From assembly GCA_002724925.1 (NCBI GenBank), contig PBQA01000016.1, forward strand, positions 248,001 to 312,000: DNA of 64,000 bases. Direction: 5' to 3'. This document shows, in pieces, positions 1 to 64,000 of this stretch. The position numbers and the translations under genes were made by a program. Source of the DNA: Oceanospirillaceae bacterium (GTDB lineage Bacteria; Pseudomonadota; Gammaproteobacteria; Pseudomonadales; Oceanobacteraceae). How positions within the stretch are numbered: the stretch's first letter is position 1; the number at the start of each line of letters is the position of its first letter. Under the pieces are notes generated by a model that worked only from the letters and a program-made list of their open reading frames with translations, ran no database searches and was not told the origin of the DNA.

Positions 1-55
1 AACTCTGATCGAATTCAAAAAGGTACTGATCGAGTGTCTGACGGCTGATGCTCAT
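1..55 (-). CDS. Partial CDS, N-terminus only, unidentified
   Basis: An ATG at 55 reads off the left edge of the window without a stop and gives only 18 residues (begins MSISRQTLDQYLFEF). This is too little to assign a family. A single TGTACA lies upstream at 86-91, but without the second half-site or clear core promoter seen at the other candidate light operators in this window. The call rests on the start codon and open frame alone. Confidence 0.4.
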   Translation of the reverse strand, partial: MSISRQTLDQYLFEFDQS

Positions 56-282
56 GATGCTTATTACCTGTAGCAGTTCTGTCTGTGTACAGTCTTAGGT
101 TTAGCTGGCGATGGGCGCCTTTTCCATCGCGGATAACAGAAAACTACACGAAACTTCCGGGTGTCATTTTTCCGTGTTTTCAGCATGAATGAAGAGAACA
201 AATGGGAAAGTTAAGGTAGGAATGCTACCTATGACAGGTGTCAATTATCCGTTCTGATTCACACCCCGTTACGCGGCTGAGA

Positions 283-1188
283 TTACCACTCAGCCGCAAT
301 TACCTCTAATGCCTGGCTTAAATTGGGGTACTGGAAAGTAAATCCGGCGGTCATGAGCGCCGTGGGTAGAACTTTCTGACCCTGAAGCAACAGCTCTGAC
401 ATTTCACCGAACACCATACCAGCTGCAAAGGCAGGCATAGGAAAGAGGGTTGGACGATTTATGGCTCTGCCAAGTGTGCGCGTAAACTCACGATTCATCG
501 CTGGGTAGGGAGCCGTCATATTGACCGCGCCGCTTAATGAATGCTCCGTGATGAAGTCTAATGCACGTATATAATCGTCACGGTGAATCCATGAGATAAT
601 CTGATCACCAGACCCGATTACGCCACCTAAGCCCAGACTGAATGGCAGCCACATCCGCTTCAACATGCCACCGTGCTGGCCGAGCACAATACCAGTACGC
701 AACCAGACAATCCGTTCAGAAATTTCCTGCAAAGGATCGGCCGCTTGTTCCCAATCGATACACAGACTGGCTGAAAAACCCGTACCTGGTGCGGATGATT
801 CATTAAACGAGGGGGTAGAACCCGCCACGCTGCCGTAGTACCCCACCGCGGAACCGGTAAGTACTAACTCGAAGTGCTGGCCGGTCGATTTCGCCCAGCG
901 GACAAGACTTTCAGTCAAGGTCACTCGACTGGCCCTGAGTTCGGCCTTACGAGGCTCGCTCCAGCGTTTATCGGCTATTCCCTCGCCCGCCAGATTGATC
1001 ACCCAGTCGACCTTATCCGTCACTTCAGCGAAGTCTTTTACGAACTTCACTGACTTGCCGAGCAACCTCGCTCCTCTGCCAGGATCACGGGTCAGAACTG
1101 TAATTCTGTGCCCGAGTGATCCCCAATGAGGTACCAGCTTTGAACCGATAAATCCGGTGCCGCCTGTGATCAGGATGTGTTTGCTCAT
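283..1188 (-). CDS. TIGR01777 family NAD(P)-dependent epimerase (YfcH/SulA-like)
   Basis: This is a Rossmann-fold atypical SDR of the TIGR01777 family, about 301 residues, the usual family size. The N-terminal nucleotide-binding motif ITGGTGFIG is intact, followed by NLAGEGIADKRW and the SDR-like segment LTGSAVGYYG, all typical of this family. The substrate is not known for most members. The start at 1188 (MSKHILITGG) is chosen over an upstream ATG because GGGAGG lies just before it and the longer form adds a non-homologous leader. It follows the acyl-CoA dehydrogenase by 50 bases on the same strand and is probably cotranscribed. A GCGGCTGAG stem-loop covers the stop codon (273-297) but has no T-tract. 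Confidence 0.85.
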   Translation of the reverse strand: MSKHILITGGTGFIGSKLVPHWGSLGHRITVLTRDPGRGARLLGKSVKFVKDFAEVTDKVDWVINLAGEGIADKRWSEPRKAELRASRVTLTESLVRWAKSTGQHFELVLTGSAVGYYGSVAGSTPSFNESSAPGTGFSASLCIDWEQAADPLQEISERIVWLRTGIVLGQHGGMLKRMWLPFSLGLGGVIGSGDQIISWIHRDDYIRALDFITEHSLSGAVNMTAPYPAMNREFTRTLGRAINRPTLFPMPAFAAGMVFGEMSELLLQGQKVLPTALMTAGFTFQYPNLSQALEVIAAEW

Positions 1189-1238
1189 GGCTCTATCCTC
1201 CCGGCCGCAGTGGCCACCAGATTTATTGGGTACGCCCA

Positions 1239-3008
1239 TCAGAACTGATCGGCGGTCATTCCCATCAGACTGTCTTTACCCGTTTCGATTTCGGCCAGCA
1301 GAGACAGTGTTTGTGGCAGAAGTTTATGCATGTAGAAAGCCGCTGTCTCTTTCTTGGCTGCATAAAAGTCGGTTTCGGTCGAACCATCGGCCAACGCCTG
1401 TTCTGCCGTCACCACCATACGACTCCAGAAATAAGCGATCGCCGTCAGAGCAAACAAACGCAGATACGGCGTTGCCGCAGAACCAGCCTGCTCGCGGTCG
1501 CTCATACCGTTTTGCATCAACCACATCGTCGCTTTCTGCAGACGGCCGGTTGCAGCTTTCAGCTCGTCACCGAACGGCACGCCGCCCTCGGTCTTGATAT
1601 AGCTGTCCAGCATAGCGAAGAAACTCTTTACTGCACGACCGCCGGCATGACCCAGTTTACGACCCACAAGGTCGAGCGCCTGAATACCGTTGGTGCCTTC
1701 ATAAATGCGGGTGATACGCGAGTCACGTACGAATTGCTCTACCGGCCAGTCCTGAGTGAACCCAGAACCGCCCATAAGCTGCAGACCATCGTTTGCGCAG
1801 AAGAAACCTTCATCGGTCAGGAATGCCTTCACGATAGGCGTTAACAGCTGCACCATGTCGTCTGCCTGCTGACGCTCTTCTTCTGTTGCCGCCTTGTGTG
1901 CGATATCAAGCTGCATCGAAGTAAAGTAAGCCAACGCCCGACCGCCCTCAATTGTTGCTTTCTGGCGCAACAGCATGCGACGTACATCCGGGTGAACAAT
2001 AATCGGATCAGCCGCTTTCTCAGGCGCCTGCGGGCCTGCCAGAGAACGGGACTGGAGACGCTCTTTGGCAAAGTCACGAGACACCTGATATGCCGCCTCA
2101 GCAATGCCCAGGCCTTGCAGACCCACCATCAGGCGAGCACTGTTCATCATCACAAACATCGCCTGCAAACCTTTGTGCGGCTCGCCAATCAACCAGCCTT
2201 TGGCGTTTTCGAAGTTCATGACACACGTGGCTGATGCTTTGATGCCCATCTTGTGCTCAAGGCCACCGCAGAATGCTGGGTTGCGCGAGCCGTCATCCAG
2301 AAATTTGGGGACAAGGAACAAAGAAATACCTTTTGAACCACCCGGAGCGTCCGGCAGTTTAGCCAGTACAAGGTGCACAATGTTATCCACGAGATCGTGT
2401 TCACCACCGGTGATCCAGATCTTGTTACCAGTAATAGCGTACGATCCGTCCGCCTGGGGCTCTGCTTTCGTGCGAATAAGGCCCAGATCCGTACCGCACT
2501 GAGGCTCTGTCAGACACATGGTGCCCGACCACTCACCACTGATCAGCTTTGGCAGATACTTCTCTTTCAGCTCGTCGGAACCATAGCTGGTCAGAGCGTT
2601 CACGGCGCCGTGCGTCAGCCCCGGGTACATACCCAGAGACAGGTTGGCGGAGCAAACCATTTCTTCGGCAAGGGTATTCAATGTGTGGGGCAACCCTTGG
2701 CCACCGTACTCAACAGGCCCAGCCAGCGCCGTCCATCCGGCTTCAGCAAACTGACGGTAGGCGTCCGGGAATCCTTCGGGCGTTTTGACCGATTTGGTTT
2801 CGGTATCGTAGTGGCAACCTTCACGGTCGCCTGACGTATTAAGTGGGGCCAACACGTTCTCAGCCAGCTTGGCGCCCTCAGTCAGCATCGCATCCATAAT
2901 TTCTCGCGTTGCATCCTCGCAGCCCGGAAGCTCTGGCAAAACAGTGTCGCCGTTCAGTACTTCGTAGAGCACGAACTGCATTTCACGGAGTGGAGCACGA
3001 TAAGTCAT
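1239..3008 (-). CDS. Acyl-CoA dehydrogenase, DmdC-like long form
   Basis: This 589-residue FAD-dependent acyl-CoA dehydrogenase has the C-terminal extension that separates the DmdC-like/long acyl-CoA dehydrogenases from ~380-residue classical ones. The N-terminus MTYRAPLREMQFVL is characteristic. The FAD/substrate-binding segment CLTEPQCGTDLG lies near residues 165-175, and the catalytic base region RIYEGTNGIQ places Glu437. It catalyses alpha,beta-desaturation of an acyl-CoA, passing electrons to ETF. The substrate (medium-chain acyl, aryl, or 3-methylmercaptopropionyl-CoA) cannot be decided from sequence. The RBS GAGGAAA is well placed. Its promoter overlaps TGTACA/TATACA motifs shared with the light-regulated units of the window, which is unexpected for a beta-oxidation gene. 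Confidence 0.9.
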   Translation of the reverse strand: MTYRAPLREMQFVLYEVLNGDTVLPELPGCEDATREIMDAMLTEGAKLAENVLAPLNTSGDREGCHYDTETKSVKTPEGFPDAYRQFAEAGWTALAGPVEYGGQGLPHTLNTLAEEMVCSANLSLGMYPGLTHGAVNALTSYGSDELKEKYLPKLISGEWSGTMCLTEPQCGTDLGLIRTKAEPQADGSYAITGNKIWITGGEHDLVDNIVHLVLAKLPDAPGGSKGISLFLVPKFLDDGSRNPAFCGGLEHKMGIKASATCVMNFENAKGWLIGEPHKGLQAMFVMMNSARLMVGLQGLGIAEAAYQVSRDFAKERLQSRSLAGPQAPEKAADPIIVHPDVRRMLLRQKATIEGGRALAYFTSMQLDIAHKAATEEERQQADDMVQLLTPIVKAFLTDEGFFCANDGLQLMGGSGFTQDWPVEQFVRDSRITRIYEGTNGIQALDLVGRKLGHAGGRAVKSFFAMLDSYIKTEGGVPFGDELKAATGRLQKATMWLMQNGMSDREQAGSAATPYLRLFALTAIAYFWSRMVVTAEQALADGSTETDFYAAKKETAAFYMHKLLPQTLSLLAEIETGKDSLMGMTADQF

Positions 3009-3030
3009 GATATTTCCTCAATAATCAATA

Positions 3031-3147
3031 GTTATACGTTAGTTATACACAAGAGAATAAATTTGTACAACCGATAAAATACCGCCACAATACTCAGGTA
3101 CTTAACCCCACCGCACTTGTACAAGTAAGAAGCGTCCGGGTTATAAC
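3031..3147. promoter_or_regulatory. Divergent promoters with TGTACA/TATACA operators (predicted LitR sites)
   Basis: On the minus strand, TTGTAC (3070-3065), a 17-base spacer and TATAAC (3047-3042) form a good sigma-70 promoter for the acyl-CoA dehydrogenase. Its -35 is inside TGTACA 3064-3069, and its -10 overlaps TATACA 3044-3049, with TATACG just beyond at 3033-3038. On the plus strand, TTGTAC (3117-3122), inside the palindrome CTTGTACAAG, is followed 18-19 bases later by TTATAAC (3141-3147), serving the renalase-like gene. Class II LitR of Pseudomonas putida is known to bind direct repeats of this hexamer. Placement over core promoter elements suggests repression. Binding here is inferred. 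Confidence 0.65.
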
Positions 3148-3188
3148 TTCAAGATCGCAGATTATATGAGCCACCCGGGATCAGAGTT

Positions 3189-4178
3189 ATGAAAAAGATC
3201 GCCATCATAGGCGCCGGAGTCGCTGGACTGACCGCACTTCAAACACTCAGTAAACATGGCTGCTCCGTCACTGTTTTCGATAAATCGAGAGGCTCAGGCG
3301 GGCGTCTTTCCAGTAAGAAATCCGGAGCATCCAGCTGGGATATGGGAGCCCAATTCATGCGCGCCCACACCGACGAGTTCAGAACGCAGCTAAAGATGTG
3401 GGAAGCGGATGGGTGGGTCGCCCATTGGGATGTCACACCGTGGGCAATTAACGGGACACAAAGAACCGCTTCACCTGACGATATAGACCGCTATGTAGGC
3501 ATGCCACGGATGACGGGCCTGAGCCGTAAACTGCTGGAGGCGGCCGACGATTTCATTACCCAGACCCGCATCGTTGAAACGCAATTCAATAGCGATTCCG
3601 GTACATGGTCACTGACTGACGAAGATGGCACTGAGTTCGGACCATTCGATGAACTCATTATCAACACACCGCCACAACAGGCACTGCCTTTATTGCCAGC
3701 AGAGTCACAACTTAACGAACAAGTCAGCGGCGTTCATATGTTGCCGTGCTGGACTCTGTTACTTGGCTTCGAGAACTCTCTCGAATGCGCCTTTGACGCT
3801 GCGTTCGTTAAGTCCGGACCGATTTCATGGATAGCCAGAAACAACAGTAAACCCGGCCGCGACGCACGCGAGGCCTGGGTCATTCAGGCAAACCATGAGT
3901 GGAGTGAACGCAAAAAAGATGCACCGCGAGAGCAGGTTCAACAGGAGCTTGAAGAAGCGTTCGCTATCGCGACAGGCTGCACTGTAGCGGCCTCCGATAT
4001 CTGGCTGCATCGTTGGCTCTACTCGCTACCTGCTAACTCGTCGGGGCTTGGCGCTCTGCGTGACGAAGCTCATAATCTGACTTTGTGCGGCGACTGGTGC
4101 CTCAAGCCCTCAATAGAAGGGGCATGGCTGAGTGGTCGCGCCGCCGCCAACATTCTCACAGGAACCCACCATGACTGA
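3189..4178 (+). CDS. Renalase-like FAD-dependent oxidoreductase
   Basis: This 329-residue flavoprotein has a full N-terminal dinucleotide-binding motif (AIIGAGVAGLTAL, residues ~4-17), an acidic end of beta-2 (VFDKSRGSGGR) and a C-terminal FAD segment (LCGDWCLKPSIEGAWLSG). Size and motifs match bacterial renalase / amine-oxidase-like proteins. Characterised bacterial renalase oxidises misreduced dihydro-NAD(P) isomers. That activity is plausible but unproven here. Pseudomonas light-regulated loci carry a related gene near the photolyase. It overlaps the next gene by 8 bases and has its own predicted promoter with a TGTACA operator. Confidence 0.8.
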   Translation: MKKIAIIGAGVAGLTALQTLSKHGCSVTVFDKSRGSGGRLSSKKSGASSWDMGAQFMRAHTDEFRTQLKMWEADGWVAHWDVTPWAINGTQRTASPDDIDRYVGMPRMTGLSRKLLEAADDFITQTRIVETQFNSDSGTWSLTDEDGTEFGPFDELIINTPPQQALPLLPAESQLNEQVSGVHMLPCWTLLLGFENSLECAFDAAFVKSGPISWIARNNSKPGRDAREAWVIQANHEWSERKKDAPREQVQQELEEAFAIATGCTVAASDIWLHRWLYSLPANSSGLGALRDEAHNLTLCGDWCLKPSIEGAWLSGRAAANILTGTHHD

Positions 4179-4569
4179 CTCAAAGACAGCCACCCTGTTG
4201 CTCGCTCACGGCAGCAGCGATGCTAACTGGCTTGCGCCGTTCTCAAACCTTTTGACGAACATACGAAAGGGGCTCGAAGGTGAACGGGTCGAGCTCTCTT
4301 ACATGGAGCTTGCTGAGCCCTCGATGGAAGGGCAGATCATCAAACTCGCCGAAGAAGGCTTCAACCACATTGATATTATGCCTTTGTTCTTTGCCGCTGG
4401 ACGCCATCTGCGCAAAGACGTACCCGGTCAACTTGACGCCTTGCAGGTCACCCTCGCAGAACAAGGACACGAGGTGACTATTGAGTTACATCCTCCGGTC
4501 GGGCTTGAGCCTGAAGTCACTGATGCCCTGCGCAATATCGTGATACGGCAGGTCAATTCAGGGCGCTGA
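4171..4569 (+). CDS. Small CbiX-family sirohydrochlorin chelatase-like protein
   Basis: This 132-residue single-domain CbiX protein corresponds to the short form (CbiXS/SirB-like half). The candidate metal-binding histidines are in LLLAHGSSD (residues ~7-15) and FFAAGRHLRKD (~69-79). Family members insert cobalt, nickel or iron into sirohydrochlorin. No other cobalamin or siroheme gene is in the window, so the true substrate is open. The start at 4171 overlaps the end of the renalase-like gene by 8 bases and removes a 13-residue non-homologous leader, so the two genes are translationally coupled. Its place in a predicted light-regulated unit hints at tetrapyrrole or metal handling under photo-oxidative stress. 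Confidence 0.8.
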   Translation: MTDSKTATLLLAHGSSDANWLAPFSNLLTNIRKGLEGERVELSYMELAEPSMEGQIIKLAEEGFNHIDIMPLFFAAGRHLRKDVPGQLDALQVTLAEQGHEVTIELHPPVGLEPEVTDALRNIVIRQVNSGR

Positions 4570-4590
4570 CTTCATCGGCAAGCATTAAGT

Positions 4591-4686
4591 TATACAAAAA
4601 TGGGATTTCTTGTACAATTTTTATTGACTTGTACAAGATACCCGTCGCAGAATGAACTTATACAAATAACCCTCAGGAGTTGTACA
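4591..4686 (+). promoter_or_regulatory. Main photolyase-operon promoter with multiple TGTACA/TATACA operators
   Basis: Five hexamers lie within 96 bases: TATACA 4591, TGTACA 4611, TGTACA 4630, TATACA 4659 and TGTACA 4681. A candidate promoter is TTGACT (4624-4629), 18 bases, CAGAAT (4648-4653). The TGTACA at 4630 sits directly after the -35. The 4591/4611 pair has the same 20-base phase as the 3044/3064 pair. The last copy touches the start codon at 4686, after AGGAG at 4675-4679. Such density in an A/T-rich stretch is far above chance and fits cooperative MerR/LitR repression. The assignment of regulator is inferred. Confidence 0.7.
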
Positions 4687-5657
4687 TGGTTTATTCATCT
4701 GACAACAAAATCCCTGTAGGCATCAGTGCCTGTCTCACAGGCCAGGCCGTCCGGTTCAATGGCAGCCACAAGCGCTCCCGCTTCTGCACGGATGTCCTCA
4801 GCGACTATTTCAACCTACGCCCCATGTGCCCGGAAGTGGCCATTGGGATGGGCACCCCCCGTGAACCTATCCGCCTGGTCAGCGAATCCCCCTCGGATGA
4901 AAGCGTGCGCGCTGTAGGCGTCGATTCACCTGATATAGATGTAACAGATGATCTCAGGTCTGAGGCGGTCAAAGTCAGCGCTCTCAATCAGGATCTCTGT
5001 GGATTTATCTTTATGCAGAAAAGCCCCAGCTGTGGCGTTTTCGGTGTAAAGCGCTACCTCAAAAATGGTCACCCTGAAGGGAAAGCCTCAGGTATTTTCG
5101 CCAGTGAATTTGCGCGCCTGAACCCGCTCCTACCCATTGAAGAAGCCGGTCGGTTAAATGATGCAGCACTGCGAGAGAACTTTATGGTTCGGGTGTTTAC
5201 CTATCGCGATTGGCAGCTTTTTACTCAAACCACTGTGACACCGGCCCGCCTGATCGACTTTCACTCTCGCTACAAGTACCTGATCATGGCGCACAGCACC
5301 GTGCACTATAAAGAGACTGGGCGTCTGCTCAGCGATCTTTCAGGGGATATCAATGGTATTGCCAGCGAGTACTTCGCACTTCTTATGACAGCACTGGCCA
5401 AGCCTGCCAGCCGCAAGACACATACCAATACTCTGATGCACCTGCAGGGGTACCTTAAAAATTTAATCAGTCCCGCAGACAAAGAAGAGCTGGCGCGGAT
5501 TATTCTGGAATATCGTCGGGGCATTATTCCGCTCGTCGTTCCGCTGACCCTGCTTAAACACCACCTGAACCACCATCAGGAAGCGAATGCGTATGCACGA
5601 CAGCAGGTTTACCTGAACCCCCACCCATATGAGCTGGGGCTGAGGAATACGCTGTGA
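4686..5657 (+). CDS. DUF523-DUF1722 fusion protein
   Basis: This 323-residue protein has two domains. The N-terminal DUF523 part (about residues 5-150) carries conserved cysteines in GISACLTG, RSRFC, MCPE and KSPSCG that look metal- or cluster-binding. The C-terminal DUF1722 part (about 190-310) is homologous to E. coli YbgA, whose gene precedes the photolyase gene phrB. The biochemical function is not established. The ATG at 4686 is preferred over the TTG six bases upstream because AGGAG is then optimally spaced. It is the first gene of the photolyase operon, and its stop overlaps the GTG of the MerR gene (GTGA). Confidence 0.85.
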   Translation: MVYSSDNKIPVGISACLTGQAVRFNGSHKRSRFCTDVLSDYFNLRPMCPEVAIGMGTPREPIRLVSESPSDESVRAVGVDSPDIDVTDDLRSEAVKVSALNQDLCGFIFMQKSPSCGVFGVKRYLKNGHPEGKASGIFASEFARLNPLLPIEEAGRLNDAALRENFMVRVFTYRDWQLFTQTTVTPARLIDFHSRYKYLIMAHSTVHYKETGRLLSDLSGDINGIASEYFALLMTALAKPASRKTHTNTLMHLQGYLKNLISPADKEELARIILEYRRGIIPLVVPLTLLKHHLNHHQEANAYARQQVYLNPHPYELGLRNTL

Positions 5658-6511
5658 ATATGGCAGAGTGCGTCGGCTACCCGATACGAGAATTTGCGCG
5701 CCTGACCGGGGTGAACCCGGTCACGCTCAGAGCGTGGGAACGCCGCTACGGCATTATTCAACCATTGCGCACTGCCAAAGGGCATCGGTATTACACCGAC
5801 GAACACGTCACTCAAGTTAAGTCGATTCTGTACTGGCTGGATCAGGGCTACCCGATACGGCAAGTAAAGCTGCTATTGAATGAGCCACCTGCGAATCCAT
5901 CATCGCCTTCGGATGAATGGGAAGACCTCATAAGCCGCCAATTGGCCTCTGCGCGTGACCTGAACTCACGTGCCCTCGACGATGAATGGAGTAATGGTCT
6001 CGCCAGCTACCCCATGGCTGTTTATTACGAACGTTGCCTGTTGCCCGTTATTACGGAGCTACGCCAAGCCAGCAGCGACACTCTGATTCTGAACGCGTAT
6101 ACCCACTTACTGCAGCGCAAGCTCTCACAACTCATACAACTCCAGCAGAAGCATGCGGAAGGACCCGGTTTACTGATGTGTACCAATCACGAACAGGCTG
6201 AACTTCATCTTCTGGCAGCCTCTTACGCACTCGGAGCAGCCGGATTCCGACTGGAATACTTCGGAGTGCATCTGAATCCGGATGACGTTCGTATAGTGTC
6301 AGACATGCTGGATTTTTCCTGGGTCTGGGCACACGTTCACCCGACAGGTCATGACGAACAGGTGCTGTGGCAGAGTCTGTCGGAGAAATGCCGCATACCC
6401 GTTTACTTTTCGGGCGACATTCCCGATGACATTGATGAAGCACAGGCACTGCAACAACCCATGAGTAAGCAGATACAGACATTTATACAACACGCAGGAG
6501 GCCGCTCATGA
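5654..6511 (+). CDS. MerR-family regulator, class II LitR-like (B12-fold without B12 motif)
   Basis: The N-terminal MerR winged helix is clear (residues ~6-73, with VTLRAWERRYG and KGHRYYTDEHV). The C-terminal half has the shape of the helical plus Rossmann cobalamin-binding region of CarH/LitR. The AdoB12-binding signature expected of class I photoreceptors is not recognisable; NHEQAELHLLA occupies its place. This fits class II LitR, which in Pseudomonas senses light through a partner LOV protein. The GTG start overlaps the previous stop and has TGAGGAA upstream; an ATG six bases later is possible. It likely represses its own operon through the TGTACA sites at 4591-4686. Confidence 0.85.
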   Translation: MNMAECVGYPIREFARLTGVNPVTLRAWERRYGIIQPLRTAKGHRYYTDEHVTQVKSILYWLDQGYPIRQVKLLLNEPPANPSSPSDEWEDLISRQLASARDLNSRALDDEWSNGLASYPMAVYYERCLLPVITELRQASSDTLILNAYTHLLQRKLSQLIQLQQKHAEGPGLLMCTNHEQAELHLLAASYALGAAGFRLEYFGVHLNPDDVRIVSDMLDFSWVWAHVHPTGHDEQVLWQSLSEKCRIPVYFSGDIPDDIDEAQALQQPMSKQIQTFIQHAGGRS

Positions 6512-7929
6512 CACGCCTCATGTGGTTCAGAACTGACTTGCGGGTACTCGATAATCCGGCACTGATGCACAGCCGCCGGGATGATGAGGAGGCAACGCTG
6601 GCCATCTACTTCGTTACTGAAGCGCAATGGCAGCAGCATGACCTTGGTGAACGCAGAATCAATCTGATGAAGCAGGCCGCCTGCAACCTGCAGCAGTCAC
6701 TTGATGAGTTGGGCATACCCCTTCTCATTCTGAAGAAGGATACATTTACCGAAGCCAAAGAGGCTCTTCAGCACCTCATCGAGACCTATGATATCTCTGA
6801 GCTGAATTACAACCTCGAATACGAAGTCAACGAGCGTCATCGTGATATTGAGCTGTGCCAGTGGTCTAAGGACAACGCTATCCAGATCAATAAGTTTCAC
6901 GACCAGTGCATTGTCCCGCCGGGTGATCTGAAAACTCAGAATGGCGACCCTTACCGGGTCTACTCGCCCTTCCGTAAGGCGTGGTTACGTCTGCAGAAAG
7001 ACTACATCAACGCACCGTCTTCAGCCCCTGGGCAGCAGGATATGCACACTATCTCCCACGACATCCGCGACCACTGGGCAGATAACAGCTGGTCCCCCGA
7101 GTTCACCGAGGACGCCCTCTGGGACCCAAGTGAAGACACTGCTCACGAGCAGCTAAAAGAATTTCTGGATAAAGACGGTCTGCAGTACCACGAGCAGCGT
7201 GATCTTCCAGAGTTGGATGCGACGAGCCGGCTTTCATTTTATCTCGCACTGGGCGTGCTATCGCCACGCCAGTGTATTTACACCGCCTGGCAACGAAACG
7301 GATGTTTACTCAGTGGCGGAGAGAATGGCCTCGATAGTTGGATTAATGAACTCGTCTGGCGCGAATTCTACCGCCACCTGATTGTGGCCTATCCTGAACT
7401 ATGCAAGCACCGGGCATTCCGCTCGGATTATGAGAATGTGCCATGGCGCGACAGCGCCAGCGACTTCGAGCGTTGGTGCAAAGGAGAAACGGGCTACCCC
7501 ATCGTTGATGCAGCGATGAAGCAACTGGTAGACCAGGGCTGGATGCACAATCGATTGCGTATGGTGACGGCCATGTTCCTTACCAAACACCTGCTGATCG
7601 ACTGGCATAAGGGAGAGAAGTTTTTCAGCCAACACCTGGTGGATGCCGACCTTGCATCGAACAATGGGGGTTGGCAGTGGAGTGCGTCTACTGGAGCAGA
7701 CGGAGCGCCTTACTTCCGGATATTCAATCCGGTGACGCAATCTGAACGGTTTGATGAGCAAGGGCACTTTATTGCTCGTTACCTGCCAGAGCTGAACGGC
7801 CTGTCGCCGAAAGCCCGGCACTTTCCGGATGACAAGGCCCGAAAAGCCTGTGGTTATCCTGAGGCAATCGTAGATCATAAAGCGGCGCGGCAACGTGCGC
7901 TGGATACATTCAAAAGCATGGAGAACTGA
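6508..7929 (+). CDS. phrB: Deoxyribodipyrimidine photolyase (class I CPD)
   Basis: This 473-residue DNA photolyase uses blue light and FADH- to split cyclobutane pyrimidine dimers. The N-terminal antenna domain begins MTRLMWFRTDLRVLDNPAL. The C-terminal FAD domain shows NELVWREFYRHLIVAYP, WMHNRLRMVTAMFLTKHLL and NNGGWQWSASTGADGAPYF, the last carrying the conserved Trp/Asn-rich FAD and lesion-binding residues. The length equals E. coli PhrB. ATGA overlap with the upstream MerR gene indicates coupled translation. It is the clearest functional anchor for calling this operon light/UV-responsive. Confidence 0.96.
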   Translation: MTRLMWFRTDLRVLDNPALMHSRRDDEEATLAIYFVTEAQWQQHDLGERRINLMKQAACNLQQSLDELGIPLLILKKDTFTEAKEALQHLIETYDISELNYNLEYEVNERHRDIELCQWSKDNAIQINKFHDQCIVPPGDLKTQNGDPYRVYSPFRKAWLRLQKDYINAPSSAPGQQDMHTISHDIRDHWADNSWSPEFTEDALWDPSEDTAHEQLKEFLDKDGLQYHEQRDLPELDATSRLSFYLALGVLSPRQCIYTAWQRNGCLLSGGENGLDSWINELVWREFYRHLIVAYPELCKHRAFRSDYENVPWRDSASDFERWCKGETGYPIVDAAMKQLVDQGWMHNRLRMVTAMFLTKHLLIDWHKGEKFFSQHLVDADLASNNGGWQWSASTGADGAPYFRIFNPVTQSERFDEQGHFIARYLPELNGLSPKARHFPDDKARKACGYPEAIVDHKAARQRALDTFKSMEN

Positions 7930-7941
7930 GGCAAACGCCCA

Positions 7942-8907
7942 GTGAGAACAGGTATGACGAGCATTCGTAAAAAATCCTGGTTACTGAACATCGCCCGCTG
8001 GTTCGACTCTTACGCTGGCAATGAAGCAGAAATGACCAGTACTCAATTCAACTGGGTGCGGGTGATTCCGTTTCTGTTACTTCACCTGGCGTGCTTTGCA
8101 GCACTCTGGACGGGAGTGAGCACGGTCGCACTGGCAACCTGCCTCGGACTTTTCTGGCTGAGGATGTTTGCGATTACGGCGTTCTACCACCGTTACTTCG
8201 CGCATCGCAGCTACAAAACCAACCGTTTCTGGCAATTTATATTTGCTCTGTTGGGGAATATGTCAGCGCAGCGGGGGCCTCTCTGGTGGGCTGCTCATCA
8301 TCGTGCTCACCACCAGCACGCTGATACCGAACAGGATCTGCACTCACCCGTACAACGTGGCTTCTGGTGGAGCCACATGGGCTGGTTCACCTGCGATGCC
8401 AGTTTCAAAACTCAGCTGCACCGTATAAAAGACTTTGCACGCTTTCCGGAGCTTAAATTCCTGGATCGCTACGACAGCTTCGCCCCCCTACTGCTGATAC
8501 TCATTCTGTTTGTTGCAGGCGAAATCATGGCGGCTTTCGCACCGGGCCTGAATACCAATGGCGCTCAGATGGTGGTCTGGGGATTCGTTATTTCAACCGT
8601 CATTCTCTTTCACTCCACGGTGACTATTAATTCGCTCGGTCATATCTGGGGCTCGCGTCGTTTTAAAACGAAAGACGACAGCCGTAACAATGGTGTACTC
8701 GCATTGCTGACGCTCGGCGAGGGCTGGCACAACAACCACCACCGCTGGGCCGTGTCTGCGCGACAGGGGTTCTATTGGTGGGAGATCGATATTACCTACA
8801 TGATACTCAAAGCCATGAGCTGGGTCGGAATCGTACACAGTCTGAACCCTGTGCCTGCTCATGTTCTGAAGGAGGGGCGTAATGGACAACGCACGCACAA
8901 CGAGTGA
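7942..8907 (+). CDS. Membrane fatty-acid desaturase (delta-9 acyl-CoA desaturase type)
   Basis: This 321-residue di-iron membrane desaturase has three histidine boxes: HRYFAH (residues 83-88), HRAHH (120-124) and HNNHH near residue 255. Hydrophobic helices at about 40-75 and 95-110, and again around 165-215, flank them. It inserts a cis double bond into acyl chains using O2. GTG 7942 is given as start; ATG 7954 is an alternative, and neither has an ideal RBS. It follows phrB by 12 bases and overlaps the next gene by 26. Together with Cfa downstream it suggests light-triggered membrane-lipid remodelling. Confidence 0.88.
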   Translation: MRTGMTSIRKKSWLLNIARWFDSYAGNEAEMTSTQFNWVRVIPFLLLHLACFAALWTGVSTVALATCLGLFWLRMFAITAFYHRYFAHRSYKTNRFWQFIFALLGNMSAQRGPLWWAAHHRAHHQHADTEQDLHSPVQRGFWWSHMGWFTCDASFKTQLHRIKDFARFPELKFLDRYDSFAPLLLILILFVAGEIMAAFAPGLNTNGAQMVVWGFVISTVILFHSTVTINSLGHIWGSRRFKTKDDSRNNGVLALLTLGEGWHNNHHRWAVSARQGFYWWEIDITYMILKAMSWVGIVHSLNPVPAHVLKEGRNGQRTHNE

Positions 8908-9373
8908 TCCGGCGAATACAGAGCAGACAAATGACCCGAGAATAGGAGCCTTCTACAAGCTCTATCACACACTCAGCCCAGAAACAGCAGGCACTGAAAA
9001 ATTAAGACGCTGCCTGGAACAGGTATACCACCCGGATATCGCGTTCAGTGATCCTATGCACCGGATAACCGGCATGGATGCACTCGAGAAATATTTCGAG
9101 GGGCTGTACGAAAATATCACCTATATCGACTTCCAGTTTCACAACGCCTGGGTTGAATCGGATACCGGTTCTGTTCACTGGACCATGCGCTATCGCCATC
9201 CGCGATTAAAGGCCGGTAAGCACGACATTAAGGTGGACGGAGTCACTCTTCTGCGCTGGGAAAATAATCTGGTCGTTCAGCACCAGGACATCTTCGACGC
9301 AGGTAGCCTCCTCTACGAACACCTCCCAGTCATTGGCTGGCTTATTCACAAATTGAAGGAGCGAATGGCATGA
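8882..9373 (+). CDS. NTF2-like / SnoaL-fold protein
   Basis: This 163-residue protein has the cone-shaped NTF2/SnoaL fold pattern: an N-terminal helix, YHPDIAFSDPMHRITGMDAL (typical of the family), then beta strands with WVESDTGSVHWTMRYRHP. The family includes isomerases, cyclases and non-catalytic binding proteins, so no reaction can be assigned. Homologues are commonly found next to the SDR, FAD oxidoreductase, DUF1365 and Cfa genes in photo-oxidative stress operons. A strong GGAGGGG RBS precedes the ATG, which overlaps the desaturase end by 26 bases. Confidence 0.8.
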   Translation: MDNARTTSDPANTEQTNDPRIGAFYKLYHTLSPETAGTEKLRRCLEQVYHPDIAFSDPMHRITGMDALEKYFEGLYENITYIDFQFHNAWVESDTGSVHWTMRYRHPRLKAGKHDIKVDGVTLLRWENNLVVQHQDIFDAGSLLYEHLPVIGWLIHKLKERMA

Positions 9374-10167
9374 CTCAGGCCCTCCCACTCAGTGAGCAGA
9401 TTGTCTGGCTCACCGGAGCATCATCCGGGATCGGCGAAGCGCTGACGGACGAACTTGCACCGCGATGCAAAGCACTTTTCATCAGCGCCCGCTCAGAAGA
9501 GAAACTGCGTCCATTGGCCGAACGACACGCCAACGTGACTGTGATTACCGCAGACATTACTGATGAGAAAAGCCTCGGGGAAGCGGCCTCGGTCATTCAT
9601 CAAAAGTACGGGTATCTGGACACCTTGATTGCGAACGCGGGTACCTGCGAGTACGTCGACGTTACTGATTTTGATACGGCACTGTTTCGCCGGGTTTTTG
9701 AAACCAACGTGATGGGCCTGGTCAATACCACAGCGGCAGCTCTACCCTTGTTGCAGAAGAGTCAGCGCGGTTACCTGGTCGGGGTTGGCAGCAGTGTTTC
9801 AATGCTGGCGATGCCGCGGGCGCAGGCCTATGGCGCGAGCAAAGCGGCAGTGGCTCATTTTCTTGAGAGTATGAAAGCCGACCTCAAAAGCATGGATATC
9901 GACGTGTCTCTGGTGAGTCCCGGATTTGTGAAAACACCACTGACAGACGTAAATGACTTCCCGATGCCGATGCGCATCAGTGCTGCACGAGCGGCGGAAG
10001 AGATTGTTAAAGGCGTCGAGAAACGTCAATGGCATATTCATTTCCCCAAAGGCTTCACCCGTATTCTCTGGTTTATCGGGCAACTGCCTGCTTTCTTACG
10101 TCACCGGATTACCGCTCAGATGTCACGCACTGACGAAGCGCTGCAAAAACAGGAATCAGATTCATGA
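9370..10167 (+). CDS. Short-chain dehydrogenase/reductase
   Basis: This 265-residue classical SDR has the cofactor motif TGASSGIG (residues ~15-22), NAG at IANAGTC, the catalytic Ser in VGVGSSVSM and the YxxxK motif YGASK. A basic/hydrophobic C-terminal stretch could associate with the membrane. The substrate is unknown; a lipid or fatty aldehyde would fit the neighbours. ATGA overlaps on both sides (with the NTF2-like and FAD genes) tie it firmly into the operon. Confidence 0.88.
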   Translation: MTQALPLSEQIVWLTGASSGIGEALTDELAPRCKALFISARSEEKLRPLAERHANVTVITADITDEKSLGEAASVIHQKYGYLDTLIANAGTCEYVDVTDFDTALFRRVFETNVMGLVNTTAAALPLLQKSQRGYLVGVGSSVSMLAMPRAQAYGASKAAVAHFLESMKADLKSMDIDVSLVSPGFVKTPLTDVNDFPMPMRISAARAAEEIVKGVEKRQWHIHFPKGFTRILWFIGQLPAFLRHRITAQMSRTDEALQKQESDS

Positions 10168-11426
10168 AAAAACGCGTCGCGATTATTGGCTCAGGAGTCG
10201 CAGGACTTACCTGTGCGTGGCTATTGAGAGAAAAGTACGATGTCTCCCTCTTCGAGGCAAATGACTATGCCGGTGGCCACACGCAGACCACAGATGTTGA
10301 GGTGAACGGTACCACCTGGCCGGTAAATACAGGGTTTATCGTATACAACGACTGGACCTATCCGAATTTTATCCGCCTGATGGATTTACTCGGTGTAAAA
10401 AGTGAAGAGTCTGACATGAGCTTCAGCGTGAAGTGTGAACAGTCTGGTCTGGAGTACAACGGACACACACTGAATACACTCTTTGCGCAGCGCCGGAACA
10501 TATTCAAGCCTGCATTCTGGGGCATGATCCGCGACATCCTTAAGTTCAATAAGGAAACTCGCGAAGAACTGGCCAACGACAGTGTTGATCAGACTGAAAC
10601 CCTCGGCAGCTACCTTCAGCGAAAAGGATATGGCGAAGCCTTCAGAACAAAATACATCATTCCTATGGGAGCCGCGGTCTGGTCAGCCAGTGAAGAGATG
10701 ATGATGCAGTTTCCGGTCTATTTCTTCCTTCGCTTCTTTAACAATCATGGCATGCTCAGTGTTGATGAGCGCCCTCAATGGCGAGTCATTTCCAACGGTT
10801 CACGCAGCTACGTTGCACGAATACTCGAAGACCTGCCTCAGGATCAGGTGCATCTGAATACACCCATTGACGGGGTCAGTCGCTCCAAGGATGGTGTCAT
10901 CGTCAGCAGTCACCGGGGGCATGAGCACTTTGATGAAGTGATTTTTGCCTGCCACAGTGATCAGGCGCTGGGGATGTTGAAAGATGCGACCGACGACGAA
11001 AAAAATATCCTGGGTGCTATTCCTTACAAAATGAATGATGTGGTTCTGCACACCGATCACAAAATCCTGCCTCAGAGACGATTGGCGTGGGCGGCCTGGA
11101 ACTACCATATCGGTGAACAAAGTCAGGATTCAGTTGCGGTAACCTACTACATGAACCGCCTACAGAATTTCGACGATGCACCGGTCGATTTCTGCGTCAC
11201 CTTGAATAAAACCGAAGCCATTAATCCGGATAAAATTATCCGACAGTTCCGTTACGCGCATCCGGTATTCACTCTGGAGGGTATGGCTGCACAACAGAGA
11301 CACAGCGAAATTAGTGGTAAAAACCACTCTCATTTTTGTGGTGCCTATTGGTTTAATGGCTTCCACGAAGACGGTGTCCGCAGTGCTTTACGCGTCACTG
11401 AAGCCTTAGGGGTGCCCCTGCCATGA
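10164..11426 (+). CDS. FAD-dependent oxidoreductase (amine oxidase-like) of the Cfa cluster
   Basis: This 420-residue flavoprotein starts with a canonical dinucleotide-binding motif (VAIIGSGVAGLTCAWLL) and FEANDYAGGHTQT. The C-terminal FAD segment is FCGAYWFNGFHEDGVRSALR. It belongs to the NAD/FAD-binding protein group that is almost always encoded next to DUF1365 and cyclopropane-fatty-acid synthase. The group has been linked to membrane fatty-acid modification and is part of the ChrR/sigma-E singlet-oxygen regulon in other proteobacteria. The exact reaction is not established. ATGA junctions lie on both sides. Confidence 0.88.
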   Translation: MKKRVAIIGSGVAGLTCAWLLREKYDVSLFEANDYAGGHTQTTDVEVNGTTWPVNTGFIVYNDWTYPNFIRLMDLLGVKSEESDMSFSVKCEQSGLEYNGHTLNTLFAQRRNIFKPAFWGMIRDILKFNKETREELANDSVDQTETLGSYLQRKGYGEAFRTKYIIPMGAAVWSASEEMMMQFPVYFFLRFFNNHGMLSVDERPQWRVISNGSRSYVARILEDLPQDQVHLNTPIDGVSRSKDGVIVSSHRGHEHFDEVIFACHSDQALGMLKDATDDEKNILGAIPYKMNDVVLHTDHKILPQRRLAWAAWNYHIGEQSQDSVAVTYYMNRLQNFDDAPVDFCVTLNKTEAINPDKIIRQFRYAHPVFTLEGMAAQQRHSEISGKNHSHFCGAYWFNGFHEDGVRSALRVTEALGVPLP

Positions 11427-12085
11427 GTGCAACCCAGAGTGCAATATTCACAGGCACCGTTCGCCATCGTCGTTTTCATCCGGTTCAGCATGCACTGAGT
11501 TACAGCGCCTTTATGGTTTGGCTGAACCTGGACGAAGCCAATGATGTTCTGCGCCGCTCGGCACTCTGGGGGCAATCGATCTTTTCTCTCGCACGCTTTC
11601 GCCGAGAAGATTACTTTGCACTTGCAGGGCTACCGCTTTCTTCAACCGCGGAGAATCTTAAACTGCATGTCTGCGAAGCATTCCGCCGGGAAACGGGTTT
11701 AGTACCTGACCAGATCTGTATGATGACCAACCTGCGTTACTTCGGATATCTGATCAACCCGGTCACGTTCTATTACGCATACGATGCTGATGGCCAACAC
11801 CTCGGGATTCTCTCTGAGATCACCAACACACCGTGGGATGAAAAATTTCACTACACCCTTCTGAGTCGGCAAGCGACAGCGAATCAGGCCAGGCACACAG
11901 CTAACACCGACCATCAGCGCGGAATCACGCCAGAACATACTCAGCAGCATGCTGACGGACATCAACGCCACCGTTATCGCTTTAATAAAGTGTTTCATGT
12001 GTCGCCATTCAATCCGCTTGATATGACCTACATCTGGAGCATGCCAGAAGTAACAGATGAGTGCCTGATTCACATGCAACGATGA
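11423..12085 (+). CDS. DUF1365 protein, N-terminal part (split by frameshift)
   Basis: These 220 residues match the first three quarters of DUF1365: RHRRFHPVQHALSY at the N-terminus, NLRYFGYLINPVTFYY in the middle and KVFHVSPFNPLDMTYIW near the end. The frame then stops at TGA 12083-12085, while the conserved remainder continues in another frame from 12082. A His/Gln/Arg-rich insertion (residues ~147-187) is unusual for the family. One missing base near 12080 would explain the break. The TGA overlaps an ATG (ATGA), so reinitiation could produce the second part as a separate chain. DUF1365 is usually one ~250-residue protein of unknown function adjacent to Cfa. Confidence 0.8.
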   Translation: MSATQSAIFTGTVRHRRFHPVQHALSYSAFMVWLNLDEANDVLRRSALWGQSIFSLARFRREDYFALAGLPLSSTAENLKLHVCEAFRRETGLVPDQICMMTNLRYFGYLINPVTFYYAYDADGQHLGILSEITNTPWDEKFHYTLLSRQATANQARHTANTDHQRGITPEHTQQHADGHQRHRYRFNKVFHVSPFNPLDMTYIWSMPEVTDECLIHMQR

Positions 12086-12321
12086 ATAAAGGCAGGCTCG
12101 ACTTCGATGCGACCATGACCATGAATCGACATCCCATGACTTCGACGATGATGCGCAGAATTTTACTGCAGTACCCTCTGATGACGATGAAGGTTGTCTG
12201 GGGAATCTACAGCAATGCCTTACGCCTCTGGCTGAAGAAAAGCCCTTTTTATGATCATCCTGAAAATGATCCCGAGCAGGACCACAAAAAATCTATCGCC
12301 CCACGACAGGAGCACCTATGA
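12082..12321 (+). CDS. DUF1365 protein, C-terminal part (second frame)
   Basis: These 79 residues begin MNKGRLDFDATMTM and contain RRILLQYPLMTMKVVWGIY and ALRLWLKKSPFYDHP, the conserved C-terminal region of DUF1365 proteins. It is offset from the upstream part by one base. Either the family gene is broken here (or miscalled by one base), or it is truly encoded as two coupled polypeptides through the ATGA at 12082-12085. Its stop overlaps the cfa start, again as ATGA. Conservation of the C-terminal motif argues against long decay. Confidence 0.7.
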   Translation: MNKGRLDFDATMTMNRHPMTSTMMRRILLQYPLMTMKVVWGIYSNALRLWLKKSPFYDHPENDPEQDHKKSIAPRQEHL

Positions 12322-13568
12322 AAACACTGACAGTCACTGCCGAAAATATGCCTTGGATGGATCGGTTCTGCCGCAACGGCCTGATCGATACACTCGAAAA
12401 ACTTCACACAGGTTCTCTGGAAATTGTCGAGGGTGATAACACATTGCAGTTCGGCAAAGCCGGATCTGATATGCATTCACGTATTGAAATTCTGGACAGC
12501 GAGGCGTATCGAAGTATTGCCCTGAACGGCAGCGTAGGCGCTGGTGAATCCTACATGACAGGAGATTGGACCTGCTCTGATCTGCCTATGTTGATCAGAA
12601 TCCTGTCGCGAAATAAGGATGTCGTGGACCAGATAGACAGCGGCCTTGCAAACCTAGGCAAGTTCGCCCTGAAATGGCTTCATTCTCTGAACCGCAATAC
12701 AGAAAAAGGCTCACGACGTAATATCGCTGCACATTATGATCTGGGCAACGATATGTTCGAACTCTTCCTCGATCCCTCCATGATGTATTCCAGCGGTATA
12801 TTTCCGAGTGAAGATGCGACCATGGAAGAAGCATCTGTTTATAAGCTTGATCGTATTTGTAAGAAACTAGACCTGCAGCCGACTGATCACCTTGTTGAAA
12901 TAGGCACAGGCTGGGGAAGCATGGCCATCCACGCGGCCAAGCATTACGGTTGCAAGGTAACCACGACTACGATTTCTGAACAGCAGTACGCCTGGGCTGA
13001 AGAGAAGGTCAAAGCCGAAGGCCTTGAAGACAAGATCACCCTTCTCAAAAAAGATTATCGCGCGCTCGAAGGTGAATACGACAAGCTTGTCTCTATCGAA
13101 ATGATTGAAGCGGTTGGTTGGGAATATTTAGACACCTACACGGCAACAATCAGCCGCCTGCTGAAGCCAGAAGGTATCGCCCTGATACAAGCGATCACCA
13201 TTGAAGATCAACGGTACGAACAAGCTAAAAAAGACGTCGATTTTATTAAACGTTACATTTTTCCGGGCAGTTTTATTCCGTGCGTCACGGCCATCCAGAA
13301 TTCGTTTACCCAATGCACTGATATGAAAATGTCGCACATGGAAGATATTACCCCACATTACGCTCGTACTCTGGATGCATGGCGGAAGCGCTTTCTTGCA
13401 AATAAGAAAGACATCATGGAAAAAGGTTACGGCGAAGACTTCATCCGCCTATGGGATTTCTACTTCGCCTACTGCGAGGGTGGATTTGCTGAGCGGGTTA
13501 TTGGTGATGTTCACCTGATGTTCGCGAAACCACTGAATCGCAGTGAACCGGTGCTTGGTAATCTCTGA
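12318..13568 (+). CDS. cfa: Cyclopropane-fatty-acyl-phospholipid synthase
   Basis: This 416-residue SAM-dependent enzyme methylenates cis double bonds of membrane phospholipid acyl chains. The SAM-binding motif VEIGTGWGSMAIHAAKHYG is followed by TTTISEQQYAWA and SIEMIEAVGWEY; AHYDLGNDMFELFLD precedes them. Length and motifs are those of the proteobacterial CfaA/UfaM group found with DUF1365. Some group members may make other methylated fatty acids, so cyclopropanation is likely but not certain. CAGGAG is its RBS, and it overlaps the DUF1365 fragment (ATGA) and DUF2878 (TGATG). Confidence 0.92.
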   Translation: MKTLTVTAENMPWMDRFCRNGLIDTLEKLHTGSLEIVEGDNTLQFGKAGSDMHSRIEILDSEAYRSIALNGSVGAGESYMTGDWTCSDLPMLIRILSRNKDVVDQIDSGLANLGKFALKWLHSLNRNTEKGSRRNIAAHYDLGNDMFELFLDPSMMYSSGIFPSEDATMEEASVYKLDRICKKLDLQPTDHLVEIGTGWGSMAIHAAKHYGCKVTTTTISEQQYAWAEEKVKAEGLEDKITLLKKDYRALEGEYDKLVSIEMIEAVGWEYLDTYTATISRLLKPEGIALIQAITIEDQRYEQAKKDVDFIKRYIFPGSFIPCVTAIQNSFTQCTDMKMSHMEDITPHYARTLDAWRKRFLANKKDIMEKGYGEDFIRLWDFYFAYCEGGFAERVIGDVHLMFAKPLNRSEPVLGNL

Positions 13569-14092
13569 TGTCTGCAACGCAGCTGAAGGTTATTAATGCG
13601 GTTGCATTCCAGCTTTGCTGGTTTGCCTGCGTGCTAGGAGGAAGCTTGTGGGCCCTCCCCGCTGTTCTGGCATTTATGATCTGGCACCGAAAAGTCGCAA
13701 CAAAAGAAGAATGGCTGTTTATATCGGTACTCAGTCTCAGCGGGATTGCGCTAGACACACTCTGGTATCAGCTTGGCGTGTTCAGCTTCGATAACTACAC
13801 CATGCCGGTGATCCCGGCCTGGCTCGCACTCTTATGGCTCGCCTTTTCAGCAACGCTGTTACATTCATTACATACGATATTTTCAAGGGCCTGGCTGATC
13901 GTTCCTCTGGCTGCTATCTCTGCGCCGGTCAGTTACTACGCTGGTCAGAAATTCGGAGCCCTTACCTTAGGCCCGGATGCCCTATGGATTATTTCAGCGT
14001 CGTGGGGAGGGCTGATGCTGGCCGCATACTTCGCTCACTCATCCAATATCATTCCTACATTTTCATCGCCTACAGAGAGAGAAAAGCCGTGA
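13568..14092 (+). CDS. DUF2878 integral membrane protein
   Basis: This 174-residue protein has about five hydrophobic segments (for example VINAVAFQLCWFACVLGG and PVIPAWLALLWLAFSATLL). It matches DUF2878, a family regularly encoded immediately after cfa in photo-oxidative-stress clusters. The function is unknown; an inner-membrane partner of the lipid-modifying enzymes is a guess. The ATG shares its first base with the cfa stop, and the TGA overlaps the GTG start of the next gene. Confidence 0.78.
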   Translation: MSATQLKVINAVAFQLCWFACVLGGSLWALPAVLAFMIWHRKVATKEEWLFISVLSLSGIALDTLWYQLGVFSFDNYTMPVIPAWLALLWLAFSATLLHSLHTIFSRAWLIVPLAAISAPVSYYAGQKFGALTLGPDALWIISASWGGLMLAAYFAHSSNIIPTFSSPTEREKP

Positions 14093-14787
14093 TTAAGTAT
14101 TTTACGACTGTCTTACTCATTCTTGTATCAAGCACGCTCATTGCCGAAGAATCGGTTCTTTCATATCGTGGAGATGCCTTTAGCATGGAGGGCGGCGAAC
14201 TCTTGTATACCGAGTATCATCGTTTAACACTTAAGGACGGCAAGCCCCTCACTCGCGAGACTCGCTACCAGACATCGGATACCGAAGAATTCGCAAAAAA
14301 GCAGAATCAGTACAGTGATAACACGGCCACGCCTGATTTTAATCTCACTGACACACGTTATGGTTATTCTGAGGAGGTTACCTATGACGATGGTAAGTGG
14401 CGTGTCAGCTACAGCGAACCTGAGGAATCGGACAAAGGAACGCTAGGAAAACCGGACTACACGCCGGTGATTGATGCAGGCTTTGATGAGTTCGTGCGTT
14501 CTGTCTGGCCGAAGCTGCTAGATGAAGAAACCGTCCGGTTTTCATTTGCTGTGCCTTCGCGGCTGGAGTGGGTGAACTTTCGCCTGATTCCTCTGGAACG
14601 GGAGGATGGAAAGCTGACCGTCGAAATGCGTTTAAGCTCACGACTTCTGTCCTGGCTTCTTGACCCGGTTAAGCTGACCTACGACGAAGAAACTCAGCGA
14701 CTACTGACCTATCGGGGCCTTACGAATATCAGAAATAAGGACGGCGAAGGCATCAAGGCTGAAATCCGATACACTTACCCGGATTAA
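14089..14787 (+). CDS. Exported protein of unknown function in the photolyase operon
   Basis: This 232-residue protein starts at GTG 14089 (GTGA overlap). It has a signal peptide (VIKYFTTVLLILVSSTLIAE) and a beta-rich, acidic remainder (LSYRGDAFSMEGGELLYTEYHR, with many Thr/Glu/Tyr). No family is recognised. A much longer in-frame extension back to 13834 would overlap DUF2878 and hide the signal peptide, so it is not used. Its position between the lipid genes and a TonB-dependent receptor suggests a periplasmic or outer-membrane-associated role. Confidence 0.75.
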   Translation: MIKYFTTVLLILVSSTLIAEESVLSYRGDAFSMEGGELLYTEYHRLTLKDGKPLTRETRYQTSDTEEFAKKQNQYSDNTATPDFNLTDTRYGYSEEVTYDDGKWRVSYSEPEESDKGTLGKPDYTPVIDAGFDEFVRSVWPKLLDEETVRFSFAVPSRLEWVNFRLIPLEREDGKLTVEMRLSSRLLSWLLDPVKLTYDEETQRLLTYRGLTNIRNKDGEGIKAEIRYTYPD

Positions 14788-14810
14788 ACGACGATTTAAA
14801 GGAAAGTAAG

Positions 14811-16835
14811 ATGCGTCCGTTTGCAGTTGTGCTGATCACTGTTCTCAGCTCTCAGGCCGTACAGCTTCATGCAGAAGTCACGTTGGATAAAGTGACGACA
14901 ACCGGAGAAGAAGTCGAGTCTCCCCGCCCCACGACAGAAAAGCTGCTGAAAATTCCGGGCGCAGGCAATGATCCATTGCGAGCATTGGAAGCGCTTCCCG
15001 GAGTCGTCTTTGGCAATGGTCGTGAAGCCGCCCCCGCGGTGCGTGGCTCATCACCCGATGATAATGCCTACTACCTCGATTTTCTGCCCGTGGGCTATCT
15101 GTTTCATAACGATGGCTCCAGTATTATCAACGATGCATTGGTTGACGGTTTTGAGCTTTACCCTGCGGCCTTCGGCCCGGAGTTTAACAACGCCACGGGG
15201 GCTGTTATCACAGCCGACTCTCGCTCACCTTATTTTGATGATCAACAAACCATCGTTGACCTCAGTTTATTGCGTGCTGGGGTTTTGTTTGATGTTCCGG
15301 TCAACGAATCTAACGCCGCCTTCCTGAGTGCCCGCATGAGCCTGTTTCAGTATTACCTCGAAAATCTGGTCGACGACGAAGATTTTCAGTTTACTACCGT
15401 GCCTGAGTTCTACGATTATCAGGGGGCGTGGGAATACCGTCCGGACTCAGTCTCTGCGCTGCGCTTTCAGGCCATTGGCGCCAGAGATAAAGCGGGCTTT
15501 GATTTCCCTGAAGACTCCGACTTTGTACAACAAGACCCTGCACTCAGTGGTGGGCTCGAAGCAGAGCAGTATTTTAATAGTCAGGGGATTGTTTATGAGC
15601 GCTTCTTTTCTTCAGGCCTGAGTATGAAAACCGGCGTATCTCAGCTCGAAGAAAGCTTCGAGTTCAGCATCGGTCAGGGTAATTTCATCGACGCTAAGAG
15701 CAATCGCTACGGCGTGCGCTCACAATTCATTTACCCTATGTCGTTATCGCACGAGTTGCAATTTGGCGCTGAGTATTCCGAGCAGAACATCAACTACAAA
15801 GGTCGTTTTTCTGCACCTCCCTGTGATGAATTTTCAAGCGATTGTCGTCTCGTTACCGCAACTGAAGAGCTGACAGGTTCAGGAAATTTTGCAATTCGCG
15901 AATTCAACGCCAATCTGGCGGATCAATGGGACGTACTCCCGGGGTGGCAGGTGACACCGGGAGTACTTGCTTCCTATAACGAATTTACCGAAAACAGCTA
16001 CCTTGAACCCCGACTGAACAGTCGCGTCCGTGTGGCACTGCCTTTGACCTGGACACTCGGATTTGGTGAATATCACGCATTGTCGGGTAACCCTGGCCAA
16101 TACACGCCTGAGTTCGGAAACCCCGAGATCAATGAGACACGCTCGACTCACTACGAGACAGGACTTGAATATCAACTGAAAGACGGTCTGAACCTGACCT
16201 CTGAACTTTACTACAAAGACATCACAGATATTGTTGTGTCACGAGTACCGCAAAATAATTATCCGGGATTAACCACTGAGGAATACAACGCGCTTCCACG
16301 TTATACCAACGACGGTAGCGGGCAATCGTGGGGAATTGAAACGCTTCTGAATGCCGACTACAGCGACCGATGGTATGGCTGGGTATCACTGACCCTTTCC
16401 CGTACGGAGAGAAGTAATGATATTACCGGTGAAAACTTCCGCTATTCCTACGACAAGCCCATCGTAATAAACGCAGTAGGAAATTATCGATGGAATGACC
16501 GCTGGACCTTCGGACTTAAATGGCGCTACGAAAGCGGACAACTGGTGACGCCGCTGGATGGCGTTGAAGAAGACACTGAGACGCCCGGCCTGTTCAATCC
16601 GATCTACGGCGATCCATTTTCTGAGCGGCTTCCGGCCTACCACCGCCTGGACTTCAGAGCGGACCGCGCCTATCAGTTCAGTCGCTGGAGTATGGACCTC
16701 TATTTTGAGGTGATTAACCTCTATGCCCGGGAAAATGTCGTTGGTTACCGTTACCTCAATGCCGATTACAGTGAGCGAGAAGACGTTAATGACCTGCCTC
16801 CAATTGCTTCGTTTGGAGTCCGCATGGTCTTCTGA
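14811..16835 (+). CDS. TonB-dependent receptor
   Basis: This 674-residue outer-membrane beta-barrel receptor has a signal peptide (MRPFAVVLITVLSSQAVQLHA) and a plug domain with LRALEALPGVVFGNG and PAVRGSSPDDNAYYLDFLPVGY. A series of beta strands ends in an aromatic-terminated strand (ASFGVRMVF), the usual outer-membrane insertion signal. The ligand is unknown. It starts 23 bases after the preceding exported-protein gene with an AAAGGAAAG RBS, so it is probably the last gene of the ~12-kb operon. A receptor in this light-type cluster is atypical. Confidence 0.85.
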   Translation: MRPFAVVLITVLSSQAVQLHAEVTLDKVTTTGEEVESPRPTTEKLLKIPGAGNDPLRALEALPGVVFGNGREAAPAVRGSSPDDNAYYLDFLPVGYLFHNDGSSIINDALVDGFELYPAAFGPEFNNATGAVITADSRSPYFDDQQTIVDLSLLRAGVLFDVPVNESNAAFLSARMSLFQYYLENLVDDEDFQFTTVPEFYDYQGAWEYRPDSVSALRFQAIGARDKAGFDFPEDSDFVQQDPALSGGLEAEQYFNSQGIVYERFFSSGLSMKTGVSQLEESFEFSIGQGNFIDAKSNRYGVRSQFIYPMSLSHELQFGAEYSEQNINYKGRFSAPPCDEFSSDCRLVTATEELTGSGNFAIREFNANLADQWDVLPGWQVTPGVLASYNEFTENSYLEPRLNSRVRVALPLTWTLGFGEYHALSGNPGQYTPEFGNPEINETRSTHYETGLEYQLKDGLNLTSELYYKDITDIVVSRVPQNNYPGLTTEEYNALPRYTNDGSGQSWGIETLLNADYSDRWYGWVSLTLSRTERSNDITGENFRYSYDKPIVINAVGNYRWNDRWTFGLKWRYESGQLVTPLDGVEEDTETPGLFNPIYGDPFSERLPAYHRLDFRADRAYQFSRWSMDLYFEVINLYARENVVGYRYLNADYSEREDVNDLPPIASFGVRMVF

Positions 16836-16859
16836 TCCGGCAGACTGGATATAAAACGC

Positions 16860-16896
16860 GATCAATTGTCCCATATATCTTTTCAATTGATATTTT
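16860..16896 (+). terminator. Candidate terminator after the photolyase operon
   Basis: GATCAATTG (16860-16868) can pair with CAATTGAT (16884-16891), followed by ATTTTT. The stem is short and A/T-rich, so it is a weak candidate. It is the only one between the TonB receptor and the LysR gene. Confidence 0.4.
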
Positions 16897-16941
16897 TAAA
16901 GCCATACTGTCCAAAGTTAAACATCAAGGAAACATGACCGC

Positions 16942-17883
16942 ATGCAAATAGGTAAACGCGAAGAATTCGATCTTAACGAAATGGCTATCTTCGTCCATGT
17001 TGTTGAGGCGGGCAGTTTTACTGGCGCAGCGCGTCATCTGGGCCTCCCAAAATCGACGGTCAGCCGCAAGATCACGCAACTGGAAGAACGGCTTGGTGTG
17101 CGCCTGATCCAACGCACCACGCGCAGTCTGCGCCTTACCGACACAGGCAACGCATACTACAACCAGTGCGCACGTATCCTTGGTGAGATTGAAGAAGCAA
17201 ACATCGCAGTTACGCGCATGCAGAGCACCCCAACGGGGACTCTTCGTATTACGGCACCTGTACTGTTTGGTTCCACAGTATTGTCTGGCCTGATCGCCGA
17301 TTACTGTGATCAGCACCCTCAGGTGACTGTCGACATGGTATTGAGCGATCAGAAGCTTGATCTGGTTCAGGACGGTATTGATGTCGCTTTTCGCGTCGGT
17401 ACCCTTGAGGACTCATCGCTCATTGGCAGACACCTTGGTGATGTGCGTTCCATTCTTTGTGTCAGCAGCGATTATGTGAAAAAGCACGGTGAACCAAAGC
17501 ACCCGGATACTCTGGGGGAACATGAGTTGATGACACTGTCGCAGTGGCCAAGCTGGCAGTTGTGTGGCCCCTCGGGTCAGACTCACAGCCATAACGTCCA
17601 CGCTCGCATTCAGGTGAACGATTTTGCCAGCCTTTACACTCTGGCACTATCGGGTGCTGGCATTGCTCCATTACCGACTCTGATTGCCGCCCCCGCGATA
17701 CGTGCAGGCTCTCTCGTCCAGGTATTACCAGAATGGCCTTTCGAAGCCAGCCCGATTCATGCACTCTATCCGAGTAACCGACACCTTTCTGCGAAGGTAC
17801 GCAGTTTCGTAGAATTCGTTATTGAATCTGTCCGTCCTACCCCACCATGGGAAGTCGGACACGACATTGCACGCACCGAATAA
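16942..17883 (+). CDS. LysR-family transcriptional regulator
   Basis: This 313-residue LysR protein has an N-terminal winged helix-turn-helix (AGSFTGAARHLGLPKSTVSRK) and the typical dimer helix (QLEERLGVRLIQRTTRSLRL). The C-terminal effector-binding domain spans about residues 95-300. The effector and targets are unknown. The start at 16942 has AAGGAAA upstream; an ATG at 16934 runs into an early stop. It is on the same strand as, and 18 bases from, the methyltransferase gene, so the two may be cotranscribed. Confidence 0.9.
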   Translation: MQIGKREEFDLNEMAIFVHVVEAGSFTGAARHLGLPKSTVSRKITQLEERLGVRLIQRTTRSLRLTDTGNAYYNQCARILGEIEEANIAVTRMQSTPTGTLRITAPVLFGSTVLSGLIADYCDQHPQVTVDMVLSDQKLDLVQDGIDVAFRVGTLEDSSLIGRHLGDVRSILCVSSDYVKKHGEPKHPDTLGEHELMTLSQWPSWQLCGPSGQTHSHNVHARIQVNDFASLYTLALSGAGIAPLPTLIAAPAIRAGSLVQVLPEWPFEASPIHALYPSNRHLSAKVRSFVEFVIESVRPTPPWEVGHDIARTE

Positions 17884-17901
17884 TAAATACGAGGTTCAGG
17901 G

Positions 17902-18774
17902 ATGAGATCAGGCATTCTCCGAAATACCACCGCGACAATCGCTATAACCGCAATCGCCGCCGTCGTGGCGGCATGCTCACCAGAGTCTGCTGAAACGGTT
18001 AAAGAGAAGCTACCGCTAAAAGAAGTCGTCTCTCCTGAAGAGCAAACGACATCACCAAAAGTTGCCCCAACCCGCTCTGCCGCTGAACTGGCGAGAGACC
18101 AGTACAGGCACCCCGCAGAAACACTGATGTTTTTTGACGTAGACCCTGATCATACCGTGGTTGAATTATGGCCCGGTGGTGGTTGGTATACCGCGATATT
18201 AGCGCCCTACCTCAAAAACAATGGACAGCTAATTGCTGCGCACTTCCCAGCCGATAGCGAAGTCGGCTTTTTCCAGAAGAGCCGCGCCGCGTTTAATAAG
18301 CGTTTTCTCCTTCAGCCTGAAATCTATGGCAACATATATGTGACTGAACTTGCACCACCGCAGAAGCTGACGATTGCAGAAGCCGGTGAGGCTGATCGCG
18401 TACTGACTTTCCGTAACGTGCATAACTGGATGCGTAATCGCCAGGAACAGGCTGTCTTCGATGAGGCCTTCCGCGTACTGAAACAGGGTGGAATTTTAGG
18501 CGTTGTAGAACATCGTGCTCCCGACTCATTTTCTCGCGAAAAGATGGTCGAAACAGGTTATGTTACTGAATCATACGTAACACAATTGGCCATCAATGCA
18601 GGCTTTGTTCCTGCAGGGCACTCAGAGATTAATGCTAACCCTAAAGATAGCCGTGATCACGCTCACGGAGTCTGGTCTCTGCCACCGACCTTGCGTGGTG
18701 GCGATGCAAACCGGGCTGAATTTCTGGCGATTGGTGAAAGTGATCGCATGACACTCAAATTCAGAAAGCCCTGA
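17902..18774 (+). CDS. Exported lipoprotein-type SAM methyltransferase-like protein
   Basis: This 290-residue protein begins with a lipoprotein signal (AAVVAACSPES, lipobox VAAC). A COG4798-type methyltransferase domain follows, with the motif I variant VVELWPGGGWYTAILAPYL and later ILGVVEHRAP. Methyltransferase homologues outside the cytoplasm are puzzling because SAM is cytoplasmic. The protein may bind another ligand or methylate nothing. Pro/Lys/Thr-rich residues ~30-55 look like a linker after the lipid anchor. The function is unknown. Confidence 0.78.
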   Translation: MRSGILRNTTATIAITAIAAVVAACSPESAETVKEKLPLKEVVSPEEQTTSPKVAPTRSAAELARDQYRHPAETLMFFDVDPDHTVVELWPGGGWYTAILAPYLKNNGQLIAAHFPADSEVGFFQKSRAAFNKRFLLQPEIYGNIYVTELAPPQKLTIAEAGEADRVLTFRNVHNWMRNRQEQAVFDEAFRVLKQGGILGVVEHRAPDSFSREKMVETGYVTESYVTQLAINAGFVPAGHSEINANPKDSRDHAHGVWSLPPTLRGGDANRAEFLAIGESDRMTLKFRKP

Positions 18775-18791
18775 GCCTGAAACAAATTAAC

Positions 18792-19409
18792 TCAGAGCTC
18801 TGTGCCATCCATACCGATCATGGTCGTCCAGTGTTTGTTCTCATGATCGGTATCTACGCGTAACCGTAGCATCCCTGCGTAGGGAATTCCTAGTCGATTC
18901 ATCGCCTCTGGCGCCAGTGACAACAAGTGCTGAGCCAGTACTCTCATTACGCCCCCATGGGTAACAATCAATGTATGCTGACCGGCATGCTGTTCAAGAA
19001 TATGCGCCCAACCGTCCAGCACCCGCGCCTGTAATTGCCCTACCGGCTCTCCTTGCGGTGCACAGAAGTTCATCGGATCTTCCCAGAGCTGGCGAACATG
19101 GGTCTGTTCGGCTGACATGACCTGTTTAATGGGAACATTTTCCCAGGCACCGTAATCAATCTCGGCCCAGCGCTCGTCGATATGCAAAGGCAAACCGGAT
19201 TGACCGGCCACCCGCTCTGCGCTTTCACTGCAACGGCTCAGCGGAGAAGACACAACACGCTGCCAGTCTCCCGGGTTACGCTCCAGTCTTTGTTGAAACT
19301 GTCGACGACCATTATCAGTCAGCCGATGATCTGTCCGCCCACGAAATACCTCGCCCCCCTCGGGCTCTCCATGGCGAATAACGTCAAGGAACGTGACTAT
19401 ACTGCTCAT
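18792..19409 (-). CDS. Histidine phosphatase (phosphoglycerate mutase-like / CobC-like)
   Basis: This 205-residue protein has the RHG catalytic motif (DVIRHGEPEGG, His near residue 13), SSPLSRCSESAERV with the second phosphate-binding Arg, EIDYGAWEN, and the second catalytic His in LIVTHGGVMRVLA. Family members include alpha-ribazole phosphatase (CobC) and general phosphatases. No cobalamin synthesis genes are nearby to settle the substrate. It is convergent with the methyltransferase gene, ending 17 bases from it. Confidence 0.85.
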   Translation of the reverse strand: MSSIVTFLDVIRHGEPEGGEVFRGRTDHRLTDNGRRQFQQRLERNPGDWQRVVSSPLSRCSESAERVAGQSGLPLHIDERWAEIDYGAWENVPIKQVMSAEQTHVRQLWEDPMNFCAPQGEPVGQLQARVLDGWAHILEQHAGQHTLIVTHGGVMRVLAQHLLSLAPEAMNRLGIPYAGMLRLRVDTDHENKHWTTMIGMDGTEL

Positions 19410-19501
19410 TCTTTATCGGGCTCCGGCGAAGAGGCTTTCAGTGTCTAAACTTAGATCGACATGGTAACAAATTTACCCTAATCATCTTCAGGAGTATGAA
19501 C

Positions 19502-19843
19502 ATGAGCGCGCAATCATTTGCAGAAATGCGTATGGAGCCACGCTGGCAACTGAAAAGCACCGTCAGCGTGTTCCAAAAAGGAGGCAACGACTGCCTTGGC
19601 TTACTGGTTAACTGGTCCAGAAGCGGCTTAATGATATCCAGCTACCAGGCCTTACAAGAAGGCGAAACACTCGATGTCGATCTCGTTGATATCCTGCAGG
19701 ACAACGACCGTCGTACGGCCCCTTGCCGAATTGAAATAGTCTGGAGCCGACAGCTGAACCCGAGCCTCTACGGAAGCGGTTGTCGCCTGGTCGAAGGGTC
19801 CGCAATGTTCGACGCAATGATGCAGGACTATTGCGACGAGTGA
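19502..19843 (+). CDS. PilZ domain protein (c-di-GMP binding)
   Basis: This 113-residue stand-alone PilZ protein carries both c-di-GMP-binding motifs: RxxxR as RMEPR near residue 10 and [D/N]xSxxG as NWSRSG near residue 40. It is likely a small cytoplasmic adaptor that changes partner binding with c-di-GMP. The start at 19502 is preferred over ATG 19496, because AGGAG at 19490-19494 is too close to the latter. It differs from the pilus-biogenesis PilZ, whose gene is usually beside holB. The target is unknown. Confidence 0.83.
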   Translation: MSAQSFAEMRMEPRWQLKSTVSVFQKGGNDCLGLLVNWSRSGLMISSYQALQEGETLDVDLVDILQDNDRRTAPCRIEIVWSRQLNPSLYGSGCRLVEGSAMFDAMMQDYCDE

Positions 19844-19857
19844 GCAGCATCGTACAC

Positions 19858-19885
19858 TGTCCTGACATTCTTATTCGACAGGACA
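19858..19885 (+). other. Stem-loop covering the fructokinase RBS
   Basis: TGTCCTG (19858-19864) pairs with CAGGACA (19879-19885), enclosing 14 bases. The 3' arm contains the AGGA that serves as RBS for the ATG at 19889. It could modulate translation of mak, or reduce read-through from the PilZ gene. Its function is inferred only from the pairing. Confidence 0.4.
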
Positions 19886-19888
19886 GCC

Positions 19889-20806
19889 ATGCTGCAGTTT
19901 GGCATAGACCTCGGTGGTACTAAGACAGAAATCATCGCTCTGGATCAGAGCGGTCAGGAACTCCTGCGCCGCCGCAGCCCGACCCCCCGCGAAAGCTACG
20001 ATGCAATTCTCAGCAATATTCTGAGTCTGGTGAACGACGCCGCGTCTGAACTGGCCCAGCCATACACGCTCGGGCTGGGCATTCCCGGCGCACTCTCCTA
20101 TCAGACCGGATTGGTGAAAAACGCGAATACCACCTGCCTGATCGGCAAAGACCTGAAGGGTGACTTACAACGCGCCCTCGGCCAACCTGTTGTTATCGCC
20201 AATGATGCCGATTGCCTTGCCCTGTCAGAAGCTACCGATGGCGCCGGAGCGGGCTTTCACTCTGTATTTGCAGTGATCGTTGGCACAGGATGCGGTGGAG
20301 GCTGGGTCGTCAGGGGGAACCTGGTATCCGGGCCAAACGCCATTGCGGGAGAATGGGGTCATAACCCACTGCCATGGCGCGAAGATTCAGATGCGGTGCT
20401 GAACTGCTACTGCGGTTTATCCGGCTGTCAGGAGACAATCCTCTCCGGCACTGGCATTCGCTTACAAGCCAGAGAAGAAACGGGCAAAGACCAGGCCGCA
20501 GAAATCTGGGTAGCTGCCGCGGAGGCCGGCGACGAAGAAGCTCAGGGCGTCCTGTTCAGACACCACAGACGACTGGCGAAAGCGCTCGCCGCGGTGATTA
20601 ACCTGATGGACCCACACGTGATCGTGCTGGGCGGAGGGGTCTCGAATATTGCCAGCGTATACGACGTGGTACCGCAGCTTTGGCAGGAGTGGGTCTTCTC
20701 TGATTCGGTGGTGACACCTCTGAAGAAATCGATTCACGGTGACTCCAGCGGAGTACGTGGTGCCGCCTGGCTGGGTGCTCAGGCGGCACAATCAAGTACA
20801 GGCTAA
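19889..20806 (+). CDS. mak: ROK-family fructokinase
   Basis: This 305-residue ROK sugar kinase has the ATP motif FGIDLGGTKTEIIAL at the N-terminus, a catalytic Asp in VVIANDADCLALSEA, the ROK signature region VIVGTGCGGGWVV and AGEWGHNPLPW. A CxCGxxGC zinc site (CYCGLSGCQ) completes the pattern. It is strongly similar in motif order to E. coli Mak (manno(fructo)kinase), which phosphorylates fructose to fructose-6-phosphate. Substrate specificity in ROK kinases is variable, so N-acetylglucosamine or glucose remain possible. Confidence 0.88.
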   Translation: MLQFGIDLGGTKTEIIALDQSGQELLRRRSPTPRESYDAILSNILSLVNDAASELAQPYTLGLGIPGALSYQTGLVKNANTTCLIGKDLKGDLQRALGQPVVIANDADCLALSEATDGAGAGFHSVFAVIVGTGCGGGWVVRGNLVSGPNAIAGEWGHNPLPWREDSDAVLNCYCGLSGCQETILSGTGIRLQAREETGKDQAAEIWVAAAEAGDEEAQGVLFRHHRRLAKALAAVINLMDPHVIVLGGGVSNIASVYDVVPQLWQEWVFSDSVVTPLKKSIHGDSSGVRGAAWLGAQAAQSSTG

Positions 20807-20822
20807 CCGGCTAAGCGGCTGT

Positions 20823-20967
20823 TAACAGGCCGTTGAAACACGTTTTCGAGGCAGTCAGTGCAAGGCAAAAACAGGCGAAAAGCGGAGTTTATAAGTCATA
20901 AATGAGCATTATGAGCCTGTTTTTAACGAAGCAATGACAACGCAGATAGTTTTTCAGCAGCCTGTTA
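20823..20967. mobile_element. MITE-like element with ~18-bp terminal inverted repeats
   Basis: This 145-base non-coding element is bounded by imperfect inverted repeats. The left end starts TAACAGGCCGTTGAAA. The complement of the right end starts TAACAGGCTGCTGAAA. The internal part contains GAGCATT/ATGAGCC-type short repeats and no ORF. It lies between mak and ampE. The right inverted repeat supplies the TAA stop (20965-20967) of ampE, so the insertion reached the 3' end of that gene. No transposase is present, so it is non-autonomous. Confidence 0.7.
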
Positions 20968-21837
20968 GAGCAGATACCCGCCCACAGTCGCGGCGCCAAT
21001 AATAACCATCCACACCGACAATGAGCGGATGTGCAGGCGCTGCCAGCGATCAAGTTCGGCAGCGGCTTCTTCGGCATTCTCATCGACAGGGGATGACATC
21101 TGAACGGACTGCCCGGCCAATGATTCATTGGCAACCCGATAAAGAACATCGGCACTATTTGCTGTGCGATCCCAAAGGTAAGAATGCAGCACGGGAAATG
21201 CTCGCAGAAAGTCTCCGGCGAGCGCATAAGTCAGCCCCAATAAACGAACGGGAATCCACTCAATCCAGTGCAGGTAACGCCAGCCTTGCGCATCACAGTG
21301 TGTTGCACGTGCGTATTGAAGAGAAAACCACGCCAGCAGAATCCCTGCAATATCGGCAACCATATACCAGAACACCATAAGGAAAAAGAACTCAAACCAG
21401 CGGTGCAGAAGTGCCCGGATAACCTGGTGATTCATGGTGGTCAGGTCATCGGTGACCCTCACCTCGGGCACAGCAAGATACTGGTCAGCGCAATGGTAGG
21501 CCCCTTGTGTATCGCCCTTTTTTAAGTCACTGCGATAGGCTTCGAGATGCTTGCCGATGCTGATATGCGATAGCACGTAGAGCAGGACAAGAATCTTTAG
21601 TAACACACTCAGCAAACCAAAGGCATAAGGGTCAGCCAGCAACATCGCCGCCGTAATCGTGACAACCGGCAGAACCACGACAACCGAGTACCTGAAATGG
21701 CGATGCCAGCTCATAAAGCGCGGCAGTTTTTCTACCTGCTTCAGCCACCAGGCGAAGGTGCGGCTACTGGTGCTGCGATGGGGTAAAGGGAAACGTTGCT
21801 GCCATAACAAAACGACAAAAAGAACGAGAAACTTCAT
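20965..21837 (-). CDS. ampE: AmpE-like inner-membrane protein
   Basis: This 290-residue membrane protein (starts MKFLVLFVVLLWQQRFPLPH) has helices near the N-terminus, around residues 55-95, 145-170 and at the C-terminus. It matches AmpE, encoded with ampD in many gammaproteobacteria and associated with beta-lactamase induction. Its biochemical role is unclear. Its ATG overlaps the ampD stop (ATGA). The stop codon is donated by the MITE-like element, so the last residues may differ from relatives. Confidence 0.85.
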   Translation of the reverse strand: MKFLVLFVVLLWQQRFPLPHRSTSSRTFAWWLKQVEKLPRFMSWHRHFRYSVVVVLPVVTITAAMLLADPYAFGLLSVLLKILVLLYVLSHISIGKHLEAYRSDLKKGDTQGAYHCADQYLAVPEVRVTDDLTTMNHQVIRALLHRWFEFFFLMVFWYMVADIAGILLAWFSLQYARATHCDAQGWRYLHWIEWIPVRLLGLTYALAGDFLRAFPVLHSYLWDRTANSADVLYRVANESLAGQSVQMSSPVDENAEEAAAELDRWQRLHIRSLSVWMVIIGAATVGGYLL

Positions 21838-22406
21838 TTTTTCTCCTCAGGGCGACCGTCAGCCGTGACGAGCAAGGCACGGTAACGCGTCCAGTCAAAG
21901 GCAGGCCCCGGATCTGTCTTCCTGCCAGGGGCAATATCTTCATGCCCGGTTATCCGTTCATCGGTTATTTTGCGGTAATGCTGCCTGATACACTCAGTCA
22001 CTACCGCGAGCTGTTGATACTGGGCGTCGGTATAGGGTTCAGTATCGGTTCCTTCCAGCTCTATACCTATAGAATAGTCGTTGCAGTTATCGCGGCCACA
22101 AAATTGCGACTGCCCCGCATGCCAGGCACGATCATTCAGACTCACAAACTGAGAAACTGCCCCGTCACGCTCGATAAACAGATGACTCGAGACCTGCAAG
22201 TCTGCAATGGTCTCAAAATACGGATGTTGCGCCGTATCAAGTTGATTGCAAAAAAAGCGCTGCACGCAACCACTGCCGTACTGGCCCGGAGGCAAACTGA
22301 TGTTGTGAATCACCAGCAGAGAGATATCGTCAGTGTCCGGGCGGGGTCCAAAATTCGGGGACGGAATCCACAAGGCGGTATCCAGGCGGCCATTCGTAAT
22401 ATTCAT
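21834..22406 (-). CDS. ampD: 1,6-anhydro-N-acetylmuramyl-L-alanine amidase
   Basis: This 190-residue cytoplasmic zinc amidase of peptidoglycan recycling cleaves the lactyl-L-alanine bond of anhydro-muropeptides. Zinc ligands are visible: His in LLVIHNISLPPG, His in ITGHEDIAPGRK and Asp in KTDPGPAFDW. RAWHAGQSQFCGR is a typical AmpD segment. The start at 22406 (MNITNG) has GGAAAA at the right distance and removes five upstream residues. Loss of AmpD raises AmpC in relatives, but no ampC or ampR is in this window. Confidence 0.92.
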   Translation of the reverse strand: MNITNGRLDTALWIPSPNFGPRPDTDDISLLVIHNISLPPGQYGSGCVQRFFCNQLDTAQHPYFETIADLQVSSHLFIERDGAVSQFVSLNDRAWHAGQSQFCGRDNCNDYSIGIELEGTDTEPYTDAQYQQLAVVTECIRQHYRKITDERITGHEDIAPGRKTDPGPAFDWTRYRALLVTADGRPEEKK

Positions 22407-22448
22407 TATTTTCCAAAGCAATCAATGTTGTTCCTCAGGCCTTCAAGT

Positions 22449-22477
22449 TTGGCATAAACACAGCAGGCCGATATAGT
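22449..22477 (+). promoter_or_regulatory. Sigma-70 promoter for the alanine/glycine symporter
   Basis: TTGGCA (22449-22454) is followed after 17 bases by TATAGT (22472-22477), 33 bases before the symporter ATG. This is a near-consensus promoter in the divergent ampD/symporter intergenic region. Confidence 0.6.
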
Positions 22478-22509
22478 CCGAAGACCAGCGAATATGACAG
22501 GAAGATAAA

Positions 22510-23886
22510 ATGGAGTTTCTGAATACTCTCAACGGCATTGTCTGGGGCTGGCCAATGCTGGCTCTGATTGCTCTGACAGGTCTTTTTCTCACCATCGGCC
22601 TGAGGGCCTACCCTATCCGGCATTTGAAAACCGGGTTTGTAGAATTATGGCAAGGCCGCCACAAACACGGTGAAGGAGAGATTTCTGGTTTTAATGCCCT
22701 GATGACCTCGCTGTCAGCAACCATCGGCACAGGCAACATAGCGGGGGTCGCGACGGCTGTCGCTATGGGTGGCCCCGGCGCCATATTCTGGATGTGGATC
22801 ATCGCTCTTGTCGGGATGGCTACTAAATATTCAGAAGCCGTACTCGCGGTTCGCTTTCGCGAAAAAAACGAAAAAGGCCATTTTGTCGGTGGCCCCATGT
22901 ACTACATCCGCAACGGCCTTGGCCCTAAGTTCAAATGGCTGGCTGTCGCCTTTGCTTTCTTTGGTATGCTTGCAGGGTTTGGTATTGGTAACGGTGTGCA
23001 AGCGAACTCGGTGGCCGACGCCATGTCGCATATTTCACCGGACGGCACTGGAATTCCTGAGTGGTTAACCGGCCTGGTGGTTGCTGCTCTGGTTGGCCTG
23101 GTCCTTATTGGTGGAATCCGCAGAATTTCAGATGTTGCCGGCAAGCTGGTTCCCTTTATGGCGATTACCTATGTGATTGCTGGCGTCGTATTGTTGGTGA
23201 TCTACGCCAATGAAATTCCGGCAGCCATCGAATTAATTGTCACGCACGCCTTCACTCCGATCTCTGCTGCTGGAGGCTTTGCCGGTGCAACCGTCTGGGC
23301 TGCAATCCGCTTTGGCGTCGCTCGCGGGGTCTTCTCAAACGAAGCGGGTCTCGGTAGCGCTCCTATTGCACACGCGACAGCAACCACAGACAGCCCCGTC
23401 CGTCAGGGGACGATCGCCATGCTGGGTACCTTTATAGACACTATTGTGATCTGCACTATTACCGGTCTGGTGATCGTTGCCTCTGGCGCGTGGCAAACCG
23501 GTGCTTCGGGGGCCAGCCTGACCGCATCGGCTTTTGATGCGGGTCTCCCGGTGGTTGGTCAATACATTGTCACGCTGGGGCTGGCTGTATTTGCTTTCAC
23601 CACTATTATCGGCTGGTCATTTTATGGTGAACGCTGCACGGAATACCTATTTGGTATCAAAGCCGTGCCGGTATTCCGGCTTGTCTGGGTTGCCGCAATC
23701 CCGATTGGCGCAACACAGGAACTGAATGTCGCTTGGCTCATCGCAGATACTCTGAACGCCATGATGGCTCTGCCAAACCTCGTTGCACTGATTCTGCTCA
23801 GCCCGGTCGTGTTCAGTCTTACCCGCGAATATCTCCAGAATGGCTCAGGGAAAGACCCTAAGAGTGGTTCGAAGAAAGCCAGCTGA
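22510..23886 (+). CDS. Alanine/glycine:cation symporter (AGCS family)
   Basis: This 458-residue sodium:amino-acid symporter has about ten or more membrane helices. The AGCS signature region is clear (ATIGTGNIAGVATAVAMGG, near residues 70-90), as are FWMWIIALVGMATKYSE and SNEAGLGSAPIAHA. It imports alanine or glycine with sodium, in keeping with a marine lifestyle. The start has CAGGAAG upstream. It is monocistronic by spacing and ends before a GC-rich stem-loop. Confidence 0.9.
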   Translation: MEFLNTLNGIVWGWPMLALIALTGLFLTIGLRAYPIRHLKTGFVELWQGRHKHGEGEISGFNALMTSLSATIGTGNIAGVATAVAMGGPGAIFWMWIIALVGMATKYSEAVLAVRFREKNEKGHFVGGPMYYIRNGLGPKFKWLAVAFAFFGMLAGFGIGNGVQANSVADAMSHISPDGTGIPEWLTGLVVAALVGLVLIGGIRRISDVAGKLVPFMAITYVIAGVVLLVIYANEIPAAIELIVTHAFTPISAAGGFAGATVWAAIRFGVARGVFSNEAGLGSAPIAHATATTDSPVRQGTIAMLGTFIDTIVICTITGLVIVASGAWQTGASGASLTASAFDAGLPVVGQYIVTLGLAVFAFTTIIGWSFYGERCTEYLFGIKAVPVFRLVWVAAIPIGATQELNVAWLIADTLNAMMALPNLVALILLSPVVFSLTREYLQNGSGKDPKSGSKKAS

Positions 23887-23899
23887 GCGGTATCAGTCA

Positions 23900-23927
23900 G
23901 GGCGCGACTTCGTGTAGAATCGCGCCC
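23900..23927 (+). other. GC-rich stem-loop between symporter and nadC
   Basis: GGGCGCGA (23900-23907) pairs perfectly with TCGCGCCC (23920-23927) around a 12-base loop, 13 bases after the symporter stop. There is no T-tract, so it may be a weak terminator or an mRNA-stabilising 3' end. TAGAAT in the loop/arm could also serve as a -10 for nadC. Confidence 0.5.
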
Positions 23928-23965
23928 TCATGATAGGAACCCACTCATAGAACGAAGCCTCTGCC

Positions 23966-24817
23966 ATGGACCTCACCCAGCATCAGACAGACATCCGCAA
24001 TGCAGTTACCCGCGCCATTGAAGAAGACATTGGCACTGGTGACATTACAGCGCAATTAATACCTGCGGAGCAGACGAGCCATGCACGTATTATCTCTCGC
24101 GAACGCGCAGTCATTGCCGGACAAGCCTGGGTAACGGAAGTCTTCAGGCAAGTAGATCCAACAGTAGAAGTCGATTGGAAGGTGAAAGATGGCAACCTGG
24201 TCGAAGCTGACCAGGTACTGTTTGAGCTGAAAGGCTCATCACGCTCACTGCTGAGCGGCGAGCGCTGCGCTTTAAACTTCCTGCAGACCCTTTCAGGTAC
24301 CGCGACGCTTTGCGAGCACTACGCCTCTCTGGTTGAGGGTACGGGTGTAAAACTACTGGATACCCGTAAAACCATCCCAGGCCTTCGTATCGCACAGAAG
24401 TATGCGGTGTCCGTTGGCGGATGCTTCAATCACCGCATCGGCCTTTATGATGCTTTTCTGATTAAAGAAAACCACATCATGGCAGCCGGTAGCATTTCAG
24501 ACGCTGTACGTCAGGCCCATGGCATTGCACCGGGCAAACCGGTCGAAGTCGAAGTTGAAACCATGACGCAACTGGAAGAAGCGATCGACGCTGGCGTCGA
24601 CATCATCATGCTGGATAACTTCAGCCCTGCCGATATGAAGGTCGCTGTCGCGTTCACGCGAGAAAAAAGCGCAGGCAATATCAAACTCGAGGCCTCAGGT
24701 GGTATTACCAAAGACACTTTGCGCCATTATGCAGAAACAGGCGTAGATTATATTTCTATCGGTGCACTCACTAAAGACTGCAAGGCGATTGACCTGTCGA
24801 TGAGGATGGTTGGCTAA
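23966..24817 (+). CDS. nadC: Nicotinate-nucleotide pyrophosphorylase (carboxylating)
   Basis: This 283-residue quinolinate phosphoribosyltransferase converts quinolinate and PRPP to nicotinate mononucleotide in NAD synthesis. Diagnostic segments are [40 protein letters not shown] and [10 protein letters not shown], followed by [13 protein letters not shown] and MLDNFSP. It is full length. The placement between ampD and the pilin operon is the order seen in Pseudomonas. Confidence 0.96.
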
Positions 24818-24867
24818 GCCATTAAGCCTCTGTCATTTTGCGCCGCATCTCCCGAAAATGCCCACCA

Positions 24868-24891
24868 GAGTGACGATAATTGTCACTCTTT
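24868..24891 (+). terminator. Candidate nadC terminator
   Basis: GAGTGAC (24868-24874) pairs with GTCACTC (24882-24888) around a 7-base loop, followed by TTT. It lies 51 bases after the nadC stop. The 290-base nadC-pilA gap also holds a poor GG-N10-GC sigma-54-like match at 24971-24986. Confidence 0.5.
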
Positions 24892-25107
24892 GCCAACTTT
24901 TTGCGCGTTTTTCGAACAGATATTTTTATGACGCCAAAAAATGTGACTTAAGCCCGGAAACAGGGCTTGCTGGTCTCAGAGAAGCTTGGCAAACTCCATC
25001 CCACAGTCATGATTAATGACAGGTAAGACCGCCGGAAGGACCACACAACAAACGGGCCAGAAAGCAGTCACCCAATAACAAATCTCGAAAGAGAGTGGAG
25101 AAGCCCT

Positions 25108-25614
25108 ATGAAAAACATGAAAGCACAACAAGGTTTTACCCTTATTGAATTGATGATCGTTGTTGCGATCATCGGTATTCTGGCGTCAGTTGCGATTCCT
25201 CAGTATCAAACTTATACTGTGCGCGCAGCGACAGGTCCTGAAATTGTAGGTGCTGTGCGTCCTTTACAGTTAGCACTATCGGAATATGCAGCGGTTAATT
25301 TGGACTTACCTGCAAACGCTGCGGAACTTGTTCAGTGGGCTACCGGTGAAGCTGCTAACTGTCTGGGAATCGTTCAGGACGTTACCTACACATACACCGA
25401 CAACTTAAACGGAATTATCACGGTTTCTACATACGCCAACGGAGCAACCCCTGTTGCTTCTTGTGATGCTGCTGGTGCCGGTCCATCGAGCGAGACTGCT
25501 CTCCAAGGTGTAACAGTCACTATTTCTGCTACAGGTAATGGTAACGGTGCAGTTGTATACGCGGTTACTGGCGGCACAATGCCTCCGAAATACCTGCCAA
25601 CTATTGGTGGCTAA
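25108..25614 (+). CDS. pilA: Type IV major pilin
   Basis: This 168-residue prepilin has a short 9-residue leader ending in Gly, then [20 protein letters not shown] with the invariant Phe+1 and Glu+5. PilD should cleave after Gly9 and methylate the Phe. The C-terminal globular part has a Cys pair (Cys in AANCLGI and in VASCDAAG), though spacing is not the classic C-terminal D-loop of P. aeruginosa PilA. Low charge and many Ala/Thr/Gly suggest variable surface exposure. AGAGTGGAG is the RBS. A strong terminator follows, separating it from pilBCD. Confidence 0.93.
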
Positions 25615-25637
25615 CTCGAAGTTGAGCTAGTAATGAT

Positions 25638-25663
25638 AAAAAGGGCCCCTGTGGCCCTTTTTT
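25638..25663 (+). terminator. Rho-independent terminator of pilA
   Basis: AAAAAGGGCC (25638-25647), a CCTGT loop and GGCCCTTTTTT (25653-25663) form a strong intrinsic terminator 24 bases after the pilA stop. It allows abundant monocistronic pilin mRNA. Confidence 0.9.
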
Positions 25664-25767
25664 ATTGCCCACAGACTGTGATTTCCTTCCCGGTTATTAG
25701 TCCCGCCACTGGCCGACTTTCACCGCCTTTGGTATGTTCTATCCATCAATAAGAAGAGGCAAATAGC

Positions 25768-27474
25768 ATGACGTCGCTAACAGGCCTTCCACGTCGGTTG
25801 GTTGAGCAAGGGCTTATCGAACTCCACGCTGCTGAAGATATTTTAAAGAGCGCTAAATCCGACAAGCGCTCATTCGTTACTGTTGCAGTCCAGAAAGACC
25901 CTTCGCTTGCAGGCACAATATCAAGAATTGCCTCCGAAGAGTTTGGTCTTCCCGTTCTGGATCTAAGCAGCTTCGACTTCGATGTTGTTCCGTCTGACGT
26001 TGTCAGTCTGTCATTGATTGAAAAACATCGGATACTTCCGCTTTTCACTCGCGGCAATCGCTTGTTTGTCGCTCAGAGTGACCCTTCACTGATTAATGCG
26101 ATCGATGAGATTAAGTTCAATACCGGCATGACCACAGAGTCAATTCTGGTAGAAGAAGACAAGCTCGCAATTGCCGTCGATAAGCTCATTAACGCTTCAG
26201 ATACCAGCCTGGAAGATGCCTTCGGTGATTTGGACGGAGCGCTCGATGATGTTGACCTGGAAGATCCCGAAGCAAGGGACAAGGAGCAGGAAAAAGATGC
26301 CACACCGGGCGACGATGCGCCTATTGTTCGTTTTGTAAATAAGATGCTGTTAGATGCCGTGCGTATTGGCGCATCAGATATTCATTTTGAGCCTTATGAA
26401 AAAAGATATCGTATTCGTTATCGCACAGACGGTGTATTAAAAGAGGTGTCGCAACCTCCGATTAATCTGTCGGGCAAGATCGCTGCCCGCCTGAAGGTTA
26501 TGTCTCAGATGGATATTTCTGAACGACGCATCCCTCAGGATGGCCGTATCAAAATGAAGATATCGAAGAACAAGGCCATCGATTTTCGTGTGAATACGCT
26601 ACCTACTCTTTGGGGCGAGAAAATTGTACTGCGTATCCTTGACCCCTCTTCAGCAAAATTGGGGATTGACGCCCTCGGCTATGAAGAAGATCAGAAGCAG
26701 CTCTATCTTGAGGCGCTGTCAAATCCTCAGGGGATGATTCTGGTAACAGGCCCTACCGGGTCAGGTAAAACAGTTTCTCTTTATACCGGCCTGAATATTC
26801 TGAATGTCGAAGGTACTAATATTTCTACTGCAGAGGACCCAGTAGAGATTAACCTTGAGGGAATTAACCAGGTCAACGTGAATAACAAAGTCGGCCTCGA
26901 TTTTGCCTCGGCACTACGCTCATTTCTGCGTCAGGACCCTGATGTTGTTATGGTGGGTGAGATCCGGGACCTGGAAACGGCTCAGATTGCCATCAAAGCG
27001 GCACAGACAGGTCACCTGGTTTTATCCACACTGCACACCAACAGCGCCGCCGAAACCCTGACGCGTCTGGCGAATATGGGGGTTCCTGCATTTAATATCG
27101 CAACGTCAGTTTCATTGATTATTGCCCAGCGTCTGGCCCGCAGACTTTGCAGCAACTGCAAACAACCAGCAGAGATTCCAGAAGAGGCACTCAAAGAAGC
27201 GGGCTTTAATAACGAGCAGATCGCCTCTGGCGACTTTTACCGCCCTATTGGCTGTGCAAGTTGCAATGCTGGTTACAAAGGGAGGGTGGGTATCTATGAA
27301 GTAGTTTCTATTACAGATTCAATTTCTCGTATCATTATGTCAGGTGGAAACTCAATTGAAATTGCCGATTCGGCACGAAAAGAAGGATTCGCTGACCTCA
27401 GAACGTCCGCTCTGAGGAAGGTCGCCGCTGGCATCACCAGCCTCGAAGAGGCAAATCGTGTGACAATGGACTAA
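25768..27474 (+). CDS. pilB: Type IV pilus extension ATPase
   Basis: This 568-residue hexameric AAA-type secretion ATPase drives pilus extension. The N-terminal MshEN-type domain occupies about residues 1-150. Walker A is GPTGSGKT, the Asp box is around TAEDPVEINLEG, Walker B is VVMVGEIRDLETA and the His box is HTNSA. The zinc tetracysteine is formed by LCSNCKQP and GCASCNAGYKG. It heads the pilB-pilC-pilD group, with 42 bases to pilC. Confidence 0.96.
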   Translation: MTSLTGLPRRLVEQGLIELHAAEDILKSAKSDKRSFVTVAVQKDPSLAGTISRIASEEFGLPVLDLSSFDFDVVPSDVVSLSLIEKHRILPLFTRGNRLFVAQSDPSLINAIDEIKFNTGMTTESILVEEDKLAIAVDKLINASDTSLEDAFGDLDGALDDVDLEDPEARDKEQEKDATPGDDAPIVRFVNKMLLDAVRIGASDIHFEPYEKRYRIRYRTDGVLKEVSQPPINLSGKIAARLKVMSQMDISERRIPQDGRIKMKISKNKAIDFRVNTLPTLWGEKIVLRILDPSSAKLGIDALGYEEDQKQLYLEALSNPQGMILVTGPTGSGKTVSLYTGLNILNVEGTNISTAEDPVEINLEGINQVNVNNKVGLDFASALRSFLRQDPDVVMVGEIRDLETAQIAIKAAQTGHLVLSTLHTNSAAETLTRLANMGVPAFNIATSVSLIIAQRLARRLCSNCKQPAEIPEEALKEAGFNNEQIASGDFYRPIGCASCNAGYKGRVGIYEVVSITDSISRIIMSGGNSIEIADSARKEGFADLRTSALRKVAAGITSLEEANRVTMD

Positions 27475-27516
27475 GCCTCTGTCAGTATTACAGCTCGCTC
27501 TAGGGTCAAAAGTGTT

Positions 27517-28761
27517 ATGGCAAAACAAGTAAAACAACAAAAGTCGAGTACCTTTGCCTGGGAAGGTATCAATCGCCGTGGGCAAGCTGCGAAAGGTGAG
27601 ATCATTGCCATCAACTCTGCCTACGCAAAAGCCCAGCTGCGCAAGCAAGGCATAGAACCTCGCAAGGTTAAGAAGGCAGCAGAACCGATCTCGATTTTCG
27701 GTATCGGCGGTGGCGGCTCCAAAAAAATTAAAAGCAGCGACATTACCTTTTTTACCCGCCAGATGGCGACCATGGTAAAAGCGGGCGTGCCGTTGGTTCA
27801 GGCGTTCGATATTGTCGGTGACGGTATTGATAATCGCGGTCTCAAGAATACGATAGCGGATGTTCGAGATTCTGTTTCATCGGGTAATGACTTCGCCACA
27901 GCACTGAGAAAGTACCCCGAGCACTTCGATGACCTGACATGCAACCTGATCGAATCAGGCGAGCAAGCCGGTACTCTGCAGACCATGCTCGAGAAAGTCG
28001 CAATATATAAAGAGAAGACGGAAGCGCTCAAAGCCAAGATTAAGAAAGCGCTGATGTACCCCTCTATAACGATGTTGGTTGCCATTGCTGTGACTCTTAT
28101 ACTGCTTGTAAAAGTGGTACCGACATTTGAAGAGATGTTTACCAGCTTCGGGGCTGAGCTACCCGCTCCGACACAGTTTGTTGTTGATCTGTCAGAAAGT
28201 GCACAAGAGTATTACCTTTATATCATCGGCTTTTTAGTGATCGTGGGTGCAGGCCTTTATCATGCACTAAAAACATCGAAAGACTTCAAAGACAAATTTG
28301 AAGCGTTTTTGTTAGGCGTACCTGTTATAGGTGACCTGATCAAGAAGGCTGCGATTGCGCGATTTTCGCGCGTACTTTCAACCACTTTTGCCGCCGGTGT
28401 TCCTTTAGTAGATGCCCTGGAATCAGTAGCTGGCGCTGTTGGTAATTCGGTATATCGAAAAGCGGTACTGAAGATCAAAGACGATGTGGCCTCTGGTCAA
28501 CAAATGCATCAGGCAATGCGCGATACCAAAGTATTTCCGAATATGGTGGTACAGATGGCGTCCATCGGTGAAGAATCTGGTGCACTGGACGAAATGCTCT
28601 CGAAGTCCGCCGATTACTACGAAGACGAAGTAGATAACGCAGTAGATAACCTGACGGCCATGATTGAGCCAGCCATGATGGTTTTCCTTGGTGTTGTTGT
28701 CGGCGGCTTGATCGTTGCCATGTATCTGCCAATCTTCCAGATGGGTGAAGCCGTCAGATGA
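27517..28761 (+). CDS. pilC: Type IV pilus inner-membrane platform protein
   Basis: This 414-residue PilC/GspF-family protein has two repeated GspF domains (about residues 75-200 and 280-400) and three membrane helices, with KVVPTFEEMF as a typical family segment. The N-terminus contains WEGINRRGQAAKGEI, common to PilC. It anchors the PilB and PilT motors and assembles the pilin. It overlaps pilD by ATGA. Confidence 0.95.
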   Translation: MAKQVKQQKSSTFAWEGINRRGQAAKGEIIAINSAYAKAQLRKQGIEPRKVKKAAEPISIFGIGGGGSKKIKSSDITFFTRQMATMVKAGVPLVQAFDIVGDGIDNRGLKNTIADVRDSVSSGNDFATALRKYPEHFDDLTCNLIESGEQAGTLQTMLEKVAIYKEKTEALKAKIKKALMYPSITMLVAIAVTLILLVKVVPTFEEMFTSFGAELPAPTQFVVDLSESAQEYYLYIIGFLVIVGAGLYHALKTSKDFKDKFEAFLLGVPVIGDLIKKAAIARFSRVLSTTFAAGVPLVDALESVAGAVGNSVYRKAVLKIKDDVASGQQMHQAMRDTKVFPNMVVQMASIGEESGALDEMLSKSADYYEDEVDNAVDNLTAMIEPAMMVFLGVVVGGLIVAMYLPIFQMGEAVR

Positions 28762-29639
28762 TAAATTTGCTGCAGCTTCTGTCTGAATCAACAGAGCTGT
28801 TACTTATAGCGACCCTCATCCTAAGCCTCCTGATTGGCAGCTTTCTGAATGTCGTCATTCTACGTATGCCAATCATGATGTTCAGAGGCTGGAAGGAAGA
28901 GTGCCAGGGGATGGAGGAAGAACTCCCTGATCACCCAGCCATTAAAGACCTGAGCAAGAGTTATAATCTGGTTACCCCAGCCTCCCACTGTCCTTCTTGT
29001 TCGGCACCGGTTAAGCCCTGGATGAATATCCCCGTATTCAGCTGGATTTTCCTACGAGGTAAGTGCGCGTCGTGTGGCACTCGTATTGGCCTGCGTTACC
29101 CGTTGGTCGAGATCGCTACGGCAGTAATGAGCGGCCTCTTACTGCTTAAGTTTGAATGGGGCTGGGCTCTGCTGGCGATGCTGGTGTTCACCTGGCTCCT
29201 GATTACGATGTCGGTTATCGATATTGATCATAAGATCCTGCCAGACACATTAACGCTAGGCTTGCTCTGGCTCGGTTTACTGCTCAATACGCAAGGTATG
29301 TTTACTGACCTTCAGTCGGCTGTTCTTGGGGCGGCGCTTGGTTATGGCGTGCTTTGGGGGTTCTTCTGGATCTTCAAACTGCTCACGGGCAAAGATGGTA
29401 TGGGCTATGGTGACTTCAAACTTTTGGCCGCCCTGGGCGCCTGGTTTGGTTTCCAGTCGCTGTTGACCATTATCATCATGTCGAGCGTTGTCGGTGCCGT
29501 CGTTGGTATCGCAGGAGTGATTGCGCTTGGACGTGACCGCCAGGTTCCTATTCCTTTCGGCCCTTACCTTGCTATGGCGGGATGGATTGTCGCCATGTGG
29601 GGAGATGAAATCACTCAATGGTACTTCTCGGTCATATAA
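28758..29639 (+). CDS. pilD: Prepilin peptidase / N-methyltransferase
   Basis: This 293-residue polytopic aspartyl protease cleaves and N-methylates type IV prepilins and type II secretion pseudopilins. A cytoplasmic zinc tetracysteine is formed by CPSCSAPVKPW and KCASCGTR. Catalytic Asp candidates are in VIDIDHKILPD and the GxGD motif GYGDFKLL. Eight or so helices follow. ATGA overlap with pilC ensures coupled expression. Confidence 0.95.
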   Translation: MINLLQLLSESTELLLIATLILSLLIGSFLNVVILRMPIMMFRGWKEECQGMEEELPDHPAIKDLSKSYNLVTPASHCPSCSAPVKPWMNIPVFSWIFLRGKCASCGTRIGLRYPLVEIATAVMSGLLLLKFEWGWALLAMLVFTWLLITMSVIDIDHKILPDTLTLGLLWLGLLLNTQGMFTDLQSAVLGAALGYGVLWGFFWIFKLLTGKDGMGYGDFKLLAALGAWFGFQSLLTIIIMSSVVGAVVGIAGVIALGRDRQVPIPFGPYLAMAGWIVAMWGDEITQWYFSVI

Positions 29640-29671
29640 CCGACGATACAATAAGCGGACTCCAAATCGAT

Positions 29672-30262
29672 ATGTTTATTCTCGGCCTCACTGGCGGCAT
29701 TGGTAGCGGTAAAAGCGCAGCTAGTAAGTATTTCAGAGATCAGGGAATAACGGTCGTTGATGCCGATGTGGTTGCCCGTGAAGTCGTTGAGCCAGGCCAA
29801 CCTGCCTTGATCGCCATCGAAGAACGCTACGGTACTGATGCGCTTCTTGATGACGGTACTCTCAACCGTGCCTGGTTACGCGCTAAAGTTTTTGCTGAGC
29901 CCGATGAACGCAAATGGCTGGAGAGCCAGACTCACCCACGTATCCGGGATAGCATCATTGTGCAGTTGAATGCAGCGACATCTCCCTACGCCATTCTCGA
30001 ATCTCCGCTGTTGTTCGAGAGCGGTCAAAGCGAGCTGGTCTCCCGTACCCTGGTGATCGACGTTCCCGAGGAGATTCAGGTTGAAAGGGCCTGCTCTCGC
30101 GATAGCAACGGAGAAGAACAGATTCGTCGCATTATTGCAGCGCAACTACCTCGTGCAGAGCGGTTGCAGAAGACAGACGATGCGGTGGATAATTCAGGCA
30201 ATCTTGAAGCATTGTATGAACAACTTGCAGCGCTTCATCAGTCGTACCTGCAATTAGCCTGA
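29672..30262 (+). CDS. coaE: Dephospho-CoA kinase
   Basis: This 196-residue P-loop kinase does the last step of CoA synthesis. The N-terminal motif [18 protein letters not shown] and [15 protein letters not shown] are typical, as is [12 protein letters not shown]. The start at 29672 (MFILGLTGG) avoids an 18-residue extension that overlaps pilD. pilD-coaE-yacG is a conserved gammaproteobacterial order. Confidence 0.95.
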
Positions 30263-30269
30263 GGTGTTC

Positions 30270-30497
30270 GTGGAAGTTAAATGTCCAACGTGTGAAAAAA
30301 CAGTCCAATGGACTCAAGAAGAGAAGTACCGCCCCTTTTGCAGTGAGCGTTGTAAGCTGATTGACTTGGGTGAGTGGGCAAGCGAAGGTCACGCGATTCC
30401 GGGTAAGCCCATGACGGATGAATTAATGTCTGGCGATATTCCAGCCGATATTTTCCCTGCCGAAGATAATCTTGACGACCACCTCAAGCGGCACTGA
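30270..30497 (+). CDS. yacG: DNA gyrase inhibitor YacG, zinc-binding
   Basis: This 75-residue protein has a four-cysteine zinc site, CPTC near residue 5 and CSERC near residue 26. YacG in E. coli binds GyrB and inhibits gyrase. The GTG at 30270 is preferred to the GTG at 30264, because GAGG (30261-30264) is then properly placed. The acidic C-terminus ([16 protein letters not shown]) is normal for the family. Confidence 0.92.
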
Positions 30498-30585
30498 CCC
30501 CTCATATCAAGCGCCATATCAAGAGCTATCTCAATACACTCGTGTATATCAGCCCAGGGACAGCGACTCAGTCGGGCCGCTTATC

Positions 30586-31761
30586 TCAACCGTTCGCGGG
30601 GATCTTTTCGACGAGAGCCATCAACTCTTCGGTTTTCACTTTATCTGACGCGAAAACGCGCCCTACTTCCGTCAGGTAGCCGGTCAGGCTCTTATCCATT
30701 TTCAGACCTTCGTTGAAGACCCGGTTGGTCTCAAGAATGCCGTTTTCAAGAACCTTCTGAATCACCCGCTCTTGTTGTTCATCCATACCCAGAAACTGGA
30801 TTTCCTGCTCAATCCCATCGGCGATATCTTCCACGGCATCGACAATTCGCACCATGACGTCATGGTAGCCTTTGTCTATACCTTCCATTATGTGAGTCAT
30901 GCGCGATGTCAGCTTCACCACAAGCTGACTTTCCAGCTTCAGTGACTCTACATTATCGAGTGCTCCTACTCTGGCATCCAGCCCCTGTAGAAGTGAAAAA
31001 ACGTTATCTTTGATCGCGCCATACTTATTCGGGTCGTCTAAAGGCATGTTCCTGACAAGCAGCGAGACGCGGCCGTAATTCATAATTGAGCGCTTTCCGA
31101 AGTCGACATAGCGCCCCATTTCACTGCATTCCCGCAGTAAGGTTGATTCCAGGTCCTTGGCCATCCCATTCGCTTCCATGTTCTTTTCACCGAAACGACT
31201 ACGAATCTGTAGAGAGCTGCTGATATTGTAACTTTTGAGTGCCTGAAACAGACGCATGCCCGCCTGATCAAGGTTTTCGCACTGATTAATATCCAGCAAA
31301 AACTGAATGTTGACGCCAAGGTCTGAGGTGTCTGACATGGCGATAAACGCCATTTCATTCGCCTTTTCCAGCTGTTGTTTAAGCTGCTCATTGGCAATAC
31401 GGTTAAAAATCGCTTTCATGAGGCGAACCTGTAACTCCGCCCCGTTGCCAAACTGAATATGGTCGTCGCAACCTGCATCATAGAAACCCAGCCGGGAATC
31501 CAGGTCGCGCTCTTCTGTTGCCAGTACAACCACGGGTAATGGTGAAATTACCGGGTGATGTTTGAGTGCCCGAACCTGTGCCTGAGCGCCTGTTCCGTCA
31601 GCCTCTTTATCAAGTACGATAGCAAGCTTGTATTCTTTGAGGTCAGGCAGGTGAAATGTTTCCTGCGCAGTCGCAACAGCCAACAGCGAGAACTGATCTC
31701 CGAGGTTTTCCCCGAGCTTTTTTATATCGTTGCAGCCAACAACGAGGACCTTGTATTCCAT
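30586..31761 (-). CDS. Response-regulator-like protein with degenerate receiver, unknown output
   Basis: This 391-residue protein has an N-terminal receiver-like fold (residues ~3-120, VLVVGCND, AIVLDKEADG, PVVVLATEE) but lacks the paired acidic residues and the usual lysine after GCDDHI. The Asp in VLDKE could still accept phosphate. A coiled-coil-like helix follows (residues ~115-145), then a central domain with Cys-containing DINQCENLDQAG and a helical C-terminal half. No DNA-binding or GGDEF motif is seen. Homologous architectures are not recognised. Confidence 0.7.
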   Translation of the reverse strand: MEYKVLVVGCNDIKKLGENLGDQFSLLAVATAQETFHLPDLKEYKLAIVLDKEADGTGAQAQVRALKHHPVISPLPVVVLATEERDLDSRLGFYDAGCDDHIQFGNGAELQVRLMKAIFNRIANEQLKQQLEKANEMAFIAMSDTSDLGVNIQFLLDINQCENLDQAGMRLFQALKSYNISSSLQIRSRFGEKNMEANGMAKDLESTLLRECSEMGRYVDFGKRSIMNYGRVSLLVRNMPLDDPNKYGAIKDNVFSLLQGLDARVGALDNVESLKLESQLVVKLTSRMTHIMEGIDKGYHDVMVRIVDAVEDIADGIEQEIQFLGMDEQQERVIQKVLENGILETNRVFNEGLKMDKSLTGYLTEVGRVFASDKVKTEELMALVEKIPANG

Positions 31762-31994
31762 AGGCGTTAAGGCATCTAGTGAGACGTATTACAAGGTTTA
31801 GTCCAGTTAACGCAAATTTACCAACGTGATTCACCGTTTGATTACAAAAGCTATCCTATTGATATCCTCATCAAATTATTTGTTACGTGGTCAGTCAACA
31901 TAGAACTGAATGACAGATTTGCTAGCTACCGAAGAGAAGACAAAACTGGCCCGACCGAAACATGAGACCTGACTCACGCCTGAAAACCCTGACG

Positions 31995-34559
31995 TCAGAT
32001 CAACATCAACTCTTTTGCTTTATGTATCGCCTGAGTCCGGCTGCCTGTGCCCAGCTTCACATTGATCTTGCGGGCGTGGGTTTTCACTGTATGCAGTGAG
32101 ATATAAAGTTGATCAGCAATCGCTTGATTCGACATCCCCTGCGCCATGAGATTGAGTACATCGCGCTCACGCTCGCTGAGTGCCGATGAGGGCTCATGCG
32201 CCGGGTTCAGTTCGACCTTTGGTAAATCCAGAAAAGCCACCAATCCAGGTAACCAGCTCTGCAATTGTTGATTGACGCCCTCCGCACGAAACGTCTTCTT
32301 AACAACGTCGATCTGGCGCATAGCTTCAGCAGGTTGTTGCAACGTCATCAAGGCTCCGGCCCGAATCATGCGGATAAATACGGACATAAAACCGTCCGGG
32401 GTGTGGCGTAACCAACGATCCGTCAGATCAAGGCATACTTCTGGGCGCCCTGCCATCAGGTGTAACCGGGACAGGGTCAGTGTACTGAAACCCGGCAGCA
32501 ACGCACTGTATTCACAGCGTGCTACACCGGCGCTGTCAGCATCTTCAAGCAGAGCTTCCAGGCAATCGTGAGCACGACGGAATTTCTTCTGCGAGATCCA
32601 GATGTTCGACCTCACTGTGTGTAACCAGGCGTAGGCAACGAAGTCGACCTGCTGTTCCTGCAAGCGACGCTCGCCGTCGTCCAGTACATTCAGGGCCAGT
32701 GAGTATTGCCCCTGCCCCATCAGGTTCAACGCCCGGATAGCGTATCCGTAGGCCGCTGCCGGATCAGAGCGCTCCTCACAGAGCAGCAATGCCTGAGTGA
32801 GAGCAGCATCAGTAGGTTCATCATTGTAACCAGTAATCCAGCCAACGGTTGCCTTCAGAATCTGCAACCGCGCATACGCCAGGCTGTTTCCGCCATGCGG
32901 GCTGGCCTCAAGCACTTCATGCCCCTGAGTCAGAACGGATAAGCACCGGGACGCATGGCCGCGATTGAACTCGATACGCGCATGATCGAGGTGTGCCATG
33001 CCTTCAAGCGCACTCTGGCGTGATTTGCGGGCGATATCGAGGGCAAAACGATTCCATATGCGCGAGCCATCAAGATCCCGATGCGCCAGAGAGACCAGCG
33101 CCAGCATCGAGGCAGTCAAAAATCTGAGACTGAAGCGTTCTGCCGGTAACATTTCCAGCGCCTGACGACATTGTCGCTCCGCTCGGGTTAACTCTCCCCG
33201 TGAGCCTGCCATATAGCCTTTTAAGGCAATCAAACCGGCTTCATCAATACCCGGAACCAATGACAAACGTTCAATAAGGTTCTGAGCTGCATCAAGTCGA
33301 TTCGTCAGTAGATGAGTCCAGCACGCAATCTGCATCAGATCCGGCGACGTATATAACTGGTCTTCATTCAATTGATCGAACCAGACAGTCAGCCCCTGAG
33401 TATCCAGACTGGCGAGAATACTATCCGACTGCTGCGCCATCCAACCGGAGTCAATCGCCCCATGATCAGACTGCCCGGCATGAAATAATGCAGCAATGGC
33501 ATCGTTGCGATCACGGAACCAATTGAACGCACGCAGATGAATATCCCTGCGCCAGTCTGCCGGACGTAACCGCGACAGACACTGCGCTACGATAGGATCC
33601 ATACGGAACCACTCCGGGCGCCCCGGAACCTCCTGAAGGTACAAGCCAAGCGCCAGCAAACCTTGCATGTCTGCCGCGGCATAAATATCGGGTGCGACGG
33701 CTTTTACGAGGTCATCGTGAAAGGTCCCAAGCACCGCACATAAACACATCAGATCTCTTAAGGGCCCCGCAAGGTTTGTAATGACTTCGCCGCGAAGATA
33801 GTCAGACACCTCGTAGAGGCCCAGCTCTCCACTCCACCTCTCTGGCATTCCCGCACAACGCCACGCCATCAGCCAAAGCGCTAATCCTGCAGGCCATCCC
33901 TGCATTTTACGCAGTAAGGACGGAACTTCAGCCGACGGCAACGTCAGTTGTTGACGCTCCAGCAGGGCATTAAATTCTGCTATTGAAAAGCTGAGATCTC
34001 GGGTAGTTAACCAGGTAATGTCTGGCAACAACCCAATGCTGCCGCGGGCAAACGGCAAGTAACGCCCGCTGAATACGAGCTTCAGATTCGCCGGACGATA
34101 ACGCAGGAGGAGCGTCGCAATTGCCCGGCTTTCCTCAAAATCAAGATATTCGACATTGTCAATGATAAGTACGAACTGGGCATCCTGTTGGCGAACATGC
34201 TCCAGAAGAGTCGCCACCGCCTCCATATCAGAGAGCGACGACGATACCTCCTGGGCGGCCAGGCCTAGCTTTTCCTCACACGCCCGCACCATCAACCGCG
34301 GCGACTCATCGAAACGATCGCACTGATAGTAAACGACGGTATGGTCCATCTCCAGCAGAGAGACACACGACGCTATCACTGAGGTTTTTCCATACCCTGC
34401 CGGCGCCAACATCATTGTCACTGGCGAGGATGCCAGTGCCGCCATAAGAATATCTGAGCGGTCAATATGGCTGGCAGGTGCCTCAGGTCGGGTTGTTTTA
34501 ACCGCAATAACGCGCGTTTCTACATCGCTTTCATTATCGCTGGCGCGGGGAACAAGCAC
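31995..34559 (-). CDS. MalT-type LuxR-family STAND ATPase regulator
   Basis: This 854-residue regulator has a Walker A (APAGYGKTS, residues ~52-60), Walker B-like FVLIIDNVEYL, a long helical TPR-like sensor region (about 350-780) and a C-terminal LuxR helix-turn-helix (SERERDVLNLMAQGMSNQA ... KTHARKINVKL). MalT-type proteins bind ATP and an inducer before activating transcription. The inducer and targets are unknown. The start is GTG 34559; no ATG lies before residue 38. It stands alone, with 233 bases of gene-free sequence downstream. Confidence 0.88.
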   Translation of the reverse strand: MLVPRASDNESDVETRVIAVKTTRPEAPASHIDRSDILMAALASSPVTMMLAPAGYGKTSVIASCVSLLEMDHTVVYYQCDRFDESPRLMVRACEEKLGLAAQEVSSSLSDMEAVATLLEHVRQQDAQFVLIIDNVEYLDFEESRAIATLLLRYRPANLKLVFSGRYLPFARGSIGLLPDITWLTTRDLSFSIAEFNALLERQQLTLPSAEVPSLLRKMQGWPAGLALWLMAWRCAGMPERWSGELGLYEVSDYLRGEVITNLAGPLRDLMCLCAVLGTFHDDLVKAVAPDIYAAADMQGLLALGLYLQEVPGRPEWFRMDPIVAQCLSRLRPADWRRDIHLRAFNWFRDRNDAIAALFHAGQSDHGAIDSGWMAQQSDSILASLDTQGLTVWFDQLNEDQLYTSPDLMQIACWTHLLTNRLDAAQNLIERLSLVPGIDEAGLIALKGYMAGSRGELTRAERQCRQALEMLPAERFSLRFLTASMLALVSLAHRDLDGSRIWNRFALDIARKSRQSALEGMAHLDHARIEFNRGHASRCLSVLTQGHEVLEASPHGGNSLAYARLQILKATVGWITGYNDEPTDAALTQALLLCEERSDPAAAYGYAIRALNLMGQGQYSLALNVLDDGERRLQEQQVDFVAYAWLHTVRSNIWISQKKFRRAHDCLEALLEDADSAGVARCEYSALLPGFSTLTLSRLHLMAGRPEVCLDLTDRWLRHTPDGFMSVFIRMIRAGALMTLQQPAEAMRQIDVVKKTFRAEGVNQQLQSWLPGLVAFLDLPKVELNPAHEPSSALSERERDVLNLMAQGMSNQAIADQLYISLHTVKTHARKINVKLGTGSRTQAIHKAKELMLI

Positions 34560-34639
34560 AGTGTCAGAATCCGTGACGCGAAGTTAGTAATATAGGCCTA
34601 TAAAAACAAATCGGACGAGCTGCGGCAACGTTGGTCTGG

Positions 34640-35374
34640 TTACCTTCTGTTACCAGGACGCGACAACCACATCCAGATACCACTGAAAGCTAGCAGCATC
34701 ATCACGAAAGCAGCGATGTCTACAACCCACACTCCCCAGCTACCAAACCAGCGGCCACTGTGCATATCCTGCATAATACGCTGCCAGCTGATGGACTGAT
34801 TGACAGCAGGCAGTACCTCGTAAGTCGAAGTCTGGGCGACCGTAACTCTGCCTTCCAGGGTCAGTGTATCGACATTTAGTTTCTGCCAATAATCCGAAGA
34901 GCCGACAACCAATTGTCCATCTGAAACCGCCGGCTGTGCGTCTTCAGGCAGGCTAAGAAAAGCAGGATCAAAAGACTCAAGCAACTGATAGCTACCAGTC
35001 AGCAGATGCCAGACAGAAGCGCAACTGACGAGCACATATTCAGTAGTCTCTGCCGCGCCCGTCAGCCGGGAACAGTCTGCCAGCATATCCTCATCGAGCA
35101 GCAGCAGTCCGTTCGCAGAATGCAGCAACCCATGGCTGCCTTCGTAACCTATATTGTCAGGCAATAACGATTGATAGGGCCAAAGCAGAATACGACTCTG
35201 AGGGTAGTGATTATCCAGCTCCAGCTGCCCTGTATGGTTCAGCGCAACTCCTGTAATCACAAGAAGGATTAATAACAAGGACACCAGCAACCCGAGACGG
35301 CGATGCCAGCGATGCAGAAAAAAGCGGATTTTTCGTCTTAGCTGCGGTCTATGGTTCGACTGCATTATCCTCAT
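34640..35374 (-). CDS. PepSY-associated membrane protein
   Basis: This 244-residue protein has a basic N-terminus with RKIRFFLHRWHRRLG, then TM1 (LGLLVSLLLILLVITGVAL). A periplasmic domain of ~165 residues has two cysteines (LADCSRL and VSCASVW), and a C-terminal TM2 (VVDIAAFVMMLLAFSGIWMW) follows. This layout matches PepSY-domain membrane proteins that pass electrons to periplasmic flavoproteins. His residues near TM1 (HRWHRR, LNHTGQ) could bind heme. It overlaps the FMN-binding gene by 26 bases, indicating joint function. Confidence 0.75.
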   Translation of the reverse strand: MRIMQSNHRPQLRRKIRFFLHRWHRRLGLLVSLLLILLVITGVALNHTGQLELDNHYPQSRILLWPYQSLLPDNIGYEGSHGLLHSANGLLLLDEDMLADCSRLTGAAETTEYVLVSCASVWHLLTGSYQLLESFDPAFLSLPEDAQPAVSDGQLVVGSSDYWQKLNVDTLTLEGRVTVAQTSTYEVLPAVNQSISWQRIMQDMHSGRWFGSWGVWVVDIAAFVMMLLAFSGIWMWLSRPGNRR

Positions 35375-35873
35375 TCGCCCAGCGATCTAATAGAAGCGCC
35401 AGTTTAGCGACTTTCTTCATTGTGCGCACTGAGTAGGTCGCACCGGAGATACCATCAATATGCTGAGAAAGATCGCCGCTTTCAGTCAGAGCGATATCTT
35501 TGTATTGACGGGTGTATTGTGGAAGGCGAATTTCATCCCCGCGAACTTCCCTGAAGACCATGACCTCGATACGCTCTATATGACCTGACGTTGTCACGAT
35601 GCCGAAAGTGATTGGTTTCTCTTTGCCGATTTCACTCAGCGTCCAGAGATACCGTCCGTCAGCGGCAAGATAACGAAGTCGCGCCTGACGAGGCGCGTCT
35701 CCTAGCAAGGCCTCTGCTTGCTGTCGACGCTCTGGTGTCATCCAGAGCGCCGATTTTTCCGGTTCGGACTCGCTGAATACTTCAGCACTGATCTGCGCAG
35801 GCGTGTAATAGGTTGTACCGGCCGATACCGGCAAACCTATTATTAGCAACAAAGTACAAAGCGAACGTAACAA
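35349..35873 (-). CDS. Exported FMN-binding protein with flavinylation motif
   Basis: This 174-residue protein has a signal peptide (LCTLLLIIGLPVSA) and an FMN_bind domain. The segment DGISGATYSV matches the ApbE covalent flavinylation consensus (D-x-x-[ST]-G-A-[ST]-x-[ST]), giving the final Ser as the likely FMN-phosphoester site. It should be a periplasmic one- or two-electron carrier. The partner PepSY membrane protein overlaps downstream, and a porin-like gene precedes it by 11 bases. No apbE is in the window. Confidence 0.8.
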   Translation of the reverse strand: MLRSLCTLLLIIGLPVSAGTTYYTPAQISAEVFSESEPEKSALWMTPERRQQAEALLGDAPRQARLRYLAADGRYLWTLSEIGKEKPITFGIVTTSGHIERIEVMVFREVRGDEIRLPQYTRQYKDIALTESGDLSQHIDGISGATYSVRTMKKVAKLALLLDRWANEDNAVEP

Positions 35874-35884
35874 ACCGGTCTACC

Positions 35885-37027
35885 TCAGAAGCTGAAACCT
35901 ACGCCAAGATTGTAACCAGTGGCGCTCAATTCACCAGCGGTTTCCTGACGGAAGTAATCCGCCTTCAGAACCGCAGTATCAGCCAGCCAGTAGTTCACAC
36001 CGAAGTCATTCTGAGTCTTTTCAGAATCATTGCTGTCACCCGCGGCGGTATCCCACATGCTGTTACGGTAGAACACACCAACCTGCTCGTTGATGCGGTA
36101 AGACGGCTCAATGTAGTAACCGTTTTGCTTAGATGCACCCGCTGCGATCAAATCATCTGCGGCATCATCTAGATTCCAAGCTGCATATAATGCTCTTACG
36201 CCGAACCCATGACGCTGGTAGACCGCATGGGCTTCGATTAATCGCCCACTTACCTCGCGATCACCAACTCCCTGTAATAAGTCGTCTTGGAATTGACCAG
36301 TCAACGCCAGTTCAAGGCCTGGAATCTCAGTATATTTAACACGAGCAGTATATGCAGCCTTGTTCGCCGGGGCCTCGGCAACCTTCTGTCGAGACGAACG
36401 CAGATTATCGTATTGGTCATCAATACCACCATCACCATCGACCTCGACGGCACTCAAGCCAGAGTGCATGGCAACGTCATAGCTCAGACCATCAGCGATT
36501 TTGCCCGACACCATGACACCGCCTTCCCACCACGTAGTAGGAATAATGCGCTTTTCAACGTTATTACGCTCAACGCCGTAGAATGTCTCTGGCTCATGCG
36601 TTTCGTTCAGAATACCCACAGGCAGCAGGAACAAACCGGTTTTTACCTGAGTGTTCTCTGTCACATCAACTTCGACATACGCCTGCTCAAGTTCAACTTC
36701 ACCCGGCTTACCGTCACCTGCAAGGCTGTGCTCAAGCTCAAGTTCAGAGAAGAAACGTACTTTATCCGTGAATTCTTTACCGAAGAAAAGAACGAAACGG
36801 TGGTAATCAATCTCGTTGTCTTTTCCCTGGTTCAGATTCAGGTGCATTTCGCCGTAACCACCGATATAAACTGGGTTAGCCGGTCCTTCCGCTTGCGCAT
36901 CAACCGTGTCAGCCAGCGCAGCAATCTGAGCTTTCAATTCGTCAATCTGAGCTTGTGTTGCAGCATCCGCCGCATAGGTCATGTTAGACAGGGCAATAGC
37001 GGTGCCAAGCACAGCGAGCTTTTTCAT
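35885..37027 (-). CDS. Outer-membrane porin
   Basis: This 380-residue porin-like protein has a signal peptide (MKKLAVLGTAIALSNMTYA), then a short coiled coil (QAQIDELKAQIAALADTVDA) typical of trimeric porin N-termini. A beta-barrel follows, starting YIGGYGEMHLNL and ending in an aromatic Phe (GYNLGVGFSF). FVLFFGKEFTDKVRFFSELELEH resembles porins of the phosphate/pyrophosphate-selective type. The start at 37027 has GGAGA five bases upstream. It is first in the porin/FMN/PepSY operon. Confidence 0.83.
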   Translation of the reverse strand: MKKLAVLGTAIALSNMTYAADAATQAQIDELKAQIAALADTVDAQAEGPANPVYIGGYGEMHLNLNQGKDNEIDYHRFVLFFGKEFTDKVRFFSELELEHSLAGDGKPGEVELEQAYVEVDVTENTQVKTGLFLLPVGILNETHEPETFYGVERNNVEKRIIPTTWWEGGVMVSGKIADGLSYDVAMHSGLSAVEVDGDGGIDDQYDNLRSSRQKVAEAPANKAAYTARVKYTEIPGLELALTGQFQDDLLQGVGDREVSGRLIEAHAVYQRHGFGVRALYAAWNLDDAADDLIAAGASKQNGYYIEPSYRINEQVGVFYRNSMWDTAAGDSNDSEKTQNDFGVNYWLADTAVLKADYFRQETAGELSATGYNLGVGFSF

Positions 37028-37338
37028 CGGGATCTCCAATTACGGGTCATCAATTTCATCAGGTTGTTCAATTGCGACAGGAAAGATACCCGAAGAAACA
37101 ATACAAAAATAAATGCTACAGATTATTATTAACAAGACTATTTCAGTATCGTATACAATACTTCATGCGACTTAATACTTGTTTGAAGATTCCGCATACT
37201 CAACGTTAAAAAACTACACCGCACTCGGTAAGGTATAGAGAAAGGCAGAACTCCCATCACTCCGTTCAATCAGGTAAACTCTTATGCCAGAGAATTGCGA
37301 ATCCACGCCACGAATCAGGCCCAATACAGCACATGACC

Positions 37339-39918
37339 ATGCAAGAGACTTATCAACCCCAAGCCATTGAATCAGCAGTTCAGAATCACTGGGGAAAAAA
37401 TCAGGTATTTAAAGCCGTAGTCGACAGCAACAAAGAGAAGTTCTACTGCCTGTCGATGTTCCCATACCCAAGCGGGCGGCTACACATGGGGCATGTGCGT
37501 AACTACACCATCGGTGATGTGATCTCCCGCTACCAGCGCATGCAAGGTAAAAACGTCATGCAGCCAATGGGCTGGGATGCGTTTGGTCTACCTGCTGAAA
37601 ATGCCGCGATCAAGCATCAGGTCGCTCCTGCCAAGTGGACCAAAGAAAACATCGCCTATATGAAAGGCCAGCTGAAGTCGCTGGGTTTTGGTTACGATTG
37701 GGATCGTGAACTGGCGACCTGTGACCCGGAGTACTACCGCTGGGAGCAGTGGTTCTTCACGAAACTGATCGATAAGGGTCTGGCGTATAAGAAAGTCTCA
37801 GCGGTGAACTGGTGTCCGAATGACCAGACCGTACTGGCCAACGAGCAGGTCATCGACGGATGCTGCTGGCGCTGTGACACTGTGGTCGAGCGCAAAGAAA
37901 TTCCACAGTGGTTTATCCGTATCACGGATTACGCAGAAGAACTTCTGAACGATCTCGACCAGCTGGATGGTTGGCCAGACCAGGTAAAGGCCATGCAGCG
38001 TAACTGGATCGGCAAGTCCCGCGGCATCCAGATGAGCTTCGGTCTGAAAAATCGCGAGGATAACCTTGAGATTTACACCACCCGCCCGGACACCCTGATG
38101 GGTGTAAGCTACGTTGCGGTTGCTGCTGGTCACCCTCTTGCAAAAGAAGCTGCAGAGAGCAACGCAGAACTGGCTGCCTTCATCGACGAATGCAGCAAAT
38201 CAGGTACAGCAGAAGCCGATATGGCCACCGCCGAGAAAAAAGGCATGGCTATCGGTTTTACAGCGATCCACCCGATTTCTGGCAAAGAGGTGCCCGTCTG
38301 GGTCGCTAACTTTGTACTGATGGAGTTCGGTACCGGCGCGGTGATGGCCGTACCTGCGCACGACCAGCGTGACTGGGAATTTGCGAAAAAATACAGCATC
38401 GACATCCAGCAAGTGATTGAGCCTGCAAATGGAGAAGAGATTGATCTGGGTAAAGAAGCCTTCACTGAAAAAGGTACCCTGATTAATTCGGGTGAATTCG
38501 ATGGCCTCGGTTTTGATGCAGCCTTCGATGCCATCGCCGCCAAACTGGAGAGCGAAGGCAAAGGCGAAATCAAAGTAAACTACCGCCTGCGCGACTGGGG
38601 CGTCAGTCGCCAGCGCTACTGGGGCTCACCGATTCCGGTGATCCGTACTCAGGATGGTGACACCATTCCTGCGCCTGAAAGTCATCAGCCAGTGATTCTG
38701 CCAACCGACGTGGTGATGGACGGCGTCAACTCGCCGATTAAGAACAACCCGGAATTCGAAAACATCGAACTGGATGGTCAACCTGCGTTCCGCGAAACCG
38801 ATACCTTCGATACCTTTATGGAATCCTCCTGGTATTACGCGCGTTATTGCTCGCCGCAGGACGACACCCAGATGCTCGACCCGAAAGAAGCTAACTATTG
38901 GCTCCCTGTCGACCAGTACATCGGTGGTATCGAGCACGCGATTCTGCACCTGCTGTACGCCCGCTTCTTCCATAAGTTACTGCGTGACGCAGGTCTGGTG
39001 AACTGCGACGAGCCGTTCAAAAACCTGCTGACTCAGGGCATGGTGCTGGCCGAAGCCTTCTCTTACACCACTGAAAACGGTGCCAAAGAATGGGTTAACC
39101 CTCTCGATGTAACGGTTGAGCGTGACGAAAAAGGCCGTGTTATTGGTGCTAAGCGCACAGAAGATGGTCTTGAGCTGACCGCCGCGGGCATGAGCAAAAT
39201 GTCCAAATCAAAGAACAACGGTGTCGACCCACAGGAAGCCATCAAGCAATACGGTGCCGATACCGTGCGTTTGTACACCATGTTTGCTGCGCCGCCGGAG
39301 CAGACGCTTGAGTGGTCTGATTCTGGCGTATCGGGTGCACAGCGTTTTCTTCAGCGCGTGTGGCGCCTCAGCTATGAACTGATTCAGCAAGCAGATCGCG
39401 GTGACATCAGCGACCTCAGCAAAGACGAAAAAGACGCGCGCCGTAAAGTGCACGAGACCATTCAGAAAGTGAGCGACGACTTCGGCGTAAGAAACAGCTT
39501 CAATACAGGCATCGCCGCCGTGATGGAGCTGATCAATACGCTGCAAAAGCAAAAGCTCGAAAGTGCTGGCGGCCGTAGCGTCGTCGCAGAAGGTCTCGAT
39601 GCGGTCGTTCGTATGCTGTCACCGATTGCGCCACACATTGCGCAGTCTCTGTGGGAAGCCTTCGGTAATGATGGTCTGGTGCTGGATGCTCCGTGGCCAG
39701 TCGTTGATGAAAAAGCGCTGGAAAAAGACAGCATCCTGTTGATTGTTCAGGTGAACGGAAAGGTGCGCGCGAAACTTGAAGCGCCGGCAACCGCCAGCAA
39801 AGACGAGCTGGAAGCCATGGCGCTGGCCGATGACAGCGTGAAAAACCAGATTGACGGCAAGACAATTCGCAAGGTCATCGTGGTGCCAGGTAAACTCGTC
39901 AACATCGTGGCGAATTAA
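37339..39918 (+). CDS. leuS: Leucyl-tRNA synthetase
   Basis: This ~859-residue class I synthetase charges tRNA-Leu. The HIGH signature is HMGH in [15 protein letters not shown] and KMSKS is in [10 protein letters not shown]. The CP1 editing domain contains [14 protein letters not shown]. The start at 37339 ([12 protein letters not shown]) matches the family; an in-frame ATG six bases earlier is possible. It is full length and followed by lptE and holA, the common gammaproteobacterial order. Confidence 0.97.
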
Positions 39919-39969
39919 GCGAGCTAACTACGTTATCAGTCATAGAACCAGAAGAGTAATGAATCCACT

Positions 39970-40434
39970 ATGCGCCACCTGATTATCGCTCTAACGCTAA
40001 GTGTGATCGCCAGCTGCGGCTGGCAACTCAGAGGCGTCTCTGAATTACCAGAGGGTTTCCGTATCATTCATGTTGGCGGTGGCCCCCAGAACATTCGAGA
40101 GCAACTGATTCAGCGTCTGCGATTTAATGATGTCGTGGTTCCTGAGCGGGCGCTTGATGCACCCGCTCAGATCGAGATTAACGAGTATTCCGTTGAACGC
40201 CGGACCCTGTCTGTAAACAGCGTTGGCCAGATCGCTGAATATGAATTTAACGCCTTACTCGACGTGACGGTAACCCGGGGTGAAGAAACCGACCACTTCG
40301 TCACAGAGGCACGGCGCACCCTCAGTAACGACGTAAATAACGTCGTTGCTACACAGCAAGAAGAACGACAGCTGCGCGACGCGCTTGATTCAGACCTGCT
40401 CAGTCGCTTAATGCGTCGGCTGGAACGTCTTTAA
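39970..40434 (+). CDS. lptE: LPS-assembly lipoprotein LptE
   Basis: This 154-residue outer-membrane lipoprotein has a signal ending in SVIASCGWQLRG, so Cys is lipidated. It plugs the LptD barrel for LPS export. Size, the GWQLRG start of the mature protein and location between leuS and holA support the call. Its TAA shares a base with the holA ATG. Confidence 0.9.
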   Translation: MRHLIIALTLSVIASCGWQLRGVSELPEGFRIIHVGGGPQNIREQLIQRLRFNDVVVPERALDAPAQIEINEYSVERRTLSVNSVGQIAEYEFNALLDVTVTRGEETDHFVTEARRTLSNDVNNVVATQQEERQLRDALDSDLLSRLMRRLERL

Positions 40435-41450
40435 TGAAACTGCGTCAGGACCAGTTAGGGCCTCACCTCGCCAAAGAGCTGGCTCCCTGCTATCTGATCT
40501 CAGGCGATGATCCGCTACTGGTGATGGAAGCCTGTGACGACATACGCAAAGCCGTAAAGCAGCAAGGCATTGATGAGCGCGAGCTGTTTCATGCAGAAGC
40601 TGGCTTTGAATGGCGGACTCTGCGGGAAGAAGCCTCAGCCATGTCTTTGTTCTCCAGCCGCCGCCTGCTGGAGCTACGCATTCCCAATGGCAAGCCGTCA
40701 GACAAAGGGGAGACCATTAAGGACCTTGCTGAGCACCCGTCGCCTGACAATATCCTGCTGATTATCTGCCCTCGCCTGGACGCGAAGACACAGAAAACCG
40801 CGTGGTATAAAGCCATTGAGAAACACGGCGTTGTACTGCCCATCTGGCCGATAGAGCGAAACCAGTATCCGAGTTGGCTGAAACGACGATTCCAGATGGC
40901 AGGGTTGCAGGCTGATCAGGCTGCCGTGTCAGCACTTGCACACCAGACAGAAGGCAATCTTCTGGCTGCGGTACAGGAAATAGAAAAACTGCGAATGCTG
41001 GGCGAGACAACCATCAGTGAAGAACTCATTATGCAGAGTGCAGGAGACAGCTCCCGTTTCGATGCGTTCGGACTGGCAGACGCCTGCCTGACGGGGAAAC
41101 TCGGCGAAGCAAACCGCATGCTCAGCCACCTGCGCTCAGAGGGGCATGAACCCATTATGGTGCTTGGAGCGCTAACTCGGAAGATAAGACAACTCATCGC
41201 CCTGAAACCATGTCAGGGGGCACAGGCGCTCTCTGAAGGCTTTCGCACCCAAGGCGTCTGGCCAAGGCAGCAAGCCCCGTACAAAGCAGCTCTACAACGC
41301 CTGTCGATGAAAGATTTGCACAGAGCACTCAGTACCGCAGCCGAAGCTGACCTGGCCGCCAAAGGCAGTGGCGACGACGCCTGGCTCAAAATGGGTCAAA
41401 TAGTCATTATCCTATCAGGTCAGGCAGACAAACTCTTTACATTGACCTGA
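40434..41450 (+). CDS. holA: DNA polymerase III delta subunit
   Basis: This 338-residue clamp-loader subunit opens the beta clamp. Typical segments are YLISGDDPLLVMEACDDIRK, LFSSRRLLELRIPNGKPS and the C-terminal collar domain with FDAFGLADACLTGKL. It is full length. It overlaps lptE by one base. Confidence 0.95.
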   Translation: MKLRQDQLGPHLAKELAPCYLISGDDPLLVMEACDDIRKAVKQQGIDERELFHAEAGFEWRTLREEASAMSLFSSRRLLELRIPNGKPSDKGETIKDLAEHPSPDNILLIICPRLDAKTQKTAWYKAIEKHGVVLPIWPIERNQYPSWLKRRFQMAGLQADQAAVSALAHQTEGNLLAAVQEIEKLRMLGETTISEELIMQSAGDSSRFDAFGLADACLTGKLGEANRMLSHLRSEGHEPIMVLGALTRKIRQLIALKPCQGAQALSEGFRTQGVWPRQQAPYKAALQRLSMKDLHRALSTAAEADLAAKGSGDDAWLKMGQIVIILSGQADKLFTLT

Positions 41451-41693
41451 AAAGAACCGTTAGCTGAGTCACACTTTTTTCTTCTTTCCGCTGCCATACT
41501 TTCCCGACTGATCCGATCAGCCTGAATTTGTACTCTGCCAGTCATATGGCTCACGACGACTAATCAAGCGTCATGATATCGACTGAATTTGGCAATTAAG
41601 ATTTCAGAAGTGTAGCCAGTGCCGTCATACCGGATTCATAATTCGGTAAAAAAATAAGCGGGCCCAAAAACCGCATGCCTGATGGAGATTAAA

Positions 41694-42290
41694 ATGAATA
41701 CAGTAGCGCAGCAGCAGAACAGCGATCTCGTATGGGATCTTGAGAAACTCAATCAGCACAAACGTGCCATGAATTTCGTAAAGCAGTTCGAAAACCGCTT
41801 CTGTGTATTCTCAACATCAGTGCGTCAGCTTTATACTAACTACAGTATTTTCTTTCCGGAAGAAGCACACCGCCAGATGGTCATTCTCCCGGACCCGTAT
41901 GCTTTTCACGATACCTTCAGCCACCTGAACCCAGACGCCGTCAGCGCTACAGGCCTGCATGTCATTCCGGGCAATCTGATTGGTAAGCAAGGTTTGTATC
42001 TGGTGATCTCTCACAAGGATAAGAAAGTCCGCTCGGTGCCTATTCCCTTTCAGGAAGGCATGCGACAAATTCTACGCAGAACCAACAGCGATGACCCCTT
42101 CCTGCCAGTACTGATGAAAGGCGACCTTCGTGAATTCAACGATAAGCTGCCTTGCCTGCACCTGCACCGCCTTCGCCTGAGCGAACTGTCGGGACTATCG
42201 TCACTGGAACGAGAAAGCATTCGTAGCCTGATCACAGATAAACTGATGGATCTGTATCAGAAGTCAGCTACCTTCAATACCGGCAGCTGA
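41694..42290 (+). CDS. Conserved-looking hypothetical protein, unassigned
   Basis: This 198-residue soluble protein has no signal peptide or membrane helix. The start at 41694 is chosen because GGAG (41684-41687) is six bases upstream. The N-terminus is Gln/Asn-rich; the middle has FEEAHRQMVILPD-like and GLYLVISHKDKKVRSVPI segments with alternating beta pattern, and the C-terminus is helical and Leu-rich. No family is recognised. The 243-base gap before it contains no other gene. Confidence 0.7.
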   Translation: MNTVAQQQNSDLVWDLEKLNQHKRAMNFVKQFENRFCVFSTSVRQLYTNYSIFFPEEAHRQMVILPDPYAFHDTFSHLNPDAVSATGLHVIPGNLIGKQGLYLVISHKDKKVRSVPIPFQEGMRQILRRTNSDDPFLPVLMKGDLREFNDKLPCLHLHRLRLSELSGLSSLERESIRSLITDKLMDLYQKSATFNTGS

Positions 42291-42311
42291 ACCTTGTTGT
42301 AGCCTGAGAAC

Positions 42312-43148
42312 TCAGGCGGTTTCTTTTGATGGGTCGTGATAATAGGCCCGTACCAGTCGCGCCAACCCCTGCCGCCATGCTTTATTTTTAATCCCAAACG
42401 TGTGGAACAGAGCCGTATGATCAGCAACAGGCGCCCACACCTCGGGTGTCATCCCCCCTTCCTGCGTTGTCAGTTCTACTGCCGTCAGGTCCTCAAACTG
42501 GCGAGCTTCAGCCAGTAGCGCCTCTGCAAAGGTATAAGAAGATACCGCCTCGACACCGGAGAAATGATAAGTACCCCAGAGATCATCTGCGAGATGAATC
42601 TGACGCAGCATCGCCAGTACCACAATGGCAACATCGTCGACCGGAGTAGGCTCAAACTCACGCTGCATATCCAGCGCCAGCGTCGGCTCTGAACGAATCA
42701 CACTGAGAATACGGCTGGCAAAATCACTGCCATCAAGCGTCAAAAGCTGCCCCACACGAAGAATAATATGCTGAGGATTCTCCGCCGCCAGCATCTCCAG
42801 CTCAGCAAAGGCCTCGCTCAATGCACTGGTGTTATCAGCGGCATATTGTTCAGTGACTGTTTCTTTACCGCCCAGGTAGCGATGCAGAGTCGAAAGCAAC
42901 ACAACCAGTGCACCCTCTTCCTGAGCCCGGCCAATCCAGAATTTAGCCGACTCCACATCGGTATCTTCATTCAGCGCCGGCGAAATCACATACGCAGGTC
43001 GGGCACTGGACTGCAACATTGGTCGCTCGGTGCTGGCAATGGACACACCGCGGTGAATGAGATTCTGCTCTGCCATCAAGCGACTGATGTAACGGCCTAC
43101 CGGGCGATCTGCGCCGATGATGTGGGTGTGAAAACTACTGATAGCCAA
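42312..43148 (-). CDS. RmlD-like NAD(P)-binding sugar-nucleotide family protein
   Basis: This 278-residue Rossmann-like protein has similarity in layout to RmlD/atypical SDR proteins: an N-terminal strand THIIGADRPVGRYISRLM in place of GxxGxxG, LRVGQLLTLDGSDFASRI, and GTYHFSGVEAVSSYTFAEAL typical of RmlD. The glycine motif is weak and a YxxxK is not evident, so it may be non-catalytic. It is convergent with the preceding hypothetical gene (22 bases apart). Confidence 0.65.
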   Translation of the reverse strand: MAISSFHTHIIGADRPVGRYISRLMAEQNLIHRGVSIASTERPMLQSSARPAYVISPALNEDTDVESAKFWIGRAQEEGALVVLLSTLHRYLGGKETVTEQYAADNTSALSEAFAELEMLAAENPQHIILRVGQLLTLDGSDFASRILSVIRSEPTLALDMQREFEPTPVDDVAIVVLAMLRQIHLADDLWGTYHFSGVEAVSSYTFAEALLAEARQFEDLTAVELTTQEGGMTPEVWAPVADHTALFHTFGIKNKAWRQGLARLVRAYYHDPSKETA

Positions 43149-43217
43149 ACGTGTATTCCGAGTATCGGGTTCAAAAAAGCAAGATTACCACTGCTACCCT
43201 CAGACAGCACGTGGGAT

Positions 43218-43589
43218 TTAATCGACAGCCAATGACAACTCACAAATCATATTCTGATTCCGCAAGGCGTCATTTCTGTTGGGATACATACGAACATCGT
43301 TCAGGCCGATCAGCAGAGCCAGTCCATCGGTGAGACCAACAAACCCGGCTCTGTGCTCTTCAATGAAAGGAGGTTGAAGTATCCGTCCATCGGTAAAGGC
43401 TTCGTTGCGGACCATGCCTCCAGCCAACGGGTTAATACAATCCCCCGGACGGCGGAACAGGGCAATCGCCTGCGGGCTTATCACCAGAGCGTTGCCGTTG
43501 ACCAGCTCAGCCTCGGCCACAGGGGAGCCATCGCTCAGAGTCAGGAGCGTCCATTGACGAATCAGATCAGATGTATTTTCAATAATCAT
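43218..43589 (-). CDS. Hypothetical protein
   Basis: This 123-residue soluble protein begins at ATG 43589 (MIIENTSDLI); a TTG two codons earlier also reads in frame, and no clear RBS is visible. It is beta-rich, with LRDQ/RNQNMICELSL near the C-terminus and one Cys in RRPGDCINPLAGGM. No family is recognised. It is on the same strand as the small Cys protein upstream. Confidence 0.6.
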   Translation of the reverse strand: MIIENTSDLIRQWTLLTLSDGSPVAEAELVNGNALVISPQAIALFRRPGDCINPLAGGMVRNEAFTDGRILQPPFIEEHRAGFVGLTDGLALLIGLNDVRMYPNRNDALRNQNMICELSLAVD

Positions 43590-43640
43590 AAACAAAAATG
43601 GCGACTTAAAAGCCGCCAGTGTACCCCACCCGAAAGCCCC

Positions 43641-43892
43641 TCAGAAGAGCTCAATTTCGCTATCTCCGCCACCTTCACCTTTACGACGTCGATCATTCAC
43701 CTCCGCCAGCACCATGTCTTGCAGGTCCAGAAGCTCGTCATCGCTGAGCTGACTGATATCAAGTGCTTGAAACGTGCGCGCCAATGCAGCCTGAGCCTGA
43801 TAGCAATGCTGATGAGCCGGACCACTGCCGGGCACAGTGACACCGCTCGTTCCAAATACTGGTTTTTTACAATACACACAGTTGAGTGACAT
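43641..43892 (-). CDS. Small putative zinc-binding protein
   Basis: These 83 residues have a CVYCKKPVFG motif near the N-terminus and HQHCYQ at ~residue 28, a likely C-x2-C...H-x2-C zinc site. An amphipathic helical C-terminus (DDELLDLQDMVLAEVNDRRR) and an acidic tail follow. A strong AAGGAG RBS supports expression. No family could be named, and a regulatory or adaptor role is speculative. Confidence 0.68.
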   Translation of the reverse strand: MSLNCVYCKKPVFGTSGVTVPGSGPAHQHCYQAQAALARTFQALDISQLSDDELLDLQDMVLAEVNDRRRKGEGGGDSEIELF

Positions 43893-43999
43893 AACTCTCC
43901 TTCGGGAGAAGCTGTTGACCGTCTTTGTGTGAGTATAGTCAGTGTTCCCCTATTCGCATGTCAGGTCAGGCGAAACTCTGACCTTTACATACTCAAGAA

Positions 44000-46462
44000 C
44001 TACTCGAAGTTGACCGCTTTTTCAGCCCGATTGCCAAATTTGTCCTCAACAACCAGAGTCCAGCGTGTGCTGTTACCGATAATCTGACACGGCACCATCA
44101 CATGCCCCGGGTAGGACACGAACCCATCACAACGGTCGCCCATAACACTCTCAAGCCAGACAGATTCAATGCCGCGGCCATCGTCATAGGCCATGCCCGA
44201 CAAACGTTTCGTCTCGTCGAGCCACTCGATGTTACCTATCACTGGCGCATCGTAGTCAGGATAGTCGGCTTTATCCCATGGATCAGTGCCATCGCGCGTT
44301 TCAATATCATTGCTGAAGCCATCACCATCGAGGTCGGTATCTGTATTATCACCGATACCATCGCCGTCAAAATCTGCCCATTCTGTCGGGTCTGATGGAA
44401 AGGCATCCACATCATTGTTGTAACCGTCGTTGTCGCGGTCATCATCCAACTCATCAGGAATACCATCACGATCAGAATCCGGTGGAGTACTGGTATTGTC
44501 GTACGGATCGTAAGACAGCTCCCGCTCATAGCGGTTGATGATACCGTCACCATCGATATCAGAGTCACTGTTGTCACCAGTGCCATCACCGTCAGTATCA
44601 CTCCACTCCTTACGGTTCAGTGGAAATACATCGCTGTCGTTCGGGACTTCATCGCCGTCAATATCTTTATCGAGTGCATCGGGAATGCCATCCCGATCCA
44701 TATCAGCAGGAACGCTTAATGGATCTTTCGGATCTGTCCCCAATCGAACCTCATACTCATTACTGATGCCGTCACCATCGATATCGAGATCGATATTGTC
44801 GCCTTGGCCATCACCGTCAAGGTCAGACCACTCCAGAGGGTTATCAGGGAAGGCATCTTCATCGTTCAGGTAACCATCTCCATCCCTGTCCTGGTCAACA
44901 AGGTCGGGGATACCGTCGCCATCAGCATCGCGCGGCACCGAGCCTGCATCTGCCGGATTCGTTCCAGCCTGCTCCTCATAGACGTTATCGATGCCATCAC
45001 CGTCGCGGTCTCTGTCGCGGTTATCGCCGATGCCATCGCCATCTAAGTCGAACCACTCCGATGGATCACGAGGGAACAGGTCGATGTCATTACCAATGGT
45101 GTCACCGTCGAGGTCGGTATCCAGCTCATCAGGGATACCGTCACCGTCAAAGTCGCTCGGAACACTGTCCGCATCGTAAGGGTCAAAGCTTAACGTCAGC
45201 TCAAATTCGTTATTGATACCGTCGTTATCGATGTCTTCATCTGAGTTGTCACCCAGACCATCACCATCGAAATCTGCCCACTCTGAGGCATCCTCAGGAA
45301 AGGCATCATCTTCATTGAGATAGCTGTCACCATCCATGTCGTCATCCAGCACATCAACGATACCGTCCTTGTCCAGATCACGTGGCTTACTTTCGGGATC
45401 AAGATCATCTGACCCTGCCGTCTGCTCGACGTCATTACTGAAGCCATCGTTATCACGATCCGGGTCGCGGTTATCACCGATGCCATCACCGTCGGTATCT
45501 ACCCACTCTTCACCATCTGACGGAAATACATCAGCACTATTATCGACGCCATCGCCGTCCAGATCGGAATCGAAGTAATCCGGCATGCCATCGCCATCAA
45601 TATCCGACGGCTTGCTCTCAGGGTCGAGAACGCCGGTGCCAAGGTGCATCTCAAAGACGTTAGGGATACCGTCGTTATCGGCGTCAGGATCTTCATTGTC
45701 GGGGATGCCATCGCCATCGGTATCAGCCCAGGCAGCGCTGTTGTCTGGGTAGAGATCTACATCGTTAGCAAAACCATCACCATCCCGGTCATCATCAAGA
45801 AGATCCGGGATACCATCGCGATCGGTGTCTGCGGGCGCCGAGAAACGGTCATCAGGATCTGTACCCGCCTCTTCTTCGAAGGTGTTCCCTACTCCGTCGC
45901 CATCCCGGTCTGAGTCTGTATTGTCACCGGTACCATCGCGATCAAGATCAGACCATTCGTCTTTATCCAGCGGGAAGGCATCGTTAACGTTAGGTACGCC
46001 ATCGTTATCCATATCCGGATCAAGCAGGTCCGGGATACCGTCTCTGTCGCGATCTTTCGGTCGGGAGCTCGATCGCATGGGGTCAAAGCCAAGCTTTTTC
46101 TCATACTCGTTGCCTACGCCATCCCCATCCAGATCCTGATCTGTATTATCACCGACACCGTCGGCATCGGTGTCCTTCCAGTCGTTCGGATCCTGTGGAA
46201 ACGCGTCTTTCTGATTGGGTACACCGTCGTTGTCCATGTCATCATCAATGGAATCAGGAATGCCATCGCCATCAATATCGGTCTGGTCAGGAACGTCGGG
46301 GTCAAAACCTGCGGCAGCTTCAAGGAAGTTCGGCAGGCCATCTCCATCACGGTCTGGGTCCTGAGCATCCGCAATGCCATCGTTGTCGAGGTCATCAAGC
46401 GCCGAGTGGGCAGGAAGAGACAGCGCCGCGAGTATCGCCAGCGCAAGTGGTGTACGCCACAT
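44000..46462 (-). CDS. Large thrombospondin type 3-like calcium-repeat protein
   Basis: This 820-residue exported protein starts at 46462 with a signal peptide (MWRTPLALAILAALSLPAHSA). The body is nine supra-repeats of about 75 residues. Each combines D-x-D-x-D-G loops (for example DTDGDGIPDN), a NDxDAFPxDPxEWxD stretch and a YExxxGTDP stretch, ending in a S-x-P-x-D linker. These are TSP3-type Ca2+-binding loops, so the protein should be rigid and extended when calcium is bound. The C-terminal ~80 residues form an Ig-like domain with a Cys pair (GDRCDGF, VPCQIIG). No sorting signal is seen, so it may be periplasmic or secreted. Confidence 0.85.
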   Translation of the reverse strand: MWRTPLALAILAALSLPAHSALDDLDNDGIADAQDPDRDGDGLPNFLEAAAGFDPDVPDQTDIDGDGIPDSIDDDMDNDGVPNQKDAFPQDPNDWKDTDADGVGDNTDQDLDGDGVGNEYEKKLGFDPMRSSSRPKDRDRDGIPDLLDPDMDNDGVPNVNDAFPLDKDEWSDLDRDGTGDNTDSDRDGDGVGNTFEEEAGTDPDDRFSAPADTDRDGIPDLLDDDRDGDGFANDVDLYPDNSAAWADTDGDGIPDNEDPDADNDGIPNVFEMHLGTGVLDPESKPSDIDGDGMPDYFDSDLDGDGVDNSADVFPSDGEEWVDTDGDGIGDNRDPDRDNDGFSNDVEQTAGSDDLDPESKPRDLDKDGIVDVLDDDMDGDSYLNEDDAFPEDASEWADFDGDGLGDNSDEDIDNDGINNEFELTLSFDPYDADSVPSDFDGDGIPDELDTDLDGDTIGNDIDLFPRDPSEWFDLDGDGIGDNRDRDRDGDGIDNVYEEQAGTNPADAGSVPRDADGDGIPDLVDQDRDGDGYLNDEDAFPDNPLEWSDLDGDGQGDNIDLDIDGDGISNEYEVRLGTDPKDPLSVPADMDRDGIPDALDKDIDGDEVPNDSDVFPLNRKEWSDTDGDGTGDNSDSDIDGDGIINRYERELSYDPYDNTSTPPDSDRDGIPDELDDDRDNDGYNNDVDAFPSDPTEWADFDGDGIGDNTDTDLDGDGFSNDIETRDGTDPWDKADYPDYDAPVIGNIEWLDETKRLSGMAYDDGRGIESVWLESVMGDRCDGFVSYPGHVMVPCQIIGNSTRWTLVVEDKFGNRAEKAVNFE

Positions 46463-46476
46463 AATTCTTTTTATTC

Positions 46477-46824
46477 CTAAGGCTGTGTTCTGGCCAGATC
46501 TGGCTGGCATTCAACCGGACGATTTTTATCTGTTACCAGAATACCGGCAACATCCTTATCATTCTGTGGTCTGAGTAACAAATAACCACTTTCACAGAAG
46601 GCCTCTTTCCCGGAAGACTTTTCAGATACCTTAACTGCGTATTCGGGGCTCAGTGACAGCAGCTTAAACTCAGCGACCGTCGCCCGGTCTTTCTCTTCGG
46701 GAAACTGAATATACCCGTAGTGTTTCAAGGCCAGTACAGTAACAATCACACCAACAATAAACCCGATAAAGCTCCACTTCGCCTTATCTGGTTCGTTGCA
46801 TTGCTCAGGTGTATTTTCAGTCAT
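46477..46824 (-). CDS. Small single-pass membrane protein
   Basis: This 115-residue protein has one N-terminal membrane helix (WSFIGFIVGVIVTVLAL, residues ~17-33) and a ~75-residue C-terminal domain with two cysteines (AFCESGY and VECQPDL). The two cysteines could form a disulfide if the domain is periplasmic. It overlaps ubiX by 8 bases and precedes the TSP3-like gene by 14 bases, so it may belong to their transcript. The function is unknown. Confidence 0.7.
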   Translation of the reverse strand: MTENTPEQCNEPDKAKWSFIGFIVGVIVTVLALKHYGYIQFPEEKDRATVAEFKLLSLSPEYAVKVSEKSSGKEAFCESGYLLLRPQNDKDVAGILVTDKNRPVECQPDLARTQP

Positions 46825-47446
46825 TCTTTTTCTCCGAAGATTCGCCCCAACGGGGCATCAGCGTGTGATCAATGCCGAGCTGATTCAATATTCGCGCGAC
46901 AATAAAGTCGATCAAATCATCGATACTTTGCGGCTCGTGATAGAAGCCCGGACAGGCTGGCATGACCGTCGCCCCCATCCGCGTCAGGGTCAGCATATTG
47001 GTCAGGTGAATTTCAGAAAATGGCGTTTCCCGAGGTACAAGAATCAACTTCCGGCGCTCTTTGAGTGCAACATCGGCGGCGCGTTCAATCAGATTATTAC
47101 TGGCCCCGGTAGCAACGGCAGATAAGGTTCCCGTGCTGCATGGGCAAATCACCACAGGGCCCGGCTGGCCTGAACCTGACGCCCATGGGGCCATCCAGTC
47201 TTCCCGCCCGTAGACTCTGACATCATCGTCGCCACAGCCATAATACTTCTGCAACTCCCGCGCCTGGGCCTGAGGTTTTGCCGGCAGGGTCAATCGGGTT
47301 TCCGTCGCCAGTACCAATAAAGCGGCTTTCGAGAAAATAAAATCCGCGCCCACGCCAGCGGCGATTAAAGCTTGCCCCAGCCGCAGCGCATAAGCAGAAC
47401 CTGAAGCGCCAGTGACGGCAATCAGGATTCGACCAGTATCAGCCAT
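46817..47446 (-). CDS. ubiX: Flavin prenyltransferase UbiX
   Basis: This 209-residue enzyme makes prenylated FMN, the cofactor of UbiD decarboxylases. Motifs are AVTGASGSAYALRLGQAL at the N-terminus, VICPCSTGTLSAVATGASNN and LVPRETPFSEIHLTNML. It overlaps mpl by 8 bases; ubiX next to mpl is known in Pseudomonas. No ubiD is in the window. Confidence 0.95.
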   Translation of the reverse strand: MADTGRILIAVTGASGSAYALRLGQALIAAGVGADFIFSKAALLVLATETRLTLPAKPQAQARELQKYYGCGDDDVRVYGREDWMAPWASGSGQPGPVVICPCSTGTLSAVATGASNNLIERAADVALKERRKLILVPRETPFSEIHLTNMLTLTRMGATVMPACPGFYHEPQSIDDLIDFIVARILNQLGIDHTLMPRWGESSEKKND

Positions 47447-48806
47447 ACTTCGCCTCCAGAGCCTTGGCTAAACGTCGGGGCATATTATCAAAACCACCGT
47501 TCGACATCACAAGGATACGATCACCCGGACGAGCATCCTTAACAACTGCATCAACAATATCTGCCGTGGATGTATAAGACTGCGCAGGAGCACGGCACGC
47601 CTTCACGACATCCGAGAGTGACCAGCTGATATTTTCTGGTTCAAACCAATAAGTACCATCAGCAGCATCCACTGACGCTGCCAGCGTCTCTCTATGAACG
47701 CCGGCTTTCATCGTGTTCGAGCGAGGTTCCAGTACCGCAAGCAAGCGGCCGCCAGCTTGCACTGACTGAGCTTTAGCACCCTCAAGCGTGGTCGCGATCG
47801 CAGTTGGATGGTGCGCAAAATCATCATAAACGGGAATGGTGCCTTCTGGATTCACACGCTCCATGCGCCGCTTAACGGACTGAAACTGAGCCAACGCCTC
47901 AGCCGCAACAGCCGGACTAACACCCACATGAAACGCTGCTGCCATCGCCGCTACGGCGTTACTGACGTTGTGCTGGCCAGACAAGGTCCAATGAATGGGA
48001 TATGTCTCGCCACGAGTAGTCACTTCAAACTGACTGCCATCGGGCGCACTCATTGTCCATTGCCAGTCAGCTCCGGCAGATGCAAAAGTCGTCTGGCTAC
48101 TCCAGCAGCCCATCGACATCACACGATCAATTGCTTCACATTCTGCCGGACGTATAACCTGCCCGCTTTGAGGAATAGTACGGATGGCATGGTGAAACTG
48201 GCGTTCAATCGCCGCCAGATCAGGGAAGATATCAGCGTGATCAAACTCAAGGTTATTGGCAATAAAGGTACGCGGGCGGTAATGCACGAACTTTGAGCGC
48301 TTATCAAAAAACGCCGTATCGTACTCATCGGCCTCAATGACAAAGAAGGGGCTTCCCCCCAGCGTTGCGGAAGACGTAAAGTTCTCGGGCACACCGCCAA
48401 TCAGGTAGCCCGGAGACATCCCTGCGTATTCGAGAACCCATGCCAGCATGCTGGCGGTCGTTGTTTTACCGTGAGTGCCCGCCACCGCCAACACCCAACG
48501 GCCCTGAAGTACATGCTCTCCAAGCCACTGAGGGCCAGAGGTATAAGGAATACCACGCTCCAGAACATATTCTACCGAAGCGTTACCACGCCCCATGGCA
48601 TTGCCGATAACGACAAGGTCAACCTCCTCAGGAATACCTGACGGGTCAAACCCCTGGGTCAGCGCTATACCCGCCTGCTCCAGCTGATCACTCATCGGCG
48701 GGTAGACACCGTGATCGGACCCTGAGACATCGTGCCCGAGCGCTTTTGCCAGCTGTGCCAGCGACCCCATAAAGGTGCCGCAGATTCCCAGAATGTGAAG
48801 CTTCAT
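47439..48806 (-). CDS. mpl: UDP-MurNAc:L-Ala-gamma-D-Glu-meso-DAP ligase
   Basis: This 455-residue Mur ligase of peptidoglycan recycling joins the recycled tripeptide to UDP-MurNAc. The N-terminus is KLHILGICGTFMGSLAQLA, the P-loop is AVAGTHGKTTTASMLAW, and FFVIEADEYDTAFFDKRSKF is typical. The start at 48806 (MKLHILG) is used in place of ATG 48821 on family length. It fits functionally with ampD elsewhere in the window. Confidence 0.94.
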   Translation of the reverse strand: MKLHILGICGTFMGSLAQLAKALGHDVSGSDHGVYPPMSDQLEQAGIALTQGFDPSGIPEEVDLVVIGNAMGRGNASVEYVLERGIPYTSGPQWLGEHVLQGRWVLAVAGTHGKTTTASMLAWVLEYAGMSPGYLIGGVPENFTSSATLGGSPFFVIEADEYDTAFFDKRSKFVHYRPRTFIANNLEFDHADIFPDLAAIERQFHHAIRTIPQSGQVIRPAECEAIDRVMSMGCWSSQTTFASAGADWQWTMSAPDGSQFEVTTRGETYPIHWTLSGQHNVSNAVAAMAAAFHVGVSPAVAAEALAQFQSVKRRMERVNPEGTIPVYDDFAHHPTAIATTLEGAKAQSVQAGGRLLAVLEPRSNTMKAGVHRETLAASVDAADGTYWFEPENISWSLSDVVKACRAPAQSYTSTADIVDAVVKDARPGDRILVMSNGGFDNMPRRLAKALEAKYG

Positions 48807-48937
48807 CCGTCGACCAGTCATTTTACAAAGCGGTTAGTTTACACGGCCACCGCCGTCTCCCCAACAGCCACTGAATTTCCGCACAGATTAAGGTAGTATG
48901 CGCCCATTACTTAAATCAGGACTATGAGGTTCGGAGC

Positions 48938-49906
48938 ATGCAGCGCCTGCGCACTTTTCTCGACAACCACTGCAAGGATTCAGACGTCGCCAACATTATT
49001 GAAGGCCTGACGGTTACCTGTAAGGATATTTCTCACCGTCTGCATCTCGGTGCATTGGCGGGCGTTCTCGGCAGTGCCGGGCAGGAAAACGTGCAGGGGG
49101 AATCCCAGAAATTGCTGGATGTGATCTCTAACGATCTTATCAAAGAGTGCCTCGCCGCGATGCCATCTGTGCGCGGCCTTGCAAGTGAAGAAGAGCCAGA
49201 CCCTGTGGCATGTAATCCAAACGGTGACTATCTGGTGCTGTTCGACCCCTTGGACGGTTCATCCAACATTGATGTGAATGTCACCGTCGGTACCATTTTT
49301 TCAGTATTAAAAGCAGCACCAGGCGCCGATGGCGGCGACGAAGCTACGTATCTGCAGGCTGGTAATAAGCAGGTCGCTGCAGGCTACGTTCTTTACGGCC
49401 CTTCAACACTGTTAGTGTTCAGCACCGGTGAAGGTGTGCACAGCTTTACTCTGGACCCACGCATCGGCGAGTTCGTGCTGCAGCGCGACAATATTCAGGT
49501 ACCTGCGGAAACTCAGGAGTTCGCCATCAATATGTCGAATCAGCGTTTCTGGCTGCCGCAGATGCAGAACTATGTCGCAGACCTACTGCAAGGCGAGGAA
49601 GGCCCACTGGGCAAACGTTACAACATGCGTTGGATTGCCTCTATGGTGGCTGAGATCCACAGAATTCTGACCCGTGGCGGCATCTTCATGTATCCGTTCG
49701 ATAATCGCGACCCTTCAAAGCCAGGCAAACTCCGCCTTATGTATGAAGGCAACCCAATGAGCATGCTTATTGAGCAGGCCGGCGGTAAAGCCAGCACAGC
49801 ATTTGAAGATATTATGGAAGTTGACCCTGACGCGATTCACCAGCGTGTGTCTGTCGTGATGGGCTCAGCAGCCGAAGTTGATAAGGCCTGCTCTTATCAC
49901 AAGTAA
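48938..49906 (+). CDS. fbp: Fructose-1,6-bisphosphatase class 1
   Basis: This 322-residue Mg-dependent gluconeogenic phosphatase has the metal site FDPLDGSSNIDVN near residues 105-117, EEEPDP for the second metal, and the C-terminal GGIFMYPFDNRDPSKPGKL and EQAGGKAS. It is full length. It is divergent from mpl, with about 130 bases between their starts. Confidence 0.96.
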   Translation: MQRLRTFLDNHCKDSDVANIIEGLTVTCKDISHRLHLGALAGVLGSAGQENVQGESQKLLDVISNDLIKECLAAMPSVRGLASEEEPDPVACNPNGDYLVLFDPLDGSSNIDVNVTVGTIFSVLKAAPGADGGDEATYLQAGNKQVAAGYVLYGPSTLLVFSTGEGVHSFTLDPRIGEFVLQRDNIQVPAETQEFAINMSNQRFWLPQMQNYVADLLQGEEGPLGKRYNMRWIASMVAEIHRILTRGGIFMYPFDNRDPSKPGKLRLMYEGNPMSMLIEQAGGKASTAFEDIMEVDPDAIHQRVSVVMGSAAEVDKACSYHK

Positions 49907-49932
49907 GCAAGGTTCTCTCTTCGTTGTCTGAC

Positions 49933-51894
49933 TCAGGTGGCTGCATTCTCCAGCCACCTTTCGGTTATCAGGGTCAGTCCTTTAAGTGAAATGGGTTTGG
50001 CCATGTAATCGTTCATGCCACTCGCCAGACAGCGCTCTTCTACCTGATCGGTCGTATTGGCAGTACAAGCAATAATAGCGCCGCTGAACCCGCCCTCGCG
50101 CAACTTCTGACTTGTCTCGAAGCCATCCATCCCCGGCATCTGACAATCCATTAATACCAATGATATGCGTTGTTCTTCGACCGCGATCAAAGCTGCCTCA
50201 CCGGACATCACCGCTAATACCTCACGATCCGGGTGGATCCGGGCCAGCATTTTTTCAGCAACTTTAAGATTCACCTCGTTATCCTCAACAATCAGCAGCT
50301 TGCCTTTATCTTCTGGCAAGAAACCAACAGCACCAGACTCCGAAGCACCCTGACTATCAGCAGTGTGATCACCATTCAGCGAGGAGGGGAGCGAGAGGAT
50401 AGTCGTTGTGTCCGTTGGATCAGTCGGTGCCAGAACGACTTCTGGCAGGGTGACTTCCACATGGCACCCTCCGCCCTCTGGTTCACTGAAATGCAGTTCT
50501 CCCCCGAGCGCGTTCACGACATGAGATGTAATGGTCAAACCCAGCCCTGCCCCCTCGTACTGACGATTCAGATCTGACTCCAGCTGCGTAAATGGTTCAA
50601 GAATCGAATCATACTCCGACGGGGGAATGCCGATGCCGGTATCAGAAACGATAATACGTACACCAGACTTCTCTGGCACCATGCTCACAGAGACGACGCC
50701 CTGCACCGTGAATTTGAGAGCGTTATCCACCAGATGTCTGAGAATCTGCCGCAACAGGCCCGGGTAAGTCAGAATGGGCTTTTCCCTCAGATCACCCTGA
50801 ACATCAGTAATAAAAGATAGCCCCTGGGACATCGCACGAGACTTCAGAACCTCGAAGAAGGACTCAAAATATTCGCTGAGCAAACAGTATTCCGGCGCCG
50901 CCGCCACGGACTTCTGGTCAGTATCTGCAACGACCATGATGTCATCAAGAAGCTGTGCCAGTTGAACCAGGCTCTGCTCTGCCTGCTCTTTATGCAGGCT
51001 GAAATCACATTGCGCCATCTCATGATTCATCAATTCCAACATCCCCAACGCACCGTTGAGTGGCGTTCTCAATTCATGACTCATCATTGCCAGAAACTGG
51101 CTTTTCGATTCACTCGCACTGCGGGCCTTTTTTTGTTCTTCCAATAGTCTGGATGTAAACACCCGCTGCTCGTTCTGAGCACGCTCAAGCGCTTCCGCTA
51201 AGCGGTTACCACTGCTCTGCACTCGCCCCAATTCTGCGCCATCGGACTCCTCGATGCGATTCCAGTAATCGCCGCCCGACAATGACGATAGAAAAGCCGC
51301 AGTGCGCTCCAATGGCCGCACGATCATTAAAGCAATGTAGCGGCCGGTCAGTGCTGCAAGCAATACCACCAGCACCCCGGCCACGACCGACTGGTACAGA
51401 ATTTCCATCTCCCGTGCGTGAAGATAGTGATCGGTCATAGCGATTTCTATCACCGCAAACGTCACGCTCCGTTCTGAGCCTTCTTCTTCCAGTAAGCCGC
51501 CCATATCCATCGGATCAAGATCAATTACCGTACGGCTCAGTTCTTTCTGGAATACCCGCAGATAGTCGCTACCCAGTTCATCATAGCCTTCGACTGTTCG
51601 CTCAATCAGAGGCAGACCAAGAGGGTCCAGCACTCTGACCGCTGCAATTTCCGGTCGCCCCAGCGCAGCATCCATCAACGGCGCCAGCAACTCGTAGTTG
51701 CCCGATATCACGGGGTACTCGGCAGAGGCACTGATACTTTCAACCATCAGGCGCACGATTGACTCACTGTTCTCGCCTGCATCAGACAAGCGCTGGGACA
51801 TGTGCATAACAGTCAGCAGAACCACTGTCAGGAAGGCAGGCACAGCTGCGAGCACGATAGCCCTGCGACGAATAGACCAGTGGCTGATTCTCAT
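49933..51894 (-). CDS. Hybrid sensor histidine kinase / response regulator
   Basis: This 653-residue membrane kinase has TM1 (~12-31), a ~130-residue periplasmic domain, TM2 (~166-191), HAMP, and HisKA with MMSHELRTPLNG (His273). HATPase follows with the G1/G2 boxes DTGIGIPPSEYD and GAGLGLTITSHVV, then a C-terminal receiver with VLMDCQMPGMDGF (Asp583) and Lys633 in MAKPIS. There is no Hpt or DNA-binding output, so another Hpt or partner is needed. It overlaps the upstream binding-protein gene (ATGA), suggesting the binding protein feeds the kinase signal. Confidence 0.92.
   Translation of the reverse strand: MRISHWSIRRRAIVLAAVPAFLTVVLLTVMHMSQRLSDAGENSESIVRLMVESISASAEYPVISGNYELLAPLMDAALGRPEIAAVRVLDPLGLPLIERTVEGYDELGSDYLRVFQKELSRTVIDLDPMDMGGLLEEEGSERSVTFAVIEIAMTDHYLHAREMEILYQSVVAGVLVVLLAALTGRYIALMIVRPLERTAAFLSSLSGGDYWNRIEESDGAELGRVQSSGNRLAEALERAQNEQRVFTSRLLEEQKKARSASESKSQFLAMMSHELRTPLNGALGMLELMNHEMAQCDFSLHKEQAEQSLVQLAQLLDDIMVVADTDQKSVAAAPEYCLLSEYFESFFEVLKSRAMSQGLSFITDVQGDLREKPILTYPGLLRQILRHLVDNALKFTVQGVVSVSMVPEKSGVRIIVSDTGIGIPPSEYDSILEPFTQLESDLNRQYEGAGLGLTITSHVVNALGGELHFSEPEGGGCHVEVTLPEVVLAPTDPTDTTTILSLPSSLNGDHTADSQGASESGAVGFLPEDKGKLLIVEDNEVNLKVAEKMLARIHPDREVLAVMSGEAALIAVEEQRISLVLMDCQMPGMDGFETSQKLREGGFSGAIIACTANTTDQVEERCLASGMNDYMAKPISLKGLTLITERWLENAAT
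49936..49961 (+). terminator. Candidate fbp terminator
   Basis: GGTGGCTG (49936-49943) pairs with CAGCCACC (49951-49958), followed by TTTCGG. It lies 30 bases after the fbp stop and inside the last codons of the convergent kinase gene. Confidence 0.5.
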
Positions 51895-52769
51895 TGGATT
51901 ACCTCCTGAGAACGCAGCCGCCGGGCAACCTCGACAGGATCAGGAAGCAGCAGGTTGAGAGAGCGTCCCACCTGACGATTAAAGCCGACACTGAAATACG
52001 GGTTGTAATTGGAAGCAGGAAAACGACCCTGCTCGCCCAGGCCACTCGTGATCACCTCAGATAAGCGTTTCACAACATCCTCTGGCGTGCTGTATGTCGA
52101 CGCCAGAGCACCGGCTTTCAGATAGGCCTGGGTTGGCCCGATCAGGGGACGGTTGTGCCGGTAAGAGGTAATCAGAATACTCTTGATGTTTTCTGCACTG
52201 TATAGCTCCGGATCATAAACACCGATCAGCGCTTTACTGGAGCCCAACAGTTCGACTAACGCATGATTGAGGCTGTCATATTCTGCGATGGGGTAAACAC
52301 GCAGGTTATCTGCCGATACCAGCGCACTGGCATCATTAGCGACCAGAGCGCCGAATACTTCATTCTCGCCAAAGATGGCTTCGGCGAGCGCCAGTTGGCG
52401 TTGCAGCGGAGCCTCTGAGTACACCGCGCTTGTCACATAAGATTTGTATTGCCGATGTTCCGCTTTAGAAAGGTAGGACGCAACGACAGGAATGCCGTCG
52501 GGGAGTCTGTCGTCAGCAATTAACTGGCGCAGGGTACTGCCACTCAGAGTAATAATCAGGCGGTACTTTTTCAGATCAAACTCTGTATTCAGATCTAACA
52601 GGTCAACCTTCTCAGGTACTGGAGTATCTCTAAGGGACGCTTCCAACATCTGAGCAAACTTCTGCGCCTGAGCCGTGGACGAAGGCGCAATCATTGCGAT
52701 ATCAGCATGCGCGGCAATCATGCTGCAATACAGCAACAATGCCCAACATATCCTGATAACTGCTTCCAT
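51891..52769 (-). CDS. Orphan ABC-type substrate-binding protein (ABC_sub_bind-like), copy 1
   Basis: This 292-residue exported protein has a signal peptide (WALLLYCSMIAAHA) and the two-lobed periplasmic binding-protein pattern of the ABC_sub_bind/TrpX-like group. No permease or ATPase gene is nearby. Repeated features shared with the second copy are LQRQLxLxxxLF and SILITSYRHNRPLIGPTQAYLKAG, and the C-terminal NYNPYFSVGFNRQVGRSLNLLLP. It is coupled to the hybrid kinase, so it is probably a sensory ligand binder. Confidence 0.8.
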   Translation of the reverse strand: MEAVIRICWALLLYCSMIAAHADIAMIAPSSTAQAQKFAQMLEASLRDTPVPEKVDLLDLNTEFDLKKYRLIITLSGSTLRQLIADDRLPDGIPVVASYLSKAEHRQYKSYVTSAVYSEAPLQRQLALAEAIFGENEVFGALVANDASALVSADNLRVYPIAEYDSLNHALVELLGSSKALIGVYDPELYSAENIKSILITSYRHNRPLIGPTQAYLKAGALASTYSTPEDVVKRLSEVITSGLGEQGRFPASNYNPYFSVGFNRQVGRSLNLLLPDPVEVARRLRSQEVIQ

Positions 52770-52918
52770 GCGTGTATCTCTGCCTTGATGATATCCTCAC
52801 AGCAGTATAGCGCTTCCTGATAATAAACGCTTTTATCTATACAAATGAATACTCAAGATTAGTACAGCGGCCAATTCGAGCGTCAGTAATAACCGCCTGA
52901 GAGAAAACAGTCGTGGGG

Positions 52919-53734
52919 CTATCGTAGCTGAGAGGTAAGTTCAGCAGTGTCGGCCGGCAATAAAATATCCAGAGAACGCGCGACTTGCTCATTCACTGTG
53001 ACAGAAAAATACGGGTTATATCCCGGCTTCGGCAGGGTTTCAGCCTCAATGATTTCCGCGAGGCGCTTCACAGTATCAGCAAGTGAACTGTAGGTTGTCG
53101 CTATTGAACCCGCGCGGATATAAGCCTGATGAGGCCCGATCAATGGAATATTCTGGCGGTATGCGGTGATCAGAATATTCTTAATGGTCGATGGGTTATA
53201 TATCCCGCTGTCGACCGTTCCCAACAGGACATCATGCTCTGCCAACGTCTCTTTCAGAACGCGGTTCAAACTGTCCTCCGGCTTTTTGGCGAATACCGTA
53301 AAGTCATCCCCCTGAAGGTGGTTAATCTCGTTAGTGACCCACACTGGTGCCTCTTCAGACACCATCAATGCCACGCGGGCCTCAGGAAAGAGCAGACGGG
53401 TAAGATCAAGCTGCCGCTGCAGAGGTGGCTCTGAGAATACCGCACTCTGAATTCTGCTCTTATTAGCCTCAATTGCCTCGCGCTTCGTCCAAACCGCAAT
53501 GTTCTTCTGTTTGCCACTCCAGTTCCTGACTGCTGCATCACCCGCAAGAACAACCAGGTCATCTTCCTTTACCTGGTGTTCAGCATGAACCTGCCGCACG
53601 GGTTTTCCGAGCGCAGCAGAAAGCCCCTCTGTGAGAGCCAGCAACGCGGGGGAGTGGTTCGCAGAAAGTAGCAGAATATCAGCGCGGGCGATGACCGCGC
53701 TGAAAAGCAGGATAAAGAATCCCGCTGCACGCAT
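52919..53734 (-). CDS. Orphan ABC-type substrate-binding protein (ABC_sub_bind-like), copy 2
   Basis: This 271-residue paralogue of the neighbouring binding protein has a signal peptide (FFILLFSAVIARA). It shares the ILITAYRQNIPLIGPHQAYI and GYNPYFSVTVNEQVARSLDI segments in the same order. Its ATG overlaps the TonB-receptor stop by one base (coupled). The 149-base gap to copy 1 holds no gene. Presence of two diverged copies suggests related but distinct ligands. Confidence 0.8.
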   Translation of the reverse strand: MRAAGFFILLFSAVIARADILLLSANHSPALLALTEGLSAALGKPVRQVHAEHQVKEDDLVVLAGDAAVRNWSGKQKNIAVWTKREAIEANKSRIQSAVFSEPPLQRQLDLTRLLFPEARVALMVSEEAPVWVTNEINHLQGDDFTVFAKKPEDSLNRVLKETLAEHDVLLGTVDSGIYNPSTIKNILITAYRQNIPLIGPHQAYIRAGSIATTYSSLADTVKRLAEIIEAETLPKPGYNPYFSVTVNEQVARSLDILLPADTAELTSQLR

Positions 53735-56013
53735 CAGAATCTGACACCTACATGAAGGTAACCGAGGTACTTCTCTTCAATACGGTTGGTGTTATAGGCA
53801 ATGGGCTCATCGTCAATCAGATGATGCAAAAAGGCGCTGGTTTCAAGTTCAACATTAGTCAACTTCCAGCGCTTCTGAAGATGCGCTTCATATCTCCGGT
53901 ATGGGTTCAGCTTTTGATCACCGTAACTGTCATAACTCCTGTGCCAGAAATAAGACTGTGTAAAGCTCCAGCTCCCGAGTTCAAAGTTCCAGCTAAGATT
54001 GTGACTGAACTCTGAGCTTAAGCGGGTTTCAACACGAACAAGGTTCCGTACTTCCCTTGCAGACAGACTGGATACATCTCCAAGCTTCATATCCGCGTCA
54101 ATGTAGGCGCCTGAATACCAAAGAGAATGGATCTGCGATGGTTGCCAGGTAAACTGCCAGTCGACGCCAGAAAGGTTCATCTCTGTATCAGAGCTGACGT
54201 CTGGCGTGTTCAGGTTGATAGGATCCGAAATCAGCTGATACAGATGATCTCGGTATACTTTGATGTCCATCTCCAGATTGTATGCCGGTAAGCGACCGTA
54301 ATAGCCGAGTTCCCAACTGGTAATACGCTCGTGATCGAGATCACCATACGCCCCTGTCTGGGTGGCATATAAGGAGCCTTCGGTTAAGCCAAGGTAGTTC
54401 TCGGTGAGATCTGTTATCTGCAGGCTGTAGTCCGGCTCCTGCTCAAGCAAATCGGGAGATCGCACGGCCGTTGAGTAAACCAGTCGTAGACTGTGCTGAG
54501 GAGCAATCAGAAAGTTAGCAGCCGCCCGGGGTGAGAAGACAGCACTGTTTTTATCTTCATCTTCGTACATACCGCCAAGGTTAAAAATCAGTTTATCCAA
54601 CGGGCGTATCTCAGCGTTGGCAAATACCCGCATCAGATCGTTGCTGACGGTTCCATTAAAGTATGTTTCAGACGTTACTTCATCACGTCGAAAATTCACT
54701 CCGGCGACCGTACGCAAAACGTCATTCCACTGAACGGTATCCTGAAACTCGACATCGATTCTTTGCTCGTCGAAATCCAGATCGTAGTTACCACAAGTAG
54801 TACCGGAGAGGTTATCTACATCGAAGCCTGCCTCAGCGAAGATTGCCTGAACCTGATCCAGGTCAGACTGCGAAATGTCATAGTCACGCCCCAGATCTTC
54901 TTCAAGCCGGCTTTCCACATCCGCGGGGTTGGCGGTTCCTGTAGCAATGGGAACGAACAACTCCTCAGGAAGATCGAAGCGACCGATAACATTCGCCCAG
55001 TATGGATCTTCTCGATACAGCTGACTCAATAAAGGAGACAGTACGACCGCTGGCGCACATTTCCGGAACTCAGTCAGACGTTTTTCTTTCTGCCAGTACG
55101 CTCTCAGCTGGGTAGTGTGGGTAGCTGAGAAATCGTACTGCCACTGTCCCATGACAAAACCACTCTGGTTTTCGTCCACGGGTGCAATCTCGTCCTCACC
55201 AAAGTTCTGCCGCAGACGTTGCTTGCCATCTTTATAAGCCGCCTCGACAAGTAGCCGACTCTGATCTGAGAACTGTGTCGTGGCGTTCAGGCTGATAAAG
55301 CTATCGCGACTACCGTCGTGAAGGTTATCCCCTGGCTGTACCGTCGACTGCCCCAGGCGCTCATTGCCATCGAAACCGTCGTCATGCTTTCGGGATACGG
55401 TCGCCCGGTAAAACCATTCCCCAAGCTCGGCCGAGTGACTTACCTCATAGTCACGGACACCCTGATCTCCTGAACGGGCAAAAGCACGCGTTCCCAGAGT
55501 GTCTGCCGGGTGGAAAGTCACAATATTAATGACCGCCATGAAAGCATTGGCGCCGTAGGACGAGGCATTCGGGCCCCGAAATACTTCGATCCGCTGAATA
55601 TCCTCCAGGGCGACAGGAATATCTTCCCAGACAACAGAGGCGATCCCCGCCCGGTATACCGAACGACCATCAATCAGAACTTGCATACGACGCATCAGAT
55701 TGGGGTTAGACGCGTGATAGGCAATGGAGTCCTGGTCACCGTGTTTTACAAACATACCGGGAACGAATCTGAAAAGTTCAGGGAGCGTACGTACTCCCCA
55801 CTGATCAATATTCTCCGCAGTGATCACTGTCATGCTGCCCGGCACCTCCGACCGGGGCTGCTTCAGCCTTGTCGCAGTCAGTACTTCCGGTACCACACTG
55901 AAGCCCGACAGTTCCGCGTCGAGGCCTGCATCAGGCAGAAATAAGTCTTCCGCCGTTGCTGCATTCATTGTCGTGGCCAGAATTGCGACCATTGAGCCGA
56001 AATAGCCCTTCAT
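53734..56013 (-). CDS. TonB-dependent receptor of the sensory cassette
   Basis: This 759-residue outer-membrane receptor starts at 56013 (MKGYFGSM) with GAGAGGG upstream; a 19-residue longer form lacks a signal peptide. The plug includes VLTATRLKQPRSEVPGSMTV, QVLIDGRSVYRAG and FRGPNASSYGANAFMAVINI. The barrel ends in an aromatic strand (YLGYLHVGVRF). The ligand is unknown. It is cotranscribed with two substrate-binding proteins and a hybrid kinase, an arrangement that could couple uptake to sensing. Confidence 0.88.
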   Translation of the reverse strand: MKGYFGSMVAILATTMNAATAEDLFLPDAGLDAELSGFSVVPEVLTATRLKQPRSEVPGSMTVITAENIDQWGVRTLPELFRFVPGMFVKHGDQDSIAYHASNPNLMRRMQVLIDGRSVYRAGIASVVWEDIPVALEDIQRIEVFRGPNASSYGANAFMAVINIVTFHPADTLGTRAFARSGDQGVRDYEVSHSAELGEWFYRATVSRKHDDGFDGNERLGQSTVQPGDNLHDGSRDSFISLNATTQFSDQSRLLVEAAYKDGKQRLRQNFGEDEIAPVDENQSGFVMGQWQYDFSATHTTQLRAYWQKEKRLTEFRKCAPAVVLSPLLSQLYREDPYWANVIGRFDLPEELFVPIATGTANPADVESRLEEDLGRDYDISQSDLDQVQAIFAEAGFDVDNLSGTTCGNYDLDFDEQRIDVEFQDTVQWNDVLRTVAGVNFRRDEVTSETYFNGTVSNDLMRVFANAEIRPLDKLIFNLGGMYEDEDKNSAVFSPRAAANFLIAPQHSLRLVYSTAVRSPDLLEQEPDYSLQITDLTENYLGLTEGSLYATQTGAYGDLDHERITSWELGYYGRLPAYNLEMDIKVYRDHLYQLISDPINLNTPDVSSDTEMNLSGVDWQFTWQPSQIHSLWYSGAYIDADMKLGDVSSLSAREVRNLVRVETRLSSEFSHNLSWNFELGSWSFTQSYFWHRSYDSYGDQKLNPYRRYEAHLQKRWKLTNVELETSAFLHHLIDDEPIAYNTNRIEEKYLGYLHVGVRF

Positions 56014-56078
56014 TACACCCTCTCTGTTCTTCTCATTCTGTACTGCCCCGATTATAGAGTCTTTCTCCATTGGTGGAA

Positions 56079-56108
56079 CTGACAGGACACATTAGATAGG
56101 TCTATAAT
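56079..56108 (+). promoter_or_regulatory. ppa promoter
   Basis: CTGACA (56079-56084), an 18-base spacer and TATAAT (56103-56108) lie about 40 bases before the ppa start. A consensus -10 suits a highly expressed housekeeping gene. Confidence 0.55.
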
Positions 56109-56149
56109 CCGCGCCATCTGTTAAAAACTCTCACGTTACAGGAAATACC

Positions 56150-56680
56150 ATGAGCTATAACGCGATTACTGCCGGCAAAGACCTGCCAAATGACGTTTAC
56201 GTTGTGATTGAAATTCCGGCGAACCACGCCCCAATCAAATACGAAATCGACAAAGACATGGACTGCCTGATGGTAGACCGTTTCATGGCGACGCCAATGT
56301 TCTATCCAGCGAACTACGGTTACATCTCAGACACTCTGGCTGACGATGGCGACCCACTGGATGTACTGGTCGTAACTCCTTACCCAGTAGCTCCTGGCTC
56401 TGTCATCCGTGCTCGTCCTGTGGGCGTACTGAATATGGAAGACGAAGCAGGTGAAGATGCGAAGCTGGTTGCGGTTCCACACGAAAAGCTGACTCAGCTG
56501 TATAACGACGTAAAAGACATCGATGACGTTCCACAGCTGCTACGCGATCAGATCGGTCACTTCTTCGAGAACTACAAAGACCTTGAGAAAGGTAAGTGGG
56601 TTAAAGTGAAAGGCTGGGGTAATGCTGACGACGCTCGTCAGATGATTCTCGACTCTGCTGAAGCCTACAAAAACGCCTGA
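56150..56680 (+). CDS. ppa: Inorganic pyrophosphatase
   Basis: This 176-residue family I pyrophosphatase hydrolyses PPi. Active-site segments are [18 protein letters not shown], the signature DGDPLDVLV (metal-binding Asp residues) and KDIDDVPQL. It is full length. A strong RBS (CAGGAAA) is six or so bases from ATG. Confidence 0.97.
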
Positions 56681-56699
56681 TTCCGGCGTGCATGAAAAA

Positions 56700-56723
56700 G
56701 GGAGCTTGAAGCTCCCTTTTTTT
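56700..56723 (+). terminator. Rho-independent ppa terminator
   Basis: GGGAGCTT (56700-56707) pairs with AAGCTCCC (56709-56716), followed by seven T. On the other strand the preceding AAAAA gives a T-run too, so it may also end the convergent LOV transcript. Confidence 0.88.
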
Positions 56724-56744
56724 GTTTCGTGGTGATCCGTAAGA

Positions 56745-57209
56745 TCAGTCTTTACCTGCTTTCAACGCGGCAAGTTCTTCCTCCGCCGCCCTGGCGCGCG
56801 CTTCGGCTTCGATCTGAGCCGTCACATCCTTCTGAATCCCGATGTAGTACGTCAACTGATCCTGATCGTTACGCACCGGAGACAGGCTCAGTTCATTCCA
56901 GAACATGGTGCCATCTTTATGATAATTACGCAGAACTACCCGAGTGCTACGGCCTTCTTTGATAGCCGCACGTACTTCCTGCAGGCCTTCCTGTTCACGG
57001 TCACCGGTTTGCAGAAAACGACAGTCCTGGTAAAGAATCTCATCAGCGGTATAGCCGGTCAGGCGTTCAAACGCCTTGTTCACGTATATCAGGATGTTAT
57101 CGTCACCTTCCTGCTCGGCAATCACGATACCGTCATTCGAGGCATCAACTGCCTTCTTAAGAAGTTCAAGATTGATAGGGCCCTGCTCATCATTCAGGTC
57201 TGTGACCAT
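56745..57209 (-). CDS. Short LOV blue-light photoreceptor protein
   Basis: This 154-residue protein consists of one LOV/PAS domain plus short helical extensions. The photoactive Cys63 lies in YQDCRFLQTGDR. The flavin-contacting Asn95 (LRNYHKDG), Asn105 (FWNELSLSPV) and Gln126 (YIGIQKDV) are all present, at the same relative spacing as in Pseudomonas putida SB1-LOV. The N-terminal helix (LELLKKAVDASNDGI) and the C-terminal helix (AEARARAAEEELAAL) are dimer-forming elements there. It has no effector domain, so it must act on a partner, most likely the divergent LitR-like regulator. Blue light should form the Cys-FMN adduct. Confidence 0.93.
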   Translation of the reverse strand: MVTDLNDEQGPINLELLKKAVDASNDGIVIAEQEGDDNILIYVNKAFERLTGYTADEILYQDCRFLQTGDREQEGLQEVRAAIKEGRSTRVVLRNYHKDGTMFWNELSLSPVRNDQDQLTYYIGIQKDVTAQIEAEARARAAEEELAALKAGKD

Positions 57210-57314
57210 CGATCGTCTCCGCTGTTACTCTCTGTCGCCTGATCTCTGACTGTGATCAGAGTCGCTTTTTATATCATTCAGATCAAGACTGAGCGTATCA
57301 GCCTTTTGGTTTCT

Positions 57315-57360
57315 TTTACATTATGTACAACTACTTATAGAATTTGGACTGCTTTGTATA
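57315..57360 (+). promoter_or_regulatory. litR-rsmC promoter with TGTACA in the spacer
   Basis: TTTACA (57315-57320), a 17-base spacer and TAGAAT (57338-57343) form the promoter. TGTACA sits in the spacer (57324-57329), and TGTATA follows at 57355-57360. This is the same type of operator placement as at 3.1 and 4.6 kb, suggesting autoregulation by LitR. The shared 171-base region also serves the divergent LOV gene. Confidence 0.6.
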
Positions 57361-57380
57361 GTTCTGGAAATAAATTCGTC

Positions 57381-58292
57381 ATGTCCGCCCCCTCTGAATC
57401 TCAGGCTGCCTACTATCCGATACGGGTAGTCTCGAACGAAACCGGTGTTAACGCGATTACCCTGCGTGCATGGGAGCGACGTTACGGCCTCATCACCCCC
57501 AAACGCACCGCCAAAGGTCATCGTCTGTACACCGAGGCAGACATACAACTTATACGCAAAGTTGTATCACTTTTGCAGCGCGGCATTCCGATCTCACAAG
57601 CCAAAGCCATGCTGGAAAATGGCGAGTCAGAGCCGGATATCAGTGTGCAGACCAGCCAACCGTCGCAGTGGTCGCAGTACCGGGCTCGGTTGACCAGCGC
57701 GATCCGTGATTTCGACGATGCAGAAATTGCCCGAGTCATGGATGAGGTCACGGGCTTTTTTCCTGTCGATATTGCCCTGCGTTTCCTGTTACTGCCTCTG
57801 CACCAGCAATTGCGGGAGCAGATTACTGAACCACTGGGGTCAGCACGGCTGCAATTCTTTGCCGGGTTCCTGCAAGGGCGCCTGAGCATGCGCCTGAGCG
57901 AATCATCAGAACATTCTATGAACGTCACGCTGGTACTCGCAAACACGGTTTATAGTGACGATCTCGAGCTACTTCTCCTCGGCATACTACTGAAGCAGTT
58001 CGGTATTCGGGTTATCCGTCTTGCAGGCTTATCAACGCCTCAGGAAATTTCAGAATTAATCCGCACTCAGAATCTTCAGGGCGCCGTTGTGGGAGTTGCC
58101 GACACCCCAGAGTCGGGCCAGTTACAGAGTTTAAGAAACCTCGCTGCCGAGACCGGCCAACTCATCTTTTGCAGCGGACAGAATGTTGCTCAAGCGAGTG
58201 CACTGCGGGAGCGCGGTCTGGTTGCACTGAACCGGGACCCACAACAAGATGCCCTCACCGTCAGAGATGTACTTACCGGCGTTAACGAATGA
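57381..58292 (+). CDS. MerR-family regulator, class II LitR-like, partner of LOV protein
   Basis: This 303-residue regulator starts at ATG 57381 (MSAPSESQAAYYPIR); a longer in-frame start at 57252 would swallow the promoter. The MerR domain (residues ~12-80) has NAITLRAWERRYGLITPKRTA and KGHRLYTEADI, close to that of the first LitR. The C-terminal region keeps the helical plus Rossmann layout of cobalamin-binding LitR/CarH but lacks the B12 motif (DxHxxG not found). It is divergent from the short LOV gene and overlaps rsmC by ATGA. It is probably a repressor relieved by the light-state LOV protein, as described for P. putida. Confidence 0.87.
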   Translation: MSAPSESQAAYYPIRVVSNETGVNAITLRAWERRYGLITPKRTAKGHRLYTEADIQLIRKVVSLLQRGIPISQAKAMLENGESEPDISVQTSQPSQWSQYRARLTSAIRDFDDAEIARVMDEVTGFFPVDIALRFLLLPLHQQLREQITEPLGSARLQFFAGFLQGRLSMRLSESSEHSMNVTLVLANTVYSDDLELLLLGILLKQFGIRVIRLAGLSTPQEISELIRTQNLQGAVVGVADTPESGQLQSLRNLAAETGQLIFCSGQNVAQASALRERGLVALNRDPQQDALTVRDVLTGVNE

Positions 58293-59296
58293 GCAACGTA
58301 TACGAATTACTCCAGCGTCATCCGATGCTGCTGACCGCCAATACCACGATCATTGGCTCCGAAGCACACCTGCCCGCCGGGTGGGCTGAGCATGCAGCAG
58401 AACACAAGGTTCAGGTAATCACTGCCGACTGGCTGACAGCTCAGGCTTACCAGGCCGACAAAGAGACGCCACTCGTGCAATTCGGTGTTCCCGATGTCGC
58501 AGGGCTCGCAGGCCGCCTTGTGATCGTACTATGGCCAAAGGCCAAGGCCGCAGGTCAGGCCCTCGTGAGCATGCTGAGCCAACAGGTTGATAACTGTTAT
58601 GTCGTCGCCGCCAATGACGCTGGTGGCAAAAGTATCGGTAATGCCCTGAAAGACTTCGCCAGCGAAAGTACTAAAATGGACAGCGCCCGACACTGTTCGC
58701 TGTGGAACATTCGACTCAACAAATCAGAAGGTACGGCCAACTGGCTGCGCTTTGCCAGCTCTTTTCAGGCAGGCGAACTGAGCTTTATGACGCTGCCAGG
58801 CGTCTTTGGCCACGGCAAACTCGATAAAGGCACCGCCTTGTTACTGGAACATGTGCCTGCACCGGCCCACGGCAAACTGCTCGATCTGGGCTGCGGCTCC
58901 GGCGTCATTGGATTAACCATGAAGTCCCGTAGCCCTGCTCTCGACATCACTCTGACCGACGTTGATGCCATGGCACTAAGAAGCGCAGAGCTGAACTCTG
59001 CCCGCCTCGGGCTCAGCGCAGAGACAATAGCCAGTGATGGTTTGGCGCGTGTTGATGGCCGTTTCGATTACATCTTCAGTAATCCGCCCTTCCATCAGGG
59101 CAAGCGCACCGATTATGAGTTCGCCTTAAGACTTTTCCGTGACGCCAAACGACACATGACCCGCGACGGCCAGTTGTGGATTGTTGCTAACCGTCACCTC
59201 GCTTACGAAGAGTGGGCCAGCGAAGCGTTCAGAAGCGCTGAGGTCATGGTTCAGAGCAACGGCTTCAAACTGATCTGCGCTTCAGACCCCAAATAA
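58289..59296 (+). CDS. rsmC: 16S rRNA m2G1207 methyltransferase
   Basis: This 335-residue two-domain methyltransferase has an N-terminal inactive domain (residues ~1-165) and a C-terminal catalytic domain with GKLLDLGCGSGVIGLTM and NPPFHQG (the NPPF motif for N-methylation). It modifies G1207 of 16S rRNA. Its ATGA overlap with the litR gene means it is translated from the same mRNA, which is unexpected for a ribosome-maturation gene. Confidence 0.9.
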   Translation: MSNVYELLQRHPMLLTANTTIIGSEAHLPAGWAEHAAEHKVQVITADWLTAQAYQADKETPLVQFGVPDVAGLAGRLVIVLWPKAKAAGQALVSMLSQQVDNCYVVAANDAGGKSIGNALKDFASESTKMDSARHCSLWNIRLNKSEGTANWLRFASSFQAGELSFMTLPGVFGHGKLDKGTALLLEHVPAPAHGKLLDLGCGSGVIGLTMKSRSPALDITLTDVDAMALRSAELNSARLGLSAETIASDGLARVDGRFDYIFSNPPFHQGKRTDYEFALRLFRDAKRHMTRDGQLWIVANRHLAYEEWASEAFRSAEVMVQSNGFKLICASDPK

Positions 59297-59320
59297 CCAT
59301 CCTGAAGAAGCTTTTCTGGT

Positions 59321-59374
59321 AGTAGCCTTCCCAGCCGCACCCAGGATTTTGGGTCACTGGCTGAAAGGGCTACT
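59321..59374 (+). ncRNA. Candidate structured RNA element (long interrupted hairpin)
   Basis: AGTAGCCTT (59321-59329) pairs with AGGGCTACT-side bases (59366-59374), CAGCC (59332-59336) with GGCTG (59359-59363), and ACCCA (59339-59343) with TGGGT (59350-59354) around a 6-base loop. There are 19 base pairs with two small internal loops, one asymmetric. No T-tract follows, so it is not a plain terminator. It lies between rsmC and the small peptide gene. It could be a 5' leader element or small RNA; no known family is recognised. Confidence 0.4.
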
Positions 59375-59440
59375 CGCATAATGTGCTGAATCAGCTACTC
59401 TGAAACAGACACTGATCAAAAGGACCAGGAGACGTTTCAG

Positions 59441-59566
59441 ATGTTAGTGACTTACGCGCTTCTCAGTGGAGCCATTATCGCAGGAGGTCTGCTGACCTGC
59501 GCATTACGCCAGTCAAAGGATTCACCGGGGCGTATTCTCGCCGTTTACCCCATACGAAAACGCTGA
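59441..59566 (+). CDS. Small 41-residue membrane peptide
   Basis: The ORF reads MLVTYALLSGAIIAGGLL at the N-terminus, a single hydrophobic helix, then a basic tail ending IRKR. AGGAG (59427-59431) is nine bases before the ATG. The stop codon lies inside the stem of a strong terminator, so the transcript ends at once. No homologue is recognised. The RBS, hydrophobic pattern and terminator support a real small gene. Confidence 0.6.
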   Translation: MLVTYALLSGAIIAGGLLTCALRQSKDSPGRILAVYPIRKR

Positions 59567-59583
59567 GCAAAGCTCAGCGTTTT
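59557..59583. terminator. Bidirectional rho-independent terminator
   Basis: AAAACGCTGAGC (59557-59568) pairs with GCTCAGCGTTTT (59572-59583) with a 3-base loop, a perfect 12-bp stem with A/T flanks on both sides. It ends the small peptide gene on the plus strand and can end speD on the minus strand. Confidence 0.88.
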
Positions 59584-59610
59584 GTTCTTACTTCCATCAA
59601 GCTCTGAGGC

Positions 59611-60402
59611 TCAAGGCATATTTCTTGAGTAGAAGATTTCGAGCATTTCTTTGCGTACCTTAGCTTCCACTTCAGCGCGCTCTTCTGCACTCATATTTTT
59701 TGAGCGCTCACCAAACAGATAGTTATCAAGCTCGAAGTCTTTGAGGATCATCTTGGTGTGGAACAGATTCTCCTGGTAGACATTAACGTCGATCATCTCG
59801 TAGGCGTTACGAGTGTCTTCCGTCATATAGTTCTGGATGGAGTTGATGTCGTGGTCGATGTAGTGTTTCACGCCATCTTCGTCACGGGTAAACCCACGGA
59901 CGCGGTAGTCAACGGTAACGATGTCTGAATCCAGTGAATGGATCAGGTAGTTCAACGCCTTCAGCGGTGAAATCAGACCACACGTAGACACATCAATGTC
60001 TGCGCGGAACGTAGAGATACCACCATGCGGGTGACTTTCGGGGTAGGTATGAACGGTCACGTGAGACTTATCCAGGTGCGCAACAACGGAATCACGCAGA
60101 GGCCCAGGCTTCTCTTCGACCATATCCTCCGGCGGTGGCACCTCATGCTCAGCAATCAGCATAGTGACACTGGCACCCTCTGGCTCATAATCCTGACGAG
60201 CAATATTCAGGATGTGAGCACCAATGATATCGACGACTTCCGTCAAGATCTTGGTCAATCGATCAGCACTGTATAGCTCATCAATGTACTCAATATACTC
60301 AAGACGCTCTTTCTCGGTCTTGGTATAGCAGACATCATAAATGTTGAAGCTCAGAGTCTTCGTCAGATTGTTAAAGCCATGCAGGCGCAGCTTGTTATTC
60401 AA
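59611..60402 (-). CDS. speD: S-adenosylmethionine decarboxylase proenzyme
   Basis: This 263-residue pyruvoyl enzyme of the E. coli SpeD type makes decarboxylated SAM for spermidine synthesis. Autocleavage before Ser113 ([14 protein letters not shown]) generates the pyruvoyl group; the Cys in [10 protein letters not shown] and His residues near the cleavage site are conserved. No speE is adjacent. speD next to an osmC gene and crp/vfr is the order known in Pseudomonas. Confidence 0.95.
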
Positions 60403-60431
60403 ATCGTTAACCTCGAATGCCTAGCCAGGAT

Positions 60432-60854
60432 TTATTCAGCTTCGGCGACAGTATAGCTATGAGTAATTTCAACACCGCCTTGTTCCAGCATAATGGAAGC
60501 AGAACAGTATTTTTCAGCGGACAGTTTTACTGCCCGCTCAACGGCCGATTCCTTCAGGCTTCTCCCCGTCACAGTGAAATGGACATGGATTTTGGTAAAT
60601 ACAGCCGGGACAGCATCTGCACGTTCAGCGTCGATATCGGCCACACAGTCCGTCACATCCAGACGTTGTTTACGCAGAATGCTCATAACGTCAAAACTGG
60701 TACAACCGCCCAGCCCCAACAACAGCATTTCCATCGGACGCACGCCGAGATTACGACCGCCATGATCCTCAGGCCCGTCCATGACCACAGAATGACCGCT
60801 GCCAGATTCCCCGAGAAACATAGCGTTATCGACCCATTTAACCCGCGTTTTCAT
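60432..60854 (-). CDS. OsmC/Ohr-family protein (YhfA-like)
   Basis: This 140-residue OsmC-fold protein has two cysteines, in LLGLGGCTSFDVMSIL and EKYCSASIML, the peroxidatic/resolving pair pattern of this family. The subgroup next to crp (YhfA-like) is less well characterised than OsmC or Ohr, so peroxide reduction is likely but unproven. It lies 29 bases from the speD start on the same strand, so the two may share an mRNA. Confidence 0.88.
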   Translation of the reverse strand: MKTRVKWVDNAMFLGESGSGHSVVMDGPEDHGGRNLGVRPMEMLLLGLGGCTSFDVMSILRKQRLDVTDCVADIDAERADAVPAVFTKIHVHFTVTGRSLKESAVERAVKLSAEKYCSASIMLEQGGVEITHSYTVAEAE

Positions 60855-61043
60855 CTGCGCTCACTCCGGCTGGTAAAAACGCGGAGCTTAACACAGACAG
60901 GCCAGACCGATAATATGACAGCGACAAAAATCAAGAAAAGCCTGAAAAACCAAGGCAAACGGCATAAATGGCCCCAATGCCGGGTTCAACTCGCACCGGG
61001 GATGCGCAATAATCATCAGAGATTCGATTAAGGACAATAACAA

Positions 61044-61682
61044 ATGATCATCCCTCGTATTCCGTCAATGCATGCGCCGCTGGAACACTTTCTGACGCAC
61101 TGTCACAAGAAGCGTTACCCAGCCCGGACCACCATCATCCATGCAGGTGAAGAAAGCGACACCCTGTACTACCTGATGAAAGGATCTGTGAGCGTCACCA
61201 TTGAAGACGACGAAGGCCGTGAAATGATCATGGCTTACCTCAACGAAGGCGACTTCTTTGGGGAAATGGGACTGTTCGACGACGAAAACAGCCCACGTAC
61301 AGCCTGCGTCCGCGCCAAAACCCCATGCGAAGTTGCCGAAATTTCCTACGCCCGCTTCCGCGAACTGGCGGACTCTGACACCGAACTCGTTTTCCGCATA
61401 TTCCGCCAGATGGCAGAACGCCTGACCCGAACTACTCGTAAAGCTGGCGACCTCGCCTTCCTAGACGTCACAGGTCGTGTTGCAGGCACCCTGCTTGACC
61501 TGTGCAAGCAACCAGATGCCATGACCCACCCGGACGGCATGCAGATCAAAATCACCCGCCAGGAAATCGGCCGCATAGTTGGTTGCTCACGCGAGATGGC
61601 TGGCCGCGTACTGAAGTCCCTTGAAGAGCAAGGGCTGATCAGTGTGTCTGGTAAGACGATTGTGGTGTTTGGTACTCGCTGA
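61044..61682 (+). CDS. crp: cAMP receptor protein (Crp/Vfr)
   Basis: This 212-residue CRP-family activator has the cyclic-nucleotide pocket in [20 protein letters not shown] (Glu, Arg, Ser contacts) and the C-terminal winged helix with [20 protein letters not shown]. It matches Vfr of Pseudomonas, where it controls virulence and twitching motility. A relation to the pilus genes here is likely. In Pseudomonas the trp operon follows; here an accessory island does. Confidence 0.95.
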
Positions 61683-61700
61683 GTACTGATTGCTTTGAAA

Positions 61701-61726
61701 GCGCCCGGTTTTCACCGGGCGTTTTT
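61701..61726 (+). terminator. Rho-independent crp terminator
   Basis: CGCCCGG (61702-61708) pairs with CCGGGCG (61715-61721), followed by TTTTT. It lies about 20 bases after the crp stop. Confidence 0.88.
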
Positions 61727-61740
61727 GTATGTGACGTTTG

Positions 61741-61902
61741 TAGCCACCTTCGGTGGGCGGGCTTCTTTGGCTGCCGCCAGGCCCTTGGTTTTTCTGCAAG
61801 GGGCAGGCCCCTTCTGATCCTCAAGGTTTATAGCTGCCTTCGGCAGAGAAGTTCTTTTGCTACCGCCGGGTTCCTATGCCCTTGTTGGGGGACCTTGCCC
61901 CC
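61741..61902. repeat. Two imperfect GC-rich tandem repeats, 90-base period
   Basis: Copy 1 (61741-61812) and copy 2 (61831-61902) share the layout TAGC[CT][AG]CCTTCGG, then TTCTTT, GCT[GA]CCGCC[AG]GG, CCCTTG and a GGGGCAGGCCCC / GGGGGACCTTGCCCCC palindrome. Each copy contains small hairpins. No ORF is supported. The remainder of the 373-base gap up to 62055 is GC-rich with further short inverted repeats (around 61960-61995) but no gene. It marks the boundary of the accessory region. Confidence 0.5.
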
Positions 61903-62055
61903 CGGGCGGGCGGCCCATCCCCCTGCTTTCGCGCTTTCTGGGCCGTGAATCCGATATTTACTGGCTTTTCCGGCAACCGGCTCCGGCGGGCATCCTGTAG
62001 CGCGCCGCATAAAACTGGACGGCGCTCTGTTTAAAATTAGACGGTTATTATGGTG

Positions 62056-62238
62056 TTAATCGAGGTTTAATGCCTGCACTGCGACTTCCAGTTTCGCTGT
62101 TATCTGGCCGAGCCATTCGAGCAGGCCTTTGATCGCTTTGCTGCTGGTGGATATGGCTTCGTAAACGGCCTGTATTGCCGCCAGTTCGTTGATCAGTTCT
62201 TGCAGGTCTCTCTGTACCTTTTCATTGCTACACATCAT
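62056..62238 (-). CDS. Small coiled-coil hypothetical protein
   Basis: These 60 residues are chosen from ATG 62238, with AAGGAG five bases upstream; the longer frame back to 62349 lacks an RBS. The sequence is almost wholly helical (VQRDLQELINELAAIQAVYE), likely a small coiled coil. It is divergent from the XRE regulator 185 bases away. Such pairs are common in phage and toxin-antitoxin settings, but no assignment can be made. Confidence 0.6.
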   Translation of the reverse strand: MMCSNEKVQRDLQELINELAAIQAVYEAISTSSKAIKGLLEWLGQITAKLEVAVQALNLD

Positions 62239-62423
62239 TACTGCTCCTTGTGTATTCGCGTGCGTTGCGCTGCGTGGTTGCATCGTGGTGAGCCAAGAGA
62301 GTAAGCGAATGGAAATTGGTAAGTGTGCATTTCTGGAAGCTGAGCGCATCTAGTCTATGATCTATGTGCAGTTTTGAAAACCTGTCGTCAAAGGACAACC
62401 CACTGCCAGAGGCGTGACGCAAT

Positions 62424-62744
62424 ATGACAGCAACAAACACCGCCCGCCGGTGGTTGGCGCTGAGGCAGAGACTTAACATGGATCAGTTAGAGTTCGCAGA
62501 CCTTGCGCTGACATCCAGATCGACGATCAGTCGTGTCGAGAGTGGCGACACTCAGTTGAAATACGCAAACATTCAGGCCTTAGAGCAGTCGCTAGGATCG
62601 CCCATAGGTGTGTTACTGGGCAATGACGACACGCCTGCTGCACCTGCCTGGTATTTTGATTACCTGGCACTGCCAGCGCCTATGCGCAGAAAAGCCAGCG
62701 CGATCATATCCGCGACGATCAAAACGCTGGCTGATCCTGGTTAG
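62424..62744 (+). CDS. XRE-family helix-turn-helix regulator
   Basis: This 106-residue protein has a Cro/C1-type HTH (LNMDQLEFADLALTSRSTIS then RVESGDTQLKYANIQAL, residues ~18-55) and a C-terminal helical tail (PAPMRRKASAIISATIKTL). It probably controls the adjacent divergent small gene or the element to the right. An AGAGG lies 10 or so bases before the ATG. Confidence 0.8.
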   Translation: MTATNTARRWLALRQRLNMDQLEFADLALTSRSTISRVESGDTQLKYANIQALEQSLGSPIGVLLGNDDTPAAPAWYFDYLALPAPMRRKASAIISATIKTLADPG

Positions 62745-62810
62745 CACTGACCGCGATATGGGGCAGTACCGGACATGCTGTGGTTAGTAATTTCCACTCC
62801 ATGAATAGAC

Positions 62811-63677
62811 TCACTCAATGCCATAATGCGCTTTAAATCGAGAAAACAAATCATGCACGTCAGCCTCAGACAGGACTACTCGTGACTTACAAAAAAACGC
62901 AGGATAAACGCCCGCCCCAGCAAATGTAATGGCATCCCCCGAACTAGTGGGAGAGATACGAAACGTACTGAGAGGCCTGGTAAGATGACCGTCACGACCT
63001 CCGGCAGTTGGGGCAGCTTCCAACCCCAACGCTGAAACAATCAAGGTACCGCTTTCAGCTGCTTGGTCTTCAGTAAGGGTGCTGTATATCGCCACCCAGC
63101 CTGCGGGTAGCTGATCTACACCGAGCGAAGTCGTAAGGCTAACTGAGTTATAGGGATATGCTGCAGCTGCGATGTCCCAGACAGAATTCGAGTCATTTAT
63201 ATAAGTGATTCTAAAGCCTCCGTAGTTAGCTGATGAGGCACAATAATGAACCTGACAGCTATCATATGGGCTTCTTGCGAATGCTGGATCAACATAAACG
63301 AACGCAACCTCTGTACGTTCGATAGTTACCTGATTGGTTTGCGTGCTCGAAAATCTTAAATTTTCATTAGTAGCAGACTCTGCCGCATATACACGAACGC
63401 CCTCGCGTTGCTGCAGTATAGGAACCTGGAGCGAATTAAAATCAGTGCATCGTAATGCCGCCTTATGCAGCTGCCCCGCATCGCACTGATCTGGCCACCA
63501 ATAGGCAACTATATCTGGATGGTGATCAAGATATTGATTAAACGGAATCCCTGAGTTTTGAGCAATATTCGCAGGATCAACCCAGACATATTCATCGGCT
63601 GAATTTTTAGCAAGAATCATATCTGCCTGATCCAGAGTTACTAATGGGACATTGCTCAGATCAATGGTCGTTGTCAT
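62811..63677 (-). CDS. Hypothetical, possibly phage-structural protein
   Basis: This 288-residue soluble protein has no signal peptide, is low in Lys and rich in Ser/Thr/Ala/Tyr, with repeated beta-type segments (RVYAAESATNENLRFSSTQ, GTLIVSALGLEAAPTAGG). It looks like a tail- or capsid-associated protein, but no family is recognised. AAGGA is eight bases before its ATG. The upstream partial gene ends 5 bases before this start, so the two are one operon. Confidence 0.6.
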   Translation of the reverse strand: MTTTIDLSNVPLVTLDQADMILAKNSADEYVWVDPANIAQNSGIPFNQYLDHHPDIVAYWWPDQCDAGQLHKAALRCTDFNSLQVPILQQREGVRVYAAESATNENLRFSSTQTNQVTIERTEVAFVYVDPAFARSPYDSCQVHYCASSANYGGFRITYINDSNSVWDIAAAAYPYNSVSLTTSLGVDQLPAGWVAIYSTLTEDQAAESGTLIVSALGLEAAPTAGGRDGHLTRPLSTFRISPTSSGDAITFAGAGVYPAFFCKSRVVLSEADVHDLFSRFKAHYGIE

Positions 63678-63682
63678 GGTTG

Positions 63683-64000
63683 TTATTCCTTCGGAGTGCT
63701 GATTAGGTAACGCCCACCATCGGCCAAGAAAGCCCCATCGTCAGTGAGCGCATATGGGATACTGAGTTCTCTACGCACGATTGCGATTTTGTGCGCGTGC
63801 AAGTATGTGTGAATGGTGACAGAAAGGACGTCTATCTGGTCGTCGGTTGTTTCTTCGGCGACTACAAAATCGACGACAAATGCCCAGTCACGTCCCCTGA
63901 AATACTCGCCAAAGTCACCGCCAAAGGTGCTTTCTTTGTATTCCTGAATTTCGGCGGTAACGCCAAAAGCTTCGACCAGTGCCTGAAAAAATTCTCGGCT
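63683..64000 (-). CDS. Partial CDS, C-terminus of an unidentified protein
   Basis: An open frame of 105 residues enters from the right edge and stops at TAA 63683-63685, ending GGRYLISTPKE. It is acidic, with an FVVDFVVAEETTDDQID segment. No family is recognised. Its stop is 5 bases before the start of the 288-residue gene. Together with that gene it may belong to a prophage or tail-like module extending beyond the window. Confidence 0.6.
   Translation of the reverse strand, partial: SREFFQALVEAFGVTAEIQEYKESTFGGDFGEYFRGRDWAFVVDFVVAEETTDDQIDVLSVTIHTYLHAHKIAIVRRELSIPYALTDDGAFLADGGRYLISTPKE

Follow-up and report, generated by a model that had tools for sequence, protein, structure and literature searches.

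A probable blue-light switch pairing a short LOV protein with a LitR regulator that lacks the B12 motif in a Thalassolituus-like bacterium

The 64,000-nucleotide stretch analysed here (the window) very probably encodes a PmSB-LOV/PmlR2-type anti-repressor switch operated by blue light, with a photolyase cluster, folE and a photolyase-related/cryptochrome operon as its predicted targets. The switch would consist of a short LOV protein (window 56745–57209, minus strand) and LitR2, a divergently encoded MerR-type regulator (window 57381–58292, plus strand). The host of this pair is Thalassolituus-like: the closest named loci by LOV identity belong to an Oleibacter marinus MAG (99%) and to Thalassolituus maritimus DSM 24913 (97%). 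Its genome spans 3.97 Mb in 38 contigs. Statements below on Pseudomonas mendocina NBRC 14162 and Pseudomonas putida KT2440 follow the accessible part of PMC9758184, the latter species being described there at second hand.

The short LOV protein and its divergent partner

The LOV protein has 154 residues and was characterized by Pfam searches, alignment to solved structures and a residue check. A script found the adduct cysteine Cys63 together with Asn95, Asn105 and Gln126 at the four positions where the sequence-only reading had placed them. Pfam returned only PAS matches, with PAS_9 at E = 7.3e-23, and an effector domain is absent from the 154 residues. The best matches among solved structures are 7r5n (4e-60), 7a6p (1.7e-56) and 3sw1 (3e-53), whose chains are named sensory box proteins; we take 7a6p to be PpSB2-LOV and 3sw1 to be PpSB1-LOV. 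Alignment with the solved short LOV chains is gap-free, the YQDCRFLQ stretch included, and the helices on both sides of the PAS core, N-cap and J-alpha, align as well. A single-sequence model contains the same helices, but its mean pLDDT of 65 indicates low confidence and we gave it no weight. The window protein has the defining set of Pseudomonas-type short LOV proteins: an adduct cysteine, the flavin-contacting Asn/Asn/Gln, N-cap and J-alpha helices and no effector. In PpSB1-LOV, mutation of R61 or R66 speeds up dark recovery, according to the accessible part of PMC5314338. R61 is conserved in the window protein as R71, whereas Leu76 stands in place of R66, so that the recovery time of the window protein is not safely predictable.

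LOV was detected in 28 of 44 family genomes (E ≤ 1e-45) and LitR2 in the same 28 (E ≤ 2.4e-81). By their coordinates, the two genes are divergent neighbours in all 28, which rules out chance adjacency. One of the LOV matches (G043) contains an in-frame TGA. The 16 genomes without the pair comprise nine from one genus, six from another and the 80%-complete G033; since the pair-less genomes belong mostly to two genera, the co-occurrence reflects a small number of independent events. A wider survey covered 80 of 432 LOV loci in genome contigs, with limited flanks. LitR lies divergently within 600 bp at 25 of these 80 loci (19 of the 25 at least 46% identical to LitR2) and elsewhere in the examined flank at another 38, while 17 have none there, several of them on short contigs.

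These 17 loci could be taken to mean that LOV and LitR2 are neighbours that do not interact and that LOV has another partner. One genome of the family, G012, points the same way, having a LitR-like gene with half-sites nearby and lacking LOV. Against this stand the 28 divergent pairs in 28 genomes and the half-sites in front of folE and of the photolyase-related gene, which, among the best 30 loci of each search, were not seen in LOV-negative genomes except for the incomplete G033. We therefore consider such an uncoupled arrangement highly unlikely.

Several further observations were made on these loci. Close LOV homologues with no LitR in the examined flank occur in Thioalkalivibrio, Ectothiorhodospiraceae/Aquisalimonas and Halomonas, some of them on short contigs. 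Loci of this type are L043, L044, L054, L058, L062, L064, L065, L081, L090, L094 and L099. A Pfam scan of ten LOV neighbours in loci of other groups revealed no recurrent effector. The LitR-like MerR protein of G012 (L145, 9147–10016, minus strand) has no Pfam B12 domain, and its gene adjoins two half-sites as well as genes of the RudS, SDR and FAD types; it is possibly a LitR operating without LOV.

The genome encodes a second regulator of this type, LitR1. A LitR1-type gene is present in 27 of the 44 genomes, namely 26 of the 28 LOV-bearing ones and G012; none was found at E ≤ 1e-10 in the LOV-bearing G019 and G029. LitR1 and LitR2 share a contig in 19 genomes, our own included, at distances of 31–59 kb in 16 and of more than 2 Mb in 3; closeness of the two loci is common, not required. 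A midpoint-rooted tree of 94 LitR rows, which came with a long-branch warning and held no class I, III, IV or V rows, separates Thalassolituus-type LitR2 (20 rows), LitR1 (26 rows, without that of G012) and the Pseudomonas LOV-linked LitRs (43 rows) as supported groups. The branching order among the three is weak, and this 94-row tree does not resolve LitR2 as an orthologue of the Pseudomonas LOV-linked LitRs. C-terminal profile comparison placed LitR2 closer to the latter (203 columns, E = 1.9e-19) than to LitR1 (186 columns, E = 6.6e-15). LitR2 seems to correspond to PmlR2, with no claim of strict orthology.

The gap between LOV and LitR2 measures 171 bp. It contains an element (57314–57361, no strand assigned) composed of TTTTAC, a half-site ATGTACAA at 57323, TTATAGAA at 57335 and a half-site TTGTATAG at 57354, which is likely to comprise the promoters and an autoregulatory operator. 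In the window and its nearest relatives the two half-sites are 31 bp apart with TTCTATAAG between them. Among 19 relatives, the gap holds TTCTATAAG (on the other strand) in 14, GTAAAA in 18 and at least one half-site in all 19, with the 31-bp step in 5; the same step also precedes the photolyase-related gene of our genome. The half-sites make autoregulation of LOV and LitR2 through the gap plausible, if speculative. By contrast, pmlR2 and pmSB-LOV of P. mendocina are nearly constitutive (PMC9758184).

LitR2 and its CarH-like C-terminus

LitR2 (303 residues) was analysed with Pfam, AlphaFold2 and Foldseek. Of the two starts considered for it, the ATG at 57381, where relatives align, stands; the GTG at 57252 is a mechanical ORF start only. 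The MerR HTH domain is recognized by Pfam (PF13411, E = 5.6e-18), and the C-terminus gave no match to a Pfam B12 domain, B12-binding_2 included, at thresholds up to E = 10. The AlphaFold2 model, built from an alignment of 19 sequences (mean pLDDT 83, pTM 0.68), comprises the HTH, four helices (residues 96–173) and a Rossmann-like part (182–299), and CarH chains rank first among its Foldseek matches. The isolated cobalamin-binding domain 8c36_B matches over 202 columns (TM 0.81 on the target, rmsd 2.9 Å). Full-length CarH 5c8e_G fits less well (E = 3.1e-13, TM about 0.55–0.6, rmsd 11.7) because the domains are arranged differently. A four-helix, B12-binding_2-like middle part is not detected by Pfam, but the four modelled helices and the CarH domain match may represent one. 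A two-domain methyltransferase gene (MTS and MTS_N; window 58289–59296, plus strand), whose product is presumably RsmC-like, overlaps the LitR2 stop by 4 bases and may therefore be co-transcribed with LitR2.

We take the cobalamin contacts of CarH, in numbering and roles, to be W131, H132, E141, H142 and H177. In a profile alignment, LitR2 has I148, T149, L157, Q158 and D193 at these positions, and the CarH residue occurs at none of the five in any of the 19 aligned LitR2 sequences. By contact residues LitR2 thus falls outside class I LitR/CarH (0 of 19 sequences match), and its MerR HTH and missing B12-binding motif are those of class II. The description of LitR2 as a divergent MerR regulator with a CarH-like C-terminus devoid of the cobalamin signature, first given from the sequence alone, is borne out by the Foldseek matches, the Pfam result and the substituted contact positions. 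LitR2 has the MerR HTH and the predicted whole C-terminal fold in common with CarH, the class I LitR of Thermus thermophilus (5c8d–f), but differs from it in that the five contacts are replaced and a separate LOV protein would sense light.

The complete CarH-like fold predicted for LitR2 could in principle hold a corrinoid or another cofactor, so that LitR2 would sense light itself and LOV would act as a modifier only. We regard this as very improbable given the loss of all five contact residues in 19 of 19 sequences. The Rossmann part is also the least conserved: mean identity to the window protein over 16 relatives, with the three nearest omitted, is 86% for residues 10–80 in the HTH, 54% for residues 96–175 and 37% for residues 180–303. 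The light response of P. putida, moreover, does not require B12 according to PMC9758184, while the accessible part of PMC11417400 calls class II LitR regulators adenosyl-B12-dependent; the residues of LitR2 favour the former account. In our genome the single B12-binding_2 match is a 1288-aa frame on a different contig, and hence no CarH-like B12 photoreceptor with B12-binding_2 was seen there.

For an apparently ligand-free C-terminus, this pattern of fold and conservation fits retention for oligomerisation, the role that the authors of the PmlR2 study assumed for the C-terminus of their protein (PMC9758184). Class II LitRs are said in the same source to keep only the four-helix bundle, whereas the predicted CarH-like fold of LitR2 is complete. 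Compared with the PmlR2 system, LitR2 also stands out in having no Pfam B12-binding_2 match.

Half-site arrays and predicted targets

The predicted target genes in the window all lie on the plus strand. They begin with a FAD-dependent amine-oxidase-like protein (3189–4178; Pfam) and a RudS-like protein (4686–5657; Pfam), which combines a 2-thiouracil desulfurase domain with DUF1722 and whose gene is predicted to head the main target operon. LitR1 (5654–6511; identified by Pfam, tree and profiles) and a PhrB-like DNA photolyase (6508–7929) follow. The predicted light-controlled cluster continues over 7942–16835, its right-hand end being uncertain, with genes for a fatty acid desaturase, a SnoaL-like protein, an SDR, a FAD oxidoreductase, DUF1365, a CFA-synthase-like (UfaM-like) protein, DUF2878, a product that we take to be DUF3833-like and an outer-membrane receptor. 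RudS genes are assigned to light-responsive operons in PMC11417400. In another genome of the family (G020, L154) the cluster runs CbiX, RudS, LitR1, PhrB and then receptor and LysR genes; most lipid genes of the window cluster are unmatched there, and the half-sites upstream of RudS are kept.

Two arrays of TRTACA half-sites precede these genes. Three half-sites (3043–3124, no strand assigned; TTATACA at 3043, TTGTACAA at 3063 and 3117) lie upstream of the FAD-oxidoreductase gene. Five more (4590, 4610, 4629, 4658 and 4680; 4590–4687, no strand assigned) are arranged around a TTGACT box, which stands before the third of them, and form a predicted LitR operator array upstream of RudS that reaches its start. 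In P. mendocina, two 18-bp pairs occupy comparable places, the first covering the -35 box and the second lying downstream of the transcription start but ahead of the start codon (PMC9758184). The window contains TTGTACA 13 times (5.4 expected), a count reached in 2 of 100 shuffles. At least three half-sites within 110 bp are found only at 3044–3118 and 4591–4681, and under uniform placement any such cluster arose in 0.15% of 2000 trials.

Across our genome, TTGTACA-N8-24-TTRTACA has 3 matches (reversed control 1) and TTATACA-N8-24-TTGTACA has 3 (reversed control 0), and all six fall at window 3043–3069 and 4590–4686; as the N8-24 range was picked after the sites had been seen, these matches are support and no independent test. 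Over the 44 family genomes the tandem pattern matched 51 times and its reversed control 38 times, and the 28 genomes that match are not the 28 with LOV. We discarded it as a genome-wide regulon predictor because it is too noisy, so that only position near genes carries weight. The published N12 operator was likewise dropped as a sole criterion: in the window it stays at chance level (5 matches with at most 2 mismatches, 4.0 expected), though it did find folE genome-wide.

The test by position used 15-kb stretches from 26 relatives with a LitR1-type gene, from which G012, lacking LOV and differing in layout, was omitted. In the window and the 25 remaining relatives, the regions upstream of RudS and the FAD gene, 14,025 bp in total, contain 165 half-sites, compared with 42 in the other 376,001 bp; the density of TRTACA half-sites is thus about 105 times higher upstream of photolyase cluster genes than in the rest of the same loci. 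The window and all 25 LOV-bearing relatives examined have arrays ahead of the cluster, with at least two half-sites upstream of RudS in each of the 26 rows. The complete five-site form, with steps near 20-19-29-22/23, appears in 7 of the 26, and the rest miss at least one site under the strict motif. Half-site steps are mostly 19–23, 29 and 31 bp, compared with 18 bp in the P. mendocina cluster promoter (PMC9758184). At the predicted targets, half-sites are conserved. By analogy with P. mendocina, the T(G/A)TACA half-sites are predicted to be LitR operators relieved by lit LOV.

The claim that the LOV/LitR2 switch governs the region at 3–17 kb is well supported: the genes are those of the light-induced pmlR1 region of P. 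mendocina, with its photolyase, SDR, FAD oxidoreductase and UfaM (PMC9758184), and the arrays recur in 25 of 25 relatives. The right-hand limit of 17 kb is uncertain. Within the window, no half-site array was found before the outer-membrane receptor gene (14811) or the LysR gene (16942). The distance from the pair, put at about 40 kb in the sequence-only reading, is about 52 kb when taken from the operators at 3.0–4.7 kb.

Since LitR1 is encoded in the target cluster, LitR2 may not be the sole repressor there. LitR1 might even be the main repressor of the photolyase cluster, with LOV acting on LitR1 or on both regulators and LitR2 serving mainly its own gap, folE or other distant genes. Besides the location of its gene, the co-occurrence of LitR1 and LitR2 in 26 of 28 LOV-bearing genomes and their MerR domains of one kind speak for such a division of labour. 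In P. mendocina, however, the pmlR1 promoter is bound and repressed by PmlR2, the LOV-linked regulator (PMC9758184), and G019 and G029, where LitR1 was not found (E ≤ 1e-10), nevertheless have half-sites before folE and photolyase-related genes. We hold this alternative to be possible but the less probable one, action of LOV on LitR1 being speculative, and retain LitR2 as the principal partner of LOV.

Outside the window, the published PplR1 consensus has 3 exact places in our genome and 21 with at most 1 mismatch (reversed control 10). One of the exact places lies directly before folE, which encodes GTP cyclohydrolase I. The exact N12 sites at L012 (about 1501, near the start of an ORF with no Pfam match, porin-like by eye) and at L013 (inside a TetR frame as called) gained no further support and were set aside; the former may be chance.

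For folE and the photolyase-related gene we counted half-sites, loosened to [CT]TRTACA or TGTAYA[AG], at most 160 bp from the start in the best 30 loci of each search; these counts omit folE from four genomes (G021, G024, G025, G032) and the photolyase-related gene from three (G004, G006, G009). Among these best 30 loci, one or more half-sites precede folE in 27 of 27 LOV-bearing loci (at least two in 25) and in 0 of 3 without LOV; the stretches counted (4,482 bp) hold 52 half-sites and the rest of these loci (91,326 bp) 27. The best 30 loci of the photolyase-related gene have at least one in 24 of 24 LOV-bearing loci (at least two in 18) and in 1 of 6 without LOV, the exception being the incomplete G033; here the stretches counted (3,984 bp) hold 51 half-sites and the rest (104,171 bp) 7. 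Several of these promoters show 11-bp steps. The LOV-negative copies are more distant (77–78% identical for folE; 41–48% for the photolyase-related gene, 68% in G033) and are therefore a weak control. No match to the photolyase-related gene was found in the LOV-bearing G014, G015, G020 and G036.

In our genome this gene heads a cryptochrome/photolyase operon to the left of the window (G000:C10:236559). The locus (L172, 3560–8184, G000:C10) holds three photolyase-related/cryptochrome-like genes in tandem, and half-sites 31 bp apart precede the first. The operon is a probable further target of the switch. Judged by these operators, the regulon probably extends beyond the window to both folE and the photolyase-related/cryptochrome operon; in P. 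mendocina, folE, cryB and the phrB cluster are light-induced (PMC9758184).

Proposed switch and comparison with Pseudomonas

In P. mendocina, LOV in its lit state binds PmlR2 at the HTH half and strips it from DNA, restoring transcription in vitro, and this requires Cys53; a bacterial two-hybrid assay of LOV and PmlR2 was positive in light and dark alike (PMC9758184). The need of class II LitR proteins for a short LOV partner, cited in the sequence-only reading, has thereby been given a biochemical proof. Because the window has these components too, it is best explained by this mechanism, with photocycle, LOV–LitR binding, repression and light induction taken over from P. mendocina. In the dark, LitR2, probably together with its paralogue LitR1, would sit on the TRTACA arrays over the target promoters and block transcription. 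The promoters bound would be those of the FAD-oxidoreductase gene, the RudS–LitR1–photolyase–lipid cluster, folE and the photolyase-related/cryptochrome operon, and probably also the gap shared with LOV. Blue light would generate a Cys63–flavin adduct; lit LOV would bind LitR2, probably through its HTH half, and remove it from DNA, turning on the photoprotective genes. Decay of the adduct in the dark would reset the switch.

With P. mendocina the window shares a short LOV with its adduct cysteine encoded near a LitR that lacks the B12 motif, a separate RudS/photolyase/SDR/FAD/UfaM-type cluster with its own LitR, TRTACA half-sites and folE in the regulon (PMC9758184). The layout differs: LOV and LitR2 are adjacent and divergent, whereas the P. 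mendocina cluster includes a further gene, PME15565 (PMC9758184). P. putida KT2440, with PpSB1/PpSB2-LOV and PplR1–3, shares the LOV type, class II LitR and a similar regulon, but has two LOV proteins and three LitRs against one close LOV match and two LitRs here (via PMC9758184). The mechanism is known from Pseudomonas; new are the lineage, the changed layout, the operator spacing and the complete but apparently ligand-free B12 fold. Among the openly licensed papers listed, we met no description of this LOV/LitR pair in Thalassolituus, which does not prove its absence.

More tentatively, the Thalassolituus family might hold a separate LitR lineage with a self-regulated divergent LOV/LitR pair, in which a single LOV relieves two B12-free repressors, LitR1 and LitR2, that share arrays with steps of 11–31 bp, while the complete but ligand-free CarH fold would survive purely as a scaffold for oligomerisation; we would put this full version forward as a possibility short of an expectation.

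The analysis extends a light-signalling mechanism recently proven in Pseudomonas to a marine bacterial family. It also outlines a compact regulon readable from sequence operators, with predicted roles for photolyase, the photolyase-related/cryptochrome operon, folE, tRNA desulfidase and lipid modification. Finally, it suggests that the fold of a B12 photoreceptor may be kept whole as a scaffold while a separate flavoprotein senses light.
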